A program made the position numbers and the translations under genes. Shown here piece after piece: positions 1 through 64,000 of a stretch of 64,000 bases of DNA; the first letter of the stretch is position 1, and every line of letters starts with the position of its first letter. The notes beneath the pieces were generated by a model. That model did not search any database, was not told the origin of the DNA, and saw only the letters and a program-made list of their open reading frames with translations. This DNA comes from Ectocarpus siliculosus (lineage: Eukaryota; Sar; Phaeophyceae; Ectocarpales; Ectocarpaceae). The DNA is taken from assembly GCA_000310025.1 (NCBI GenBank), contig FN649739.1, positions 3,499,722 through 3,563,721 of the forward strand, read 5' to 3'.

Positions 1-3000
1 GGTCATCTTCAACCCTCGCCGGAGAATCGAGATGGGGAACTTGGGGTGTGGTCCGGAAGAAAGCCACAGCCGAAAATCTTCGTGCGGCTCTCCGACACAC
101 AAATCTTCCACGATCTGAGAGGAGAACCGGTGGCAAAACAAGCGAGTCGAGGCGCTGACACTGAGGTCTGATCTTCGTTGGGGGTGTTGTTGTGTGGATA
201 CAAGCAGATAGGGAAAAGCTTTGAGGTTTGTGGTGCGGCCGGGACATCCTTCTTGTACCGTAACTATTCATGTAATTGCCAGCGACGAGAATCGTGCCAT
301 AGCAGGGAGAATCAATCGGTCCTACGGTTTGAGCTTCAAACATCTCCTACGACTACATATGTGTAGGGTGGAGAAGCGGGTTGTGGTCCCATGTTGAGGC
401 CGAGCTCTCTGCCTTCCACCATCTTTGCTGTTGCTGCACGTTACCGGTCATGGAGATGTTTTCTTTCGGGTACATGTACATCTCCTGCCGACGAGACCCA
501 AAGCATGATAAGCGATATCAACGCCGAGTAAACACCAATGTCTCATCGTTTCCCTCCGGTAGCAGCGCCAAACGAACCTTCTCTAGCTCAGGCATCCATG
601 ACAGCATCAGGTGGCAGTTTGCGAGGAACACCCAGTTTCCGAAGCTAACCCCGTCCTCTATCATTCGGATGGCAGCTGGAGCCTGCCCCTGACCCAAGGC
701 CACGTTGGACATCTTAACCCCTTGAGCTACCGAAAGGGACTGGACCTGGGGTGGGTAGAGCGAACAAAACAAAAGACCAAAATTGGAACAGCAGTAGGTG
801 GGATTAACTAACCTCTTGGCCGAACGCAGGGCGAACGAGATGATATCTACACGCTCCTGCCAGGGAGCACGGTGCTGGCTTCGAGGTGTTTCGGTGTATG
901 TTCCCTCATCCTTGGCACAACCGCAGATTCAAAACAACATGCCCTTCCTGCGTCTCGAGTAGTTCGTGTTCCACTAATTGCTATTGTGTGATACTGCTGT
1001 AAGTGTCTATTCTGTTGCCCGTGTGTCAAGACTTGGTTCATCCTTTAGACCCGTCCCCTTGACCTCGTGCCATGGTTTGAGGTGTTGCCGATGACCCTTC
1101 GCAAAAGGCGGGTACTGATTCTGCCGCGACTTGTCCGCAAAGCTTCGACTGTGCCTCTCTTTACAGGCGTCTCGTGTTCCACCACCTTGCGGAGGTCTCT
1201 CAGCGGGTGAGATGGATGGCGTGGGATACACAGAATGGTTCTTTGCATTTCAACCTTCAAAGTTGACGATGATTGGCAGTAGCAAGAAAACACACAGAGA
1301 GTAAACAGATATCGCTACCCTACTGTCTTATAGTCTCTATTGCACCCACCTGAGCCGTGGGGTCCACTCCCGGCGAAAGCACGAAAATCAGCGGTGTTTT
1401 GGGAGTAGATCCGTTGAACACCGTCTGCATCGCAATCGAGGGCCACAAATTATTCGAGAGGAAAGGTTGACTTCCACGCTTTCGACAAAATGAGTGTGCA
1501 GTCATCAAGGGGCTCGCGTGTAGCCTGGTTGTCGCGCGAGTTTTGCTGGTGTCTTTGGGGTGAACTGACTGTGAGATATGATAGGACAATTTGTTCAGGG
1601 TGTTTGAGGGTGTACGCAAGGACACTATGACGCCAACCAACGCTAGACGAACGGTCGCATCCTGCACATTCATGCCGACGATTCGTTCTGCACTTGCTTG
1701 TGCACAACAAATCGCACACAAGTACAACCGGCGGCAGGACAATCAAAAGCACAAAGGCACCTTCAGATCGAACGCCGGCGGATCAGCGAATTGGGGCCCG
1801 AGATTGTTGGACACGTAGGTCGCAGCCGAGAAGAGAATGCGATCGGCACGAAGGGAGCGGAGGACGCACAGCCTCTGCAGGTCGGAGCACTTGTTTTCCC
1901 AGTCTCCCGGTAGAGGGGACTCCTCGGGCTTCGCCGACAGGAACCACGCCTTCCACTCTCGGGGAGACTGTCGTGTGTCATGGGCAGACGTCATGACCGC
2001 CGTGCGGGGAACGCAAACGTTTGACGAACGTCGAGACATTGTATACGCCGTGCATAGCTGTCCTCTTGACCTTCCCGGTCTTCAGCGGTGTTACCATTAC
2101 GCGTGCTTGTAGGCAAGTTAGGAATAAACTTCTCTGAAAAGTAGGCCGGCCGAGGATACAATTCTAGATATCTTGAACGTGCTTCCTAGGGAATGAACGT
2201 CGCGCTAGGGCGCTCAACATGCACGCTGATTCGGGTTTGACCAAACGCTTCTGACATGAGATGCTCGCGACAGCTCGCCTGCTCGAAGGAAAGCGCCAAA
2301 CCCGAGAAGGCGCCCAAGTTGTCGAGCTCCGTGATGTTGTCCCACGCGGTTTCATCGACCCAATCTTTGCACGGGTTAGGCCGTTGCCCTGACCTGCCAC
2401 CGCGCGAGCAACACAGATGGAGAGAACATCGCTCGCGTCAACTATACACAAACAAAAACGAACAATAAGCTGTGAGGTCAGTCAAGCACTGCCATTCCAA
2501 AGGGGAGGTAGAGGAGAGACAGCACTTTTCGGCATCGATGCCTACATTGTCCACGAACGGGCCGAGACAACCGCCACCTCTAAAACCCCGACTCCCCCCT
2601 ATCGCCACGTGCAGCACGGTCCAATTGCAACCGTTACAACAACGTACACGTATCCACGCTCGCGAAGCTAGCACGATGTTCTATGGCAACACACGCCTTG
2701 CGGTGCTTCGAGTATTACCTTTCGACAACGATGCCTCCGTAGAGCAAGAAGTTAAACTCGTCGGCGGGGACCTTCTTCTCTTGCTCCAAGATGCGGAAAC
2801 ACAGCTGTGGGGTGGGCAGAGAGAGAAAACCAGGGACATAAAGGATAGAAGCATGCTACGTCTGCTGTTGCAGGCACCGTACACTGGTTTGTGCTCGTGG
2901 CGATATCACAGCGTGACCGAACGCCCAATGGCTGTGGCTAGACTCGAGCAGCAGCACCGACGTTGGAACGAGAGACCTTTCCCCAACGGGAATGCAGGGT

Positions 3001-4102
3001 TGAGTCCTTTCCGTGGTTAGCACCCACCTGAAGCTTCCCGATCTCATGCGTCAGCAGCAACACGCAACGATATGATCGTCATCACCGCCACGAAAACCGA
3101 CGACAACAACGACGACGACGAGAACGACCGGCTGTAGAGAAAGACGCGGCGGCGGCATTGGCAGCAGTCATTACCTGTAGAGAGAAGAGCAGCTTATGCC
3201 TTTCGAACAGCCCCCGGCACGTGTACTCGTAGACGGATCGAGTGTGGTGCTTGTTGATGACATCGCAGCGGTCGGCGACACCATCCTCCTCACCCGTCCT
3301 GCTGCACTCGATCGAGGCATTGAACAGATCCACGTATGCATCAAGAGAAAACTGGACGATTTCCGTTAGGGAAAGGACGTATGTGTCGCACGATTGCAAG
3401 GGAAGTGGGCGCGGGGGGGGGCGGGGCGAGGGGGACATCAGTGTGTGGGAGGAAAAGAGGTAGGGGATTGCTGTTCCACTCAAACTCGTATCGCACGGGC
3501 TTGGTGGTAGGGGGGATGTCATTATACGTGTGGCCAGGCGTGTCCGAGTTAAACGTAGCCTATCCTAGCCTTCTCTAACCCTTTCTCACTTAAATTACCC
3601 TCCTATCCTATGGTAGCCTAGCCGAGCCCGAGTTGAACCGACCTGATACATCGGGTCCACCCTGGAAAGGTCGTCAAGGACAAAGTAAGCCACGCTCGCG
3701 CGAATGGCGGCCGACCGGTAGCCTTCCCTTGCAGCGTCGATCTTCACCGCGGTCTCTTCGGCGATCTGCGTATGTGTGAGGAACGACCCGATAAATGTTT
3801 GGTTGGTGCTGGCTCGGCGTCACCTTGAGGGTGCTTGGATTTGCTGTGCACCGTGCGGCGTACTAAATATCTGTTGTGTCGTCGACGACGACAGCAATAA
3901 CCTTTAACCTTTCCATCAACAACACCCAACAACGGGAACAGCAACAGACCTGAAGCTGCTGCGTGACTTCCTCCGAGATCGTCTTCGAGTCCTGCAAAGT
4001 GTTGACCAGGTTCATGTCGTCCAGCAGCGATCCCGTAGATTCTGACAGCAGGCGAAGGATCTCATCCTCCAGATCCGCGAGTTTCTTTTTGCCCGTCGCC
4101 AC
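1..4102 (-). CDS. DNAH2: DNAH2 exons 89-97: AAA6 module, cut by window edge
   Basis: Exons: 3950-4102, 3643-3765, 3175-3351, 2719-2804, 2279-2393, 1761-1967, 1350-1424, 578-745, and 1-114 running out of the window. Landmarks are [90 protein letters not shown], and [21 protein letters not shown]6 lacks nucleotide binding in the family. The intron between 2,279 and 1,967 needs a GC donor to keep frame and the family residues (FEQ joined to SPREW). The final AAA6 helices and the C-terminal domain lie outside. Confidence 0.95.
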
Positions 4103-7100
4103 CTGTCGTCAGAGAAGCATCGACATGACTTTGTAGTTGGGGTGTTGGGCTCGCGAACATACATAAGCGTATGTTTGTAAAGCCACACACATGAGTACAC
4201 TCATGGGTACACTGTTAGAAGCAAGCGCTACACTAAAGTGGCAATATTCGCAGCACTTGCAGCGTGCTCTAAGAAGGGGATTGAATCCAGACACATCATG
4301 AACCTAAACTCGAAGCAACAGCGAAGTCCATGGACGCTTTTTTTTGTAGCGCCAAACGTGATGGGGGGTGGGAAACAGCTCATCTCATTGGTGCGCTCCG
4401 ACGGCTGCAGCTTCGCCAATCGCCAAATGGGCACATGTGGCGTGTGAACCATCGTGCCTTACATCACCGCATGCTGCTGTTCTGTTGGTTGGGGTGCCTC
4501 TCGCCATGTGTCGTCAAGATCCTTGACGAACGCTGAATAAAACCGACTGGCGTACCTTTACGGTTAGCTCCGAAGACTGCTCCTCGAGCGAGGGTTGCTC
4601 CCTCTGCACCACGATTCCGAGGAGTTGTGCTTCTAGACCGAGCTGTTTCACGCTGAAGTTCACGACCGTGGTTTTCGTCGACACCTGAGATACCGAAACG
4701 AAGCAGCAAGATCGTGTCTATCAAGATCATGGAACACCACGCGACAGGCCAAGGTTGGTTGGAGAAATGGATATTTCGCTTGCGCACGAACGTGTGAAAG
4801 GGCACATTCGTGTTGTCGTGTGCTGTCATTGGGCACACCATGACATCACCAGTGAGACCCGCCCTAGAGTCCACGTTGTGAACTTTCATGTTAATGGGGA
4901 TTCATGTCGCTTAGGTGTCGTTGGTGATGATTCCCTGTGGTTTAGTGGCATCAGCTGAATCGCGGAAAACAAGGGCAGGGAAGGCAATTCGAAAGTATTT
5001 ATGCCACAGCACACTGTCTGCCCCGATCCTCTGATTCGTTTTATGCTCGGAGTCTTTTTTCTACGATTTTTTATTCAAACCCGAGCATTGGTTTCTCTTT
5101 GCAGCAGTGCGCTTGTTTGACATCGGTGCCGAACATTCTGGAAAATATTACGATCAACACGTGCAAGAGGGTTCCAGCGTAAAAATGTTGTAGTAGAGTA
5201 ATGTAAAAGTCTCGCTTGTTGAGGAGATTTCCGTCATGTCTTGCATGTTTAAAAGCGTCGCCCTTCACCTCTGGTGTGTAGTGCGGGTTGCCGAGCTTCG
5301 TGGTGATGTAGAGACGGAAGTCGTGCGACCAGTCCAGCTCTTTGTCTCCGAGCCGCACCACCTCGCGGTTGCCCTGCTTGATGATGGCCTTGGACAGCAC
5401 CGGTTCAATCGACGGGTCCAGCTCCTCTAGGACGTCCTGGCAAACATCGGTACCAACAGTGTACTGACTTTCACAGGGCGATCTAGCCATCGTGCAAGAG
5501 GGATATCTGGACGTGCGAACTGCATATTTTTTTGGACAGATGGAAACGAACATATCTCCGACATTCGCCCGTCTGCGGAAATCAAGACAGGGGTACTTGG
5601 GGGATGCGAAGCGTATTGGGTATGTACTCATGAGAGTTCATCCACAACAACACCGGTCTGATTATAGATCCAGCCCCTTCAGCTCGTGTGGCGGATACAG
5701 ACGAACTAGGGTAGCTCAACGCACGCAGCAAAATCGGGTAGTCCGAGATGGGGTATCTATTCTTCTTCAGATGCAAACGGGAGAGAGAAATCCCAAGACG
5801 CACCACGGTTTTTTCACGGGAAGCGAGCGGTAGGGGGCTGGGATCAGGGAAAGGTTTTCGGATGCACAACCATTTTTAGGCAGCGTACAACCTGCATCCC
5901 GCATACCTGAAGAAGACACGGCAGTCCGTACTGGATGCAGTTGCCCATTTGGCGAAGCATATCCTTGGTGTTGAGATCCACCACAGTGAGATCGCTTCCC
6001 TCCATAGCCTTAATCCATTTGTTCGCCTGTGCGACACCCGTGTGAAAGAGGTTTTGTCATCGGAGAAAACTCCTGAGGCACCCGGCTGCATGCGTGCACT
6101 CCTCGAGGGAGCCACCGAACAAGATGGAGGTGTTCATTCTTTATGCTGCTTTTTCATGCGTGTCAGGCATACCATGACGTGAACCGACCATCATCCGAGA
6201 ACTTCGCAACGGCAATTTTTAGCAGATCGCCAATGTCAGCTGCAACGATTCCTCAAACCGGTACTTGACAAGTGGCACGAGCTGCGCACGATGGGCGTGG
6301 TAGACGAAGACGCGCAGGCACGGCAGGGGGGCTCGTGTACGACAGCATGAGTCCTATGCTCAGTCCGTGAGTGCTGTGGCAACTGCTACTATCGTGAACT
6401 TCGTTGTTTGTTTGCCAGAGGCCGACGAGTCATGTCGCTGCTGACCTGGCCTTGAGGATCGATCATAAGCGGCCACCGGCTACCTCTCGTCACCATCACC
6501 CCGTTTTCCGTGCTGAACTCGTCCTTGGGGAGACCCTGGTGATGCGATGGAGTTGCGGTGGTGTGTTTAATCCCGAGCCGAGGGGAGGATGGCGTTTCGA
6601 GTTAATCCAAGTCATTTCTACACCTCACACTCCTTGAAATGGCTACACGAACCAACCTACAGGACAAACCAAGCACTGTCACCAATACGAACACCAGCAA
6701 CAACAACAACCGCAGCAAAACTAGACGCACCTGAATATTCCACGCTCGGACATCCGTAGGTTTGGCCAGGAAAGCGGTGAAGCTGAATCCTTCCGTCGAC
6801 GGCAGCTCCTGAGTATCGACATCTCTCATCCACCCGGACACTAAACCGTTCCTAGTGGTACCAAGAATGCTGATTAGCGCAACTTTCGGTCGATACTGCT
6901 TCTAGTACAAATGAACGCCTGACGAAGATCTGTGACGGACGTTGTTCTTGACAGGTCTTAGGGTTTTTCAAACCTCTCAACTATCCATTGAAAGAATCTA
7001 CATCTCGTTGACATACGTCCTCGATATCATTCCACAACTTTTGGTCGTGCTTCACCTGTACACTGTGTCGAAAGTGCCGGCATACGACAGGAAGGCCGCC

Positions 7101-10100
7101 GCGATGAGCGAGTCTCCTATCAATCGCTCGATCATGGCTTCGAAGGTACCGATGGACGCCTGCCAGCGGACGAATTCCCCCGCCAGGCCGCTCACAAGCT
7201 TGTCCGCACGCTCCAGCTTGTCCTAAATAGCACACATGAGATTGAAATCGAGGATGGTGTAAGGGAATACGATGTGCGCCTCAAGCGGATGAGAGAGGAT
7301 GGGGCTTGGTGGTCCTGACCTGAACCTGAGACTTCGAGGAGAGAACACAGGCAAGTGAAATTGCGCCCGGGCACCTTTACGGCGAGCAGTGCTACACGGT
7401 TGTTTGTGGTACGGATGTCTGAGCTGCTCATGTGAGGAGAACAACGGGGAGGCCTTTTCACCCCAACGGCTCTGAGACGATCTGAGATGCCTCGATGACT
7501 CCGTCGAGGAGGTTTAATGTTGACTCTGATAGTCTGGCGAGAACTATCTCACCTGTAGCATCTGTGACTCCTCCATCAGAGCGTTCTTCTGACCAACCGA
7601 CTCGTCGTAGCGGTCTTTGAGGAGTTGAACCTGTCGTGGAATGTTACGCGGAGACCCACGGAAAACACACATTAGCACGCAAGACGAGATTTTGGGTGTG
7701 CTATTCTTAGCCGAAGAAAATAGCATGCAACCCTCAGATAAATGGAACCAAACACACAAAAAGTACTGCTTTCGGCTAAAGGAAAAAGGGAGCTAGTACA
7801 AATCGTGGAGAAGTGCTGGCTGCAGGGTGCTTGCCCTCGCGCAGGTCGAGTGGTAGTACTTCGTGGTCCAATATGAACCAGGCTCGAAAGCCATATCTCT
7901 AGATATAACAGTTGCGGGTTTCGAGCCTATGCGTCAACTCACCTTGGCGACGACCTCTGCTAACTGGTCCTGCGCGGCCTTCAACCCAGCCTGCTTGGTA
8001 GCCAGGGTCTCCTGCACTCAGAGGAAACACACCATACGGTTCGTGCCATGTTGGCAGTTAGGATTGGTGGGAAAATCGTATCACCGCATGAAACTGACTG
8101 CAACATCTCTCGAAAGATTGTATGGGTATATGTCGGGACGGGGTGATGTTCTCCGTGCCATACGAAGTCCTGCGACGCACATGGCAGGAACCTGTGTGTT
8201 GTGCTGTAGTGGATCCGTTCAACAGCGTTTAATGCTGTTTATGTTTCATTTCTCGCAGAGTCGACTGAATGTTGAACGGCTCCAATGTAGTTTTCAAGCG
8301 TCTGTATTTACCAACAACAACAATTTCCATTTTCTTGAAGATGCTTGCCGCTCGTTGTGGACTTCTTGAGGGCAAGCGGAAAAGCCCGATTGACGCAGAC
8401 AAGCGCCTAGAACTTTCCGGGGCCTCCGAAGGCCAACGTGCCGTCGTGAACGAGCGATGCGTACGGGTTGTGAGCGAAATCCCTGGGCAAAGATGGAAAA
8501 TAGACTCTTGACTACGTTGGGGAAGCTCTCCAAACCTTTGCTAGTCCAACGGAACTCAGGCGTTCGCGTCCGTAGTTCTTGCGAAAGTCAAAATCTTCAG
8601 GCAATCGATAACGTTGATGGAGATGAAAATAAAACCTTCCGCCAATCAAAACGAGACGCGCACGTACCTGAGCCTCTTTCAGGCGTGCGCGTTTCGGTGC
8701 GACGTCCTTGGCGACGTTGGCATACAGGTAGATTGCATGCACCCACACGCACAGCGCCGAAGCTGCAGAAGAAACCTGCGATACCATTGGGCACGCATGC
8801 GAGGCAGGAAATTATTTGATTGGTACGGAAGAGGTCAAGGAATGGGATTTCCCTCAATACCAGTCTCAGCGATGCGTAAAGTTTAGCGAGTTGCTTCGGA
8901 GTGAAATGAGCGGCAGGAGATAGCCCATGGATGCGGATGTGTTGAAAGAGTCATTTTTACATGAAGGTACTCCTTTGAAGGGAGAGTTTCGTCCCTTTTA
9001 GCAAGCAATAGCGGGGGACTGAGACAAAGAGCTCGGGGAACGTATAAAGATCACTTGGGCAAGGTGTACAAGAGTTGAACACTCTCGGACAAGACTAAGA
9101 GAGTTGAATGAAGCCGACATACGGTAAAGCCACGCCTACAACTCATTCCATCATAAGCTGAACGTTTCGATCGCACCTTCGCCACGTTCTCGAAGGAGAA
9201 GTCGGGGTTGTTGACGTACTTCTTCACCTTGGTCATAAGCGCGTTGGAGACGTTGTCCTTGTTAAATGTCTTGATCTGTCCACGACGAAAACCGGAAAAA
9301 CCAACGAACAGAGAGGGCTTTCGTTCAAGTTCATCTTCCGTCATCGTGCTTCCCACCACCTACCGAAGGCAAGTTTGTTGAATACCTTGACAGGTATCTG
9401 TTTTTTCGGTTCCACTATCACTTCTCGTAAGGGAGCGTTGTCCGCCTTAAAGGAGTTGGAGCTGGTCGTTCAGCTACATCATCAATGCGGTTCGCCAAAT
9501 ACCTGCCCTGGGTCTTAGAATGTCCGGTGACACTAACGGCTCGGACATTTTTGCACAAACATGTTTCAAGGCTTTCGGAGACTATTGACTAGTGAATGCT
9601 TAGCACATTATTCACATTGAAAATTCATTCCCTGTGAGGCTAGGCCTTCCTTCCCCAATCCCCCTTCAATTCGGGCGAAATGAACAGACATCCCCGTGCT
9701 TGGTCCAGGAGGACGTGGGGTCGTGGATGACGTTTCGATTGACGAACTTGCGTGCGAGATTGAATTGCGCGGATAGTACCTGTGTGAGGAAGTTCCCTTC
9801 TCCAAGGGCCTTCTTGGCAGTGGCCCAGTCAGAGCCCCTCCCCATCATGGTCATTACCGCGGCCATCACGGTCTCCACCAGAGGGGGCGGCTTTGAGTAG
9901 GCCTTAACCTGTGGGACACAGCCAACCGCTGTTCATTACATTTCAACAACAATTATTCCGCGCTCGCCTAGAGAGCACTCCGGCGTTGTTATGCTGAGGA
10001 AGTACACTGTGATCACTCACATGGGCGCATGACTTCGGGGCCGATACAATTCGGGACCCCAGCAAGTGTTCGCCTTGGCGTCTGCGTTCAATTGCACATA

Positions 10101-13100
10101 CTGTACAGTAGAGTGAAGCTGGGGGAGAAAAAACTATGGCGATTCTTCACACGCAAGCGTTGGAAGGGTGATGGCGAGGAGGGAAACAGCCAAAACTGAT
10201 GAAAACATGTTCACCCTCGAACACTGCCCTACTGGCCTCCGGCCTTCAATCGCGAGCAGCACGAAGACGCCTTGCCTCAGTGATGGCGGTCTTGTCGAGT
10301 TTGTCGACTTCAATCATCGCCTGTTCCAGTGCCGGCATGGCCACCGCCAGATCAGCCTGGGCGTCGTCCGCGATAACCTGGCACTCCGTCGCGTCTTTCC
10401 CTATTCTCTCTGACTCTTGTTCCACCTGATACAGGCAACGAATGCATCATTGTTGCTGCCATCGGCTTCAGGGTCTAAGCCTGACATGATCGGCGATGTC
10501 GTTTACCCACTCGCCACAACAGGAATTCCCCTAGAAGCACAGATTGCTTCTGTTCTTGCTCAACGAAACGGTGACAAATTGCTGCATTTACTCATCCCGT
10601 TAACATCCAAACTTGGTGTACGAGGCAAGCATGAGGTGTGCGATGCCCATGGCATGGACATACGATACCTGTTGCGCTCTCATACTGTAGAACGTCACGT
10701 GTGTTACTCGCGATGGGGGCGGTTGGCTTGCACCATGCACGGGATGATTCGTATTTTCCTTTGAATACGGAAGTTCTTTGTTGCCTTCGGACATCGGGGA
10801 AGAGGAATTATTGCCTAGCAATCAGAACCGAAATGGCCACAACACCACCAACATCATTGGTACGGCGTTTTGATTGGTTTGATTAGCCGGACCAAGTACT
10901 TGCCTGCTTCTTTTGCTCGTCCGCCACCCTCCTTTCTGAGACAATCTCCACCAGCAGTTCCTCGCAGTCCTTCTGTGCCGTTGCCACCGTGATCTTCTTT
11001 GCCTCTAGCTCCACCGACATCGTTTCCACCTGTTGATACCGTCGTGCAAACATATTGATGGATTGAGGTGCAGCATAGTGTAACTACATGTCGGTTTCAC
11101 TTATTGGCCGTGACCACTTACCCCCTCTTTCTCAGCAGCGCCCCATCTTTTTCCCCTAGGCGGAACCAACAATTGTGATATGCTGGCAATGGTCTGCCAC
11201 TTGAGAGGATTTAGTGAACCATCTCGATGATTAGGAGTGTGGTTTAGCGTGTTGGACATAACATGACATGGTAGGATGTCAGAACTGTATCGAGCTTGGT
11301 AACCGGTATTTCCCGCGGTTCCCTAAAACAACGTTGCATTGCTGATTCGTTCCAACGAGCCTGGAAGAATGATACGTCCAAGGTTGCAAATTTCATTCCT
11401 GTGGTCAACAAGGTTGCTCGTTCTTGCAAGATTTCCGGAAACGTCTGTGGCGTAAATCTACATTCTGAAGCATACCTGTTCTCGTGCTTCCTCCAGCTTT
11501 GTCAGCCCGTTTCTGAGCTTGTTGCGCTGCTCGGACAGCGTCCCACGCCTTTCTGCCAGAATCACTTTGTATCCCTTTCAACGACCGCAATGGCAACAGA
11601 TTGGCATGGTAAAGGGCAGTCCTTGAGTATCTCAAAACTGGGAGGGTGAGTGTCAAAAAAAGAGATACTGCGGCAATCGGTGAAGCTTCCTACCTGGCAG
11701 TGTCATGTACTCGTCGATTTTTAGGGTCGGTCGAAGAAGGAGTGATGCCCAACGTGTTGAGCTTACCTTGACAAGTTCTAGGAAGTTGGTTGGCGTAACG
11801 TAGTTGTAGCGTTTCAGCTCCACCAGCATGCGTTCGCTGGCCACCACCACTGACGTGTGCATGCACGAAAACACAGAAGCGACCTTCGCCCGCCGGGATT
11901 CATCCTCCATCTGTGCTCGAAACGTTGGAAGGAGTTCAGGAAACAGGTAAGGGGAGAATTTCCGCCATGGTTCTCAGGTTCAACGAGCTCTCGGAAAATA
12001 TGCCAGCAGAATGCGCACACAACCTTCAAAGTCGAACCAACAGCAGCAGCAGCAGCAGCAGTAGCAGCAGCAGCAGCAACAGCAACAACAACAACAACAG
12101 CGACGACAACAACAACAGCAACAACAACTACAATGACCACACAAACACAAGCACTTGTCATTCCCTTGACGTACCGGAATGTCTTGGATGAACTTCGTGG
12201 CCACCTCCACTAGGGCATCGGCAGGCCAAGGCTGGAACCAGTCGATGGTTGTACAATTGACCAGCCCGGGGTACATTCGCGTGCGGTTGCGGAAGCTGTC
12301 TCCGATCGGCGACATCGCTAGCACGACGTGAAGGTTTTCCCGAACCCTGCGTTTGCAGCAAGTATGTTGAGAAGGGAAGTTATGGTAATGACGGTCGAGT
12401 AATCTAAACGACACTCCTGCTGAAATGTTTGCCTCTTGCTTCTGCCGCCTGGAGAAGGGGTACTCGTCAAATGTGGGGCCAGGAATTTACGTTTGGCAAG
12501 AGGCAGAACCGGACACGACAAAGATTACGCCAGACATGGAACACGGGAGAAATCAGCAAATGTTCCCCTGAACGCTCCTCTAGCCTAAACGATGAGGACA
12601 GACGCACTCATGGTGAGTTCTGGGGCACCCCCTGGAACAAAAAACGAAAACGTAGAGATCCTCTTCGGCCCCGCCGGATAGGCTAGCGTAGCTGTTGTTC
12701 TCGGGAAAACTAGGAGCATAACAGCACGCCGCACGAGAGGTAGCTTCTATGAAACCATCACACGAAGGTGTCGCGTCGATTTTGTTTGTCCCCGAGGCCT
12801 CACCTGTCGACAAAGAAGCCCCAGAGAGCCTCCGTAGTCTCGTCGACGCCAGCCTTCTTGGCGGTCTTCCGTACCCCGTCCAGCACCTGCGGGATCTCGT
12901 CCTTCCCGTACAGGTTCGGGACCTCTCCCGACTGGAGGACGTTGTTCACGTCTTCCAGGAAGCACTCCTCCTTGATCTACAGATTGGACGGGGGAATACC
13001 GGAAAACGGTAGACAAGAAAGGCTGAGTTGTGGTGTCGTGATTGGACGGGGGAATACCGGAAAACGGCAGACAAGAAAGACTGAGTTGTGGTGTCGTGAC

Positions 13101-16100
13101 AGCAGCAGCAGGGTTCATCGAAGTTGAATACGAATCAGCATGAACCTCAAATCGAAGACGACGTCCAGGAACAGAATCGAGAATCTATCGACACTCGGAG
13201 GAGATATTCGGAAGAACATAATTCTTTCCAGGTCTGATGCGTTCGTCCACGTGTTTCGGGAGATACATCACAGAGTTCCAAGACAAGCAAGGTCGGAGTA
13301 CGCGTGAGTAATACATTCTGCTACGAACCGGTTCATAGCTTCGGAAATAAGTTTTGTTGCCCATTTTGCCCTTTGTCATGACAATCAGCACGCCCAGAAC
13401 CCGTTTAGCTCCCCATTTTCCAGGAAAACGCGGTAAGTCGAGGGCACGAGCTTGTTTTAAGGAGCAGACGGCAATTTGTGCACCTGATTGTCATTGAACA
13501 GGAAGGTAACCGGTTTCCCGCCCACAGCGGCCTTCTCGAAGAGTACCTTGAGGTCCTCTCGGAATTCAACCTGGTATTGGTTGATGCCAAAAAGGTCGTC
13601 ACGCGAGCAGGGGCAGAAACGAACATAGCAGGTGGTTTTCTACGAACGAGGTACAAAATATCCTCCAAACATATTTCCGGCCTCGTCACAACAATGCGAC
13701 ACATTCCCCTAGGCGACGCGGGGTTCTGTGTCTGGGTCAGTTGCGGTACTTCTCGCGTGGGTGCACATATCGCGGTGTATCGTGATTGAACCCCAGCTAA
13801 GGCGTCGCAACCCTGCACCACCCTCAACAAAACAATACTATGCGCCTTCGACCCGGTGCACCAGGGCGTGGAAGGAGGAGGTAATTTTTTGTATTTTCTA
13901 CCTCCACAAGTACCAAAGTACATCATATCCGTGGGGTTGATCCCAGTCGATGCGGACGTGCGGCTATGTACGATGCTCGGCTCACTTGGCGGTAATTCTT
14001 TGTGATCTCGATGGTGAAGAGCTCCTGCCCGCAGATGTAGGCAGCCAGTCGAGTGAGGGACTGCCGCCCCGATCCTCCCACGCCGACCAGCATCAAGTTT
14101 CCCCGCTTCAGGCTCAGGACGCGGTGAATGCGTGCCAGGTGGCAAACGGCGTCCTTCGTGAATTATCAACGTGCGGAAGGAATGACTTAATTTCAATGTA
14201 AAGTGGCAGGGTCTGAGGAGTGTCTAGCATTTTTCTGGGTCTGGGATTTAGATTTAGAACACAGGACCGACAATAGTAATTGTTAATCAACATGTTTTTC
14301 ACAGTATCCGCCACAAACATCAGCAAACTCTGACGTTCACGATTTCAACAGCATGCGTGGTACGTCGTACGAATCGACTGAGTACATCCAGCATCGTTGA
14401 ATCCCGCACAAGTTACGGTACCTTGAACAATACCAGCTGCATGGACACCAACTTCGGTTCCATGTTGTAGTCTTCTAGCCGCTCCTCCAGAACTTGCCTC
14501 AGCTTTAACAGTGACAGTTGCTCCTCGTAGCTGAGAATTCATACGACGCACCAGCACCCAAGCATAGGGAATGAGACAAAGACCTACAGTTTGCACACCG
14601 GGAAACAGACCAGTACCAAAGACCTTATGCCTTCCATCAGGTCCCGTCCAAATGTTTCCTGACATAAGCATTGTGTCAATGGTGGTTATCCAAATCAAGA
14701 CTCTTCAAATGGTGTGAAGACCAAACGCTGGCAACAAATGAGTTGTCGTGATACCTGATGTCTTCATCGCCGCCTTCCCCGAAGCAGGCGGTGAACACGG
14801 ACCCAATGGTCTCGTCCTCGCAGGAGGAAAACTGCTCGCCCCAATCGGTCGAGAATGTGACCTTGAGCTGAGCGTTGATCACCTGCGCATTGGGTCATGA
14901 TGGGCGCGAACAACCGCAGCCCTAGCCTTCAAAACGCGTTGTCTTGCGCGCACGATAACAATGGAAGTCTTCATGCAGTCGAGGCGCACTCGGTGTGAGA
15001 CATGATAAATGTCTTGAGGGAATCCCTAGGCGGTGTGCCTCACCGTTCCGTCGCGCGAGGTGTTGTGCGTTTTTTGCGCCGTGGGATCAATCTTCTAGGT
15101 TGGACGTGTCCATCCCAAGGTTGCACCTACGCCGTTGCCCTTTGATGAGTCCATTCGGGTTTAATGATACCCTACCGATTGAGCTCGGCTTCAAAAGAGA
15201 GTCGGGACACCATTACCACAACAACCTTCGTGACGGCCGGCGAGGAAATAGAGTACCTACATAGATGGGGCATTTCTGACAAGGTGTATGTGCAACTGGC
15301 AACAAACGCGTCTTCGTGAGGCAGGTGGCGAAGAATACCGAATCGCAAGGGTCATACCGTACCTCGCGGAAACGGCCCTGGTCATCCGCCGCGTCTTGCA
15401 CAAACCGGTCCGAAAACACTCGCTGGCACTCGTGTGCCCAAAGTCGGATCGCCGCCTCCTTCGTGTCCACCGTGGTCGGCGATGCCTGCAAACGAAAGGC
15501 GATACAGGGTCGTGGACACCGGGCTGTGTTGCGCTCCCCGATGGTGTCTGAGCTGCGAGCGCCGATGGTCTCATCGATGAACACTCGAATAGGTGGGCCT
15601 TAGGAGTGCCGCTTCTTTTGTTTTTCGCGGTATAGAACGATTCTACTGGTCTTAATTCTGTCCTACGGGGAAACACGAGAATCCGAAAGGGATTTGTTGT
15701 ATTTTGCACTAGCGGTAACAGCTATCTGCAACACTTGGAATGCGTTTTTTCGTGTGTTCAGTTTCCAACTTTCCATCATTATTATGCTATCCCCACGTAT
15801 ATAGTATTCACAGCGCACAATTTGCGGTCATTCTCGAAATTTTCTTGCGTGACTCGGCAGAACACAAGCGTCCAGCCATTTTGTACGTCTGACCTGCATC
15901 ACTCCTTCGATGACCTTGGCGACGTCGCGCATGTTGAACAAGTAGTGTGACTTCACCGGAGTGGGCAAGAACGTTTCCATGGACGCTTGGTAGACCTGAT
16001 GCGGCCGGAAACACGAAATATGTATTTAGAGTTCGAGCGAAAGGTTGCCACTATTGAGATACTGCGCGTGAAACGTAGGCTAAGGTGTAATGCCTTTCGG

Positions 16101-19100
16101 AGATGGAGGTCGGCGAAGGTGCGACGTCAGAGGACCTAATCCCATTGGCTTTCCGTACGGCTCAAATTTCCTCGCGGGTCGACGCCGAATCTGGCACGTT
16201 GACCTTGGAATTCGGCGCTGCTAGATGTCACAGCACTACGCATTCTACGCGACGCGCTTTGGAATGTAACAGGATGGAGATACCAATACTGGTGTGGCTT
16301 TGGTAACACATGCGTGCTCCAAGCTCTAGCCTGTCCTTCAAGAGTCAAACGCCCAAGACTGCGGTGATCACACTCGTACCGTTTTTTTTTAGTGTACGTC
16401 CTTCCTTACCCGTAGCGTCGCCTGTGCGATATGAGAAGCCAGGGGCTTGATCTCCACGTCAAAGTCGGCCAGTTTGGGCGCCAAGATCGAATCGAAGATT
16501 CGAATAACCTGCGATGGCGCGTGGTTCGTTAGGCAGTAAGAAGACGCAACGTTGGCCTTGAAATCACGCCATGCAGGTTCGAAGCGATACGGTGGCTTCG
16601 TGCGCATTGCGGCTTGGCGAGGGTGGCCACAAAGCTTCCCGGGGGTGGAACCTTTAGGTTGGCACACATCCTAGAAGCGCTCGCGGTCGTGAGCAATCTA
16701 CACCTCATCGCGTGCATGAAATGGAACACACTTTCACGCTGGAATTGTCGCTATCACCGCTGTGCTTGCATCAAATGAGGCCGCCAGGTCGAGAGTGCTT
16801 TCCTGAACTGTGATGAAAACGCTAGCAGCAACCGAACGTTGCCAAGCATGCCAGCTACTTAGTTTGTGGGTGTCGTAGCGTTTGTTTGTAGTATCACACC
16901 TGGGAATCGTTCGGAACAGTGAGGTTGAGAACATTAAACCGGCTTTGAGTTCTTGACGAAATAACCGCCCTCGCACCGCCCGGAGGTGCCATGGCGCAGA
17001 TTAGTTGCGTGTCGAGGATGTACCTCCACGCGCACTTGACCCTGTCATACCTGGGGAGGGATACCGCAAGAGGAAAAGATGATGAAACTCAAGCAACCGG
17101 GTGTCCGTAAGCACCTCGGTACGTACGTGTTGGGTGAACAAAGTGTGGCGTAATAGCCGTCAAATGTATGTATCCCGGCCTTCACCACGGAGTAGTTTCC
17201 ACCCCAACCCAGTACCCAATAAGCTCACTGAACCTCCTCCTGAGTTTCACCCATGGTCACGTATCCATGGCCAAAAGTTGCCCAAGTTCGTCTGGCCCAA
17301 CCAGTCAATCTGCAGGGCGTCCACCAAGAAATTGAATGGAGGATGCTACTGTCGCACCAGATTACAACCCCCGGGATGCCTTGCTACCGAGGGGAGAGGC
17401 GACACACACTGAATGTCGTACGGCACTCACCACCCCCCGTAGTCCATCCAGAACCGAAGCAGCTCGAGCGGTGGCTGGAAGGGCGACTCGTGCGAAATCC
17501 GCATGGGCATGTTGAAGTCGTCGAGGAAGACGACCAGCTGCTTGCCGCCCAGGGGACCGAACTTATCCTTCGACCGCTTCTCCATCGTTTGCTCAATGGT
17601 TGCCTGAGGTAAGTCGGGGGCACTCACTGTGAGGAGATGCTCTTCTTCAAGATGGAGTTGGGACTTGAGTGTTCGCTCGTCAGGATATCATTCGCGAACG
17701 CGGTGCGTGACGGGCACCTTTCACCCTTGTTGCACCCAAGTTCGCACCACGCCTCGAAGCAAAACGACGTTTCGAGCGAAGCCAATGAGAACGAAGAGTT
17801 GCCCCTTCTGGTGGCACATCAAACCTTTCAAGTTGTCTTGTGCGGGGATACCACACCATCCTGAGTGCTCACCTGCGTAGTGCCCGAGTCAGTCGTGGCG
17901 GAGAAGTTCATGACGAGCTGCGAGTGCGTCTCGGGGAGCCTGGCCAGCTCCGAGAACACCAGGACCGTCTTGCCCGCGCCGCTCGAGCCCACCACCAGGG
18001 CGTTCCTCTTCGCCCCCCACAGCGTGCCCAGGACAAATGAATTCCGAATCTGCGCCATTCCACCGGAAGGTGTTACACGTAGCGGGGAAGAACCACGTAG
18101 TCACGTATCCACGTTGTTTAGGTAGCGGAAATTGTCCTATACCAAAACAACAGATTTGGAGTATTTACTTCCTCACCTACTTGAACCGGAAGGTTTGTTC
18201 GCTATCCCGTTGTTGCCGTCGTTCGAAGTTTTGCTTACCTTACGACGCACTGCTGTACTGGTAGCTCCGATCCGAGGAACGCACACTGCACTACGGTACG
18301 TTCTACGCAACATTTATTAGCTCGAGCTGAGGGTGCTCAAGCACAAACGCCTTCTTCAGTGACAAGCTTATGCATGTCGCCCATACAGTCGCCAACGAAA
18401 TGTGGCGTTGCCACTCTAGAACCATCGGGAGTGGCGTTCTGGGCGGCAACAGCATGCACATGAGCCCTTTCGGTAAGCGCCAACCGGCAGACACAGGTTA
18501 TTGGTTAAAAACCGCGTGAGTATCCTTGTTCCCCGGTATGCTTGGGTCAAACGTGGTGCTTCTGTACCGTTCGGGTCAGCGCAGATTATCGTGAACGTAC
18601 TCCAAGGAACCAGCGCGCTGTCACACGTGGGGGATATCAGTACCGCCGCCAGCACCCGCCGATGCCACATCGCCATCACGACCACCGATTCTACCGTCTC
18701 CATCTGCATCAACGGCAACATCAACATCCATCGCAACGACAACCACAAGGAAAAACGGGAACACGATAACTATGTACGGCTCTCCCCGTTCCCTCCAAGC
18801 ATAAATAATCGGCTTACCGTGTCCACCGTGGGCACAATCATCTTGTGGAAGGGCATGGTCTTCAGGTAGCGGAAAGGGGGTACCTTCGGCTCCCACGGCT
18901 CCCAGTCCAGCTTCTTCGGGTCGACGTAATAGTCGTAGACCGTAGCGCTGGGCGGGAATTGGGGCTGAACGAAAAGGACCAAACATGAAATGGTCTCGTA
19001 ATGTCAGCGGTAGCAGGCGCGAATGTATGCGCATGATTCTTCCCCGTTTTAGGGGGCTTGCTCTTAACGTACACAGGTGATATTCGTTAGCGGAGTACCA

Positions 19101-22100
19101 ACAGTTCATGCATCAGAATACGGAGGACGCAGTAAACAAATTAGATTCGTTTATGGTGGTCGACCGATCAATGCGCAACGAGGGCTGCGGTGGCGTCAAC
19201 GGAGACCCGCGTGCCGTACTGGGCTGCATGCACCGGAATACCTCGACGTCCCGAAGGAAAGCGTCCAGCTTCACCCTCCCGTCTTCATCAGCCGCCGCCA
19301 TAACGGACCAGACCATCGAAAACACGAACCACTTCTCGGCTAGACCGAGGTATCCCTCGGCATCTTTCTCGAGGCCGCTACGAGACGGACAATGGTATGA
19401 TGGTGGCAGGAGGGGGTGGATGGGTTGGCTAGGATATTTTGCTGAAACACGCCATGCCCAGTGAAGGCAACGAATGAACGCAGTTACACCTATCCTCCCG
19501 GGCATGGCCCTCTATTTGGATATCGGAGATGTGAAGGGAGCAATGAATACTCGCGCGCTGATAACCAGGAAAACACAACACAGCAGGCAACCACGTCGAA
19601 GGAAAGGTGTGCACAAAAATCCAATCCCGAGGTGCAAGCCCCACTTCATGCCTATGGCGGTGCTTCGTTGCCCCACACTGAAAACAGAATGCACAGGCCG
19701 GTTGCCAAAAACGATGACCGGAAGTGGTGACCAAGTCCGTATTTACACTTCATGTTCACCTGGTGGCAGGATTGTCTCGGAACGCGTCGTACAGAGTGCA
19801 CAGCGACTGCACGGCGTTGAAGTCGCCCACCGGTACCGGTTCAGAGACATTCACCTCCTTGAAGGCCAGCACCCCCTCCACGTACTTCGAAAATAGATTA
19901 CGGTGGAACTTGAGGTGCTCCGTGTCGTCTTCGAATCTGTTCAAACCGAAGAAAAGCCGGGAGCGACAGTGGTCAGTATTGTGGTTAACAACGCACAAGA
20001 TGCCAAGCCTATTCCCAAGGCAGACGGCAACCAACGAAGGCTATGAGAAGGTTCAGGAGGAGGTTGGGTAGTTACATAATTTCCAGGGGTATGAGTTCGC
20101 CCGGTCGAGCGTGACAGGCAGAACCTACATGTAGGCTAGTGTAAATTAGGACCAATTAAAGCCGAGAAAAATACCCGTGTCTTGTCAGCATGGGGTTCAG
20201 CCACATTAGATAAGTTGTTGGGTGAGACGCACAATTCTTCTTAAGGAGGTGATGGCAGCCAAAGCAGAGAGTGTTGAGTCATCAAAATCTTTGCCTCACC
20301 TCTGCTGAAGCCAGGAGTTGACGAAAGGCTGCCATCCCATCTCATCTACGTCCAGGAAGATCATGCCAGCCCGAGACACCGTGGCGGGAGATGCCACGGC
20401 TAGATCTTCCACCTGAGCGTGTCAGACCCAACTTTGTTTTCATTCGACATTACGCGATTTTCGTATAGATATGCCACCGGCAAAATCGTCACGCGAAAAC
20501 CGAACCGCGTAAGAATGTCACTTCCTCCACTACAAAGTGTGCTTCAATTCTTGTTTCCGTTCTATCTGCCGTGAAGCCCTGGAACCACCGACTGCTTTCA
20601 CTAATTGAGGGCGTACCGGCCCGGACGAAACACTAGTTCCTGTGCGGTGCGGTTTCAACGGTTATGTCGGATTCCGTGCTCTCGCGAAAATGTTCCTTCC
20701 ATGTTCGGACTTCTGGGTCTTCAAGTTATTCCTCTGACGGTACGCTGTAACAATCCACGCGATCCATGCAATTGGACAGACTACGCAACCATACCATCGT
20801 CCATCTCACCTCGAAGAGGAGTGACATGGAGTTGGTGAGTGGGATACGATCTCCGTTGATGAGCGTCAGAATCTGCAAGTTTCGTCAATACCACCAAGAA
20901 GCAAGGTTCCAAAGGGGGTAATTCTTCGGTCAACCATAGCGGTTCGAACACTGCCAGCGGCATCGTTGTGAATGTCTTTGAGAGGTGTTGGAGTTCTCAG
21001 TCGTGCGATCAACATTCCCCCTGGAACCCTTGCGGAACTTCCACCTATCCCACTCCCCCGGTGACAACGTGAAGTTCTCTTTTCATCGTGAAGTTCGGAA
21101 ATGTGTTTTGGGACTCATGGCGCAAAGGCACGTTAGCCGAACAGTGTAAGCTGCTCAGGAGCAAATGTTTCCGGGTGGATGATGGGTTGAGAGAAAACAG
21201 TGTGGACCGTCCTGCGAGGCTCCCGGAGCACATCACGGCTAGTGAAAAGGGCCAACGCCTAACGTCCAGCATCGGAGAATCAAGCACACCATGTTCCTAC
21301 AGACGCATCTGCTTTGGTCTTCTGAAACTTCGAGTGAACATTGGTCGAACCTATATCGCGACCATGATGCCGTGGGTTTTGTTCGTGATGGTTGACACAA
21401 CTACCTCCTGTGAAAATCAACGGCGCTGTTCTTCCATTCTGTGTAGTGGGTTTTGGGCCCTTACCTTGTTATCGTCCATGACGGAGTTCATACTCTCAAT
21501 CCACAGGGCGTCGATAGGACCGTCAAACATGATCCACTGAGAACCGAAGGAGGAAGCAACAAGAAATCATGATCAGACTCGTGTTGGAAGTGCAGATGGG
21601 CAGGCCAGACGGAAACTTGGGAACGATGGAGCAAGGGGCATTTGGGGTTTCAGGCTTCGTGCCGTTATCTCTCGGGTCATGAATTGCCTGTTCACTCAAA
21701 GCAGTAATCCAAACTGTGTCGGTCGGGGATGAGGAAGTCGGAACCGTCTCGGAGGAGACATGTAGTGAGTTTCGACGGACGATGAGAGAGAAACTGTCTT
21801 GTTGACCCTGCAGGTGTGCAAGCGAGATGCCGTTGACGTTGATAGAGTGGTGTAGGACTTGTCATCCCAACCACGAAGAACACGAATAGCAACGGTGCCT
21901 AAGGTGGCTGAGGAAACCACGCCTGCTGTGACCGTTGAAATATTTCCAAAGCAAGTGCTATCGCGCGGGGCAGGCTTTGTGCCTTCCGTACCTTTTCGTC
22001 CGGTTTGTCTGACTCGGCTGACTGCTTGAATAGCGTGGAGAGGATGCCATCTGCCCACTCGAACGTCGAAAGATCGTAAGCACCGTAAAGCTCGCTGAGC

Positions 22101-25100
22101 GTCACAGACTTAGGGTTGATCACGAACGGGTGCACCTGAACGTTGTGTAAGGCATGATTCGGCAAGAGGGAAATTTCGTAAGCCCCGCAAGTAGTCGCAC
22201 CAAACGTAATATAATCGGGTTGAACAAACGCCGATACAACCGCAACAACACGGGCATGGAAAGCAGTGTCAGCATCATCAATACAACAAGTTCACACATA
22301 AGGGCGAATACACGATTATTGCAACCAGACAGGATGAAACCGCCACAAACGTGTTGACAAGAAAATATCTTACCGGGTGATACCCATCGACGCCGTCCTT
22401 GCACATCTGAGTCTTGGCGTTCATGAGCGTTCTCCACGCCACCGACTTGCCCGACATCGTTCTGAAAATGATACAAAGCAAAGTACACATATTCTCACGT
22501 GTATCAACGATCGACGATTTTGTTTCACCGTATTTGATCCCTCTCCCTAATCTTGCCCGATCCCCCCGGCACGAAAATGGGACGCCAATCGGGTGGACTT
22601 TCTGGTTTGGTATTATGTAGTTCGCACGAAACCAATTCTGTGACACTAGTCTGATCATCTCCATAGACGTGTTCTTAAACGTCCGCTAACATACATGAAT
22701 GCGTCCAGGCTGCAAGGAACAGCCACGAGGGACTCTGAAGAATGTGAATCGGCATGTTCGTATTACCGACATGCCCCCGGGCCAGGATGACGTACAAAAC
22801 GTCCGATCCATTAGTGTTGGATGTCGATTAGCGGTTACGAGCTAACTGTTCCGGAGGTATCAACCACGGTCGACTGTGCGACAGGAGATCAAAGACGGCC
22901 CGGCCAGGCATTTGGGAGTGGACATACCGTCTGTATCTGAGGGTGATGTGCCAGATACTGGAGCATTGTTTTATGCGCTCACCTGCCGACGAGCATGTTG
23001 CAGTGGCGGGTGAGCTGGGAGTCGGATAGCTGAATGATCTTCATGATGAGGAACGGATGCTGCTGGAGCCCCTTGCTTGTCAGTTCCTTCTCCACGGCAA
23101 CCTGTTCTCAGCGGGATTATTTCGATTCGGCGTAGACCACGCACAGTGTTAGGGGACACAAGCCCACGGTCACGGCAAGGCCCTGCGGACACGAATGCAC
23201 GGAGCGTTACGCCTCGTCCAATGATTTCTGATAAACTCATTGAGTGACAAGATGTTCGAGAGTCGAACTTCGTAGGAAAAGTATGTTACACGATGTACAT
23301 GTCAACAGACGACCCGTTCCTGAGCTAGACCCATCCGGTTACGAACGGACAAGTGTAGTTCGGGAGCTTACGTTCTGGCCAGTGACCCATTTGTCACAAC
23401 GGTCAAGCGATCTCGACACAAGAAAGGCGATGACTGCTCTCGCAACAGGCGAAACGAGTCGTAAATAGAAACGTAGCTATGTAGGGATCGACACATCAGA
23501 ACTCGCCACGTATGCAGACAGAGGGGTCGGAGCGATAGCGAATTTTTTACTTCGAAGTAGGTATACAGCATGTAGCGCTTACCTGAAGAGCGCCGTACTC
23601 CGGTACTGGGAGTTCCAACGAGGGGAACAGGTCTCCCAACAGTAGTCGAAACAGCCGCTCGTCGTCTTTGATGAACTTTGGAAGGTTCATGTCCCTGAAC
23701 GCGTCGAGACGTATCGAAGACAAGTTGTGAGAGTTTCTCGTGGCTGGAAGCATGCTGGGGTTAGACTTTGCTGCCGCAAAGATGGAGCGTATCCGCAACT
23801 TCGCAATACTTTGAACTATTGTGGACACCTTACCACCACACCTGTTTCATCGGCCGTATCCCGAAGAATCAGCTCGGTGACGAACCAGAAACGATACCTG
23901 AACAAATGGTTGCGCTATTTGTGCCCCCCTCGGTAGTAGCTGACTGAAACAGGTCCCTCTCTCAGCTCGAGAATAGGCTTACCGAGAAACATGGGTGACA
24001 GTGAACCCCATCGACCGCCGCAGGGAAAAATAGAGTTGTTCGTTTACGCCAAACCTACTTTCGAAGGGCGATTGCATGGAAAGACGGACCCAATGTTCCT
24101 GGGGCATCTGCCCTTACATGCTCACCTCAGAGCTCGCATGAGAATCGCTTCCTCGTTCATGTTTGGGTCCGCCCGCTTCAATGCCCCGGCCATGTTCAAC
24201 ACCGCCTTCAGGTTTCTCAAACCATAGTCATAGTGGTCCTGCGCGGTAGTTGATGGCTTTTCCTCAAGGTTTTTGCGTTTCTGGTTGATATTTCTCGAGA
24301 TAGGGGTAGTGGTTGAGATCGCTTGAGATTGATATGGTGGCTTGGTCGTTCGTACGGGCCGTCGAGAGCACTGCACCTTGGTGTGGGGAAGCAGGGAATT
24401 GACTAATGCAGTGTTACGTTTTTGTACGCGGTTCTGATCGCCAAATGTTGTGACTAGATGGGGCGCCATGCCCGGGAATGGGCTTGTTTCGCTAAAACTT
24501 GCTTGCTTGGTCCGCACGGCCGAAACCATAGCCCCCGCCCACCGTTCGAACACCTGGGAAAACTTGGACTACTTCGCAAACGCTCTCTCGAGTAGGGGGT
24601 CTTCATTGTGCGGCATTCTGGGTGAGCTTTCTTGAAATGCTGTAAGTGACGAGATTCGGTGAAGACACACGAAGGGAATGCTTCGGGTCGGAACCAAGCA
24701 AGCGTACGGGTAGACAGGCTACAACAACAGACGAACCTGTTTGGAGAGCTGCTGGATCATCAGGCTGTAAAGAGTGACCGTTTTCTTCGCTAAGATGCGG
24801 GCCTCGCGGAAGCCTTCTGCCGCGAGCATCACCTCGGCGATCATCGCCAGATCTGGTGTCATCATGGCCACTGGTCGCATAAGCGCCTGGCGGTGATAGA
24901 GCGATGGCACGCAGAAGGTTCTTGGACGAGCAAGTGGCCCGCGCATTGTGCATTGGCCATCCTTGTAATTCGGACCCACTTGATTCTGGATATAGATGCT
25001 CATATGGCACATGGAAACGGAGCGTGGTGGTGCTGCGTTCGAAAGACATTTTTGCACTTTGAGGCCTATCGATATCCAAACCGGGGCAACCGCACAAACA

Positions 25101-28100
25101 GCCGCTTTCCCACGCTCGACAGCTTTGGATACGTTGCCAAGTAGCTGTTAGCGTCGATAGGTTCCTGCGACTGACGCTTCCCTCTCGTTCATTCCGTACC
25201 GTGGCTGATTTTCTCGTTGCCATTGTTCGCACGAAAGCCCCTCACTCGCTGATATCGTTTTCCGTACCTTGAGGTTATCCGGTAGCTCCGTGCGGCCGGC
25301 GTACCCGGGGTTCATGGTGATAAAGATGCCACAGTTGGGGTTGCACTTGATCATGTTCCCCATGAACATGAGAGAATCCTTGTGCGCGCTGAGGGCGTTG
25401 AGGATCGAAAGCACCTGGAGGGAAAAGCGCAACATCATGCTCAATCACGTTTTCCCGTAGCATCAGCTCTACCAGCAGCACGACCATCACGTCGAGAATA
25501 GTCAGAAGCAGAAGCAGCAATATCTGTGTCCACACCAGCAACATGACATCACAAAGCAGAACGCCATTCAAAGTCACGAAGGAGGGGAGTACGCTTGCTT
25601 CGCGCCCACCTGCACGGCCACCACTGAAATAACCTCAATCTTGATCCGGTTAAACTCATCGAAACAGCCCCAGCTTCCGGACTGCACCAACCCTGAGAAA
25701 ATACGCCCGACGGACTTGTAGTCCTGACCATCGGAGCAGTTGATCACCACCACGTACTTGGCCAAGTTCTTGCCCAAGTCCTGCGACACAGAGATATGGG
25801 GTTAGCATTTGTCAACAGGGGAAACGGTGGCGTAAGTGACAGTTTATGCGTTGGGCCCGGATGCAGCACAGAAGAAGGAATATTTTCTGATCAGGATCAT
25901 ATGGGTTCAACCTCAAGATCAGGCAAAGGTCACGTTGGTCCCTTGGTGAACGGTGCATGGCGAACGACAGGGATGCGAAACGGAAGAAACGGAGCGCGGC
26001 TGGGGAAATAATTAGGTGATGAAATTTTGCAACCCTTTTAAGCTAGTGACGAACCCCGCGATGGAATCCGAAAGGTGAGAGGTGGAGGCAAGCCCGTCGC
26101 GTAGCCGATTCATGATAACGGTACCGCGGGGAGTCCAGGTCTCCTAGGGAAGAATCTACACAGTCCTAAAGAGAACCGGGAAACCGACCCACGTTGTGCA
26201 TGGTATCAAAGATACGCTCAAACCAAAATGCTCAATGAGGAGGAGAACAAGAAAATGCCCACCACATTTGATATTGGTGCTGACCTTGACGGTTTCGGTT
26301 TTGCCCGTTCCTGCAGGACCGAGCGGGTTCCCTCCACGGTGGAGGTACATTGCCGTCGTCAGCGTTAGCACGCAGCGGTCGGTCAGCGGCGTGACAACGA
26401 GCCGACCGTTGTTTCCCTGTACAATAGGTCAATATTTGAATACAGTTGATTCGAGTGGAAACGTTGGGCAAATCGTTTTTGCTACGGAACAGAGTAAAAG
26501 AGGTTTGTATGTTCACCAGCCCTGGCAGGTAGTCTTGCAGAAGTGCTGGTTGAGCGTACGTGTGTTCGACTTCAGCCGAAGAGAAAACACTCTGGCCGCT
26601 CAGATGATATTGTCGTTCCGGACGAAACCAAGTGAGGTCGGAAGCTATTCCAATTCTGGGCCAGGAGTGTTTCGTATCCAAGGACTACAGCATCCGCTTT
26701 TGTGTTTCTCTAATGCTGTTGACAACGCCGAGATCAGGGCGCTCGACGCACGCCAGATCGTGGGCTAACGGACTCTGACCATACGTTTCACAGCAACCTC
26801 CTGTTGTGCGTGTCTGCCGTTTCTCTTTTCGCCAAGATGGTCTCATCGTCAACCCTCCCAGAGCCCTCACGTGGTGATGCTCTGCTCCCTAGGTCGTGGA
26901 ATGTTGTCCAGTGCCTCACTAGCCATACATGTGTATGAGGACGCGCTCTGGTGAAATGTTAGGAATTAATCTGATGACGCTCAGCCCACCTGATACTCGT
27001 AGGAATACTCGAGCTGGCAATTGGTTTGCCTTACGGAGACCATGCCGAAGGGACCATCCTCTCTCGAAAACACGAAGCGAAGCTGAGACAACCACTCGAA
27101 ATCGGAAGTGGCCGCGCAGCCGGCCTTGATCATCCGCTCCATCACATCCCTGTCAGGGTCGGTAACGGATAAACCGTGCATTATCGTGACGATAAGTGGC
27201 GACAATAGTCACAAATGAGGGAGGTTGTAGTCTTAGGGACACACTTGGCCGTACTAAATTTGATGGGGGTATGCAAGCGTCTTCTGCGATGTCACGCCGG
27301 TTTCAACGCGAAGATCAAGTCAAGCTCGGGGCTCGAATTTTCGATCAAGGTGGGGGAAGAAAAAGAACAAGAAAATGTTTTCGCTCTTACCGGTTGTGGA
27401 TCTCCATGGTGATGAGAGCCACCAGCTTGTTGCGCTCGATCTTCGTCAGTTGCCCTCGAACCATGTCCGACATTTTGTTGAGATATCCAACCTGAGCAGA
27501 TGAAGATGGGGGAGCCGACGCAAACGCACTCTGGAGTTCATGCATACACCCGCTTAATCCACTCTCATTTGCAATGACACACGATGAAACCAGCTGAGTG
27601 AGAGTTGGACTGTGTTGCTTAGACTTTTCCCACAGTCCCCCCCTTGTACCCAGCAGACGGCCAGTCTCGACTCGATCCGATCACGAGACGCAACCTCTGC
27701 AACAAACAGGGTATTTTTCGTCGAAGCACCTGTTTCTTCTTGAGGGCTTTGAGGGCGGTTTTGTTGCCGCCCGAAATGGCATTGAGCGCCTTGGAACAGT
27801 CTGTGGTCCACTGAACGGCCCCCGTAGAGATCAACAGTTGCCCTTGGTACTCCTTCACCCACTTGTCCTTTTTGCCCCTGCGACAAATACACACGACGGA
27901 GGTGGCAGTGCAGGTCACGAATTATCCAGATGGAGGGTATTGCATGCCTTGACATTCTTCAAGGCGGAGCTCGTGTGACGCACAGTAAACATGGCTGCCT
28001 CACTTGTACGCCTGCAAGGAGCTCGCCAGAAGCTTCTGCAGAGCGGTCTGCATGGCGCTTTCCAGTGCCGCCAACCACATCTCTACGGCACCATCGACGA

Positions 28101-31100
28101 TGAGGTTGGAGGCTAGCTCCACAGTCTCGCCGTCTGGGGACGTCAATCCAGATGCTTCCCAGGTCTTGTTCGTGTGCTTGCCTGCAATGTTGTGAGCGAA
28201 TCAAGGCATTAAGGAGCCGGTGCGGATGGAAGCGCGTGCGTTGAGGAAATCGGTTTCCTCCCACATTGACCCGCGCTACCAACCTATGATGGGGATATGA
28301 TTCAGGGATCTGCCCAACAGCCTATATGGTACATGCAAGACTGTTTTTTCTCTTCTTCAATCTGATCCCGACGGGGATGCGTCTTTCACCGATTTGTCTC
28401 CGTGCCCGCGTCACAACATGACCTCTGTGTAAAGTTTTTGATGCAAGAGTTGGGAAAACGCTTGTCGGGTTGGGGTTCATGCAGTCCTACATCTAATTTG
28501 GACTCACAAGCATGTTATTGTCTACCGCAAAAGGCGGAAAACGCCAACAAACGGATACGAGGAGGAGAAGAAAAGCGGGCCTTGCGCCGCATGCCACATC
28601 GACCCGTACGTAAATCTACCTGGAGGGATGAGGTGGATGTCCTTGATCCCCTCGAAGCACTTCTTGAGGTGCTTCTGCACGGCCTCGGGGTCCTTGGACT
28701 GGCCCAGAATCTCCAGTAGATCGTCGTCCGACACGAAGTAAAACCGCGGGAACACCATCCTAAGAACGTACGCGAACAAAGGGGCAACGAGAGGAGGAGC
28801 ATATGTTTGGCTGCAGGTAGGTCTCATGGGGGAAATGCAAACACGGGCGTCGTGTTGGGGGCATCTCGGATACGTTTTGTATCGGTTTCCATGTAGTATC
28901 CTGCGCAACCCGACTCTCTACCGTGTACGGCGGTGGCATCCATGTATTGATGTTCTAGACAAACCCTCGTACAAGATGATGTAGATTAGTAAGCATCGTT
29001 TCGTGTTTCTACGTGGAAATCCTAAGAACAATCTGTGGTCAGGATTTCTCGATCATAGCATTCGATCATAGCGTACTCACCTGGGGGATTGTTTTCTGCT
29101 TTCCTGGAGGACAATGTCAACGTTTTAGCCCAGGAATATCCCTCAACTGTACGTTCCGAAACGAAGGATGCCAATACCATCGACTTCTCTCGAAGCGTGT
29201 CCACCGAGCCCTCACCTCTTGGTTTCTAAGTACTGGTCGAGGCTCTTTTGGATAACCTCCAGGTTCGAATCCATGGCCGTGGTCTTCTCCATCATCTTGG
29301 GGTCCGAGCAGCAAGCCCGTATCGCGTTGGGGTTGTTGAAGATCTCTTCCGTGAGGCAGCTGAACTCGGCGTTCACCTGACCAAAGAGGGGCCAACGAAA
29401 GACGGACGGGGAGAACAGAGTTAGAGTTAGAAACAAGCGCGTTTCAAGGAGTGCTACTTTTCATCTCTGTGCCGCCGTTTTTGTTTTCCGGACTTGCTTG
29501 CTGTTTTACGTGCCATCAGCCAAGGAGGTGAATATCGTCTGCAGCGTCTGCGCGTGAGGCTGAATCAATCGTTTGGTTTTTGGTGCCTGATATGCACCAT
29601 TCTTCATGCCATATCGTCCCTGATCACAACGACTGTTCACAACACAGCATCAAGCCTTGCCTCCATAAATATTGCGGACTCTCTGGGCAGCTGCTTGCAG
29701 ATGTCCTCGCTGGCCATGAAAATCGACTCAAGATACATCCACTTCTTCTGCACGTTGAGGATGAGCTCCACCGTTTCTGACACGCCGTTGAGGGCCTTCT
29801 CCCACTTGTCAATCTTCTCCGAGAAGGAATTGTAGAACTTGGAGGCCTTAATGGTCGAGAGCTGAACGCTGTCCTCCTCTAGCACCTGAGAAACGTTGGT
29901 ACGTCGTTCGTTTATTGAACTATGCCCCGGTGTTCGCATCTCGTTTTGTCTCCTGCGGTCGCAGATGCTAGTACATCAAAACTGTTAAACGAACGTCGAA
30001 AATCGTTGCAGTGCATATGTAAGTGTTTATGATGGAACCCTGACGATATCCTCTTCCATTAGCACCTACAAACTGACGTGTGATACTCAGAGAGGAAAAG
30101 TGTAGCAACTGTGAGCCTGGTGTTTTCCTGCTGCCGCTGCTGCTTCAATTGAAATTGTTTGGTTTTTTTATTTTTGCTCGCCTGGAACAGGTCCTCTGTA
30201 CTCTTGATCTTGTAGTACTTGTCCTTGTACTCGCCCATGTCGATGTCCACATCTTTCCATCGATTTTCCACGTCCACCAAGCTCTTATGCCGGAGGCACG
30301 AAGAAATGATGCGGTACAGGGGAGAGTGTATCACAATAGTTCCACGGCACGTGTCACAAGTGGTGGCATTTGTCTCTACATGTAGTTGAGTACTCGCTTG
30401 TGAAAGAAATTGCACCACGGTTGGATTCTAGCGTCGAATTCCTGCACGCACGCTCGGAAAGAAATACGAACCGAAGAGCTGACAAGCTTTGAGAGTGTCC
30501 TCGCTGCTTCGAACCTCGCACAAATTTCAAAACGCAGGTCCAGAGGCGGCATTTTGATATCACCGAGCGAGGCGGTTCGTTACATTTCTTCCGCGGCACG
30601 CTGTGTACCTGCTCGATGCCCAGCTCTTTGTTGGCGTTGGTGCTAAGTTCCCCGATGAAGTCGGCGAGGTTGTGCAGACCCAGGCTGAAAACGCCTTCCA
30701 GGTTGAAGTCTGACGCCTCCGGATTGAAGTTCTTGCCGAGCTATTCCGCACGAACAAACAAAGGCCATGCGTCCGTCAGCAAGGGCTCGTGCCTTGAAGA
30801 ACCTCGAAAGTATCGATTTTCGTTTGATTTCTTGCGGTGGAGGTGTTTAGCTGACGCTACAATATCACGAATGTCATCACGCCCACTATCCTCCCCCCGC
30901 CCCCGATGTCACTTACCTCGGATCTAAGCGCGTCCCAGTGTCGTGGCCGCAAGGCCGGGTTCTTCAGATCCTGTATCAAAGGCATAGTCTGCCGGAATTG
31001 CTCGACCTTCTCCTTCATTGCCTCCCACACCTTCCACTTCTTCATGTCTCGGCCTAGCTTGCCGATCTGTGCCATTGTACCACGAACGATATTTTTTTCG

Positions 31101-34100
31101 GCGTTTCACGAGTATGTGGATCACACAAATGACAACAGTTGGAGTGCTAGGCAGTCCTTCCATGCCCAAGAGAACACTATCTCGGTGCGGTATGTACGTT
31201 GACTAGGTTAGGAACATCTCATTTCACAAACAAATACTCGATACGCCTTCAACACATCAGCCTGCTTGCGAAGGCTCTATTTTGGCGTACCGCATTTTTG
31301 AGACAGCAAGGATCCCAAAGCGCACGGTAGCACCGGTTCTGTCGGAAACGCCTTCTCTTTGCTCCTTTCTCTTTCCGAAGTTAATACTACGTTTCAAAAT
31401 TTATAGTACTGACAGCACGTGACGTACGATAAGGCATCACCTTCTTGGTAAAGGTCCCGGCTGCATTCTCCATTTCCTCAACGTCGAGATCGGTGAAAAG
31501 GCCTGTCTTCCAACCGTCCCACGCCGCTTCCCAATCTTTGGAAACAGTCCAAATCTGTGACGTTTGGCCCGCCAAACAAAGATCGTGTGCATACCACATG
31601 GCGTACGCCGCAGCAAGAAATTCAGGAGTGCTATCATTTCGGGCAGAGAAATGACTCCGAGACCTGCGAAACATGACTATTGGTTCCAAAAGTCCCCTTC
31701 CGTATTCTTCACTATTTCAGAGTTCTGTTGCAGGTGCTCCGCGTGTGCGGCGGCACCAACATCCTCTTGCTTGCAAATCTTTGTAGTGGATTCATTTTCC
31801 CGCAAACCTCAGCATGAACTAACCAATATATACCCCGAGACAGCATCTTTAGACCTTGCGATTGCTCAGCCAGATATGAGTTTTTCGAGAGTGGAGCACG
31901 GAGGGCTTGAGGGCTCGGGGATCGGCCACTGAATGACGGTGTGCCTAAGGTCGATTTCGTATTGTGTGCAGCAACGTTGGCTCTACGTCTGCTATGTGCA
32001 GGTCTGTCGGTGTTTTCACCTGCTCCATGAGGTTCAAGTCTCGCTCTACTTCCTTGAGCTCCTTGTGCTCGGGCGAGTCCATGGCGAACACGTCGAGCCC
32101 CGCTTGCATACTCGCCTGGACGGCAAACAGCGCCCGTGCAAGTTAGTGACGCAGAAAGTGCCGGCCTACTCATAAGAAACACACCGCAACCCAGGCTCCG
32201 ATGGTTGAAAAAGTATCAACATGGCATAAGAAACTGAGCTCTACCGGCACTACATGTACCTTGTTCAACTTGTGTAATGCAGCTTCTTTGGCCTCTGCTC
32301 AATGTTGAAGCGGAGTAAGGTTTCGGCCTCGTCAAGCTACAGTGTTCTTACATCTGGGCCAGCGCTTTCTGACACGTGGGAAGCCTCAGTACATGCAACC
32401 AACCATCTACTCAGACGTTCCGGTTTGATTGACCTCCTATCTTCTGTGGGTGTGGTCGGGGAGCGTTCGAGACAATTAGCGGTGCGAGTTGTTCGGTGAA
32501 CGTTGTGCTTGACACGCCCGGGCTCGGCGTGGTGGAAACTTTTTCCAGGGCGGCCACAACCAAGGAACGCGCTACGAAAGTAGGAGCGGGACGAGACCAC
32601 TTAATTACACTAATGTGAAGTTCGCATATCCTCGACTCCAACGTTCCTGTTTTCTCCGTGAGAACGGGCGAAAGCATGAAACCACGAGTACGGGTTACAT
32701 CGTGTCGTGCTGAGCCCCGCTCCCTGGGAACAATGTACCGCTTCCGGTGTCCTTCTGGGAGACCATCTCCTTGACTGTAGCCGTTGACTCCGGCCGTTGT
32801 GTAAAACAAAACGTAGAGAGAAGAGGCTCAGGAGGATGCCGGTGGATACCTGTGTGGCGCGAACAGCTTCAACCTTGACCTTGTACTCCTCGATGATCTT
32901 GAACGCTTCTTCAGGTTTTACGTCTCCGCCGTAAGGCAGGAATGTCGAGGCGTCCTGCGGGCGGTCACATTTTACGGGTACGGGCAAGGCTTGTAGTCGT
33001 TCAGAAGAAGTTTCCGTGAAACCATCATTCGAAACGAAACCTATGGACTACTACGTGTTGGGGACCAGTTCCTCTACGACCCCGACCAATGGGAAACGAA
33101 CGTTGTCATTGATTGCACGCACACACTCGTTCCGTCGTCTATCTGGTGCCTGTCGATGGTGGACTGGGTTGAGGTCGCAACAGGAGACATCGAGATTCCC
33201 TCACTTGAGTAGCCACGGGGAGAAGCTTGGCGACCTTTACCTTTCTCGATACTGAACTCTCGCCGCCACGAACAGTGATGCAAAGGCCCCTGCTCTCTCG
33301 TGTTTGCAATGCAACAGACGTTGTGCTGTACCAAGCTTTCGCTGTCACCGGAGACAAGCCGGTGTACGGAAACTCAGATGCTTGTATGGAGGAATTTGTT
33401 TACGTACAAGTAGTCAGTTTTCAATGATCGATCACCTGGTGCACCGTTAGAACGGACTCGTTGTAGTTGGTGATGCTATTCTCCAGGTCTCTCTTCATGT
33501 TGACCTTGCACTTGTTTAGCATCTGTTAAGACATCGCAGGCAAACAGGCGTTGAGATTGCAGTGGTGACAAGGTTTGGGACTACACGTGGGCACTACCAT
33601 GACATGATTGTGAACAACACCGCCACCACCAAACCACCATCACCGCAACATCAACAACGACGACGGATTCGATGACAAGATTATCTTGCCTGCTCGACTT
33701 CCTTCAGCATCTCCTTGAAATCTTCACCAGCCTGCTGGAGGTCTTGCAGCATAGTCTGCTCCTCCTCCGAAGCCGACACCTCGAACTTGGCCAGGATCGC
33801 GTATGTCTCCTCCAGAGGTCCGAACTGGTATGTCGAAAACAGACATCAAACTCATGAGGGTGAACCAAAAACAATACAAATCGCAACCAAATCATCCTCG
33901 GACAGACAGCGTACATCTCAAAAGTTCTAGCCAAGCTGTCGAAGCTCACCTTGTGAACCAATAAAACCAACACCTGCAGTAGTGACAACAGCAGTAACAA
34001 CAAAACAAATTTCTGGCCAACCCTTGTCTGAAAGGGCCTGCTTTCGCACGTGTTCCCCAAGGGACGATATCTCTAGCTTCTCTGGTAGACGGCAAATGTA

Positions 34101-37100
34101 CCTTGGCCTCGATAGTCGGGACGTCCTTCTTCATTGTCTCCAGCAGATTCCAGCTCTCGCTCAGGTGATCAAGGTTCAGAGGTGGCACCTTCAATCGAGC
34201 GGTGGAGGTCTCAAACAGCTCGTGCAGCCCACGTAGCTCGACCATGGCGTTCTGGAACAGGGCCATTGGTTAGTCGGGTGGTGATTATTGGCAGACCTGT
34301 CAATCAACTGTTGACCGGTTCTTCGAGCTGAGGTACTCTAGGTCCTTTGCATACCGTGAACAGCTTTCACGGCCGCTTACGAATTGGATTTCAAGCAGGT
34401 TTCAAACAACGAATGCCGATCACTTGAGGGTATCGTGTCTAAAAAAATGTGTTACCGTAGTCGAAGCAACCATTGACAAGGATTGATTGCGGCGGAGTTG
34501 TCGAAATACACCATGCACACTAGACACTGTAATCCCAAATCAACCGCAACCAATTTTTCTCGCGGCATGAAACTCGTTGCCTTTCGTATGTATTTCGTGC
34601 GGGATTTCAATGATTTGTTACAGGACCGACAACTCCGCTACTTCCGGCATGTATTATCCTGTCGACCTCGCGACTTTGTCATTTGTTCCATGCACTCAAC
34701 GTTTCCTCGTCACCTGGTTGAGAAGGCCAGTAAGCTTGCCCTGCCATTGCGAGCAGTGGCCAACCAGGGCAGTCTTGAGCTGAGTGCAGTCGATCTTGAT
34801 GAAGTTGATAATATGGGACGACTCCTCCTGCACGATGTCGGCCTGGAGCTCGCGGTATCTGACGTCGTGGTGCGCAGGTTTGAGAAGGGAAAAGGAAAGG
34901 CGGAGGCAATATTCAGTAGACATAGAAGTACGACGTCTCTCTAGCATGCCTACCGGGAAGAGGGTTTATTAGAGAAGGAGGCGGAGGGCGCAGGCTGGGC
35001 GTCTCTTCAACGTCATCCCGGTGCTTGCGATATCTGCCGAACTACAATTAGATAGGAGGAAGAACGAAACCCTTTCGCTCCAAGGTGTCCCTGTACATAG
35101 CAGAATAGACACAGATGTTCTCAAGATGCGTATTTGCAATAACGCACATCTCATCAAAGGGTCGTCATTGGCTGAGAGACACAGTGCTAGCTTATAAGGC
35201 CTGGATGATTGATTCTCTACCACCAATGGCAAGGTTTCGAGGGAATTTGACAACAATGCCGAAGATCTCGCCTGGCAATGTCAGCCTGGAACTGGGCCAG
35301 CCCTCTGTTGGCCTTCGCGTATCGCCGGATAAACCCATCCTTTGCGTCCAAGAAAACGAAAACGGAATGGAATGTCGAGTTTCGATAGAAAGAGGGCAGA
35401 GGGAGGCACTGCTCCCTGTGTGCAAATAAAACTTTACGTGAAATGTGCAGCGTGAAGGGTTTCGGTGCACAACACGAGCAGTGCCAACAAAGCCGTGAGG
35501 GACGGGGTACTTAATGACTGGCATCTGAGGAACTACAACACGCCCTGCGGTATGATCTTTCCCTCGACACCTTTGGAGATCCAATTCCTGCACTCAGAGT
35601 CCTTTCGAATAGAAAGCGCTCGTTCGTGGATGAAAGAAAAGAACCGTCTTCGTTGTTGATGATCGAAAGGAAGACTTTCTCAACCCTTCAAACAACCCAT
35701 GTTGACAGCCTGCAGTAAACTACCACCGACAAATTTTCCTCTGTATGATCCTAACCGTAGAATTGGCATGCCCTTTTGCTAGGTAGATTGTGCGATCGTC
35801 CCCAGTGGGCGGGAATGTTGGATATCAAGGCCAAGGGGGAACTGGACACACGTACCGAGCTTTGCTAGGTTCCTTCTCGAACACGTGAACGCCGTACACC
35901 TGACCGTGGTGTCTGACACCGATAACCTGAGCGTCGGCCGGTACGCTGGAAACCGTCATGTAGAAATGCCGCCGACAACGTTGTAAGCATACCACCAGTA
36001 CTCTTCATACCATACCTTGTCGTTCTCCCAGATGTACTTGTACTTGTCCCAGTAGGACAGGTATTTCTGAAGCTCCGCCGCGCTGGCGCTCATGCCGTTC
36101 ATGACTTGTACCACGATCTTCAGGATGTCCTCGTCGTTGCTGATGATGTTGTAGAAAGAGGGTACAACCACCTTCGCCGTGTCGCGGGTTAAGAGAGGAT
36201 CCACACATATCGATATTTAGAGTCTGACAGACTCTCGAATACCCCTCGCAGCCTCATTGATCCAGACAAGATCCTGGTGGGGCTAACATTGTTTTGTGAT
36301 ATATGTTGTAAGCTTTATTCGTCCTCAGGTACGGACTTGGCAATTCACGCGCGAGCCGACGGCAAGTAGATTCCCCTCTGCGCCTGAAATAGTTCCACCT
36401 TTTCCCGTCCTTCCCTTTTGTTTGAAGCAGGTCAAGAGAAGAGGCCTCTATTACAGCCCTGAAACCATGCCCAACAGGCACATACGTCAACCAACCAAAC
36501 TCCAGCATCTGAAATGCCCTATGAGTCGTTTACCTGAGCCACAGGCAGCATGTCCCCCCCCGCACTTGCAGCTCCTGCCGCCACAGCTGCGTCCCCTTCA
36601 CCCCCGCCCCCTTCCCCCGCCGCTTGCCCCGCGCCTGCCGGTGCATCCGCTCCCCCCTCCCCTTCCACCACAGGATGCGCTTCTTTAGCGGCATCGGCAG
36701 CGCCAGTGGCGATTGCGGCGGTAGCTGTAGCGGTGGGTTTCTTCGCGCCAGTGACACCGGTAGCGTTTGGGTTGGGATTGTCGCCCAGGGCGTCTCGAAC
36801 GCGAGAGACAGCCTTGATGGTGCCCATGAGCTCCTTCGTGACGATGTTGATGACGTGGGTCAGGTTGATCATGGTCGGCCGGTAGTCCACTTGCGCCGAC
36901 TCCAGCACAATGTTTACCTGTGCCGTTCGGTCGGGCCGAGGAGGGGGGGAGGAGGAATGGGAATCGAGGTTCAAATTTTGGGACAATAAATGCCAAATCC
37001 AGGCGTGACTCATGTCTGTGCCGGATAATCCTGTCCGGTGCGGAGCAATACCTGCGGCCCCAAGGTATGCATTTCTAGAACAAAGGTTGTCCGTCTGGTG

Positions 37101-40100
37101 CACACCTTATCTTGAAGGCGCAAGAGAAAGGTAGACTAGCCACAAGAAACAGACGCAGGCAATATTGTAGTGCGTGGCCATGTCCGTGGGAATTGAGTTG
37201 GTTGGCGTTCTGCAGCGATACGAAGGTCAGTCAACTGAGCTCGATCGGACACCGAGTTGTGTCTCGTTCGACCCCTTTATACTCAACCTGCGACTGTTCA
37301 AACCTTGACAGTGAAATAAGCTGCGTGCCTGTTCGCTTACCTTGAAGAGAGTCTGAGGTTCGGTCTTGGCGTCTCCGTTGATAGCCTTCGATAGCTGCTG
37401 CAGAGATTTCTTGACCGTGTTTCGGAGGGACAACTGAGGATCACAGACAGAACACGCAGGAAACGAGGTGGACGGACAGGCCAGACGACAAGCGGCCATG
37501 CAAACTCAGATAGAGTGATGGACACGTCGCAAGATGCCGGGAGGCTGACGCAAAACGCTGCGTCGGCAGGAACACGTTGGACGCTCTGACGGTTTCTCAT
37601 TCCAAGTGTAGGATGTTCGACCACCGCACGTGAAATGACGACCGGTAGGCTCCTGCTAGTTACACTTGTGCCATCATACTCAAGTGGCAAGGTCGTACAG
37701 GATTCGTGAAGACAACGAAAACCGTAAATTTCGTCCGATTTGAGTCTCAGCAGGGTATTTCAATAAACAGCGCGAGGGAAGACCGTGAGCAGTCAGGCAC
37801 GGATGAAGCTAGGATCATGCTTCCTGTTTGCTAAGGAAGGTGTTGAACGGAACAGGGAGGAATACCTGCCAACACCCTCTCGTCAACCCTTGAAACGTGC
37901 AATCTTGAAACCGTCTCCTTCGTCGTGCCCGTGTGTCCGAAAGCTTAGCTATGCTATAACCATACGATACACACAGCAGTAGCGATACACACAGTAGCAC
38001 AGCTTCGCTGAACGAAATCCTCACAAGAACACTCCTTGAGGCCGCCATGTTGTTTGGAAAGAGGCGTTGTTGGTTGCCACAAGAGCGAAAGGTTGGTAGA
38101 CGTAAGCCAAAAGGTGCGAAACTTTGCTTCTTAGGCACAATGAAACAACGTCAGAATGCATTCATCAAGCAACTTACTTCCGACATACCTCAATGTTGTT
38201 GTCAGTTTGGGCAATGAGCGCCCTTCGTTCCCGCTTGACCTCGCTCGAACCGCCCTCGAAGCAGGCGAAGATCTCCCGCATCGACGTTAGCACCATATCG
38301 TGTGCCCACTCCATCTGCTCGTGTGTGCACCGTGTTGAATGTGGAGGGTTCTCAGTGCAGGCGGTTTATTCACGAGAGAGCTGGTTTTCGGGCAGAGGTA
38401 GAACTATGGTGTACACACAAACTATGTGGCCGGACTCTACAAACGTTGCTACGTGTAAATGGTCTCTGATAGGCTACATGTACTGTAGTACGCGCGGCTT
38501 GTGTGCTTGTAAAGGCGCGAATGTCTTCGCTGTTTCCGGAACGAAGTATTACAAGTACCACACGTGATCCAACATTACAATACATACGTTTAAATTTGAG
38601 TTCGAAGGTTCGCAATTTTTTCCTCAAATTCTGTACACCATGGTACAAAGACTATATATCCTTACAGTCCGGTATCTGTGTTTGGTCAGCCACTACTACT
38701 ATTCGCACGTGAGTTCGGCGGTATAGATAAGACTGCCGTCCGACCAGTCACGTGCTGGTGATTTCGTAGCGCGTGGCTAAACCTACATACTGTACCACAA
38801 AACATCCACAGGTCCTATTCTATGCACGCACCTTGCGGCGCACGCCCACACAGTGATCGGCCTGCTGCTTCGCGAACTCCCTGTCGTCGTAGACGGCGTT
38901 CTTGTCTATCCTTGTCAGCTGCAGACCGGCCAGCATGCGGCACTGCCTGACGACGGCCTCCTTCTGTTTGTGGACTCCTTTAACGATCTCTCTCGTCTCG
39001 GCGGCATGGTTGCAGCAGTCGCGGACATAGAACTCCACAATGCCTATGTACACATATGTACCAGCGACAAGGGGTGGCGAGAGGAAGGTACGTGGACGCT
39101 GCTTTGAATTGGATATGTGGCCAACAACTGCTGTTGGTGTAACCGGCGGTGAAGCGGTGAACGGATCAGAGAGGGGGTACACAAGGCGAAATGCGGGGGG
39201 GGGGGGGGGGGTCCCGCGAAAGGGGTGACCGAGAGCGAGTTTCCCGAGTTCCTGGATCCTGTTCGAAATAACAGCGAACCCTTGTGCCTTGTGCAGCACG
39301 ACCGTAGTCCATCGTCAACTAGAAGGTCAAACGCTGCGGAACGGGAAGAACTTCAACCGACGCGATTCTGGCAAAGCGGTTGCCGCTCGTTATGTGGTGG
39401 CGACAAACGTAGGGAGCACCAGCGGTTGTGACGAGTTTGCATGCATTGTGCCCTCGTGTCGCGGTTTGCGGACGTGCTGCCTCTCACCTTCAAATCAGAC
39501 CTACTATTGATTCTACTCAGAGAAACATTGGCAACCACTTTGCGGATCCTCTAACGCTTCGTAAGTACATTGCAACCACAGCTACCGCAGCAACAGGAAC
39601 AGCGACGATACACGAGGCCTCACCTTTAGAACTCCAAGTAAGTTTTGTCATTCCTTGGTGTATCCGTTTGTCCAGGCGACGGATGTTGTCCGAAAATAGC
39701 TTGCGCTCAGACGGGTCTAGTTCGTTCAGAATACCTGCACAACGTCGTCGTGATCAATGATTACGGTTATCGTTCTGTGCGATCACAGAACAGGGCTAAG
39801 GAAAAGGAGGACTAAACAACAACCATGTGACTTTTCATCGTGGCATTCGAAACTAAACGTGCGTGCACGATGTAGGTAGCACTGACTCCCCCAGCGACAC
39901 TTCGCCAGTTTCGCACCAATCAGGCTTTAGATAAGCGTCAAATTTCCACCCTAGCGATAACCTTCACGGTGTGTGTAAACGCTCACTGTTGTATGCCCGA
40001 ACCACCAGCATGACGTGCTCTCGTTGCTCCCGCAGCTTCTCTCTCTGGTTGCAAATGTCGTGGGCCGCGTAGGGAACCGAGAATTCGCCCTGCAGAAGCG

Positions 40101-43100
40101 TGAAGTCAGCATCGGCAACAATCTGATGAGCATCGTACATCTGACATTGATCTGTGTGCCATACAAGCATGTGGCAACACTAATCATGCTTCAGCGCATG
40201 AAAGACGGGCACCCAGTTGAGCACGCGTGTTTCAGGGAGAAGAGAAGCTGTGGCGTATCTGCTGTGCTTGTCACGTGCGGAGGGAGTCGCGCCAATCGGT
40301 GGCACCGCATCATGCATGAGAGTTTGGAGAACCATGTTCCAGCCACGATAGAGGAAGATTGATACACCTGACATTCTTTGCAGTGCTACCATGATGAATT
40401 GTTGAGGGTTTTCCGCCACCGACGTCCACTGCAATCTGGACAACTATACCGACCGACACGTACAACAGCAACGACCAGACACGATTCGACCAGCTCACCT
40501 GGAACTTCTCCCAGTGGCTAACCTCAGAGAAGAGTGCGAGTAAGTCCAGGTCGAAATTACAGACCAAGTGCTGCAGGTTCAATGCGGAACGTGCGTGGGA
40601 CGGGGGATGGAGTCAGCTGAATCCGAATCTAGGCTACACTGGGTAACTCGCGCGACAGGGTTGCAGGGAATGAATCTTTCCGAACCCGTCGAAGTATACC
40701 AACGGATGGCTCCGGAACAACGGCAACCGTTGCTGGAAGTCTGGAAATACGACGAATAGTCCGTTCCGCTCGTTTTGGAGGCTATCCCCAGTACAAGCGA
40801 AATACCTGGTTATGGAGGTGGCCAGCCCTTCCCGTCCCTCCCCCGACTGCTGCCGTGACCGTTCCGGCACCGACTTTTCCGGCCCCCGCCGCTGCGGAGG
40901 GCTGGCCCGAGGATTGATGCCCCTTGCCAGCTGTTCACCGTTGAGTTCCATGTGCGACCGTGTGTTTGCAACTTGATTGAACGTGCACATGAACTTCGTG
41001 CAGGGCAAAGACATGTTCTGGGGGGGAAAGCTCAGAAGACGGCAACTCGATAGAAACGGCAACGCGACGAGACTGATGTGTCTATCGTGTAACGGAAGAG
41101 TAGACGTGAACGAAGAAACAACCTGTATTCGGAACAACAGTTTTCTCTCTGGGCGTACAGTTTTCTGACAGTCTCACAGTTTTCTGACAGTCTCACCTGC
41201 CGCCAGCTGTTTCTGCTGCTGCGTCTGAACCCTTGGGTCGGTGTCTGCCCTTCTCAGGAGAGGTACGTCCAACCTCACGCCAAGGGGCATGACTTCGATG
41301 ACTGAGTTCAGGTGGTCCACCCACGCCTGGTACCTGCGACACAGAATACCATCCAGAAAAGGAAGAAGGACAAAACCGGGAACAAGGTTCGAAAGTGGGT
41401 TTTACCGATCGAGATACTTGTGAGGGGTAAAGTTTCTCTCGGGCCCTTAAATTAAGGTCCTGAGGAATTTTCGTCTCTCCGTGGAAGGGATAGATGCTCT
41501 ATTGCCTCAAGGACGGATGTTCATAAAATTTAAATGAGCGCAGACAATCACCTTCAAGAGGACCCGTTTGGGGAGTTTGCTGGCAATATTGTACCCGGTA
41601 GGAGGTTTCAGGGTCACCAGTGGCGTATTGGGTGGCCGCCGACAAGGCCGTAGGTGGGAGGGTGATACAAGCTTAGGGCAGGCACCGCCCTTGGCAAAAC
41701 AGGGCACACATCACACAAACATAGGATCGTCTTGCTATGATCGTGCTCTTCAAGCAGTCAGCTCACATCACGTGGTATGGAGCCAGCTGGGTGCATTGGA
41801 AATGCCCAGCGAAAACGAAAAGCTTCATCGACGGTTTAAAACATCGGCATAAACTCTTGATTCCAATGAACAAACAAAACACTAATCTTTCTTGGGGCTG
41901 GCCTGCCTATCCCCCCTGCAACTCTCTCAGCTCTTTGTCGATCAACAGAATCAATTAATCACCTGTTGGCCTTGAAGTCGCCGATGACGGTAACGAAGAC
42001 CGTGTAGGCCGCTTGGGCCTCCTTGCAAGCCCCCAAACAAAGCGCGGCTTCGGCCTCGTCGCTCGCCATGGCCTGGGAAAGCAAAAGAATCAAAACACGT
42101 TCATGCAATCGAACGTTTTTCATCAGAATGGCTCGCCGTTGGTGACCACTCTGCAAGAATACCAATACCTTAAGCCCGTAGACTTCGCATATCAAGGGAA
42201 CTCGCGATGCAAAGAGCATCCTGCACGTACGGTACAGTGAGAGATGGGCCAGCATCAGACCGCAAAGCATGGGTAGTCAGATTTTGAAAGGCCCCAGCTA
42301 CCATAGATTCCTCTCCGAACGACAAGCATTGCGGAAAAAATGCTGAACCTTTGTATTTTGACTGCCCAAGGTTTTCCAGCAATGGACAGTCGGCCGTTTC
42401 GGTCCAATATTCGAATGTAGCTGTTGAGAGCAGCGGTGACGCAAAAATATAAACTTATGTGTACCGCAAGGTATCGCAGCCAGCAGGAATGGGAAGGAAG
42501 AGCAACAAACCTTGGCCATGTGTCTGCAGTTCTTCAGGTGGGACCACGCCTCCTCTACCCCCCGGGCCAGGGAGTGCGCCCACACCGCCGAGCCGGCAAA
42601 GGGAGGCTCGTTCGGACGTAGGGGGGGGCGCCGCCGATTCTCGTCGAACTCGTGCCGAAGGCCTTCCACATACCTTGGTCAAAGGGCGGTAGCGTCCGCA
42701 CAATAACCGAGCGAGAATCACGTAGTTGCATTGCATCATGGTTACTGAGCGGCGAAGAATCAAGGTCATGGAGCGGTGGGATCTGGAGAAGGGGGAGTAC
42801 TCAGTGTTTTGTTGGATTCATGATCGTACCGCACACAGTATACCGGTGGCGGAGGTCAACCTGAACGTCGCATCCTCGGTCAACCATTTATTAGGGAGCA
42901 AATGCTGAAATCCCAGATTCGTCATGAGCGGCAGGCTACGCCGTTACACCTCAATGATTCCACCTGTGCTTTGCCAGGCATTCCTGAGCAAACACTACGA
43001 ATCCCGCGACATGCGTGTCTCGCTACAGATCATCTGCGTTTCTCGTTCACCTGACGAAGAGCATGTAGGTGTACGCTGTCTTCTTGAGGCAAGCCTGCTT

Positions 43101-45869
43101 GATGGCATCACGCCTTGCGAGGGTGTAGAAGATCTCAAGCAAGGCCACCGCATCGGTAATCCTCGTGATGCCCTCGAATGCCGTGTTGATGACGTTCGTG
43201 TACATGACCTGCATTGCGGAAACGATCCACGCCCGGAACCCATACATCAAACAACAAGTACGTGTGGATTTAGAATTTTACCTACGGTTGATGACTTTCG
43301 TCGCTGATTGATGCGTGTCGAACTAACCTGCGATCGAAGCGTCAGCAACATGTGAAATGAACGTCGGAACTCGCTGAAGAATTACACCACAAGCTTAGAT
43401 ATTGCACCCCTTATCATCGTAGATTCTCTCGAGCGAAGTTGTGACTGTCCATCGCGATTGACAAACTGACCGCAATCGGGATAGAAAAAATACGAATCAC
43501 AGGCTGCAAACAACCGGAACATGTGCAAGGTATCGGAACTTCCCACCACGAAGAAGGCGGTTGCACCAGCAATTAGCTTTTGAGTCCAAAACAACCCCTC
43601 CCCGATCATGGGGGCATGGTCAAGAACGCGCGGTTTGGACACATTTTCCTCGAATGGTTATTACTCAACATTGGGTTTCGCAATCGTAATGTCGACGACC
43701 CTGGTCCTTGAAGGGCTTCCCATCACGATGCCGGTCCACCCACATTTCGAATACAATTTTTTCAGTACGGTTCCGAAATCAAACACCATGAAGTACCAGC
43801 ATGAAAAGCGTAGTGCATCACCGCACCGAAAAACTTGATGCGACGGCCTCCCAGTCTCACCTCCAAGTCCTTGACGACATCCTTGAAGGAGTTGTAGTCG
43901 TCATGCCATCTTGACGTCGTCACGTCCAGCACGGTGTAGTCAAGGTTTCGAAGCTTGTCGATCTGAGCCTCGAACGAGTCTTGGATGCCGAGGAGGGCCT
44001 TCGTGATCTGCTCGCCCAAGTATCAACCAATTTTACCACGTGGGAGAATTTCGTTCGAAGAAAACCAAAGTCCATGCCCAGCAAGCGTAGGTCGCACCGG
44101 AAACCACGCTCTCGGATGCCACAAGCGATGATTGTTTGGAGATATGATCCCGAGCTATGTAGGTTACCACCGGGTTGGTTCGAACACCATATCCCCTGGG
44201 GCTGCCCAGGATATCGCGATGACCCCCGGCGTCATCACACCACGAATGCCGTGAACCTCGTCCAATAGTAACACCCCACTGCCAACCCCTAGGTGGCGGG
44301 CTCTGATAAAACGCACCTCCCTACGCCGCACTGCATTGCTTTCGGTGTAGGAGGGAAAGACTTAAGGGGCTCAAAGAAGGCACGATTGCGCGTAGCTGTC
44401 AACTGCGGGGGGTTTGAGTTGTTGGCATCTGGAACACCGAGAGTCCATGCCTGCTCAGCTCCCTGACACGATATCGTTCAGCCCGTCCGAATCTGGCGCA
44501 GGTATGGTATCTTCGGCTCGGCTTCACGGTGCCTCCTGGACCTGAGCTTACCGCACCTCTTCATCCCGAACCTACTCGACACCACGTTCAGGCTAGAGCT
44601 AGGGTTAGGGCTAACGCGGGATTGGGTGGGATCAGTACCTCTTGTCCTCGAGTTCCCCCGAACTCCGGCAGTGCTCCGGATTCCCCACCCTCTCCCATCG
44701 TTTTCCTCGCCAGCTGTATCTGGCTCTCGCAAACCTCGAGCAGCTCCGAGCACCGCTGGACAAAGGCGTCGATCTATAATGACAAGAAAAGAGCATATGT
44801 TGCATCCTATCTCAAAGACTGTCGACACATGTAGGGCTGTTGAAGGAACGGTGTTCTTTTCAGGGTGGATTCTTGAATGAACGGGAGGAAGGAGGATAGG
44901 CGGCGGAGACGTTGGGCAGCAGCTGTTGTGTTATGTGCCAAGCGGAGATTGACACACAAATGCCCTATAGACACGGCTCATATATTTGTGATACGATTGG
45001 TCTCTTCATAGACCCAAAACACACGCCAGCACAAATCTAAAGCCCTCAAGTTCCATCTATCATGAGTGTCACGACCCAAACAGACCTAGAACGGACTTTC
45101 GGGGTCACCTGTGCGAAAATGGAAGCTTCGTCAAAGTCCCAGTGCCGCGAAGGTTCGGGAGTGCTTCTTCGAACCAACAGTGCCGTTCGCCGATACACCG
45201 CCTGCGAGGATATGCAAATTCCCGGTTGGTGATGTAGAGCTCGGACTTCGCAAAGGGACTCTGAACATTATCGCTGCGGGTGTCAGCGTGCGAATAACGT
45301 AAGCACCTAAACACCATGACTCAGCCATAAAACTGACGGTACCCAGATACCAACACAGTCATTTTAGTCAGGCCGTCCTACTATAATGTTAACGCTTGAA
45401 AGGCAGCCTCGGTGTTGTACGGACGACAACGCGTGATACACAAGACTGCACAGGTTGTTCATAACACACCTTCCATTCAACACCACACGCGCGACTCTCG
45501 TTCAGAACCGTCATGGCCGCGTCGATATCGCCGTCGAAGATAGCCCCCAGGTCGATTTCAGCGCAGCACCGGTGGATTATCTGCCGTTCGAAGGCCAACC
45601 ACAATTGTGCCAAGGGTTCATCAGGATTCGGTCAAGTATTCGCACCAGGCGATGTAGGCAGCACGCTACCCGGGGAGCTTACCCATCGTTTCGTGATATG
45701 TGATTCGTTCCTGACGGCCAATTTCGCTTTGACATACGACTGAGCGACCGCCTGACTACTCATCCAACTATTTTTGGTCTTCCATCAATCCCGACGTAGT
45801 ACAACGATGGTAGCGATAATGGCCATGACATTGACGACGATGACGGCCACCGAAGACGACAACATCATC

Positions 45870-45902
<33 letters not shown>

Positions 45903-48900
45903 AACAACAGCTGCAACAATACAACCCTTTGACCTCGTTTGATATCTTCCTGAGCAGCCCCGTCAACCTCTCCTCGGTGTTGTAGAACTTGCTGAGGTTC
46001 CAGATCATGCGTATGCAGCTCAACAGACCCGGAAGTAGAGCCGGAATTTCCTTCGGCTTCGCCATCGTCAACTGCCCCAGAATGGACAGGCGTGGGCGAA
46101 AAAATGGAAATGAGTGGGGAGCGGCTCATTGTGTTCTTCTACTCGAAGAGGAGCTTTTATCACTTCTTCCACCTAATCGCCCGATGGTGCTCCGCCTGCT
46201 CAGCGTATGGTACGTTTCTGCTATGGTGCTTGCCTGCCATTAGTCTCTCCTCCTCAAAGTGTGAGCTGGGGGGGCATTCTGAAAGAGGGCGCAGGGACAG
46301 AGAAGACCGATCTTCTCAAAAACTTTGATGTCTGCATCACGCAGTTGAACACGCTTGATTGAAATGCACGTTGAGGCCCGTACGAGACACGCAGAGATAG
46401 AAGTACAATCTCGACCAGTTTTGGTCTAACCTTGGCTTGAAGGTACGGGCCGCTTGAACCAACACAAATCTCGACTATTATGACCACAGATCGAACGAAC
46501 ACTTAGTGAGATCGCCGGTAATACCTTGCACGTCAGCAAACCAAACGTAAACCAGTACCGTGAACCAACAAGTGGCCATTCGGCGTGAACTACGGATAAA
46601 TCGATCTTCGAAGGAAGCGACTCAAAGCCGCTCACGTTCTGACAAGGGGTGGTGATGCTTTCGAGAAACTTGAGGTTGTTGTTGGCCTCCACGCTCCCCT
46701 CCTTGATCCTTTGGCTCAGCACATTGAAGGGCGCCAAGTAGCTCGAGTTGGCTGTATCAAGGATTGATACAACTACCTGACCAACCGAAACCGAGAATTA
46801 GCATTGTTTTCTTCTTGTGTGAGACTCGGAGAAAGCGATTGTAGTGCCTGGAATGGGCTAGTGCGGAAACCCTATCACCCGTTGTCATGAAAACGTGCAC
46901 GGTGGGTAGCATGAGGACGGAAACATCGACGATATACACGATAATATGTAGGCCCGCGGGGGACCTTCAACATCGATGGTCTTGAACCCTTCCATTCCAA
47001 TCTTGATGTCCACCCAGTGTGCCTTCACCCCACGACCCCATCTGACTACGCTATTTGTGTCGCACCTGGACGTCCGGCCGGAGCAGCTGCTCAGATATGC
47101 CGCTCAGGTCCACCATGCGGCATCTCCAAAACTGGCACAAATGGAAACATAAACGTGACGGGCTTCGGTTGAGGCAACTATAGCTACAATATGCATGAGT
47201 TGATATCTGATGCTACACCTCGAGGACACCGACCACTGAAAAATAACAACAAAACATGAACAGCGCGTGTGTCGGGTCGGGTCATCAAGTTACAGCAGTA
47301 CTTCACTTCTCCTCCATAGTGGCCATGTAAACAACGCTGTAGCCTGTTGTTGCCCTACCTCTATCTCTTCGAGGGGGCCGAGAATCTCGGCGCTCAGAGC
47401 GTTGTCGTGGTTGTTGACAACGTCTTTGATTTGGCGCGTCCAGTGAATCACGATGCTCTCCAGGTGCTGAACGAGGTCCTTCAGGCGATGAGCGGAAATG
47501 GATCGTGTTAGCGACGAATGGCATCGCATAAATGACATTTTATGTTGTCAGGACGTTTCGATCGGGTGTGATCATTTCTAGGTTCAGGGTCATATGTTCC
47601 TTTGGGTTGGACGTGTGACCATTTGCTCTCGAACTGCGGCAATTCCGAGGCCCTGGACGTGAATTACACAACAAGAGGGATGTCTCCCGGTCCACGAAGT
47701 AGCGCACTGCGGCAAAAGCGGTGTTCGGAGAGAGCACTTCGAGATGTTGGCTTGCACCCAACCAAGAGAGCGGCATAGAGCATGTTCAAGCTAATTGAGA
47801 CTCCCCGAGCCCAGAGAGGCGACACAACACTGAAGCTCACTTTATCCTTTGCTGCCACCGATATCTCGCCGATCTCCATCATGTCCGCCGGGAGGTACAT
47901 GACCGTCTTCCCTTTCGCCTGCAGTATTAGGCAAATTTTTCAAAGCAGGCCGAATGCGGACGAGTGTCTACAAAAAAGTCGGGCAAGACCCTCGAGTGCT
48001 CAATTCTAAATACCTTCAGGCATGCCCCCAACGTACACGCATATGGGACGAAGTCATGTATTTTCCACCCGGGGGGGGGAGGGATAGGAACATCGAGGTG
48101 CACGATTGGATGAAAACCGTGAATACCTCTGCCGCTTGCAGCCAATCTTGCACCCTCTGAAAGCTGCCGGCCACGCCTGTGAATCGTGACAAACCGAGAG
48201 TACTCTCACCCTCATAACCTGGAGCTAGGCTAAGCAGTCTACTCTTATTAGTCCGCCCTGTCATTCCGGTCATTGTCACATCTCTCGGCGGCACTGTTAA
48301 ACATCATCCGCTCTCCCTGACCTGGTTCGACATTTCAACGAGGGATGCCATGAACCGGTGGAAGTGACCCGTCAGGTCGTTCTTCACGCTCTCCGGCCAA
48401 CCCACTTGCCGCTTGAACACTCTGGGTATAGTCGAATACACCGATTGCACGGGATGGACGAGGAAAGGTTGAAAGCGGGAGAGAAGGGGCGGGAGAGGGG
48501 AGTTGGATGCGATGTTCAGAGTTCTGTGGATAGAGCATCGCCCAACGTACTTGTGGTCGTCGGCTTCAGCACGCCGGGGGTGCAGGGTAGAGCAGGGTCA
48601 GGGGTCATGAGAGCCGATGCCGGGAATAACTGGAAGGTCAGACTGCTGAAGAACCTCTCCACAATCGATGTAGGGTTCATGACTTCCGTTTCAAAGAGTT
48701 TTTCAGTCACACCAATCCTTAGGTGACCGCGGTTTCACCTCCCCAAGAACAATATGAAGACACACGAGGATGGCCCCGACGGACATGAGCTTGTCTTGAA
48801 TGTTTGCAAACGATTTATCGCGCCCCGCCAAAGAAAGCGAACAGCATAGCTCAAACCTTTCCTTGTTTTTTTTGTTCGAGGCAACCCCCGCCCTCTCGTG

Positions 48901-51900
48901 TTGTCCTCGGGGCGACCCGCTCAATGTTTCCGCGGGTCGCAAAGGTTGAGTAGTTGGAACTACGCGTTCCATCACGGTAGTACTCGCAGAGATTACAACT
49001 GTCGTTACTTACGATGTGTGGACGGAACGACGTAGTTGGATTCCAAGGATTTTGAAATGGAGATAGTAATTGTCGTTGGAAAGTCCTCACTTTGGAGAGA
49101 AGACGCCGTGGAGAAGCTGCAGCAGAGAGTGCACCGCCTGCCCGCTTATTAGACCTTGGAGGTCGCCAAACACAACGAGGAAGGGGGAGTGAATTTCTTG
49201 TCGGTCTGGATGGAGTGTGAGATGTTGTGCTTGCTATGAAGCATGACAAACGAGTCCATTGTACACCAACGATGCGGTATGGAGACCCTCGTCGTCCGCA
49301 TGAGTGCCACACCCGCCATTAGGCTGTCCGGACTCGTATATCTAGACCTGACCATTTGTACAGTTTCAAATACATTTATTATGGTTATAATCGGTGCCCT
49401 GAAAATAGAGCCGCCTTGGACTGCTAGGAACTACACACGACTTGAGAGCATTCTCATCGGTGGTATCTGATGTACAAGGGTTAGGGATAAGGTTGAAGGA
49501 TTGGATCAAAGAGAAACATAGTTGGGACTGATGCTCAAACACTAAAGGCGGCCGTGCATCAACAACAATAGCAACGACGACAACAACAACAACAACAACA
49601 ACAACGACCAATAAGAGGGCCGGCGATAACACGTGCTCTCGGAATTGTCGTGGAATCGGGTTCCTCACCGTACTGAACATCCTTCAAAGTGGCTGGGGTA
49701 AGAGTCGCTCCTTCTGGCCTAACAAAGTAGTTGGCCACCTTGGGCATGGAAATTCCTTCCTGCAAGCGAGCAAGAAATAGCACAGTGAACAAACTCATAA
49801 CGTTCGGTGGCATTGGCAATCGTTCAAGAAGAGCAGTAAAGAGAGCGACTGGGCCCAACATTCGAGGTTTTCGTGCAATCGGTCGTCCACGGGCAACGAC
49901 ACCCAGGTGTAGCAACATCATTTACGTTGTTTCGGGACATGTCTTGGACAGAAGGAATACAGTGAGCTAAGTACTACTTTAATTTTTTTCCGGGGTGATA
50001 GGAAGGTTTGTTCGTCGAAGCGCGTGAAGCAACGGAAGGACAGCAGCAGCCGCCTAACGCAGTAGCGGCGGCAGTTTAGAAAAGGGCGGGACGGGACACG
50101 GCGCAAGCATTGGGGAAGTGACCAGCACGCGACTCTCCATATAAAGGTGTGTACTCGTGTCCAACATCCATCGTGTCGGCCGTGTTCCTATTCGCGTCCC
50201 GCTACTCTTGTGACCTCACCGCTGCGTGCATTTAGCACGAGGGGGGAGGGTGCAGTAAGATAAGCGGCGGCAAGCCACCGCAGTCTCGCTCGCCGCGCCG
50301 CTCAGATAGGTCCCTTCCCAAACATGGGATGCGGTTCATCCCAACCGAGACGTACTCTCGCTGAAGAAAAAAAATGCGGTTCGTCCCAACCGAGACGTAC
50401 TCTCTCTGAAGAAAAAATTCAACGGCAAAAAGAAAGAGCGGGGCCTGTTGTATGGTCGCACGCTGACTTGTCGCGGTTGATAGCAGCCATTGTACTGCAC
50501 GGGGTGGAGGAACCCTGCGGCATCGGACATAACCAATCGACCCGCGGCAGTAGGGCATGATGCTGTCACGAGTATGCACATGAGGCAGGTGCCTTGTTTT
50601 CTGTTTCCCCCGGCTTACTAGGGACTACTTGCCGGTACAATCTTGTCTGTGCCGCGCACAGAGGGGCATATAGCTGAAGGAATCGACGATAGTATGCCCA
50701 CTCACGTAAGCAATCGTCTCCACGGATGGTATTGACAAGTCCCCACTGATGGTATCGACAAGTCCCATGGCATACAAAGCGGCCGCATACGTAATCGGAA
50801 AGTGCATTCAACAGCATTCACGGGAACGGATAAAAGCAAAAACACATGCATGCGAGAGAAAGACTCAAAGAAAAAGACTGAAAAACAAAGAAGACGAGAA
50901 ACAAAAAAGGAAGGTTTGTTCGTCGAAGCAGATAGAATAAACTGGTGTTTATTTTGTAACAGTCGAATTAGAATTTGGCTTCATTTTCTACCGGAAACCC
51001 AGGGTCACGGTGTTTGGAATTATTAGTCTATAGTTGGGGGTGTCATTCCGTGATCGAGTCCACGCAGGGGCTGTAGCAAAGTCGGGTAACGTGTGACAGC
51101 TACAGAGCGCGTGAAGCAACGGAAGGACAGCAGCAGCCGCCTAACGCAGTAGCGGCGGCAGTTTAGAAAATCCCGCCCTCCCATCCCTTTTCTTTCGAAG
51201 GTGGGGGCATAAGTTCGGGAATATTCGGTATCTAGTCAGGTGTTGTAGAATGGTGTGTACCATTTGAGGACTTGGTCAGTTTTGGGACTCCTGCGTTTGC
51301 AGTCGTAGTCCCCCGGCTAGTATTTGTGGGGAGAGAGATGGATTTGTAAGAGTTGACGCCGGCCTTTGCAGCTAACGCGGCCGGAGAGACGATGAGCGTT
51401 TCGTGCGTCTCTCTCCCCAACACGTAGCCTAGAAACCGAAGAAATAATGAAGCAATTCGAAAGAAAACAAAATAAACGAGACAGCGAACTACGTGCTGTA
51501 TGCATAAGGAAAAAGAAGATGAGAAAAAAATAGGGGGGGAGGTGAAAGTGACACGCGAGGATCGAACTCGCGAGGAACGTCAGGTAGCGGTAGGTGAGTG
51601 CATCACGGTCTCGAGGGGCATCACGTCAAACTTATTGCCGCTGTGACACAAACCTTCTATAAGAATACGTCACGTCCATCGACGATGAAGCGACCAAAAA
51701 CGCCCGGACAGCAATTGATGCATGCCAAAAACTCGTCAACCTGCCGTAGGATTGTCTATGCGGAAGTGATCTCAATGAAAAAAAAAAACAAGGACACGCA
51801 CCAGCACGGGACGCGCCAATAGTGGAAGCACTCGTCCGTGCTGTTGGCGAGTGGAAGTTAACCGATCTCAACGCAACGAAACACGAAGTCATACATGTAT

Positions 51901-54900
51901 CAGCACGGGATGCGCCAATGAGTGGAAGCACGCGCGCTGTTGGCGAGTAGAGTTAACCGAATTCAACGCAGCGGTAGAAAAATACCACAAATCATGCATC
52001 AGTACGGGACGCGCCAATGAGTGGAAGCACCCGTGCTGCATATGTGATGTCAGCCTCAGCACGGGACGCGCCAATGAGTGGAAGCACTCGTGCTGTTGGT
52101 GAGTAGAGTTAACCGATCTCAAAAAGAAAGAACAAAACGCCGTACATGTATCAGCACGGGACGCGCCAATGAGTGGAAGCACCCGCGCTGTTGGCGAGTA
52201 GAGTTAACCGAATTCAACGCAGCGGTAGAAAATACCACAAATCATGCATCAGTACGGGACGCGCCAATGAGTGGAAGCACCCGTGCTGCACATGTGATGT
52301 CAGCCTCAGCACGGGACGCGCCAATAGTGGAAGCACTCGTGCTGTTGGTGAGTAGAGTTAAGCGATCTCAAAAAGAAAGAACAAAACGCCGTACATGTAT
52401 CAGCACGGGACGCGCCAATGAGTGGAAGCACCCGCGCTGTTGGCGAGTAGAGTTAACCGAATTCAACGCAGCGGTAGAAAAATACCACAAATCATGCATC
52501 AGTACGGGACGCGCCAATGAGTGGAAGCACCCGTGCTGCATATGTGTTGTCAGCCTCAGCACGGGACGCGCCAACGAGTGGAAGCACTCGTGCTGTTGGC
52601 GAGTAGAGTTAACCGATCTCAAAAAGAAAGAACAAAACGCCGTACACGTATCAGCACGGGACGCGCCAATGAGTGGACGCACCCGCGCTGTTGGCGAGTA
52701 AAGTTAACCGAATTCAACGCAGCGGTAGAAAATACCACAAATCATGCATCAGTACGGGACGCGCCAATGAGTGGAAGCACCCGTGCTGCATATGTGATGT
52801 CAGCCTCAGCACGGGACGCGCCAATAGTGGAAGCACTCGTGCTGTTGGTGAGTAGAGTTAAGCGATCTCAAAAAGAAAGAACAAAACGCCGTACATGTAT
52901 CAGCACGGGACGCGCCAATGAGTGGAAGCACCCGCGCTGTTGGCGAGTAGAGTTAACCGAATTCAACGCAGCGGTAGAAAATACCACAAATCATGCATCA
53001 GTACGGGACGCGCCAATGAGTGGAAGCACCCGTGCTGCATATGTGTTGTCAGCCTCAGCACGGGACGCGCCAACGAGTGGAAGCACTCGTGCTGTTGGCG
53101 AGTAGAGTTAACCGATCTCAAAAAGAAAGAACAAAACGCCGTACACGTATCAGCACGGGACGCGCCAATGAGTGGACGCACCCGCGCTGTTGGCGAGTAG
53201 AGTTAACCGAATTCAACGCAGCGGTAGGAAATACCACAAATCATGCATCAGTACGGGACGCGCCAATGAGTGGAAGCACCCGTGCTGCATATGTGTTGTC
53301 AGCCTCAGCACGGGACGCGCCAACGAGTGGAAGCACTCGTGCTGTTGGCGAGTAGAGTTAACCGATCTCAAAAAGAAAGAACAAAACGCCGTACACGTAT
53401 CAGCACGGGACGCGCCAATGAGTGGACGCACCCGTGCTGTTGGCGAGTAGAGTTAACCGAATTCAACGCATCGAAAACGAAGTCGTACACGTATCAGTAC
53501 GGGACGCGCCAATGAGTGGAAGCACCCGTGCTGCATATGTGTTGTCAGTTTCAGCAAGGGACGCGCCAATGAGTGCTGTTGGCGAGTAGAGTTAACCGAT
53601 CTCAAAAAGAAAGAACAAAAACGCCGTACACGTATCAGTACGGGACGCGCCAATGAGTGGACGCACCCGTGCTGTTGGCGAGTAGAATTAACCGATCTCC
53701 ACGCATCGAAAACGAAGTCATACACGTATCAGTACGGGACGCGCCAATGAGTGGAAGCACCCGTGCTCATATGTGTTGTCAGTTTCAGCAAGGGACGCGC
53801 CAATGAGTGGAAGCACCCGCGCTGCGTACAAGTATCAGTACGGGTCGCGCCAATGAGTGGAAGCACCCGTGCTGCATATGTGTTGTCAGTTTCAGCGAGG
53901 GACGCGCCAATGAGTGGAAGCACCCGCGCTGTTGGCAAGTGGAGTTCACCGTATCCAACGCATCGAAAAAAAAAAAAAAAAAACACGTATCAGCACGGGA
54001 CGCGCCAATGAGTGGAAGCACCCGTGCCGATGGCGAACCGGGGTTCACCGAATCCAAGAAAATATATATATAAAAAAAAAAAAGAGAAACCATCGCTAGT
54101 GTTCAAAAGAGAGAAATATTCGGGATTGGTCGACGTCCGGTGACCGTAGCGTCAGCAGCAATAATCACTCCATTCAATCCACAGGCGTCGAGAACGAACT
54201 AACGCGAGCTCGCGATATAACAACGCGTCGTTCTGGGCCCGACGAAAACCCACGTCAGATAGTTTCGCCCGAAGATAGGATTTGTAGACCATTCTAACTG
54301 CAGATCCAGGCGCGCGATCGACTACGCCCACGATGAAGAGGAAAAGAAGTGTTCCCGCAACGCCGCCCTGACGCTCGCCCGCCGCCTGCCGCCGGTCCGC
54401 TGCTTATACGACTCCAACCGCGACCAGATGCCGACACGGGCCTCCACGCGGAGCGGCAGGGCAGCGGCTGGGCAAGCAGGGAGAGGTCGGGCGGCGACAC
54501 CTTCGACACCACGCACGAGGAGGTCTACCGCGCGATCGGTGGCGAGCTCGACGGCTCGCCCCTCGACGCGCAGCGGATCACGTACTCCCGCGAGGCGTCG
54601 AGCGGTATCCTCCTCGCGAGCGCCAGGGACAGGCACCCGCGGCGACCCCCCCGCTGATGAGACTGAGCTCGCTTCTCTCCGCGGGCTGGTGGACGGCCTG
54701 AGGGAGGAGCTGCAGCGGAAGCGCGATGAGGCTGCCGGCGATCGCCAGCAGCTTCAAGCAACGATCGACGACCTGATCGCCACCCAAGCAGCAGGACCTG
54801 GCCTTCCGGGGGGAGGGTGCAACTGGTGGGCACAACCGCCCCACCATCGGCCTCTCGGGCCCCCGCTACACCCAGCGCCGAGGCGTCTAAGGCTACGGCA

Positions 54901-57900
54901 AAGGATAGAGCGCGGATGTGGGGGGACCTCCGCCGTGTAAAAGCGTGGCTCATCCTGGGGCGGCCTCCGGCAGTTTCAAAACTGTCGCAGATGGAGTGGC
55001 AATCCTTGCTTCGCAAAGGCGTCCTGGTGACAGAGAAAGTGGCGGCATCGCTCGACACGCTCGTGGTTACTGCTTCGCCTTCAACTCGTCGTCCGGTTGC
55101 CATGATCGTAACTGCCCACACATCCACACCCAGAACCCTTCCCACGCTAGGCGCGGAGCGTCCGAAACTCCGGCAACCGGCGCGCGCGGCGTTGGCCACG
55201 GCAACGGGGGAGGGCGCGGAGGAGAGGCGCGCGCCGCTGGCGAGGGCGGCGCGAGACCCAAGGCCGCTGGCTTCTTCACCCACGGGAAAGACAAATAGGG
55301 GTGCGGGCTCTCCCGCGTAGCGGGGGGGCCTACCTCGGATGGCAGCGCACCTGCGGCTAAATCGAACGGCAGCACGCCGGTCTACACGAGGTTGGCTCCA
55401 GGGCTATCAGCAGGTTCAGGACCTGGGACAGGCAGGACGGGACTTTGTTACCGACGTCTTGGCATGCAGCTCGTCGAGCACTCAGTTGCGTCTTCGTCTA
55501 GAAGGACTTACACGTCAGGCTTCAACTCTTGGTGCACGTTTCGCAGGCTGACGGAGAAGCCCCAAGTTCCTAGGGCAACGTGCCGGGGACCTTCATGTGT
55601 GGGAGTTGATAGACTTCGTAGCCTGGTGTTTCGAGTCTGAGGGTAATCTAGCGAGTACAATATCCGGAAAACTCACGGCTGTACAACATTTTCATAGGCT
55701 GGAAGCTTCTGTCGAGCTAGACTTGTCGTCTCCGATGTTGAAATGTGCGCTAAGGGGGATTGCGAGGAACCACGTGGCTGTGGGGACGGTACGCCGTGTG
55801 CGCCTGCCTGTGTCTTGGCGTATGCTGCTGGACGGGGAAAGCGCAAGCCAGAACTGGGGGGAAGGGGGCAGAGTGATGTGGCTGTGTCTGTGCTTGTCCT
55901 ATCTCTTTATCACACGGTCTGATGAGGTGTTCGCGAATGATGCGGGCAGGGTGCATGAGGCACACTGTCTTACGAGGGCGGACGTAGCATTGTTTGCTGG
56001 CGAGACGCAATTAGTCTTTAGTCACTATCGTAGAGCAGACCGTGTCGAAATGAGGTTTAGAGGGCACAAGGCCGATCAAGAGCAGAAAGGAAACATACGG
56101 GTTCGTACGCGAGACGAAGTCACCGGACCGCAGTCAGGTGTGAGAGCACGCGGCGGCGCGGTGGCTCTTGTGGTGGAGCTGTTATCGTGTCATGCCACGT
56201 TCCCTGACTCCGCACCGTTGGCTTCGTACCGTAGTGGAAGAGCAGTGAGAGTAGTGAGGTATACTGCTGCCCTCCGTGCACTCAGAGAAGTGGTAGCGAA
56301 GTCGGGGCGTAACCCCCAGGAGTACGCGTTGCACTCGTTGCGAATTGGAGGCGCGACGGCTCTTGCATCGGGCGGAGACATCGCAGAACGAGTGATTCAG
56401 AGAGAAGGGAAGTGGAGGTCGGATGCATACAAGCCGTACGCGCGAAACAATGTAGAGGATTCGCGGCGAGTGTCACGGAAACTTACAGACGGCAGTAGGA
56501 TCGTACCGAGACAGCCGGGGGAGGGGACCGTCTGGGGGAACGGATAGTTGACTTATTCGGTAGTCGTCCAGAAACTGACCTCGATGTGGGTGTTGTAGAA
56601 TGGTGTGTACCATTTGAGGACTTGGGCAGTTTTGGGACTCCTGCGTTTGCAGTCGTAGTCCCCCGGCTAGTATTTGTGGGGAGAGAGATGGATTTGTAAG
56701 AGTTGACGCCGGCCTTTGCAGCTAACGCGGCCGGAGAGACGATGAGCGTTTCGTGCGTCTCTCTCCCCAACACGTAGCCTAGAAACCGAAGAAATAATGA
56801 AGCAATTCGAAAGAAAACAAAATAAAAGGAAGGTTTGTTCGTCGAAGCAGATAGAATAAACTGGTGTTTATTTTGTAACAGTCGAATTAGAATTTGGCTT
56901 CATTTTCTACCGGAAACCCAGGGTCACGGTGTTTGGAATTATTAGTCTATAGTTGGGGGTGTCATTCCGTGATCGAGTCCACGCAGGGGCTGTAGCAAAG
57001 TCGGGTAACGTGTGACAGCTACAGAGCGCGTGAAGCAACGGAAGGACAGCAGCAGCCGCCTAACGCAGTAGCGGCGGCAGTTTAGAAAATCCCGCCCTCC
57101 CATCCCTTTTCTTTCGAAGGTGGGGGCATAAGTTCGGGAATATTCGGTATCTAGTCAGGTGTTGTAGAATGGTGTGTACCATTTGAGGACTTGGGCAGTT
57201 TTGGGACTCCTGCGTTTGCAGTCGTAGTCCCCCGGCTAGTATTTGTGGGGAGAGAGATGGATTTGTAAGAGTTGACGCCGGCCTTTGCAGCTAACGCGGC
57301 CGGAGAGACGATGAGCGTTTCGTGCGTCTCTCTCCCCAACACGTAGCCTAGAAACCGAAGAAATAATGAAGCAATTCGAAAGAAAACAAAATAAACTTGG
57401 GTTTTTCTTCTCCTCAGCACTACATGTTCGCCACGAGACATAACACTCGTCTGTAGTACTGGTAGGTGTTAAACACTTGTTGTATACGATGTGCAGCGCT
57501 AGCAGGTGCATGCTAGACTTGGAATGGTTTCCAACACGTCAGGGTAGGCCGGCGTTCCCTCACTCACCGGGGAAGTGAATTTGGCCGGGTTGCTGGCCAC
57601 CACGAGTTCGTCCCCCACAATGGCGGCAAACAGACGAAAGCCAGACTCGCCCTTTGCAAAGGCGATCACAATCTGGCCGGAGGCGACAGCGCGAGGGTGG
57701 ATGTTATACTTCGTGCTACAATATCACCACAGGTATTGCTTAGTTGCACCCAATCATTGTGCACGTTCGTTTCTCATGCATCAAGGGCGGAGGCTCCTTA
57801 CGAGCCGGTGGAAAGCAAAAAGCAAAGGCATAGGAATTGGAGATTGTACTATAAAGCCTTGATATTCTCCACCTATACCCCGTTAGAGCAGAACAATAGT

Positions 57901-58485
57901 CAGTGTTTTTCGGAACAGTTGTTTCCACCGAAGCTACGGCCTCTTTACTCCGCAGCATTTCATATTGTGGATAAACCCCCATTTGGTTCTACTGCAAGCC
58001 GCTGTTGCATGCTAAGGCTACAAACACTCAAAGTGTAGAATATGTACTTTTGACGGACTAACCTCGTCGTGTTCTTGGCGCCAGTGCTTTTCTGGTACAA
58101 ACTCCGGCAGGACCAAATGCTCCTTTATCCACGCCACCACATCCATGTAGCTTTCCGCCTCACCCTCTACCACGGCTACAGCTGTAAAGCTAACCGAGGA
58201 TTCTTTTCGAGGGGCACCTGCTGTTGAGCTCACCCCGCCGATTTCTCCATCCCTGGGCAAAGATCCCATGGAATCATTCCCCCCTGACGAGGGTGCCGCG
58301 AACGAAGATGTAGACTCCCGTCGTTGCTCGGCCAGAAGGTCGGCATCATTGTCCGCTGAAGGTTGCTTCGGATCTGCTGCAACAGAGGCCGCGGACCCTC
58401 TCCGAGACGGTGATCCATTGTTGGCCGCCTCGGTAGGGGTGAGGTCCACCACGTCTGCCCTGCCTTGCCCGCCTAGGTCACTCAT
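1..58485 (-). CDS. DNAH2: Axonemal inner-arm dynein heavy chain 2 (I1/f beta), 97 exons, 3' end outside window
   Basis: This is the force-generating heavy chain of the two-headed inner-arm dynein I1/f, which slides outer doublet microtubules in the flagellar axoneme. Assigned exons read in one continuous frame from the ATG at 58,483-58,485 to position 1, and each exon length agrees with the phase of its neighbours. The protein follows human DNAH2, recalled from memory, along its length. Examples are the AAA2 segment around [13 protein letters not shown], the AAA6 segment LSPGVDPT and the stalk segment GLAGE. Other axonemal heavy chains match less well in the AAA1 and tail regions. A TAA stop lies in frame two codons before the ATG. 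Intron 2 carries a large nested element; other introns are about 90-1,000 bp. Six introns use GC donors. About 600 C-terminal residues should follow beyond position 1. Exon edges are read by eye and may be off by 1-2 bases. Confidence 0.95.
4556..6851 (-). CDS. DNAH2: DNAH2 exons 84-88: AAA5 module
   Basis: Exons: 6731-6851, 6446-6535, 5907-6026, 5269-5436, 4556-4684. Landmarks in order are [73 protein letters not shown], and [18 protein letters not shown]. These are standard AAA5 and AAA5/6 boundary motifs. AAA5 does not bind nucleotide in dyneins. The exon starting at 6,851 is placed by phase, which requires the acceptor in CTAG before 6,851 and not the later TTTAG. Confidence 0.95.
7056..11029 (-). 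CDS. DNAH2: DNAH2 exons 76-83: antiparallel coiled-coil stalk and microtubule-binding domain
   Basis: This region forms the stalk that carries the microtubule-binding tip. Exons: 10904-11029, 10276-10425, 9780-9908, 9177-9275, 8668-8775, 7943-8011, 7553-7630, 7056-7222. Heptad-like, charged stretches (10,276-11,029) form the outgoing helix. The tip is encoded around 8,668-9,908, with [22 protein letters not shown] and [12 protein letters not shown]. The return helix follows at 7,553-8,011, and KLVSGLAGE marks re-entry to the ring. Two consecutive introns have GC donors (10,903 and 10,275). Confidence 0.94.
11476..14882 (-). CDS. DNAH2: DNAH2 exons 68-75: AAA4 module and base of stalk
   Basis: AAA4 is another regulatory nucleotide site. 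Exons: 14755-14882, 14422-14530, 13986-14153, 13484-13570, 12804-12976, 12175-12346, 11767-11910, 11476-11574. The P-loop GVGGSGRQS lies at about 14,058-14,084; Arg in place of Lys is normal for axonemal AAA4. FLFNDNQ stands at the Walker B position. [30 protein letters not shown] and [11 protein letters not shown] follow. The last exon starts the coiled-coil stalk. A 58-bp tandem duplication lies just upstream of the exon ending at 12,976. Confidence 0.95.
12039..12131. repeat. CAG/CAA microsatellite in DNAH2 intron
   Basis: About 90 bp of CAGCAG turning into CAACAA repeats, 44 bp from the donor of the exon 12175-12346. It is intronic, so the poly-Ser, poly-Gln and poly-Cys translations here are not protein. 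Confidence 0.95.
12982..13097. repeat. 58-bp tandem duplication beside a DNAH2 3' splice site
   Basis: GATTGGACGGGGGAATACCG and the following 38 bases occur at 12,982-13,039 and again at 13,040-13,097, with two differences. On the host strand the first copy supplies the pyrimidine-rich stretch before the acceptor of the exon ending at 12,976; the second copy offers a duplicate of it. Confidence 0.9.
15363..19377 (-). CDS. DNAH2: DNAH2 exons 60-67: AAA3 module
   Basis: AAA3 is a regulatory nucleotide site. Exons: 19242-19377, 18818-18964, 17873-18049, 17431-17603, 16900-17050, 16410-16508, 15894-15995, 15363-15485. The P-loop GSSGAGKT lies at about 17,966-17,989 and Walker B is [10 protein letters not shown] in exon 17431-17603. 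The Trp-Tyr-Asp motif is rebuilt across the phase-2 junction between 17,431 and 17,050. [26 protein letters not shown] and [10 protein letters not shown] are the expected later landmarks. Confidence 0.95.
19760..23101 (-). CDS. DNAH2: DNAH2 exons 53-59: AAA2 module
   Basis: AAA2 binds nucleotide but probably does not hydrolyse it. Exons: 22983-23101, 22374-22461, 21992-22135, 21465-21536, 20810-20872, 20300-20412, 19760-19936. The P-loop GRTMSGKS is split by the intron between the first two exons and fits the GxxxxGKS pattern. [35 protein letters not shown] and the sensor segment [11 protein letters not shown] follow in order. These are among the segments most similar to human DNAH2. Confidence 0.95.
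23583..26416 (-). CDS. DNAH2: DNAH2 exons 47-52: AAA1, the main ATPase module
   Basis: AAA1 is the main ATP-hydrolysing site of dynein. Exons: 26285-26416, 25610-25780, 25268-25414, 24737-24886, 24126-24238, 23583-23694. The Walker A loop GPAGTGKT lies at about 26,297-26,320. Walker B is in CFDEFNRI (exon 25610-25780). The sensor-I segment [17 protein letters not shown] is in exon 25268-25414. [13 protein letters not shown] and DMNLPKF close the module. All key residues are present, so the motor looks catalytically competent. Every junction is in phase. Confidence 0.96.
26990..36171 (-). CDS. DNAH2: DNAH2 exons 28-46: end of tail and linker (DHC_N2 region)
   Basis: The linker is the lever that swings across the AAA ring during the power stroke. 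Exons: 36016-36171, 35856-35926, 34714-34858, 34102-34251, 33689-33824, 33436-33522, 32850-32954, 32020-32115, 31441-31554, 30917-31066, 30609-30740, 30182-30283, 29661-29885, 29216-29376, 28620-28759, 28004-28181, 27730-27877, 27391-27491, 26990-27149. Family landmarks include [73 protein letters not shown] and [10 protein letters not shown], all typical of the axonemal linker. Exons 35856-35926 and 34714-34858 join in phase 2 and restore an Arg-Tyr pair at the expected place. Three introns here have GC donors (at 33688, 30181 and 29660). Confidence 0.92.
36534..49759 (-). CDS. DNAH2: DNAH2 exons 3-27: N-terminal tail (DHC_N1 region)
   Basis: The tail dimerises the heavy chains and binds intermediate chains. 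Exons: 49669-49759, 48549-48682 (edges least sure), 48322-48421, 47841-47918, 47359-47478, 47066-47131, 46972-47001 (30 bp), 46636-46776, 45934-46071, 45470-45580, 45109-45201, 44639-44773, 43861-44007, 43051-43208, 42511-42673, 41963-42072, 41197-41333, 40807-40891, 40499-40570, 39987-40089, 39624-39734, 38832-39043, 38189-38314, 37341-37433, 36534-36917. Diagnostic stretches are [62 protein letters not shown] and [11 protein letters not shown], all close to DNAH2. Two short exons (46972-47001 and 40807-40891) are supported mainly by phase. The second encodes a Gly/Ala-rich stretch. The last exon carries an unusual Ala/Gly-rich insert. Confidence 0.87.
39195..39211. repeat. Poly-G tract in DNAH2 intron
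   Basis: A run of 17 G on the plus strand (C on the transcribed gene's sense strand) in the intron between 39,624 and 39,043. It may act as the pyrimidine-rich stretch, although far from the acceptor, and is a likely sequencing-error site. Confidence 0.9.
41157..41196. repeat. Short tandem duplication carrying a DNAH2 5' splice site
   Basis: On the plus strand CAGTTTTCTGACAGTCTCA is repeated back to back. On the host strand this gives two GTGAGACTGTCAG donor-like sites about 19-21 bp apart. The first, next to CGGCAG at 41,197, fits the reading phase and is taken as the donor; the second lies just inside the intron. Confidence 0.75.
45859..45909. repeat. AAC microsatellite in DNAH2 intron
   Basis: About 16 AAC units beginning 24 bp inside the intron after the exon 45934-46071. 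Confidence 0.95.
49559..49608. repeat. CAA-rich microsatellite in DNAH2 intron 3
   Basis: Imperfect CAA units in the intron between the exons ending at 49,669 and starting at 48,682. Confidence 0.9.
50000..50083 (+). repeat. Short left-end A repeat of the YR element
   Basis: It shares the first 20 or so bases of A (AGGAAGGTTTGTTCGTCGAA) and a later block beginning CGCGTGAAGCAACGG with the full A units, so it is a shorter version. It marks the left boundary with host intron DNA. Confidence 0.7.
50140..50145 (+). promoter_or_regulatory. TATA-like box in element leader
   Basis: TATAAA in the context CCATATAAAGG, just inside the left repeat and in the same orientation as the element's recombinase. 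It could be the promoter of the element; this is inference from position only. Confidence 0.3.
50330..50420 (+). repeat. Two-copy 45-bp tandem repeat in element leader
   Basis: TGCGGTTC, then TCCCAACCGAGACGTACTCT, then CTGAAGAAAAA appears at 50,330 and again at 50,375, with a few differences. A second small duplication (GATGGTAT, GACAAGTCCC) lies at about 50,725-50,765. No gene is seen in 50,084-50,907. Confidence 0.7.
50908..51476 (+). repeat. Internal A-B repeat pair of the YR element
   Basis: A (50,908-51,240, 333 bp) directly followed by B (51,241-51,476, 236 bp). Both have the same lengths as the right-end units and almost the same sequence; one difference I can see is GGTCAG against GGGCAG in B. 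It sits inside the element, 0.9 kb from the left end. It may be a solo remnant of a second copy or part of an unusual left end. Confidence 0.8.
51800..54060. repeat. Tandem array of hairpin-forming repeats, about 28 cores, with 250-bp higher-order units
   Basis: A core of about 39 bp runs from CAGCACGGG through GACGCGCCAATGAGTGG to CCCGTGCTG. It occurs about 28 times between 51,800 and 54,030. The ends of the core are perfect 9-bp inverted repeats (CAGCACGGG and CCCGTGCTG) around a 21-bp loop. Between about 52,150 and 53,400 the cores come in groups of three, with different spacers, repeating every 250 bp or so (starts near 52,150, 52,400, 52,650, 52,900, 53,150, 53,400). Spacers include GAGTTAACCGATCTC and AATACCACAAATCATGCATC. 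The frames that stay open across the array are a by-product of the repeat and are not called as genes. Confidence 0.92.
54300..55320 (+). pseudogene. Gag-like region with CCCH zinc finger (part of YR element, fossil)
   Basis: A GC-rich coding-like stretch upstream of the recombinase. One frame near 55,060-55,125 carries a CCCH zinc-finger pattern (C, 8 residues, C, 4, C, 3, H). Nucleic-acid-binding fingers of this kind are found in first proteins of retroelements. Low-complexity Arg/Ala/Ser-rich stretches surround it. Coding signal is spread over more than one frame, so the region looks broken in at least one place. I cannot name a family beyond gag-like. Confidence 0.45.
55597..56547 (+). 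CDS. Tyrosine recombinase of the YR element (fossil element)
   Basis: A 316-residue open frame. It shows the core of the tyrosine recombinase/phage integrase fold: an arginine in the ITRSDEV segment, the H-x-x-R box in HSLRIGGAT, and a tryptophan and tyrosine in [13 protein letters not shown] near the C-terminus. In this enzyme family these catalyse strand exchange and insertion of a circular DNA intermediate. The frame looks whole, but the element as a whole does not. The true start may be upstream. It is antisense to the DNAH2 gene. Confidence 0.8.
   Translation: MWELIDFVAWCFESEGNLASTISGKLTAVQHFHRLEASVELDLSSPMLKCALRGIARNHVAVGTVRRVRLPVSWRMLLDGESASQNWGEGGRVMWLCLCLSYLFITRSDEVFANDAGRVHEAHCLTRADVALFAGETQLVFSHYRRADRVEMRFRGHKADQEQKGNIRVRTRDEVTGPQSGVRARGGAVALVVELLSCHATFPDSAPLASYRSGRAVRVVRYTAALRALREVVAKSGRNPQEYALHSLRIGGATALASGGDIAERVIQREGKWRSDAYKPYARNNVEDSRRVSRKLTDGSRIVPRQPGEGTVWGNG
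56591..57395 (+). repeat. B-A-B terminal repeat block of the YR element
   Basis: Two B units of 236 bp (56,591-56,826 and 57,160-57,395) flank one A unit of 333 bp (56,827-57,159). B starts TGTTGTAGAATGG and ends in an A-rich tail AAAATAAA. A starts AGGAAGGTTTGTTCG. The B copies look identical or nearly so by eye. The block ends exactly where host intron sequence resumes. Confidence 0.85.
57568..58485 (-). CDS. DNAH2: DNAH2 exons 1-2: disordered N-terminus and start of tail
   Basis: Exon 1 is 58,063-58,485 (141 codons) and exon 2 is 57,568-57,708 (47 codons). The first 90 or so residues are rich in Ser, Ala, Gly and Asp and look disordered, as in other DNAH2 proteins, whose N-termini vary. 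The end of exon 1 (WRQEHDE) and exon 2 ([15 protein letters not shown]) align with the human segment around WTQEHD and ILTIFIDPCFGLKL. Exon 1 ends in GAG followed by GTTAGT. Exon 2 ends in CCG followed by GTGAGT, in phase 0, and joins exon 3 across the 7.8 kb intron 2. The start codon lies in the loop of a perfect 16-bp inverted repeat. Confidence 0.85.
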
Positions 58486-58505
58486 CGCTTAGGCGGGCAA
58501 GGCAG
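58460..58505 (-). promoter_or_regulatory. Perfect 16-bp inverted repeat enclosing the DNAH2 start codon
   Basis: CTGCCTTGCCCGCCTA at 58,460-58,475 and its exact reverse complement TAGGCGGGCAAGGCAG at 58,490-58,505 leave a 14-base loop. The loop contains the ATG at 58,483-58,485. In the mRNA this would make a GC-rich stem of 16 base pairs with the AUG in the loop. Such a stem could control start-site selection (inference). Confidence 0.75.
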
Positions 58506-59118
58506 AAAAAAACTGGCGGTGGACGGATAGCGGTTGCCAATTCTCTCAGAACTCGGTCGCCGTGGCAACCCTCACAGTGGGTACTGCTAGTGGCGTCGTG
58601 TTCAAAAGCTCTCCTGTTGATGATTCTTTCGCCGATACGCGCCAGCTGTGCCAGGATCTCAACGGGCGTCTCAATATCTTTCTGGTCAGGCTGCACCGGC
58701 TTGGTCAGCGAATCGAATCGTGATGAGTGGGATATCGATATACAGCTACCAGCTGCCTGGCCTTGCTTGACAGATGACCTAGGCAACCGTTCTGCCAAGC
58801 GTCTAGCAGGAATGTTGGCATAGACCACCCCTTTGCTTGGATGAGTACTAGATGAAGAGATGGAATACTTAGGTGTGGTATCTTACGCAGGTAGTGGACA
58901 CCGGGAATCGAAACGATACCAATCCCACCGCAATCTTCAAGGCAGTTGTGCGCACGCACGTGAGTGTTATGTATCGTATCTTACCTACAGCAGGTCTGCA
59001 AGGTACTGTCCACACACCCTTGCAGCTCTACAGTCCTCTAGCCCCCGCGAGGTGTTATTTCCGCCCCGAGAGGGCACCAACGCAATATCTGAGACCCAGG
59101 CTGTCCACCCGGTACACC
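58486..59118. promoter_or_regulatory. Divergent intergenic region between DNAH2 and kinesin genes
   Basis: The two start codons point away from each other with 633 bp between them, so both 5' leaders and promoters must fit here. No clear TATA box is seen next to either start. Half-sites GGTTGCC (58,532-58,538) and GGCAACC (58,564-58,570) form an inverted pair reminiscent of a split X-box. A minus-strand frame open from about 58,828 ends at 58,478, overlapping the DNAH2 start. The kinesin may start upstream at an in-frame ATG near 58,969. Confidence 0.55.
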
Positions 59119-62100
59119 ATGCCAAGACCCACTTCTTCCGCGTTCAGTAGGAACGTCGACGGTAGATCGAATCCCGGGTCTCCTCGGTGGGGCGGGGCTC
59201 ATGGCAGCGGTAGCAATCAAGGTCAATTCTCCGATATCACTAGTAGGCGAGGAGTAACACCGGTATCATCCCCGCAATCATACCCTCCGCCGCCTGGCAG
59301 CGGCAGCTCGAGAGGTTCGTCCGCCAGGGACCAGCATGGATTACGTGGTACAATCACCGATATTAGCGGGCGAAATAGTTCAGGATCGGCCGGTAGCAGA
59401 GGTAGAAAAAGTATCGAAAGCGACTGTGGCGGGGGAGCGAGAGAGGAGGGTGGCGAGGATTCTGGGCGGATACGAGTTGCAGTGCGGGTGAGAGCATATT
59501 GTACCCCGTTGGCTCTCGTGCTCATCCGCTGCAAGCTACATAGTCCATATAGACTACTTACATGTGATGCGCGAGGCACATATTCTCCTTCGTGCTTCGT
59601 AAGCAGTCTCGTGACATCTGTATGTCAAACGATACAGATATGGGTGCTTCGGTTATCCGCAATCAGAGCTTCACGTAACGAACCGGCGCAAGACGCTCAA
59701 CGAGACCCCGAGTATGGCCGCGAATGTACGGTTGACGTACGATAGAGACTATTCTGCTGTACTACATAAGTATATTGCATACCGTGAAGACAACAACAAC
59801 AACAACAACAACAACATACCGCAGTCTACATGCATATCCACATCGCCGTTGAGTGTACGGAGACTCCAACCACCTAGTCTGTATTGGATGCCAGCGTCAC
59901 GATGTCATGTCTGCAATATTCTTTTCATGGCCATCGCACAGGTCCGCCCCTTTTCCGAGAAGGAAAAGCTAGCGGGAAAACGTTGTGTGATTAGCATGGC
60001 CGCCAACCAGACCAAGATCTTGGACCCGGCCTTCTTTGACTCAGAAGACGGTTCCTCCAGCCCGGGCGACCGCAGCATGTGGTAAGAGTGTGTATGTTAG
60101 CCTGTATCAATCACATAGGCCATGTTGTATGATGCAAGAAAGTGCCACGGACAAACCACTTTCTTGTTGTCGTCGAACTTTCCATCAACCGATTTCGACT
60201 ATGTAGTTCCATGTGGGGTACTGTATCAGCCAGTTGGAATCCTTCCACGTTCACTGTTCCCGGGCTGTTGATGAGAGACGAGCTGAGAACCAATAATTGA
60301 ACACGGTGCATGAACAACGCTTTTGCGGTTCAAAGCTGGGAGCCCGCGTGCAACCGGGCGATGACCGACATACGTCCAGTAAGACCCGACGTCCTCACGT
60401 TGAATACACGTGTTTTAAAGGGCACACACATGTGTCGATCGCCTTGAAACTTGTGGCACACGCTTTCTGCTGCACACGTTTTGTGCTTCTTTGAACTAAC
60501 CATGCAGGGAGCGGACGTTCAACTTTGACCACAGCTTTTGGAGCCACTCTTCTGCGGGGCGGGGGTTGGGTGGGGGGCGTTTCTCTAGCCAGGCGGACGT
60601 GCATCAAGCTCTAGGGATATTTTTGTTAGACAACGCCTGTCGAGGATTCAACTGCTCCCTTTTCGCCTACGGTAGGTGAATGCCGGCTGTTGCTGCAATT
60701 AACACCTGGCTCTTGTCCTGTGAGGTACTATCGACTATGGTTCATGAGGTGCGCGGAACCTGGCGCTACCCTAGCCTATTCTGTGTGATTGTTTTTAGCG
60801 GAACACGTACCTGACGGTTGTCCTAGGACAAAGCTATTTCGCTCGAAGATTTAGCCAATACCGTCCACACGCACGGATCGCCGGCGAAACCATCACCAGG
60901 ACAAACCGGTTCCGGGAAGACATACACCATGCTTGGTGACAGCTCGGACCTAACTTCGGCTGCCGGGGAAGGAACGGCAGGCCTTATCCCTCGCATCTGC
61001 GTTGAGTTGTTTGAGCGATTTGGGCTCTCCAACAGTCGGGAAGCGGACTGTCGGGGTGCCGCTGAGAATGCCTTCCGAAAGAGCGGTCAGGCATCGATCC
61101 AAGTCTCCTTTTGCGAGGTGAGGTAGCTGTCGGTGGGACTGCCGCCCAGAGAGGAAGGTGTTTCTCTACGTTAGACTCTTCGACGGTGTCCTGCGAGTGG
61201 TGTTTTACTTTGTCCTGAACTCCCACAAGCGAATCTTTGTCGCAGCCAACTCGTGGCACAAGTGCTGCGTGTTTGGCACTTGTTTCAGTCGTAGTCCCGA
61301 TATACCGCGGTGTAGTGACAGGCAATGATGACCGCGGTATATCGAGAACCACACTAGTCAGTGTCCGGGAAATATTGCTTTTAGTGTGGTAGCCAAAATC
61401 GCGTGACAATCAAGCGACTATAACCGCGGTATATCGGGGCCACCACTGTACGTACTCTTCACGCCCGGCAGGCACACAAATACTCTGGAGGCAAACACTA
61501 CATGACTTTGCATGTCCCTTGTGTTTTGGTGGTTTGGCAGATATACAACGAGCAGGTTCGGGATCTCTTCGCCGAGGGAGGTAGCGGGCACGGTTTGAGG
61601 GTGCGCGAGCACCCCACGAAAGGAGCGTTCGTTGAGGGGCTCTCGGCGAGGCCGGTGGTGTGCTACCAGCAGGTGCAGCAGCTGCTCGAGGACGGCATGT
61701 CCGCCAGGTGATTGCTTTCGAATGCTGCCATGCGACGCTGCGAGCGTTTGTTGCTCGACCTTGAGGGCTGCTGTAATATGGCCCTAAGTCAACAAACGGT
61801 GCTGTTCGAACCTACCGAAAAGATCAACGTACCACGATGCGTTCAAACCGAGAACGCAACGCAAGACTACAGCGTATATAATATCCCGTGCGTGATTGTG
61901 ACATGAAACTCGGTTGGTAGACAACCTATCCAATTCTTGAACCTCCCTCGACTTGTCATCACGCGTCGAGTTGTGTTACCCTCTGTTCTCCAGAGCCACT
62001 GCGGCGACGGCGATGAACGAAGTATCTTCTCGCTCACACGCAATCTTCACCATCCACATCACGGTCACGTTCACCACCAAGCTCTCTCATGGCGAAAGGG

Positions 62101-64000
62101 AAGGCAAGGGAGGAGCCGAGGAAGGAGATGCCGAAGACGACGTCAGGTGGGAAAGGTTTCTCGTGCTACACCGTTCTATGCAGTTAAAAAGGCGCGTGCA
62201 CTTGGCTATTTCAATTTAACGAGGGGAAGAAACCGCCGGGCCATATCTATCTTGAGGGGTGTGGCAAGGGGAAGACAAGACGTGCATTGTCGTAGGCTGC
62301 GCCGCGCGAACGTATCGACGGATGGCGAAAATTCAGAACGGTTTCGACTGACACTTACGAAGAGAGCCAATTCCTTAAGAGTAGGACTGGCCCCATCTCA
62401 TGCCCGTTGTGGAGTAAATATTCTCCAAAACATGGACGTCATTCTTGGTTTGTTTGCGTAGACAACGCACATGCATTAGACCTGCTACGAGCAACAAACC
62501 AGGATACAAGGAACGAGCGCACTTCCGACTAAGCGTGTCACTTTTTTCTTTCCCAACAGCTCTCGGAGTAGCAAGATCTGCCTGGTTGACCTCGCCGGAT
62601 CTGAGAGGGCCAATGCGACGGGGGCTAAGGGCGACAGGCTTCGGGAAGCGGCTAACATCAACAAGAGCCTCTCAACGCTGGGCGACGTGAGCGTTACATA
62701 CTGAAAGCCGTCATGGTAGAGGTCATCAAGCATTCCGTAGTGCCGTACCTTTTTTGCGAAAAGGGAGAGAATGGCAACAGCATCCTAGAATCCGGCGGCG
62801 CATTATCATTCAAATGCGACCTGGTGATAGTGCGGCTTCACCTTGTAGGACGTCCGCATTCGCGTTAATCACCTACATCCGCGATGCACAGTCTCTTGAA
62901 GCATCTCTGTGTCTGACCTAAAACTCAATGCCACTGAAACCGGTTTCAATTCGTTGCGGGTAAAATAGGGTCGTTCGTTCTTCGATGCCCCGTGATCCAG
63001 GTAATCAAAGCGCTGGCAAAGAAGGCAGATTCCGGGCGGGGAAGTGGAGGCGGAGGAGCGAGCAGCAACAACAGCAGCAACAGCGAGAGTTTTATTCCGT
63101 ACCGGTGAGCCACTCGGGCAAATCGCAGCGGCGTGGCAGCATCGGTAACGAACAAGCTACAGAGGATTTCGACGCTGAAGATCTTCAAGCAGTCTATCTT
63201 CCAGCCTACAGCGTTGTTCCTCCGCTTACCTGCTGCACAAGCTTGAGCTGTGGTCCAGAACACTCGTTGATGTGTCGTGCGGCTAGCCTACCATCCACCA
63301 GACCTTTCCTCCAAACACCATGCGGGTCGCCGACAACATCTTAACATGTTTGAGAACCCACACGTCATGCCTTCGGCTTCTGCACTCAGCGCGTACCTTC
63401 AATATACCCATATTGCAATCTCAGAAAAGTGGTCCTTCGATGATGTGGTTTCCTTGAAAACCACGCATGTAAACAGAACTTACTTCCGTTTCACCCCCAG
63501 CTATTGTATTTGTAAGTAAGACACATAGAAGTCCCAAGAGAAGGGCGTCAAGGAGATTAGTCATTCGTAGACCCACTCCTTCCGGAACACGGCCTCTTTC
63601 TCCAAAGGGAAACATTCTTTGAAACATTCTTTGAGTTAAGAGGGACAGGTCGGGGTGTCTCCAGTGTACGAGACACGCCAAGACGATGGGAATCGAATGT
63701 ATATTTGCCTTACTCAACGGTCGGCGGAGCCCGCCAAAACCGCCAGTCTGCCGTAGCGTTCTCTCCCTGGAGTGTTTGTGGGATATGTTAGAGGTACACC
63801 TATATTTCTGTCCATCTCAGGGAGAGTGTTGGCTACATATGAGTTAGAAAGGAATACAAATGCCCTATTGCCTGTTCGTCCAGGAACTCGATGTTAACAT
63901 GGCTCCTCAAGGACAGCATCGGAGGAAACTCGAAGACGGTCATGCTCGCCGCGATTTCCCCTGTGGCAGAGGCCTACCAGGAGACCATGAGCACCCTCAG
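59119..64000 (+). CDS. Kinesin motor domain, kinesin-3-like, 3' end outside window
   Basis: An ATP-driven microtubule motor. Exons: 59119-59487, 59942-60081, 60508-60671, 60900-61117, 61541-61707, 61994-62146, 62560-62686, 63001-63104, and 63884 to beyond 64000. All junctions are GT-AG and in phase. After about 115 Ser/Gly-rich residues comes [15 protein letters not shown], then the P-loop [11 protein letters not shown] (about 60,900-60,930), [14 protein letters not shown], switch I NEVSSRSH, switch [24 protein letters not shown], and [17 protein letters not shown]. The loop-12 and FIPYR-TWLL features resemble kinesin-3 (KIF1/KIF13/KIF16) more than kinesin-1 or -2. The neck, FHA domain and tail that would confirm this lie beyond 64,000. 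The ATG at 59,119 was chosen for its ACC context and position; upstream in-frame ATGs exist. Confidence 0.88.
59790..59816. repeat. CAA microsatellite in first kinesin intron
   Basis: Nine CAA units in the intron between 59,487 and 59,942. Confidence 0.95.
61296..61438. mobile_element. MITE-like element with 16-bp terminal inverted repeats in kinesin intron
   Basis: CCCGATATACCGCGGT at 61,296-61,311 is the exact reverse complement of ACCGCGGTATATCGGG at 61,423-61,438. A further 14-bp copy of the right arm (ACCGCGGTATATCG) lies at 61,331-61,344. The 143-bp unit sits in the intron between 61,117 and 61,541 and codes for nothing visible. No clear target-site duplication is seen. It could be a non-autonomous DNA transposon or a local palindromic regulatory repeat. 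Confidence 0.5.

Follow-up and report, generated by a model that had tools for sequence, protein, structure and literature searches.

The locus described here raises the question of how a perfect inverted repeat came to lie around the first ATG in the reading frame of a predicted dynein heavy-chain gene in Ectocarpus siliculosus, and whether it influences translation from that codon. Within the 64,000-nucleotide stretch of DNA that was analysed (the window), two arms of 16 nt each are 100% complementary across a 14-nt spacer (Table 1). The description in the earlier note of exact reverse-complement arms with the ATG in a 14-nt loop is confirmed by the coordinates and the pairing, and its reading of the right-hand arm as coding for L-G-G-Q-G agrees with the codons that the 3′ arm occupies. 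In the mRNA sense, a run of seven T residues precedes the 5′ arm, and the putative ATG (58485-58483, minus strand) occupies loop positions 5-7. The calculated energy of the stem is -32.9 kcal/mol at 37 °C and -41.3 to -46.3 kcal/mol at 20 to 10 °C, and a 161-nt fold in the mRNA sense reaches -77.2 kcal/mol; a z-score of -5.5 was obtained for the fold of the plus strand and holds for that strand only, not for the mRNA.

Table 1. Features of the hairpin and of the predicted dynein gene (window positions; arms and loop named in the mRNA sense)
Feature	Position	Strand	Basis or remark
5′ arm, CTGCCTTGCCCGCCTA	58490..58505	-	-20 to -5 from putative AUG
Loop, 14 nt, contains ATG	58476..58489	-	inverted-repeat search
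3′ arm, TAGGCGGGCAAGGCAG	58460..58475	-	+11 to +26, in codons L-G-G-Q-G-R
Putative initiator ATG	58483..58485	-	-3 G, +4 A; first Met of frame
Putative exon 1, 139 codons, ends GAG|GTTAGT	58069..58485	-	open frame
Upstream open frame without ATG, putative coding	58478..58882	-	overlaps exon 1
Dynein tail pieces, PF08385 (DHC_N1), 7 rows	39622..47472	-	profile match
AAA1 motor exons, PF12774, 6 pieces over cut-off	23571..26419	-	profile match

We favour the view, with about an even chance of its being right, that a single template switch produced a private hairpin at the predicted first ATG of the dynein gene, with a modest effect on translation at most. A brief switch of template in the course of DNA replication would form one arm in a single step as a reverse-complement copy of the other, and the product, here at the first ATG of a frame predicted to encode a DNAH2-type dynein heavy chain, would be private, young and perfect. 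Hairpins derived in this way have been described in RNA genes, and template switching is reported to produce perfect stems, each in a single event (Monttinen and Loytynoja, 2022; PMC8794818). The present hairpin shares with them perfect reverse-complement arms, sharp ends and confinement to one locus, and differs in lying at a putative coding start and in being known from one genome alone. The arms stop abruptly: pairing between their flanks was equalled by 671 of 1000 shuffled flank pairs and at 590 of 1000 random places in the window, and a longer inverted repeat suggested by a 7-nt flank match (GTCCACC/GGTGGAC) was set aside as being at chance level. Sharp-ended perfect arms between flanks that pair at chance level are as expected of one recent event. 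In addition, a search of the window against Rfam gave no match above the gathering score.

The frequency of such hairpins was estimated by a scoring scan of 281 kb of real sequence, a small background of which about one-third is not a random sample, and of dinucleotide-preserving shuffles totalling 50.1 Mb. The shuffles yielded 23 hairpins scoring at least 14, two scoring at least 15 and none scoring at least 16. In the real sequence, three hairpins score at least 14 and two at least 16, the start-codon hairpin being included in both counts. The absence of any shuffled hairpin at its score favours a template switch and bears out the claim of the earlier note that a chance origin is unlikely; random substitution does not account for so perfect a stem. 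It does not follow from “not chance” that the stem is regulatory, because a single template switch is enough to yield a perfect stem (PMC8794818). If the hairpin is a scar of this kind, which we consider more likely than a regulatory origin, a single mutation can burden a start codon with a strong structure, and a hairpin “too perfect to be chance” need not have been “selected.” Against the template switch stands the fact that a selectively maintained stem would be indistinguishable in one genome, from which the ancestral state, the direction of copying and the event itself all have to be read; the coincidence with the first ATG is also left to chance.

That coincidence would be meaningless if the ATG were not the initiator or if the stem were absent from the mature leader, which is a real but doubtful alternative. 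In its variants, transcription begins within the stem or below it, a 5′ intron has its end there, or the 5′ arm belongs to the 3′ end of another frame. Profile matches identify the minus-strand gene downstream as a dynein heavy chain. Five of the seven PF08385 rows pass the cut-off, three of these only jointly with their neighbours, and the tail piece closest to exon 1 (47359-47472) falls below it (E 0.003). For the P-loop exon, the top three of 76 matches are DNAH2 (two) and I1-beta; for the second motor exon, the top of 82 matches is “dynein heavy chain, putative,” with I1-beta third and the first DNAH2 eighth, so that the predicted type, DNAH2, is the best fit for one of the two motor exons only. 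Of the “DNAH2 start codon” proposed earlier, a dynein heavy-chain gene, probably of the DNAH2 type, stands, and the initiator status of the ATG does not stand as given, exon 1 being without detectable homology; the placing of the upstream arm in the 5′ UTR by the earlier note is likewise unsupported. Since searches with the putative first exon detected no homology, the ATG may be the initiator on the strength of the open frame, in which it comes first, with a purine at -3 and an in-frame stop (TAA, 58491-58489) one codon ahead.

Homology was likewise not found for putative exon 2, which favours a non-initiator reading, as do further in-frame Met residues at codons 73 and 114. The donor of exon 1 is also out of phase with the TAG acceptor of exon 2, and an AAG acceptor 7 nt beyond that TAG would be in phase. 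In codon usage, exon 1 ranks at the 58th percentile of stop-free random stretches, a middling value, but this measure is uninformative as an arbiter of the start because the first exon of a kinesin gene also scores low (20th percentile). With respect to a 5′ intron, the 5′ arm lies within a pyrimidine-rich run (80% over the 15 nt preceding the AG at 58489) and a YAG is present at CCTAG|GC; however, the AG right after the run is part of AAG, a poor splice acceptor, and the pyrimidine fraction ahead of CCTAG is only 33%.

The remaining variant concerns the unproven upstream frame, which stops at a TGA in the loop (58480-58478) and has its final codons in the 5′ arm. Compared with PDB, this frame matched five distinct sequences up to E 10, all of them TOM20 (E 0.13-0.47), and a longer query gave TOM20 matches at E 0.54-1.3. 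The Pfam MAS20 profile did not match it, a different family appearing at a similar level, and its modelled structure is of low confidence (mean pLDDT 57). Genome searches for the TOM20 likeness, run without a positive control, were empty, and no relatives in prokaryote contigs were confirmed. With matches this weak and neither Pfam nor the model in support, homology to TOM20 is not claimed.

Provided that translation initiates at the ATG and that the transcript begins upstream of the stem, the mRNA would fold its AUG into the loop, and a scanning 43S complex would then have to melt the 5′ arm to reach it, so that initiation would probably be lowered modestly. The earlier note expected such a stem to block scanning; a slowing of initiation by a stem of about -33 kcal/mol is probable, and a complete block goes beyond what is established. 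Published effects differ. Earlier work cited in PMC5784139 is described there as finding that a hairpin of -30 kcal/mol that involved the AUG had no inhibitory effect in COS cells, and that placing the AUG in a double strand inhibited strongly in reticulocyte lysate. By its calculated energy at 37 °C, the present stem is within the zone where these effects differ. Like it, the leader hairpins of that work are GC-rich stem-loops involving the AUG, with energies of about -30 kcal/mol; they were inserted in test mRNAs and their output was measured, whereas the present one is known from genomic sequence.

It is unlikely, on this evidence, that the stem exerts functional translational control, in which selection would keep it as a brake on dynein synthesis that a Ded1/DDX3-type helicase or another factor would release by melting it; the stage-specific helicase or factor of the earlier note is unsupported. 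That a 16-bp stem of such stability holds the AUG in its loop speaks for this idea, and the size and energy of the stem are inside the range of AUG-ds hairpins, most Arabidopsis AUG-adjacent hairpins being 12-20 bp long with energies of -19.9 to -34.1 kcal/mol and resolved by induced helicases, according to Xiang et al. (2023; PMC10499604). However, those AUG-ds elements, although likewise stable stems near the AUG, are double-stranded downstream of it and promote initiation, whereas the present stem starts upstream and wraps the AUG. START elements are also stable structures at the beginning of a coding sequence, but they leave the AUG outside and need structure downstream of about +16 to +19 (PMC7664666), whereas here the 3′ arm begins closer to the AUG and pairs upstream of it. 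No second example was found, and the COS cell result also weighs against control, despite that from reticulocyte lysate. A more specific version, a lineage-specific gate in which the AUG-enclosing stem would make dynein heavy-chain synthesis helicase-dependent, for example at the formation of flagellated cells, is a slim prospect; if true, its arrangement would be opposite to that of AUG-ds elements. Were the stem regulatory, a very large flagellar gene would carry a natural example of a stem enclosing the start codon, and helicase-gated initiation could be tested simply on it.

Pairing by pure chance between a pyrimidine-rich stretch and a purine stretch rich in Gly codons is improbable. The local composition raises the pairing probability to 0.273 per position, but even so, on the assumption of 18,000 genes, only about 0.007 start codons per genome would be expected to fall within a stem this perfect, an expectation that ignores the many other features a reader could have picked out. 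The shuffled sequences described above also count against it.

The hairpin appears to be unique in this genome assembly. An exact search with the 16-nt arm returned two matches, which are the two arms themselves, and the 81-bp stretch around the hairpin has no other match in the genome. By contrast, the two other hairpins scoring at least 14 in the 281 kb are dispersed repeats, with at least 91 matches and 19 matches, respectively, and this difference favours the template switch. With up to two mismatches, the arm was found 63 times forward and 69 times in reverse, slightly more than the 57 and 58 of a reversed-pattern control. None of the six 1-mismatch places and neither of two examined 2-mismatch loci has an inverted partner within 300 nt. 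A remnant of a small palindromic, MITE-like transposon is therefore very improbable and is rejected: such elements are present in this genome, as the two dispersed hairpins show, but the multiple copies expected of a MITE or dispersed repeat are lacking for the 81-bp stretch and the exact arm, and the eight near-copies lack a partner. One identical 2-mismatch word makes up 21 of the 100 places listed for the arm; its two examined copies are part of a dispersed repeat (209 of 216 nt alike) that forms no such hairpin, and the word is not considered a relative. With regard to the direction of the template switch favoured here, the coding arm, unlike its partner, continues by eye into an extra GGGCA unit beyond the stem. 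Because this unit continues outside the stem on the coding side only, there is a weak hint that the coding arm may be the source copy.

Positions 58460-58475 and 58490-58505 of the window, which lies on contig C14 of a 492-contig, 189-Mb assembly, are exact reverse complements separated by a 14-nt spacer. The dynein and kinesin genes mark the source as a eukaryote, probably a brown alga. On the minus strand, the strand of the dynein gene, the sequence reads T7, CTGCCTTGCCCGCCTA, the loop AGCGATGAGTGACC and then TAGGCGGGCAAGGCAG; the ATG at 58485-58483 lies inside the loop, is preceded one codon upstream by an in-frame TAA, and opens the reading M-S-D-L-G-G-Q-G-R. This confirms two statements of an earlier note, namely that a perfect 16-bp stem holds the ATG in its loop and that the coding arm encodes L-G-G-Q-G. 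Relative to the putative AUG, the arms extend from -20 to -5 and from +11 to +26. Folded in the mRNA sense, the 46-mer reaches a minimum free energy of -32.9 kcal/mol at 37°C, falling to -41.3 kcal/mol at 20°C, and all three AUG bases are predicted to be 96-100% unpaired in the folded mRNA.

The view that chance substitution poorly explains this structure was borne out by a background scan (ungapped; +1 per match and -2 per mismatch; loop length at most 60 nt) of 281,155 bases of the genome, comprising the window (64,000), 12 random 10-kb stretches (120,000) and a non-random share of 97,155 bases from search-derived loci. Fifteen of the 58 loci had been excluded (4 within the window and 11 overlapping other dynein loci), and two low-complexity matches were removed. 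Seven hairpins scored at least 12, three at least 14 and two at least 16, numbers from which hairpin frequency is not estimable because the window was picked for containing the hairpin. Dinucleotide-preserving shuffles totaling 50.1 Mb gave 247, 23 and 0, respectively, or 1.4, 0.13 and <0.02 (95% bound) expected per 281 kb; the excess in the real genome is genuine. A copy check of the class scoring at least 14 identified both other members as dispersed elements: a near-perfect 74-bp palindrome at another locus (L049:1800-1873), which is high-copy and MITE-like (91 matches among those listed, on both strands), and a perfect 14-bp inverted repeat near a kinesin exon (61298-61344; 19 genome matches including itself). 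The 81-bp stretch around the start-codon hairpin occurs at a single place in the genome, and the only two exact matches of its arm are its own two arms. With up to two mismatches, the arm has 132 genome places versus 115 for the reversed control, and a single two-mismatch word accounts for 21 of the 100 near-copy places listed. Two inspected copies of this word lie within a dispersed repeat and have no inverted partner, nor do the six one-mismatch places. Given its single locus and its score against the shuffles, the hairpin is a perfect, non-repeat stem that is unlikely to have arisen by random substitution.

The most likely origin is a template switch, a process in which a nearby stretch is copied as its reverse complement, so that one event can yield a perfect stem (as described in PMC8794818). 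A replication-type switch would have copied one arm as the reverse complement of the other at one locus, which would fit the perfect arms, the pairing that does not extend into the flanks, the single locus and the lack of a matching RNA family. GGGCA/AGGCA units continue past the stem on the coding-arm side only, as judged by eye, a weak hint that the switch used the coding arm as its template.

If the stem is present in the mRNA and the ATG is used, a scanning complex would first have to open the 5′ arm. According to earlier work that PMC5784139 takes up in its discussion, a hairpin of -30 kcal/mol involving the AUG was not inhibitory in COS cells, whereas inhibition was strong in reticulocyte lysate when a hairpin of this energy held the AUG within its double strand. 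Given these divergent outcomes for similar stems, initiation could be reduced modestly to strongly, and a complete block of scanning is not established. The hairpin matches the AUG-ds elements in size and energy; however, those described in PMC10499604 are situated downstream of the AUG, where they stimulate initiation, whereas the present stem starts upstream, at -20. Nor does it conform to START, for which PMC7664666 requires structure from about +16 to +19. By analogy, it may instead work like an inhibitory hairpin enclosing the start codon. A regulatory role is possible, the positive evidence for it being confined to position and energy.

The stem was suggested to join the 5′ UTR to coding sequence, but the 5′ arm, which is traversed by an upstream open frame, may not be UTR. 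The sole PDB matches of this frame up to E 10 were five TOM20 sequences (E 0.13-0.47), and Pfam MAS20 did not match it. The resemblance is probably due to chance; according to PMC3097184, no TOM20 was found in the genomes of Ectocarpus or other stramenopiles.

Features of the window (window coordinates; dynein pieces converted from contig coordinates).
Feature	Position	Strand	Details
Dynein motor pieces	23571-26419	minus	PF12774; 6 rows, 6/6 over cut-off
Dynein tail pieces	39622-47472	minus	PF08385; 7 rows, 5/7 over cut-off
Tandem array, 250-bp unit	51802-53824		8.2 copies, 94% matches
Recombinase-like element	54263-57395	plus	within early introns of dynein gene
Open frame without ATG	58478-58882	minus	crosses 5′ arm; TGA stop inside loop
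Kinesin frame	59119 (putative ATG)	plus	
Kinesin motor exon	60827-61126		PF00225

Assignment of the gene to DNAH2 is reasonable, not proven: DNAH2 and I1-beta chains were the best three of 76 matches to the P-loop (motor) exon (7.9e-19 to 1e-17), but for a second dynein exon the top match of 82 was a "dynein heavy chain, putative", with I1-beta in third place and DNAH2 chains appearing only from the eighth. We infer that the ATG at 58485-58483 is the initiator. Neither putative exon 1 (58485-58069) nor putative exon 2 (57499-57723) matched a Pfam family above chance or a dynein among PDB chains. The nearest tail piece, 10.6 kb from exon 1, is weak (E 0.003), and the nearest over the cut-off is 11.3 kb away. 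The exon 1 donor, GAG|GTTAGT, matches the phase of an AAG acceptor at 57710 and is out of phase with a TAG at 57717. By its codon usage, exon 1 could not be told apart from random open frames (58th percentile), a test without power because the first exon of the kinesin on the opposite side also fails (20th percentile).

Between exon 1 and the tail pieces, the tandem array adjoins the recombinase-like element. An ORF of the latter (55552-56547) contains, by eye, an HSLRIGGAT...Y stretch, which we take to be tyrosine-recombinase-like; a Pfam search of this ORF gave no match. The element is probably recent because its 238-nt direct repeats (56589-56826 and 57158-57395) are perfect. On the other side, the putative dynein start and the putative kinesin ATG are divergent and 634 bp apart, and the interval 58485-59119 is possibly a promoter common to two microtubule motors.
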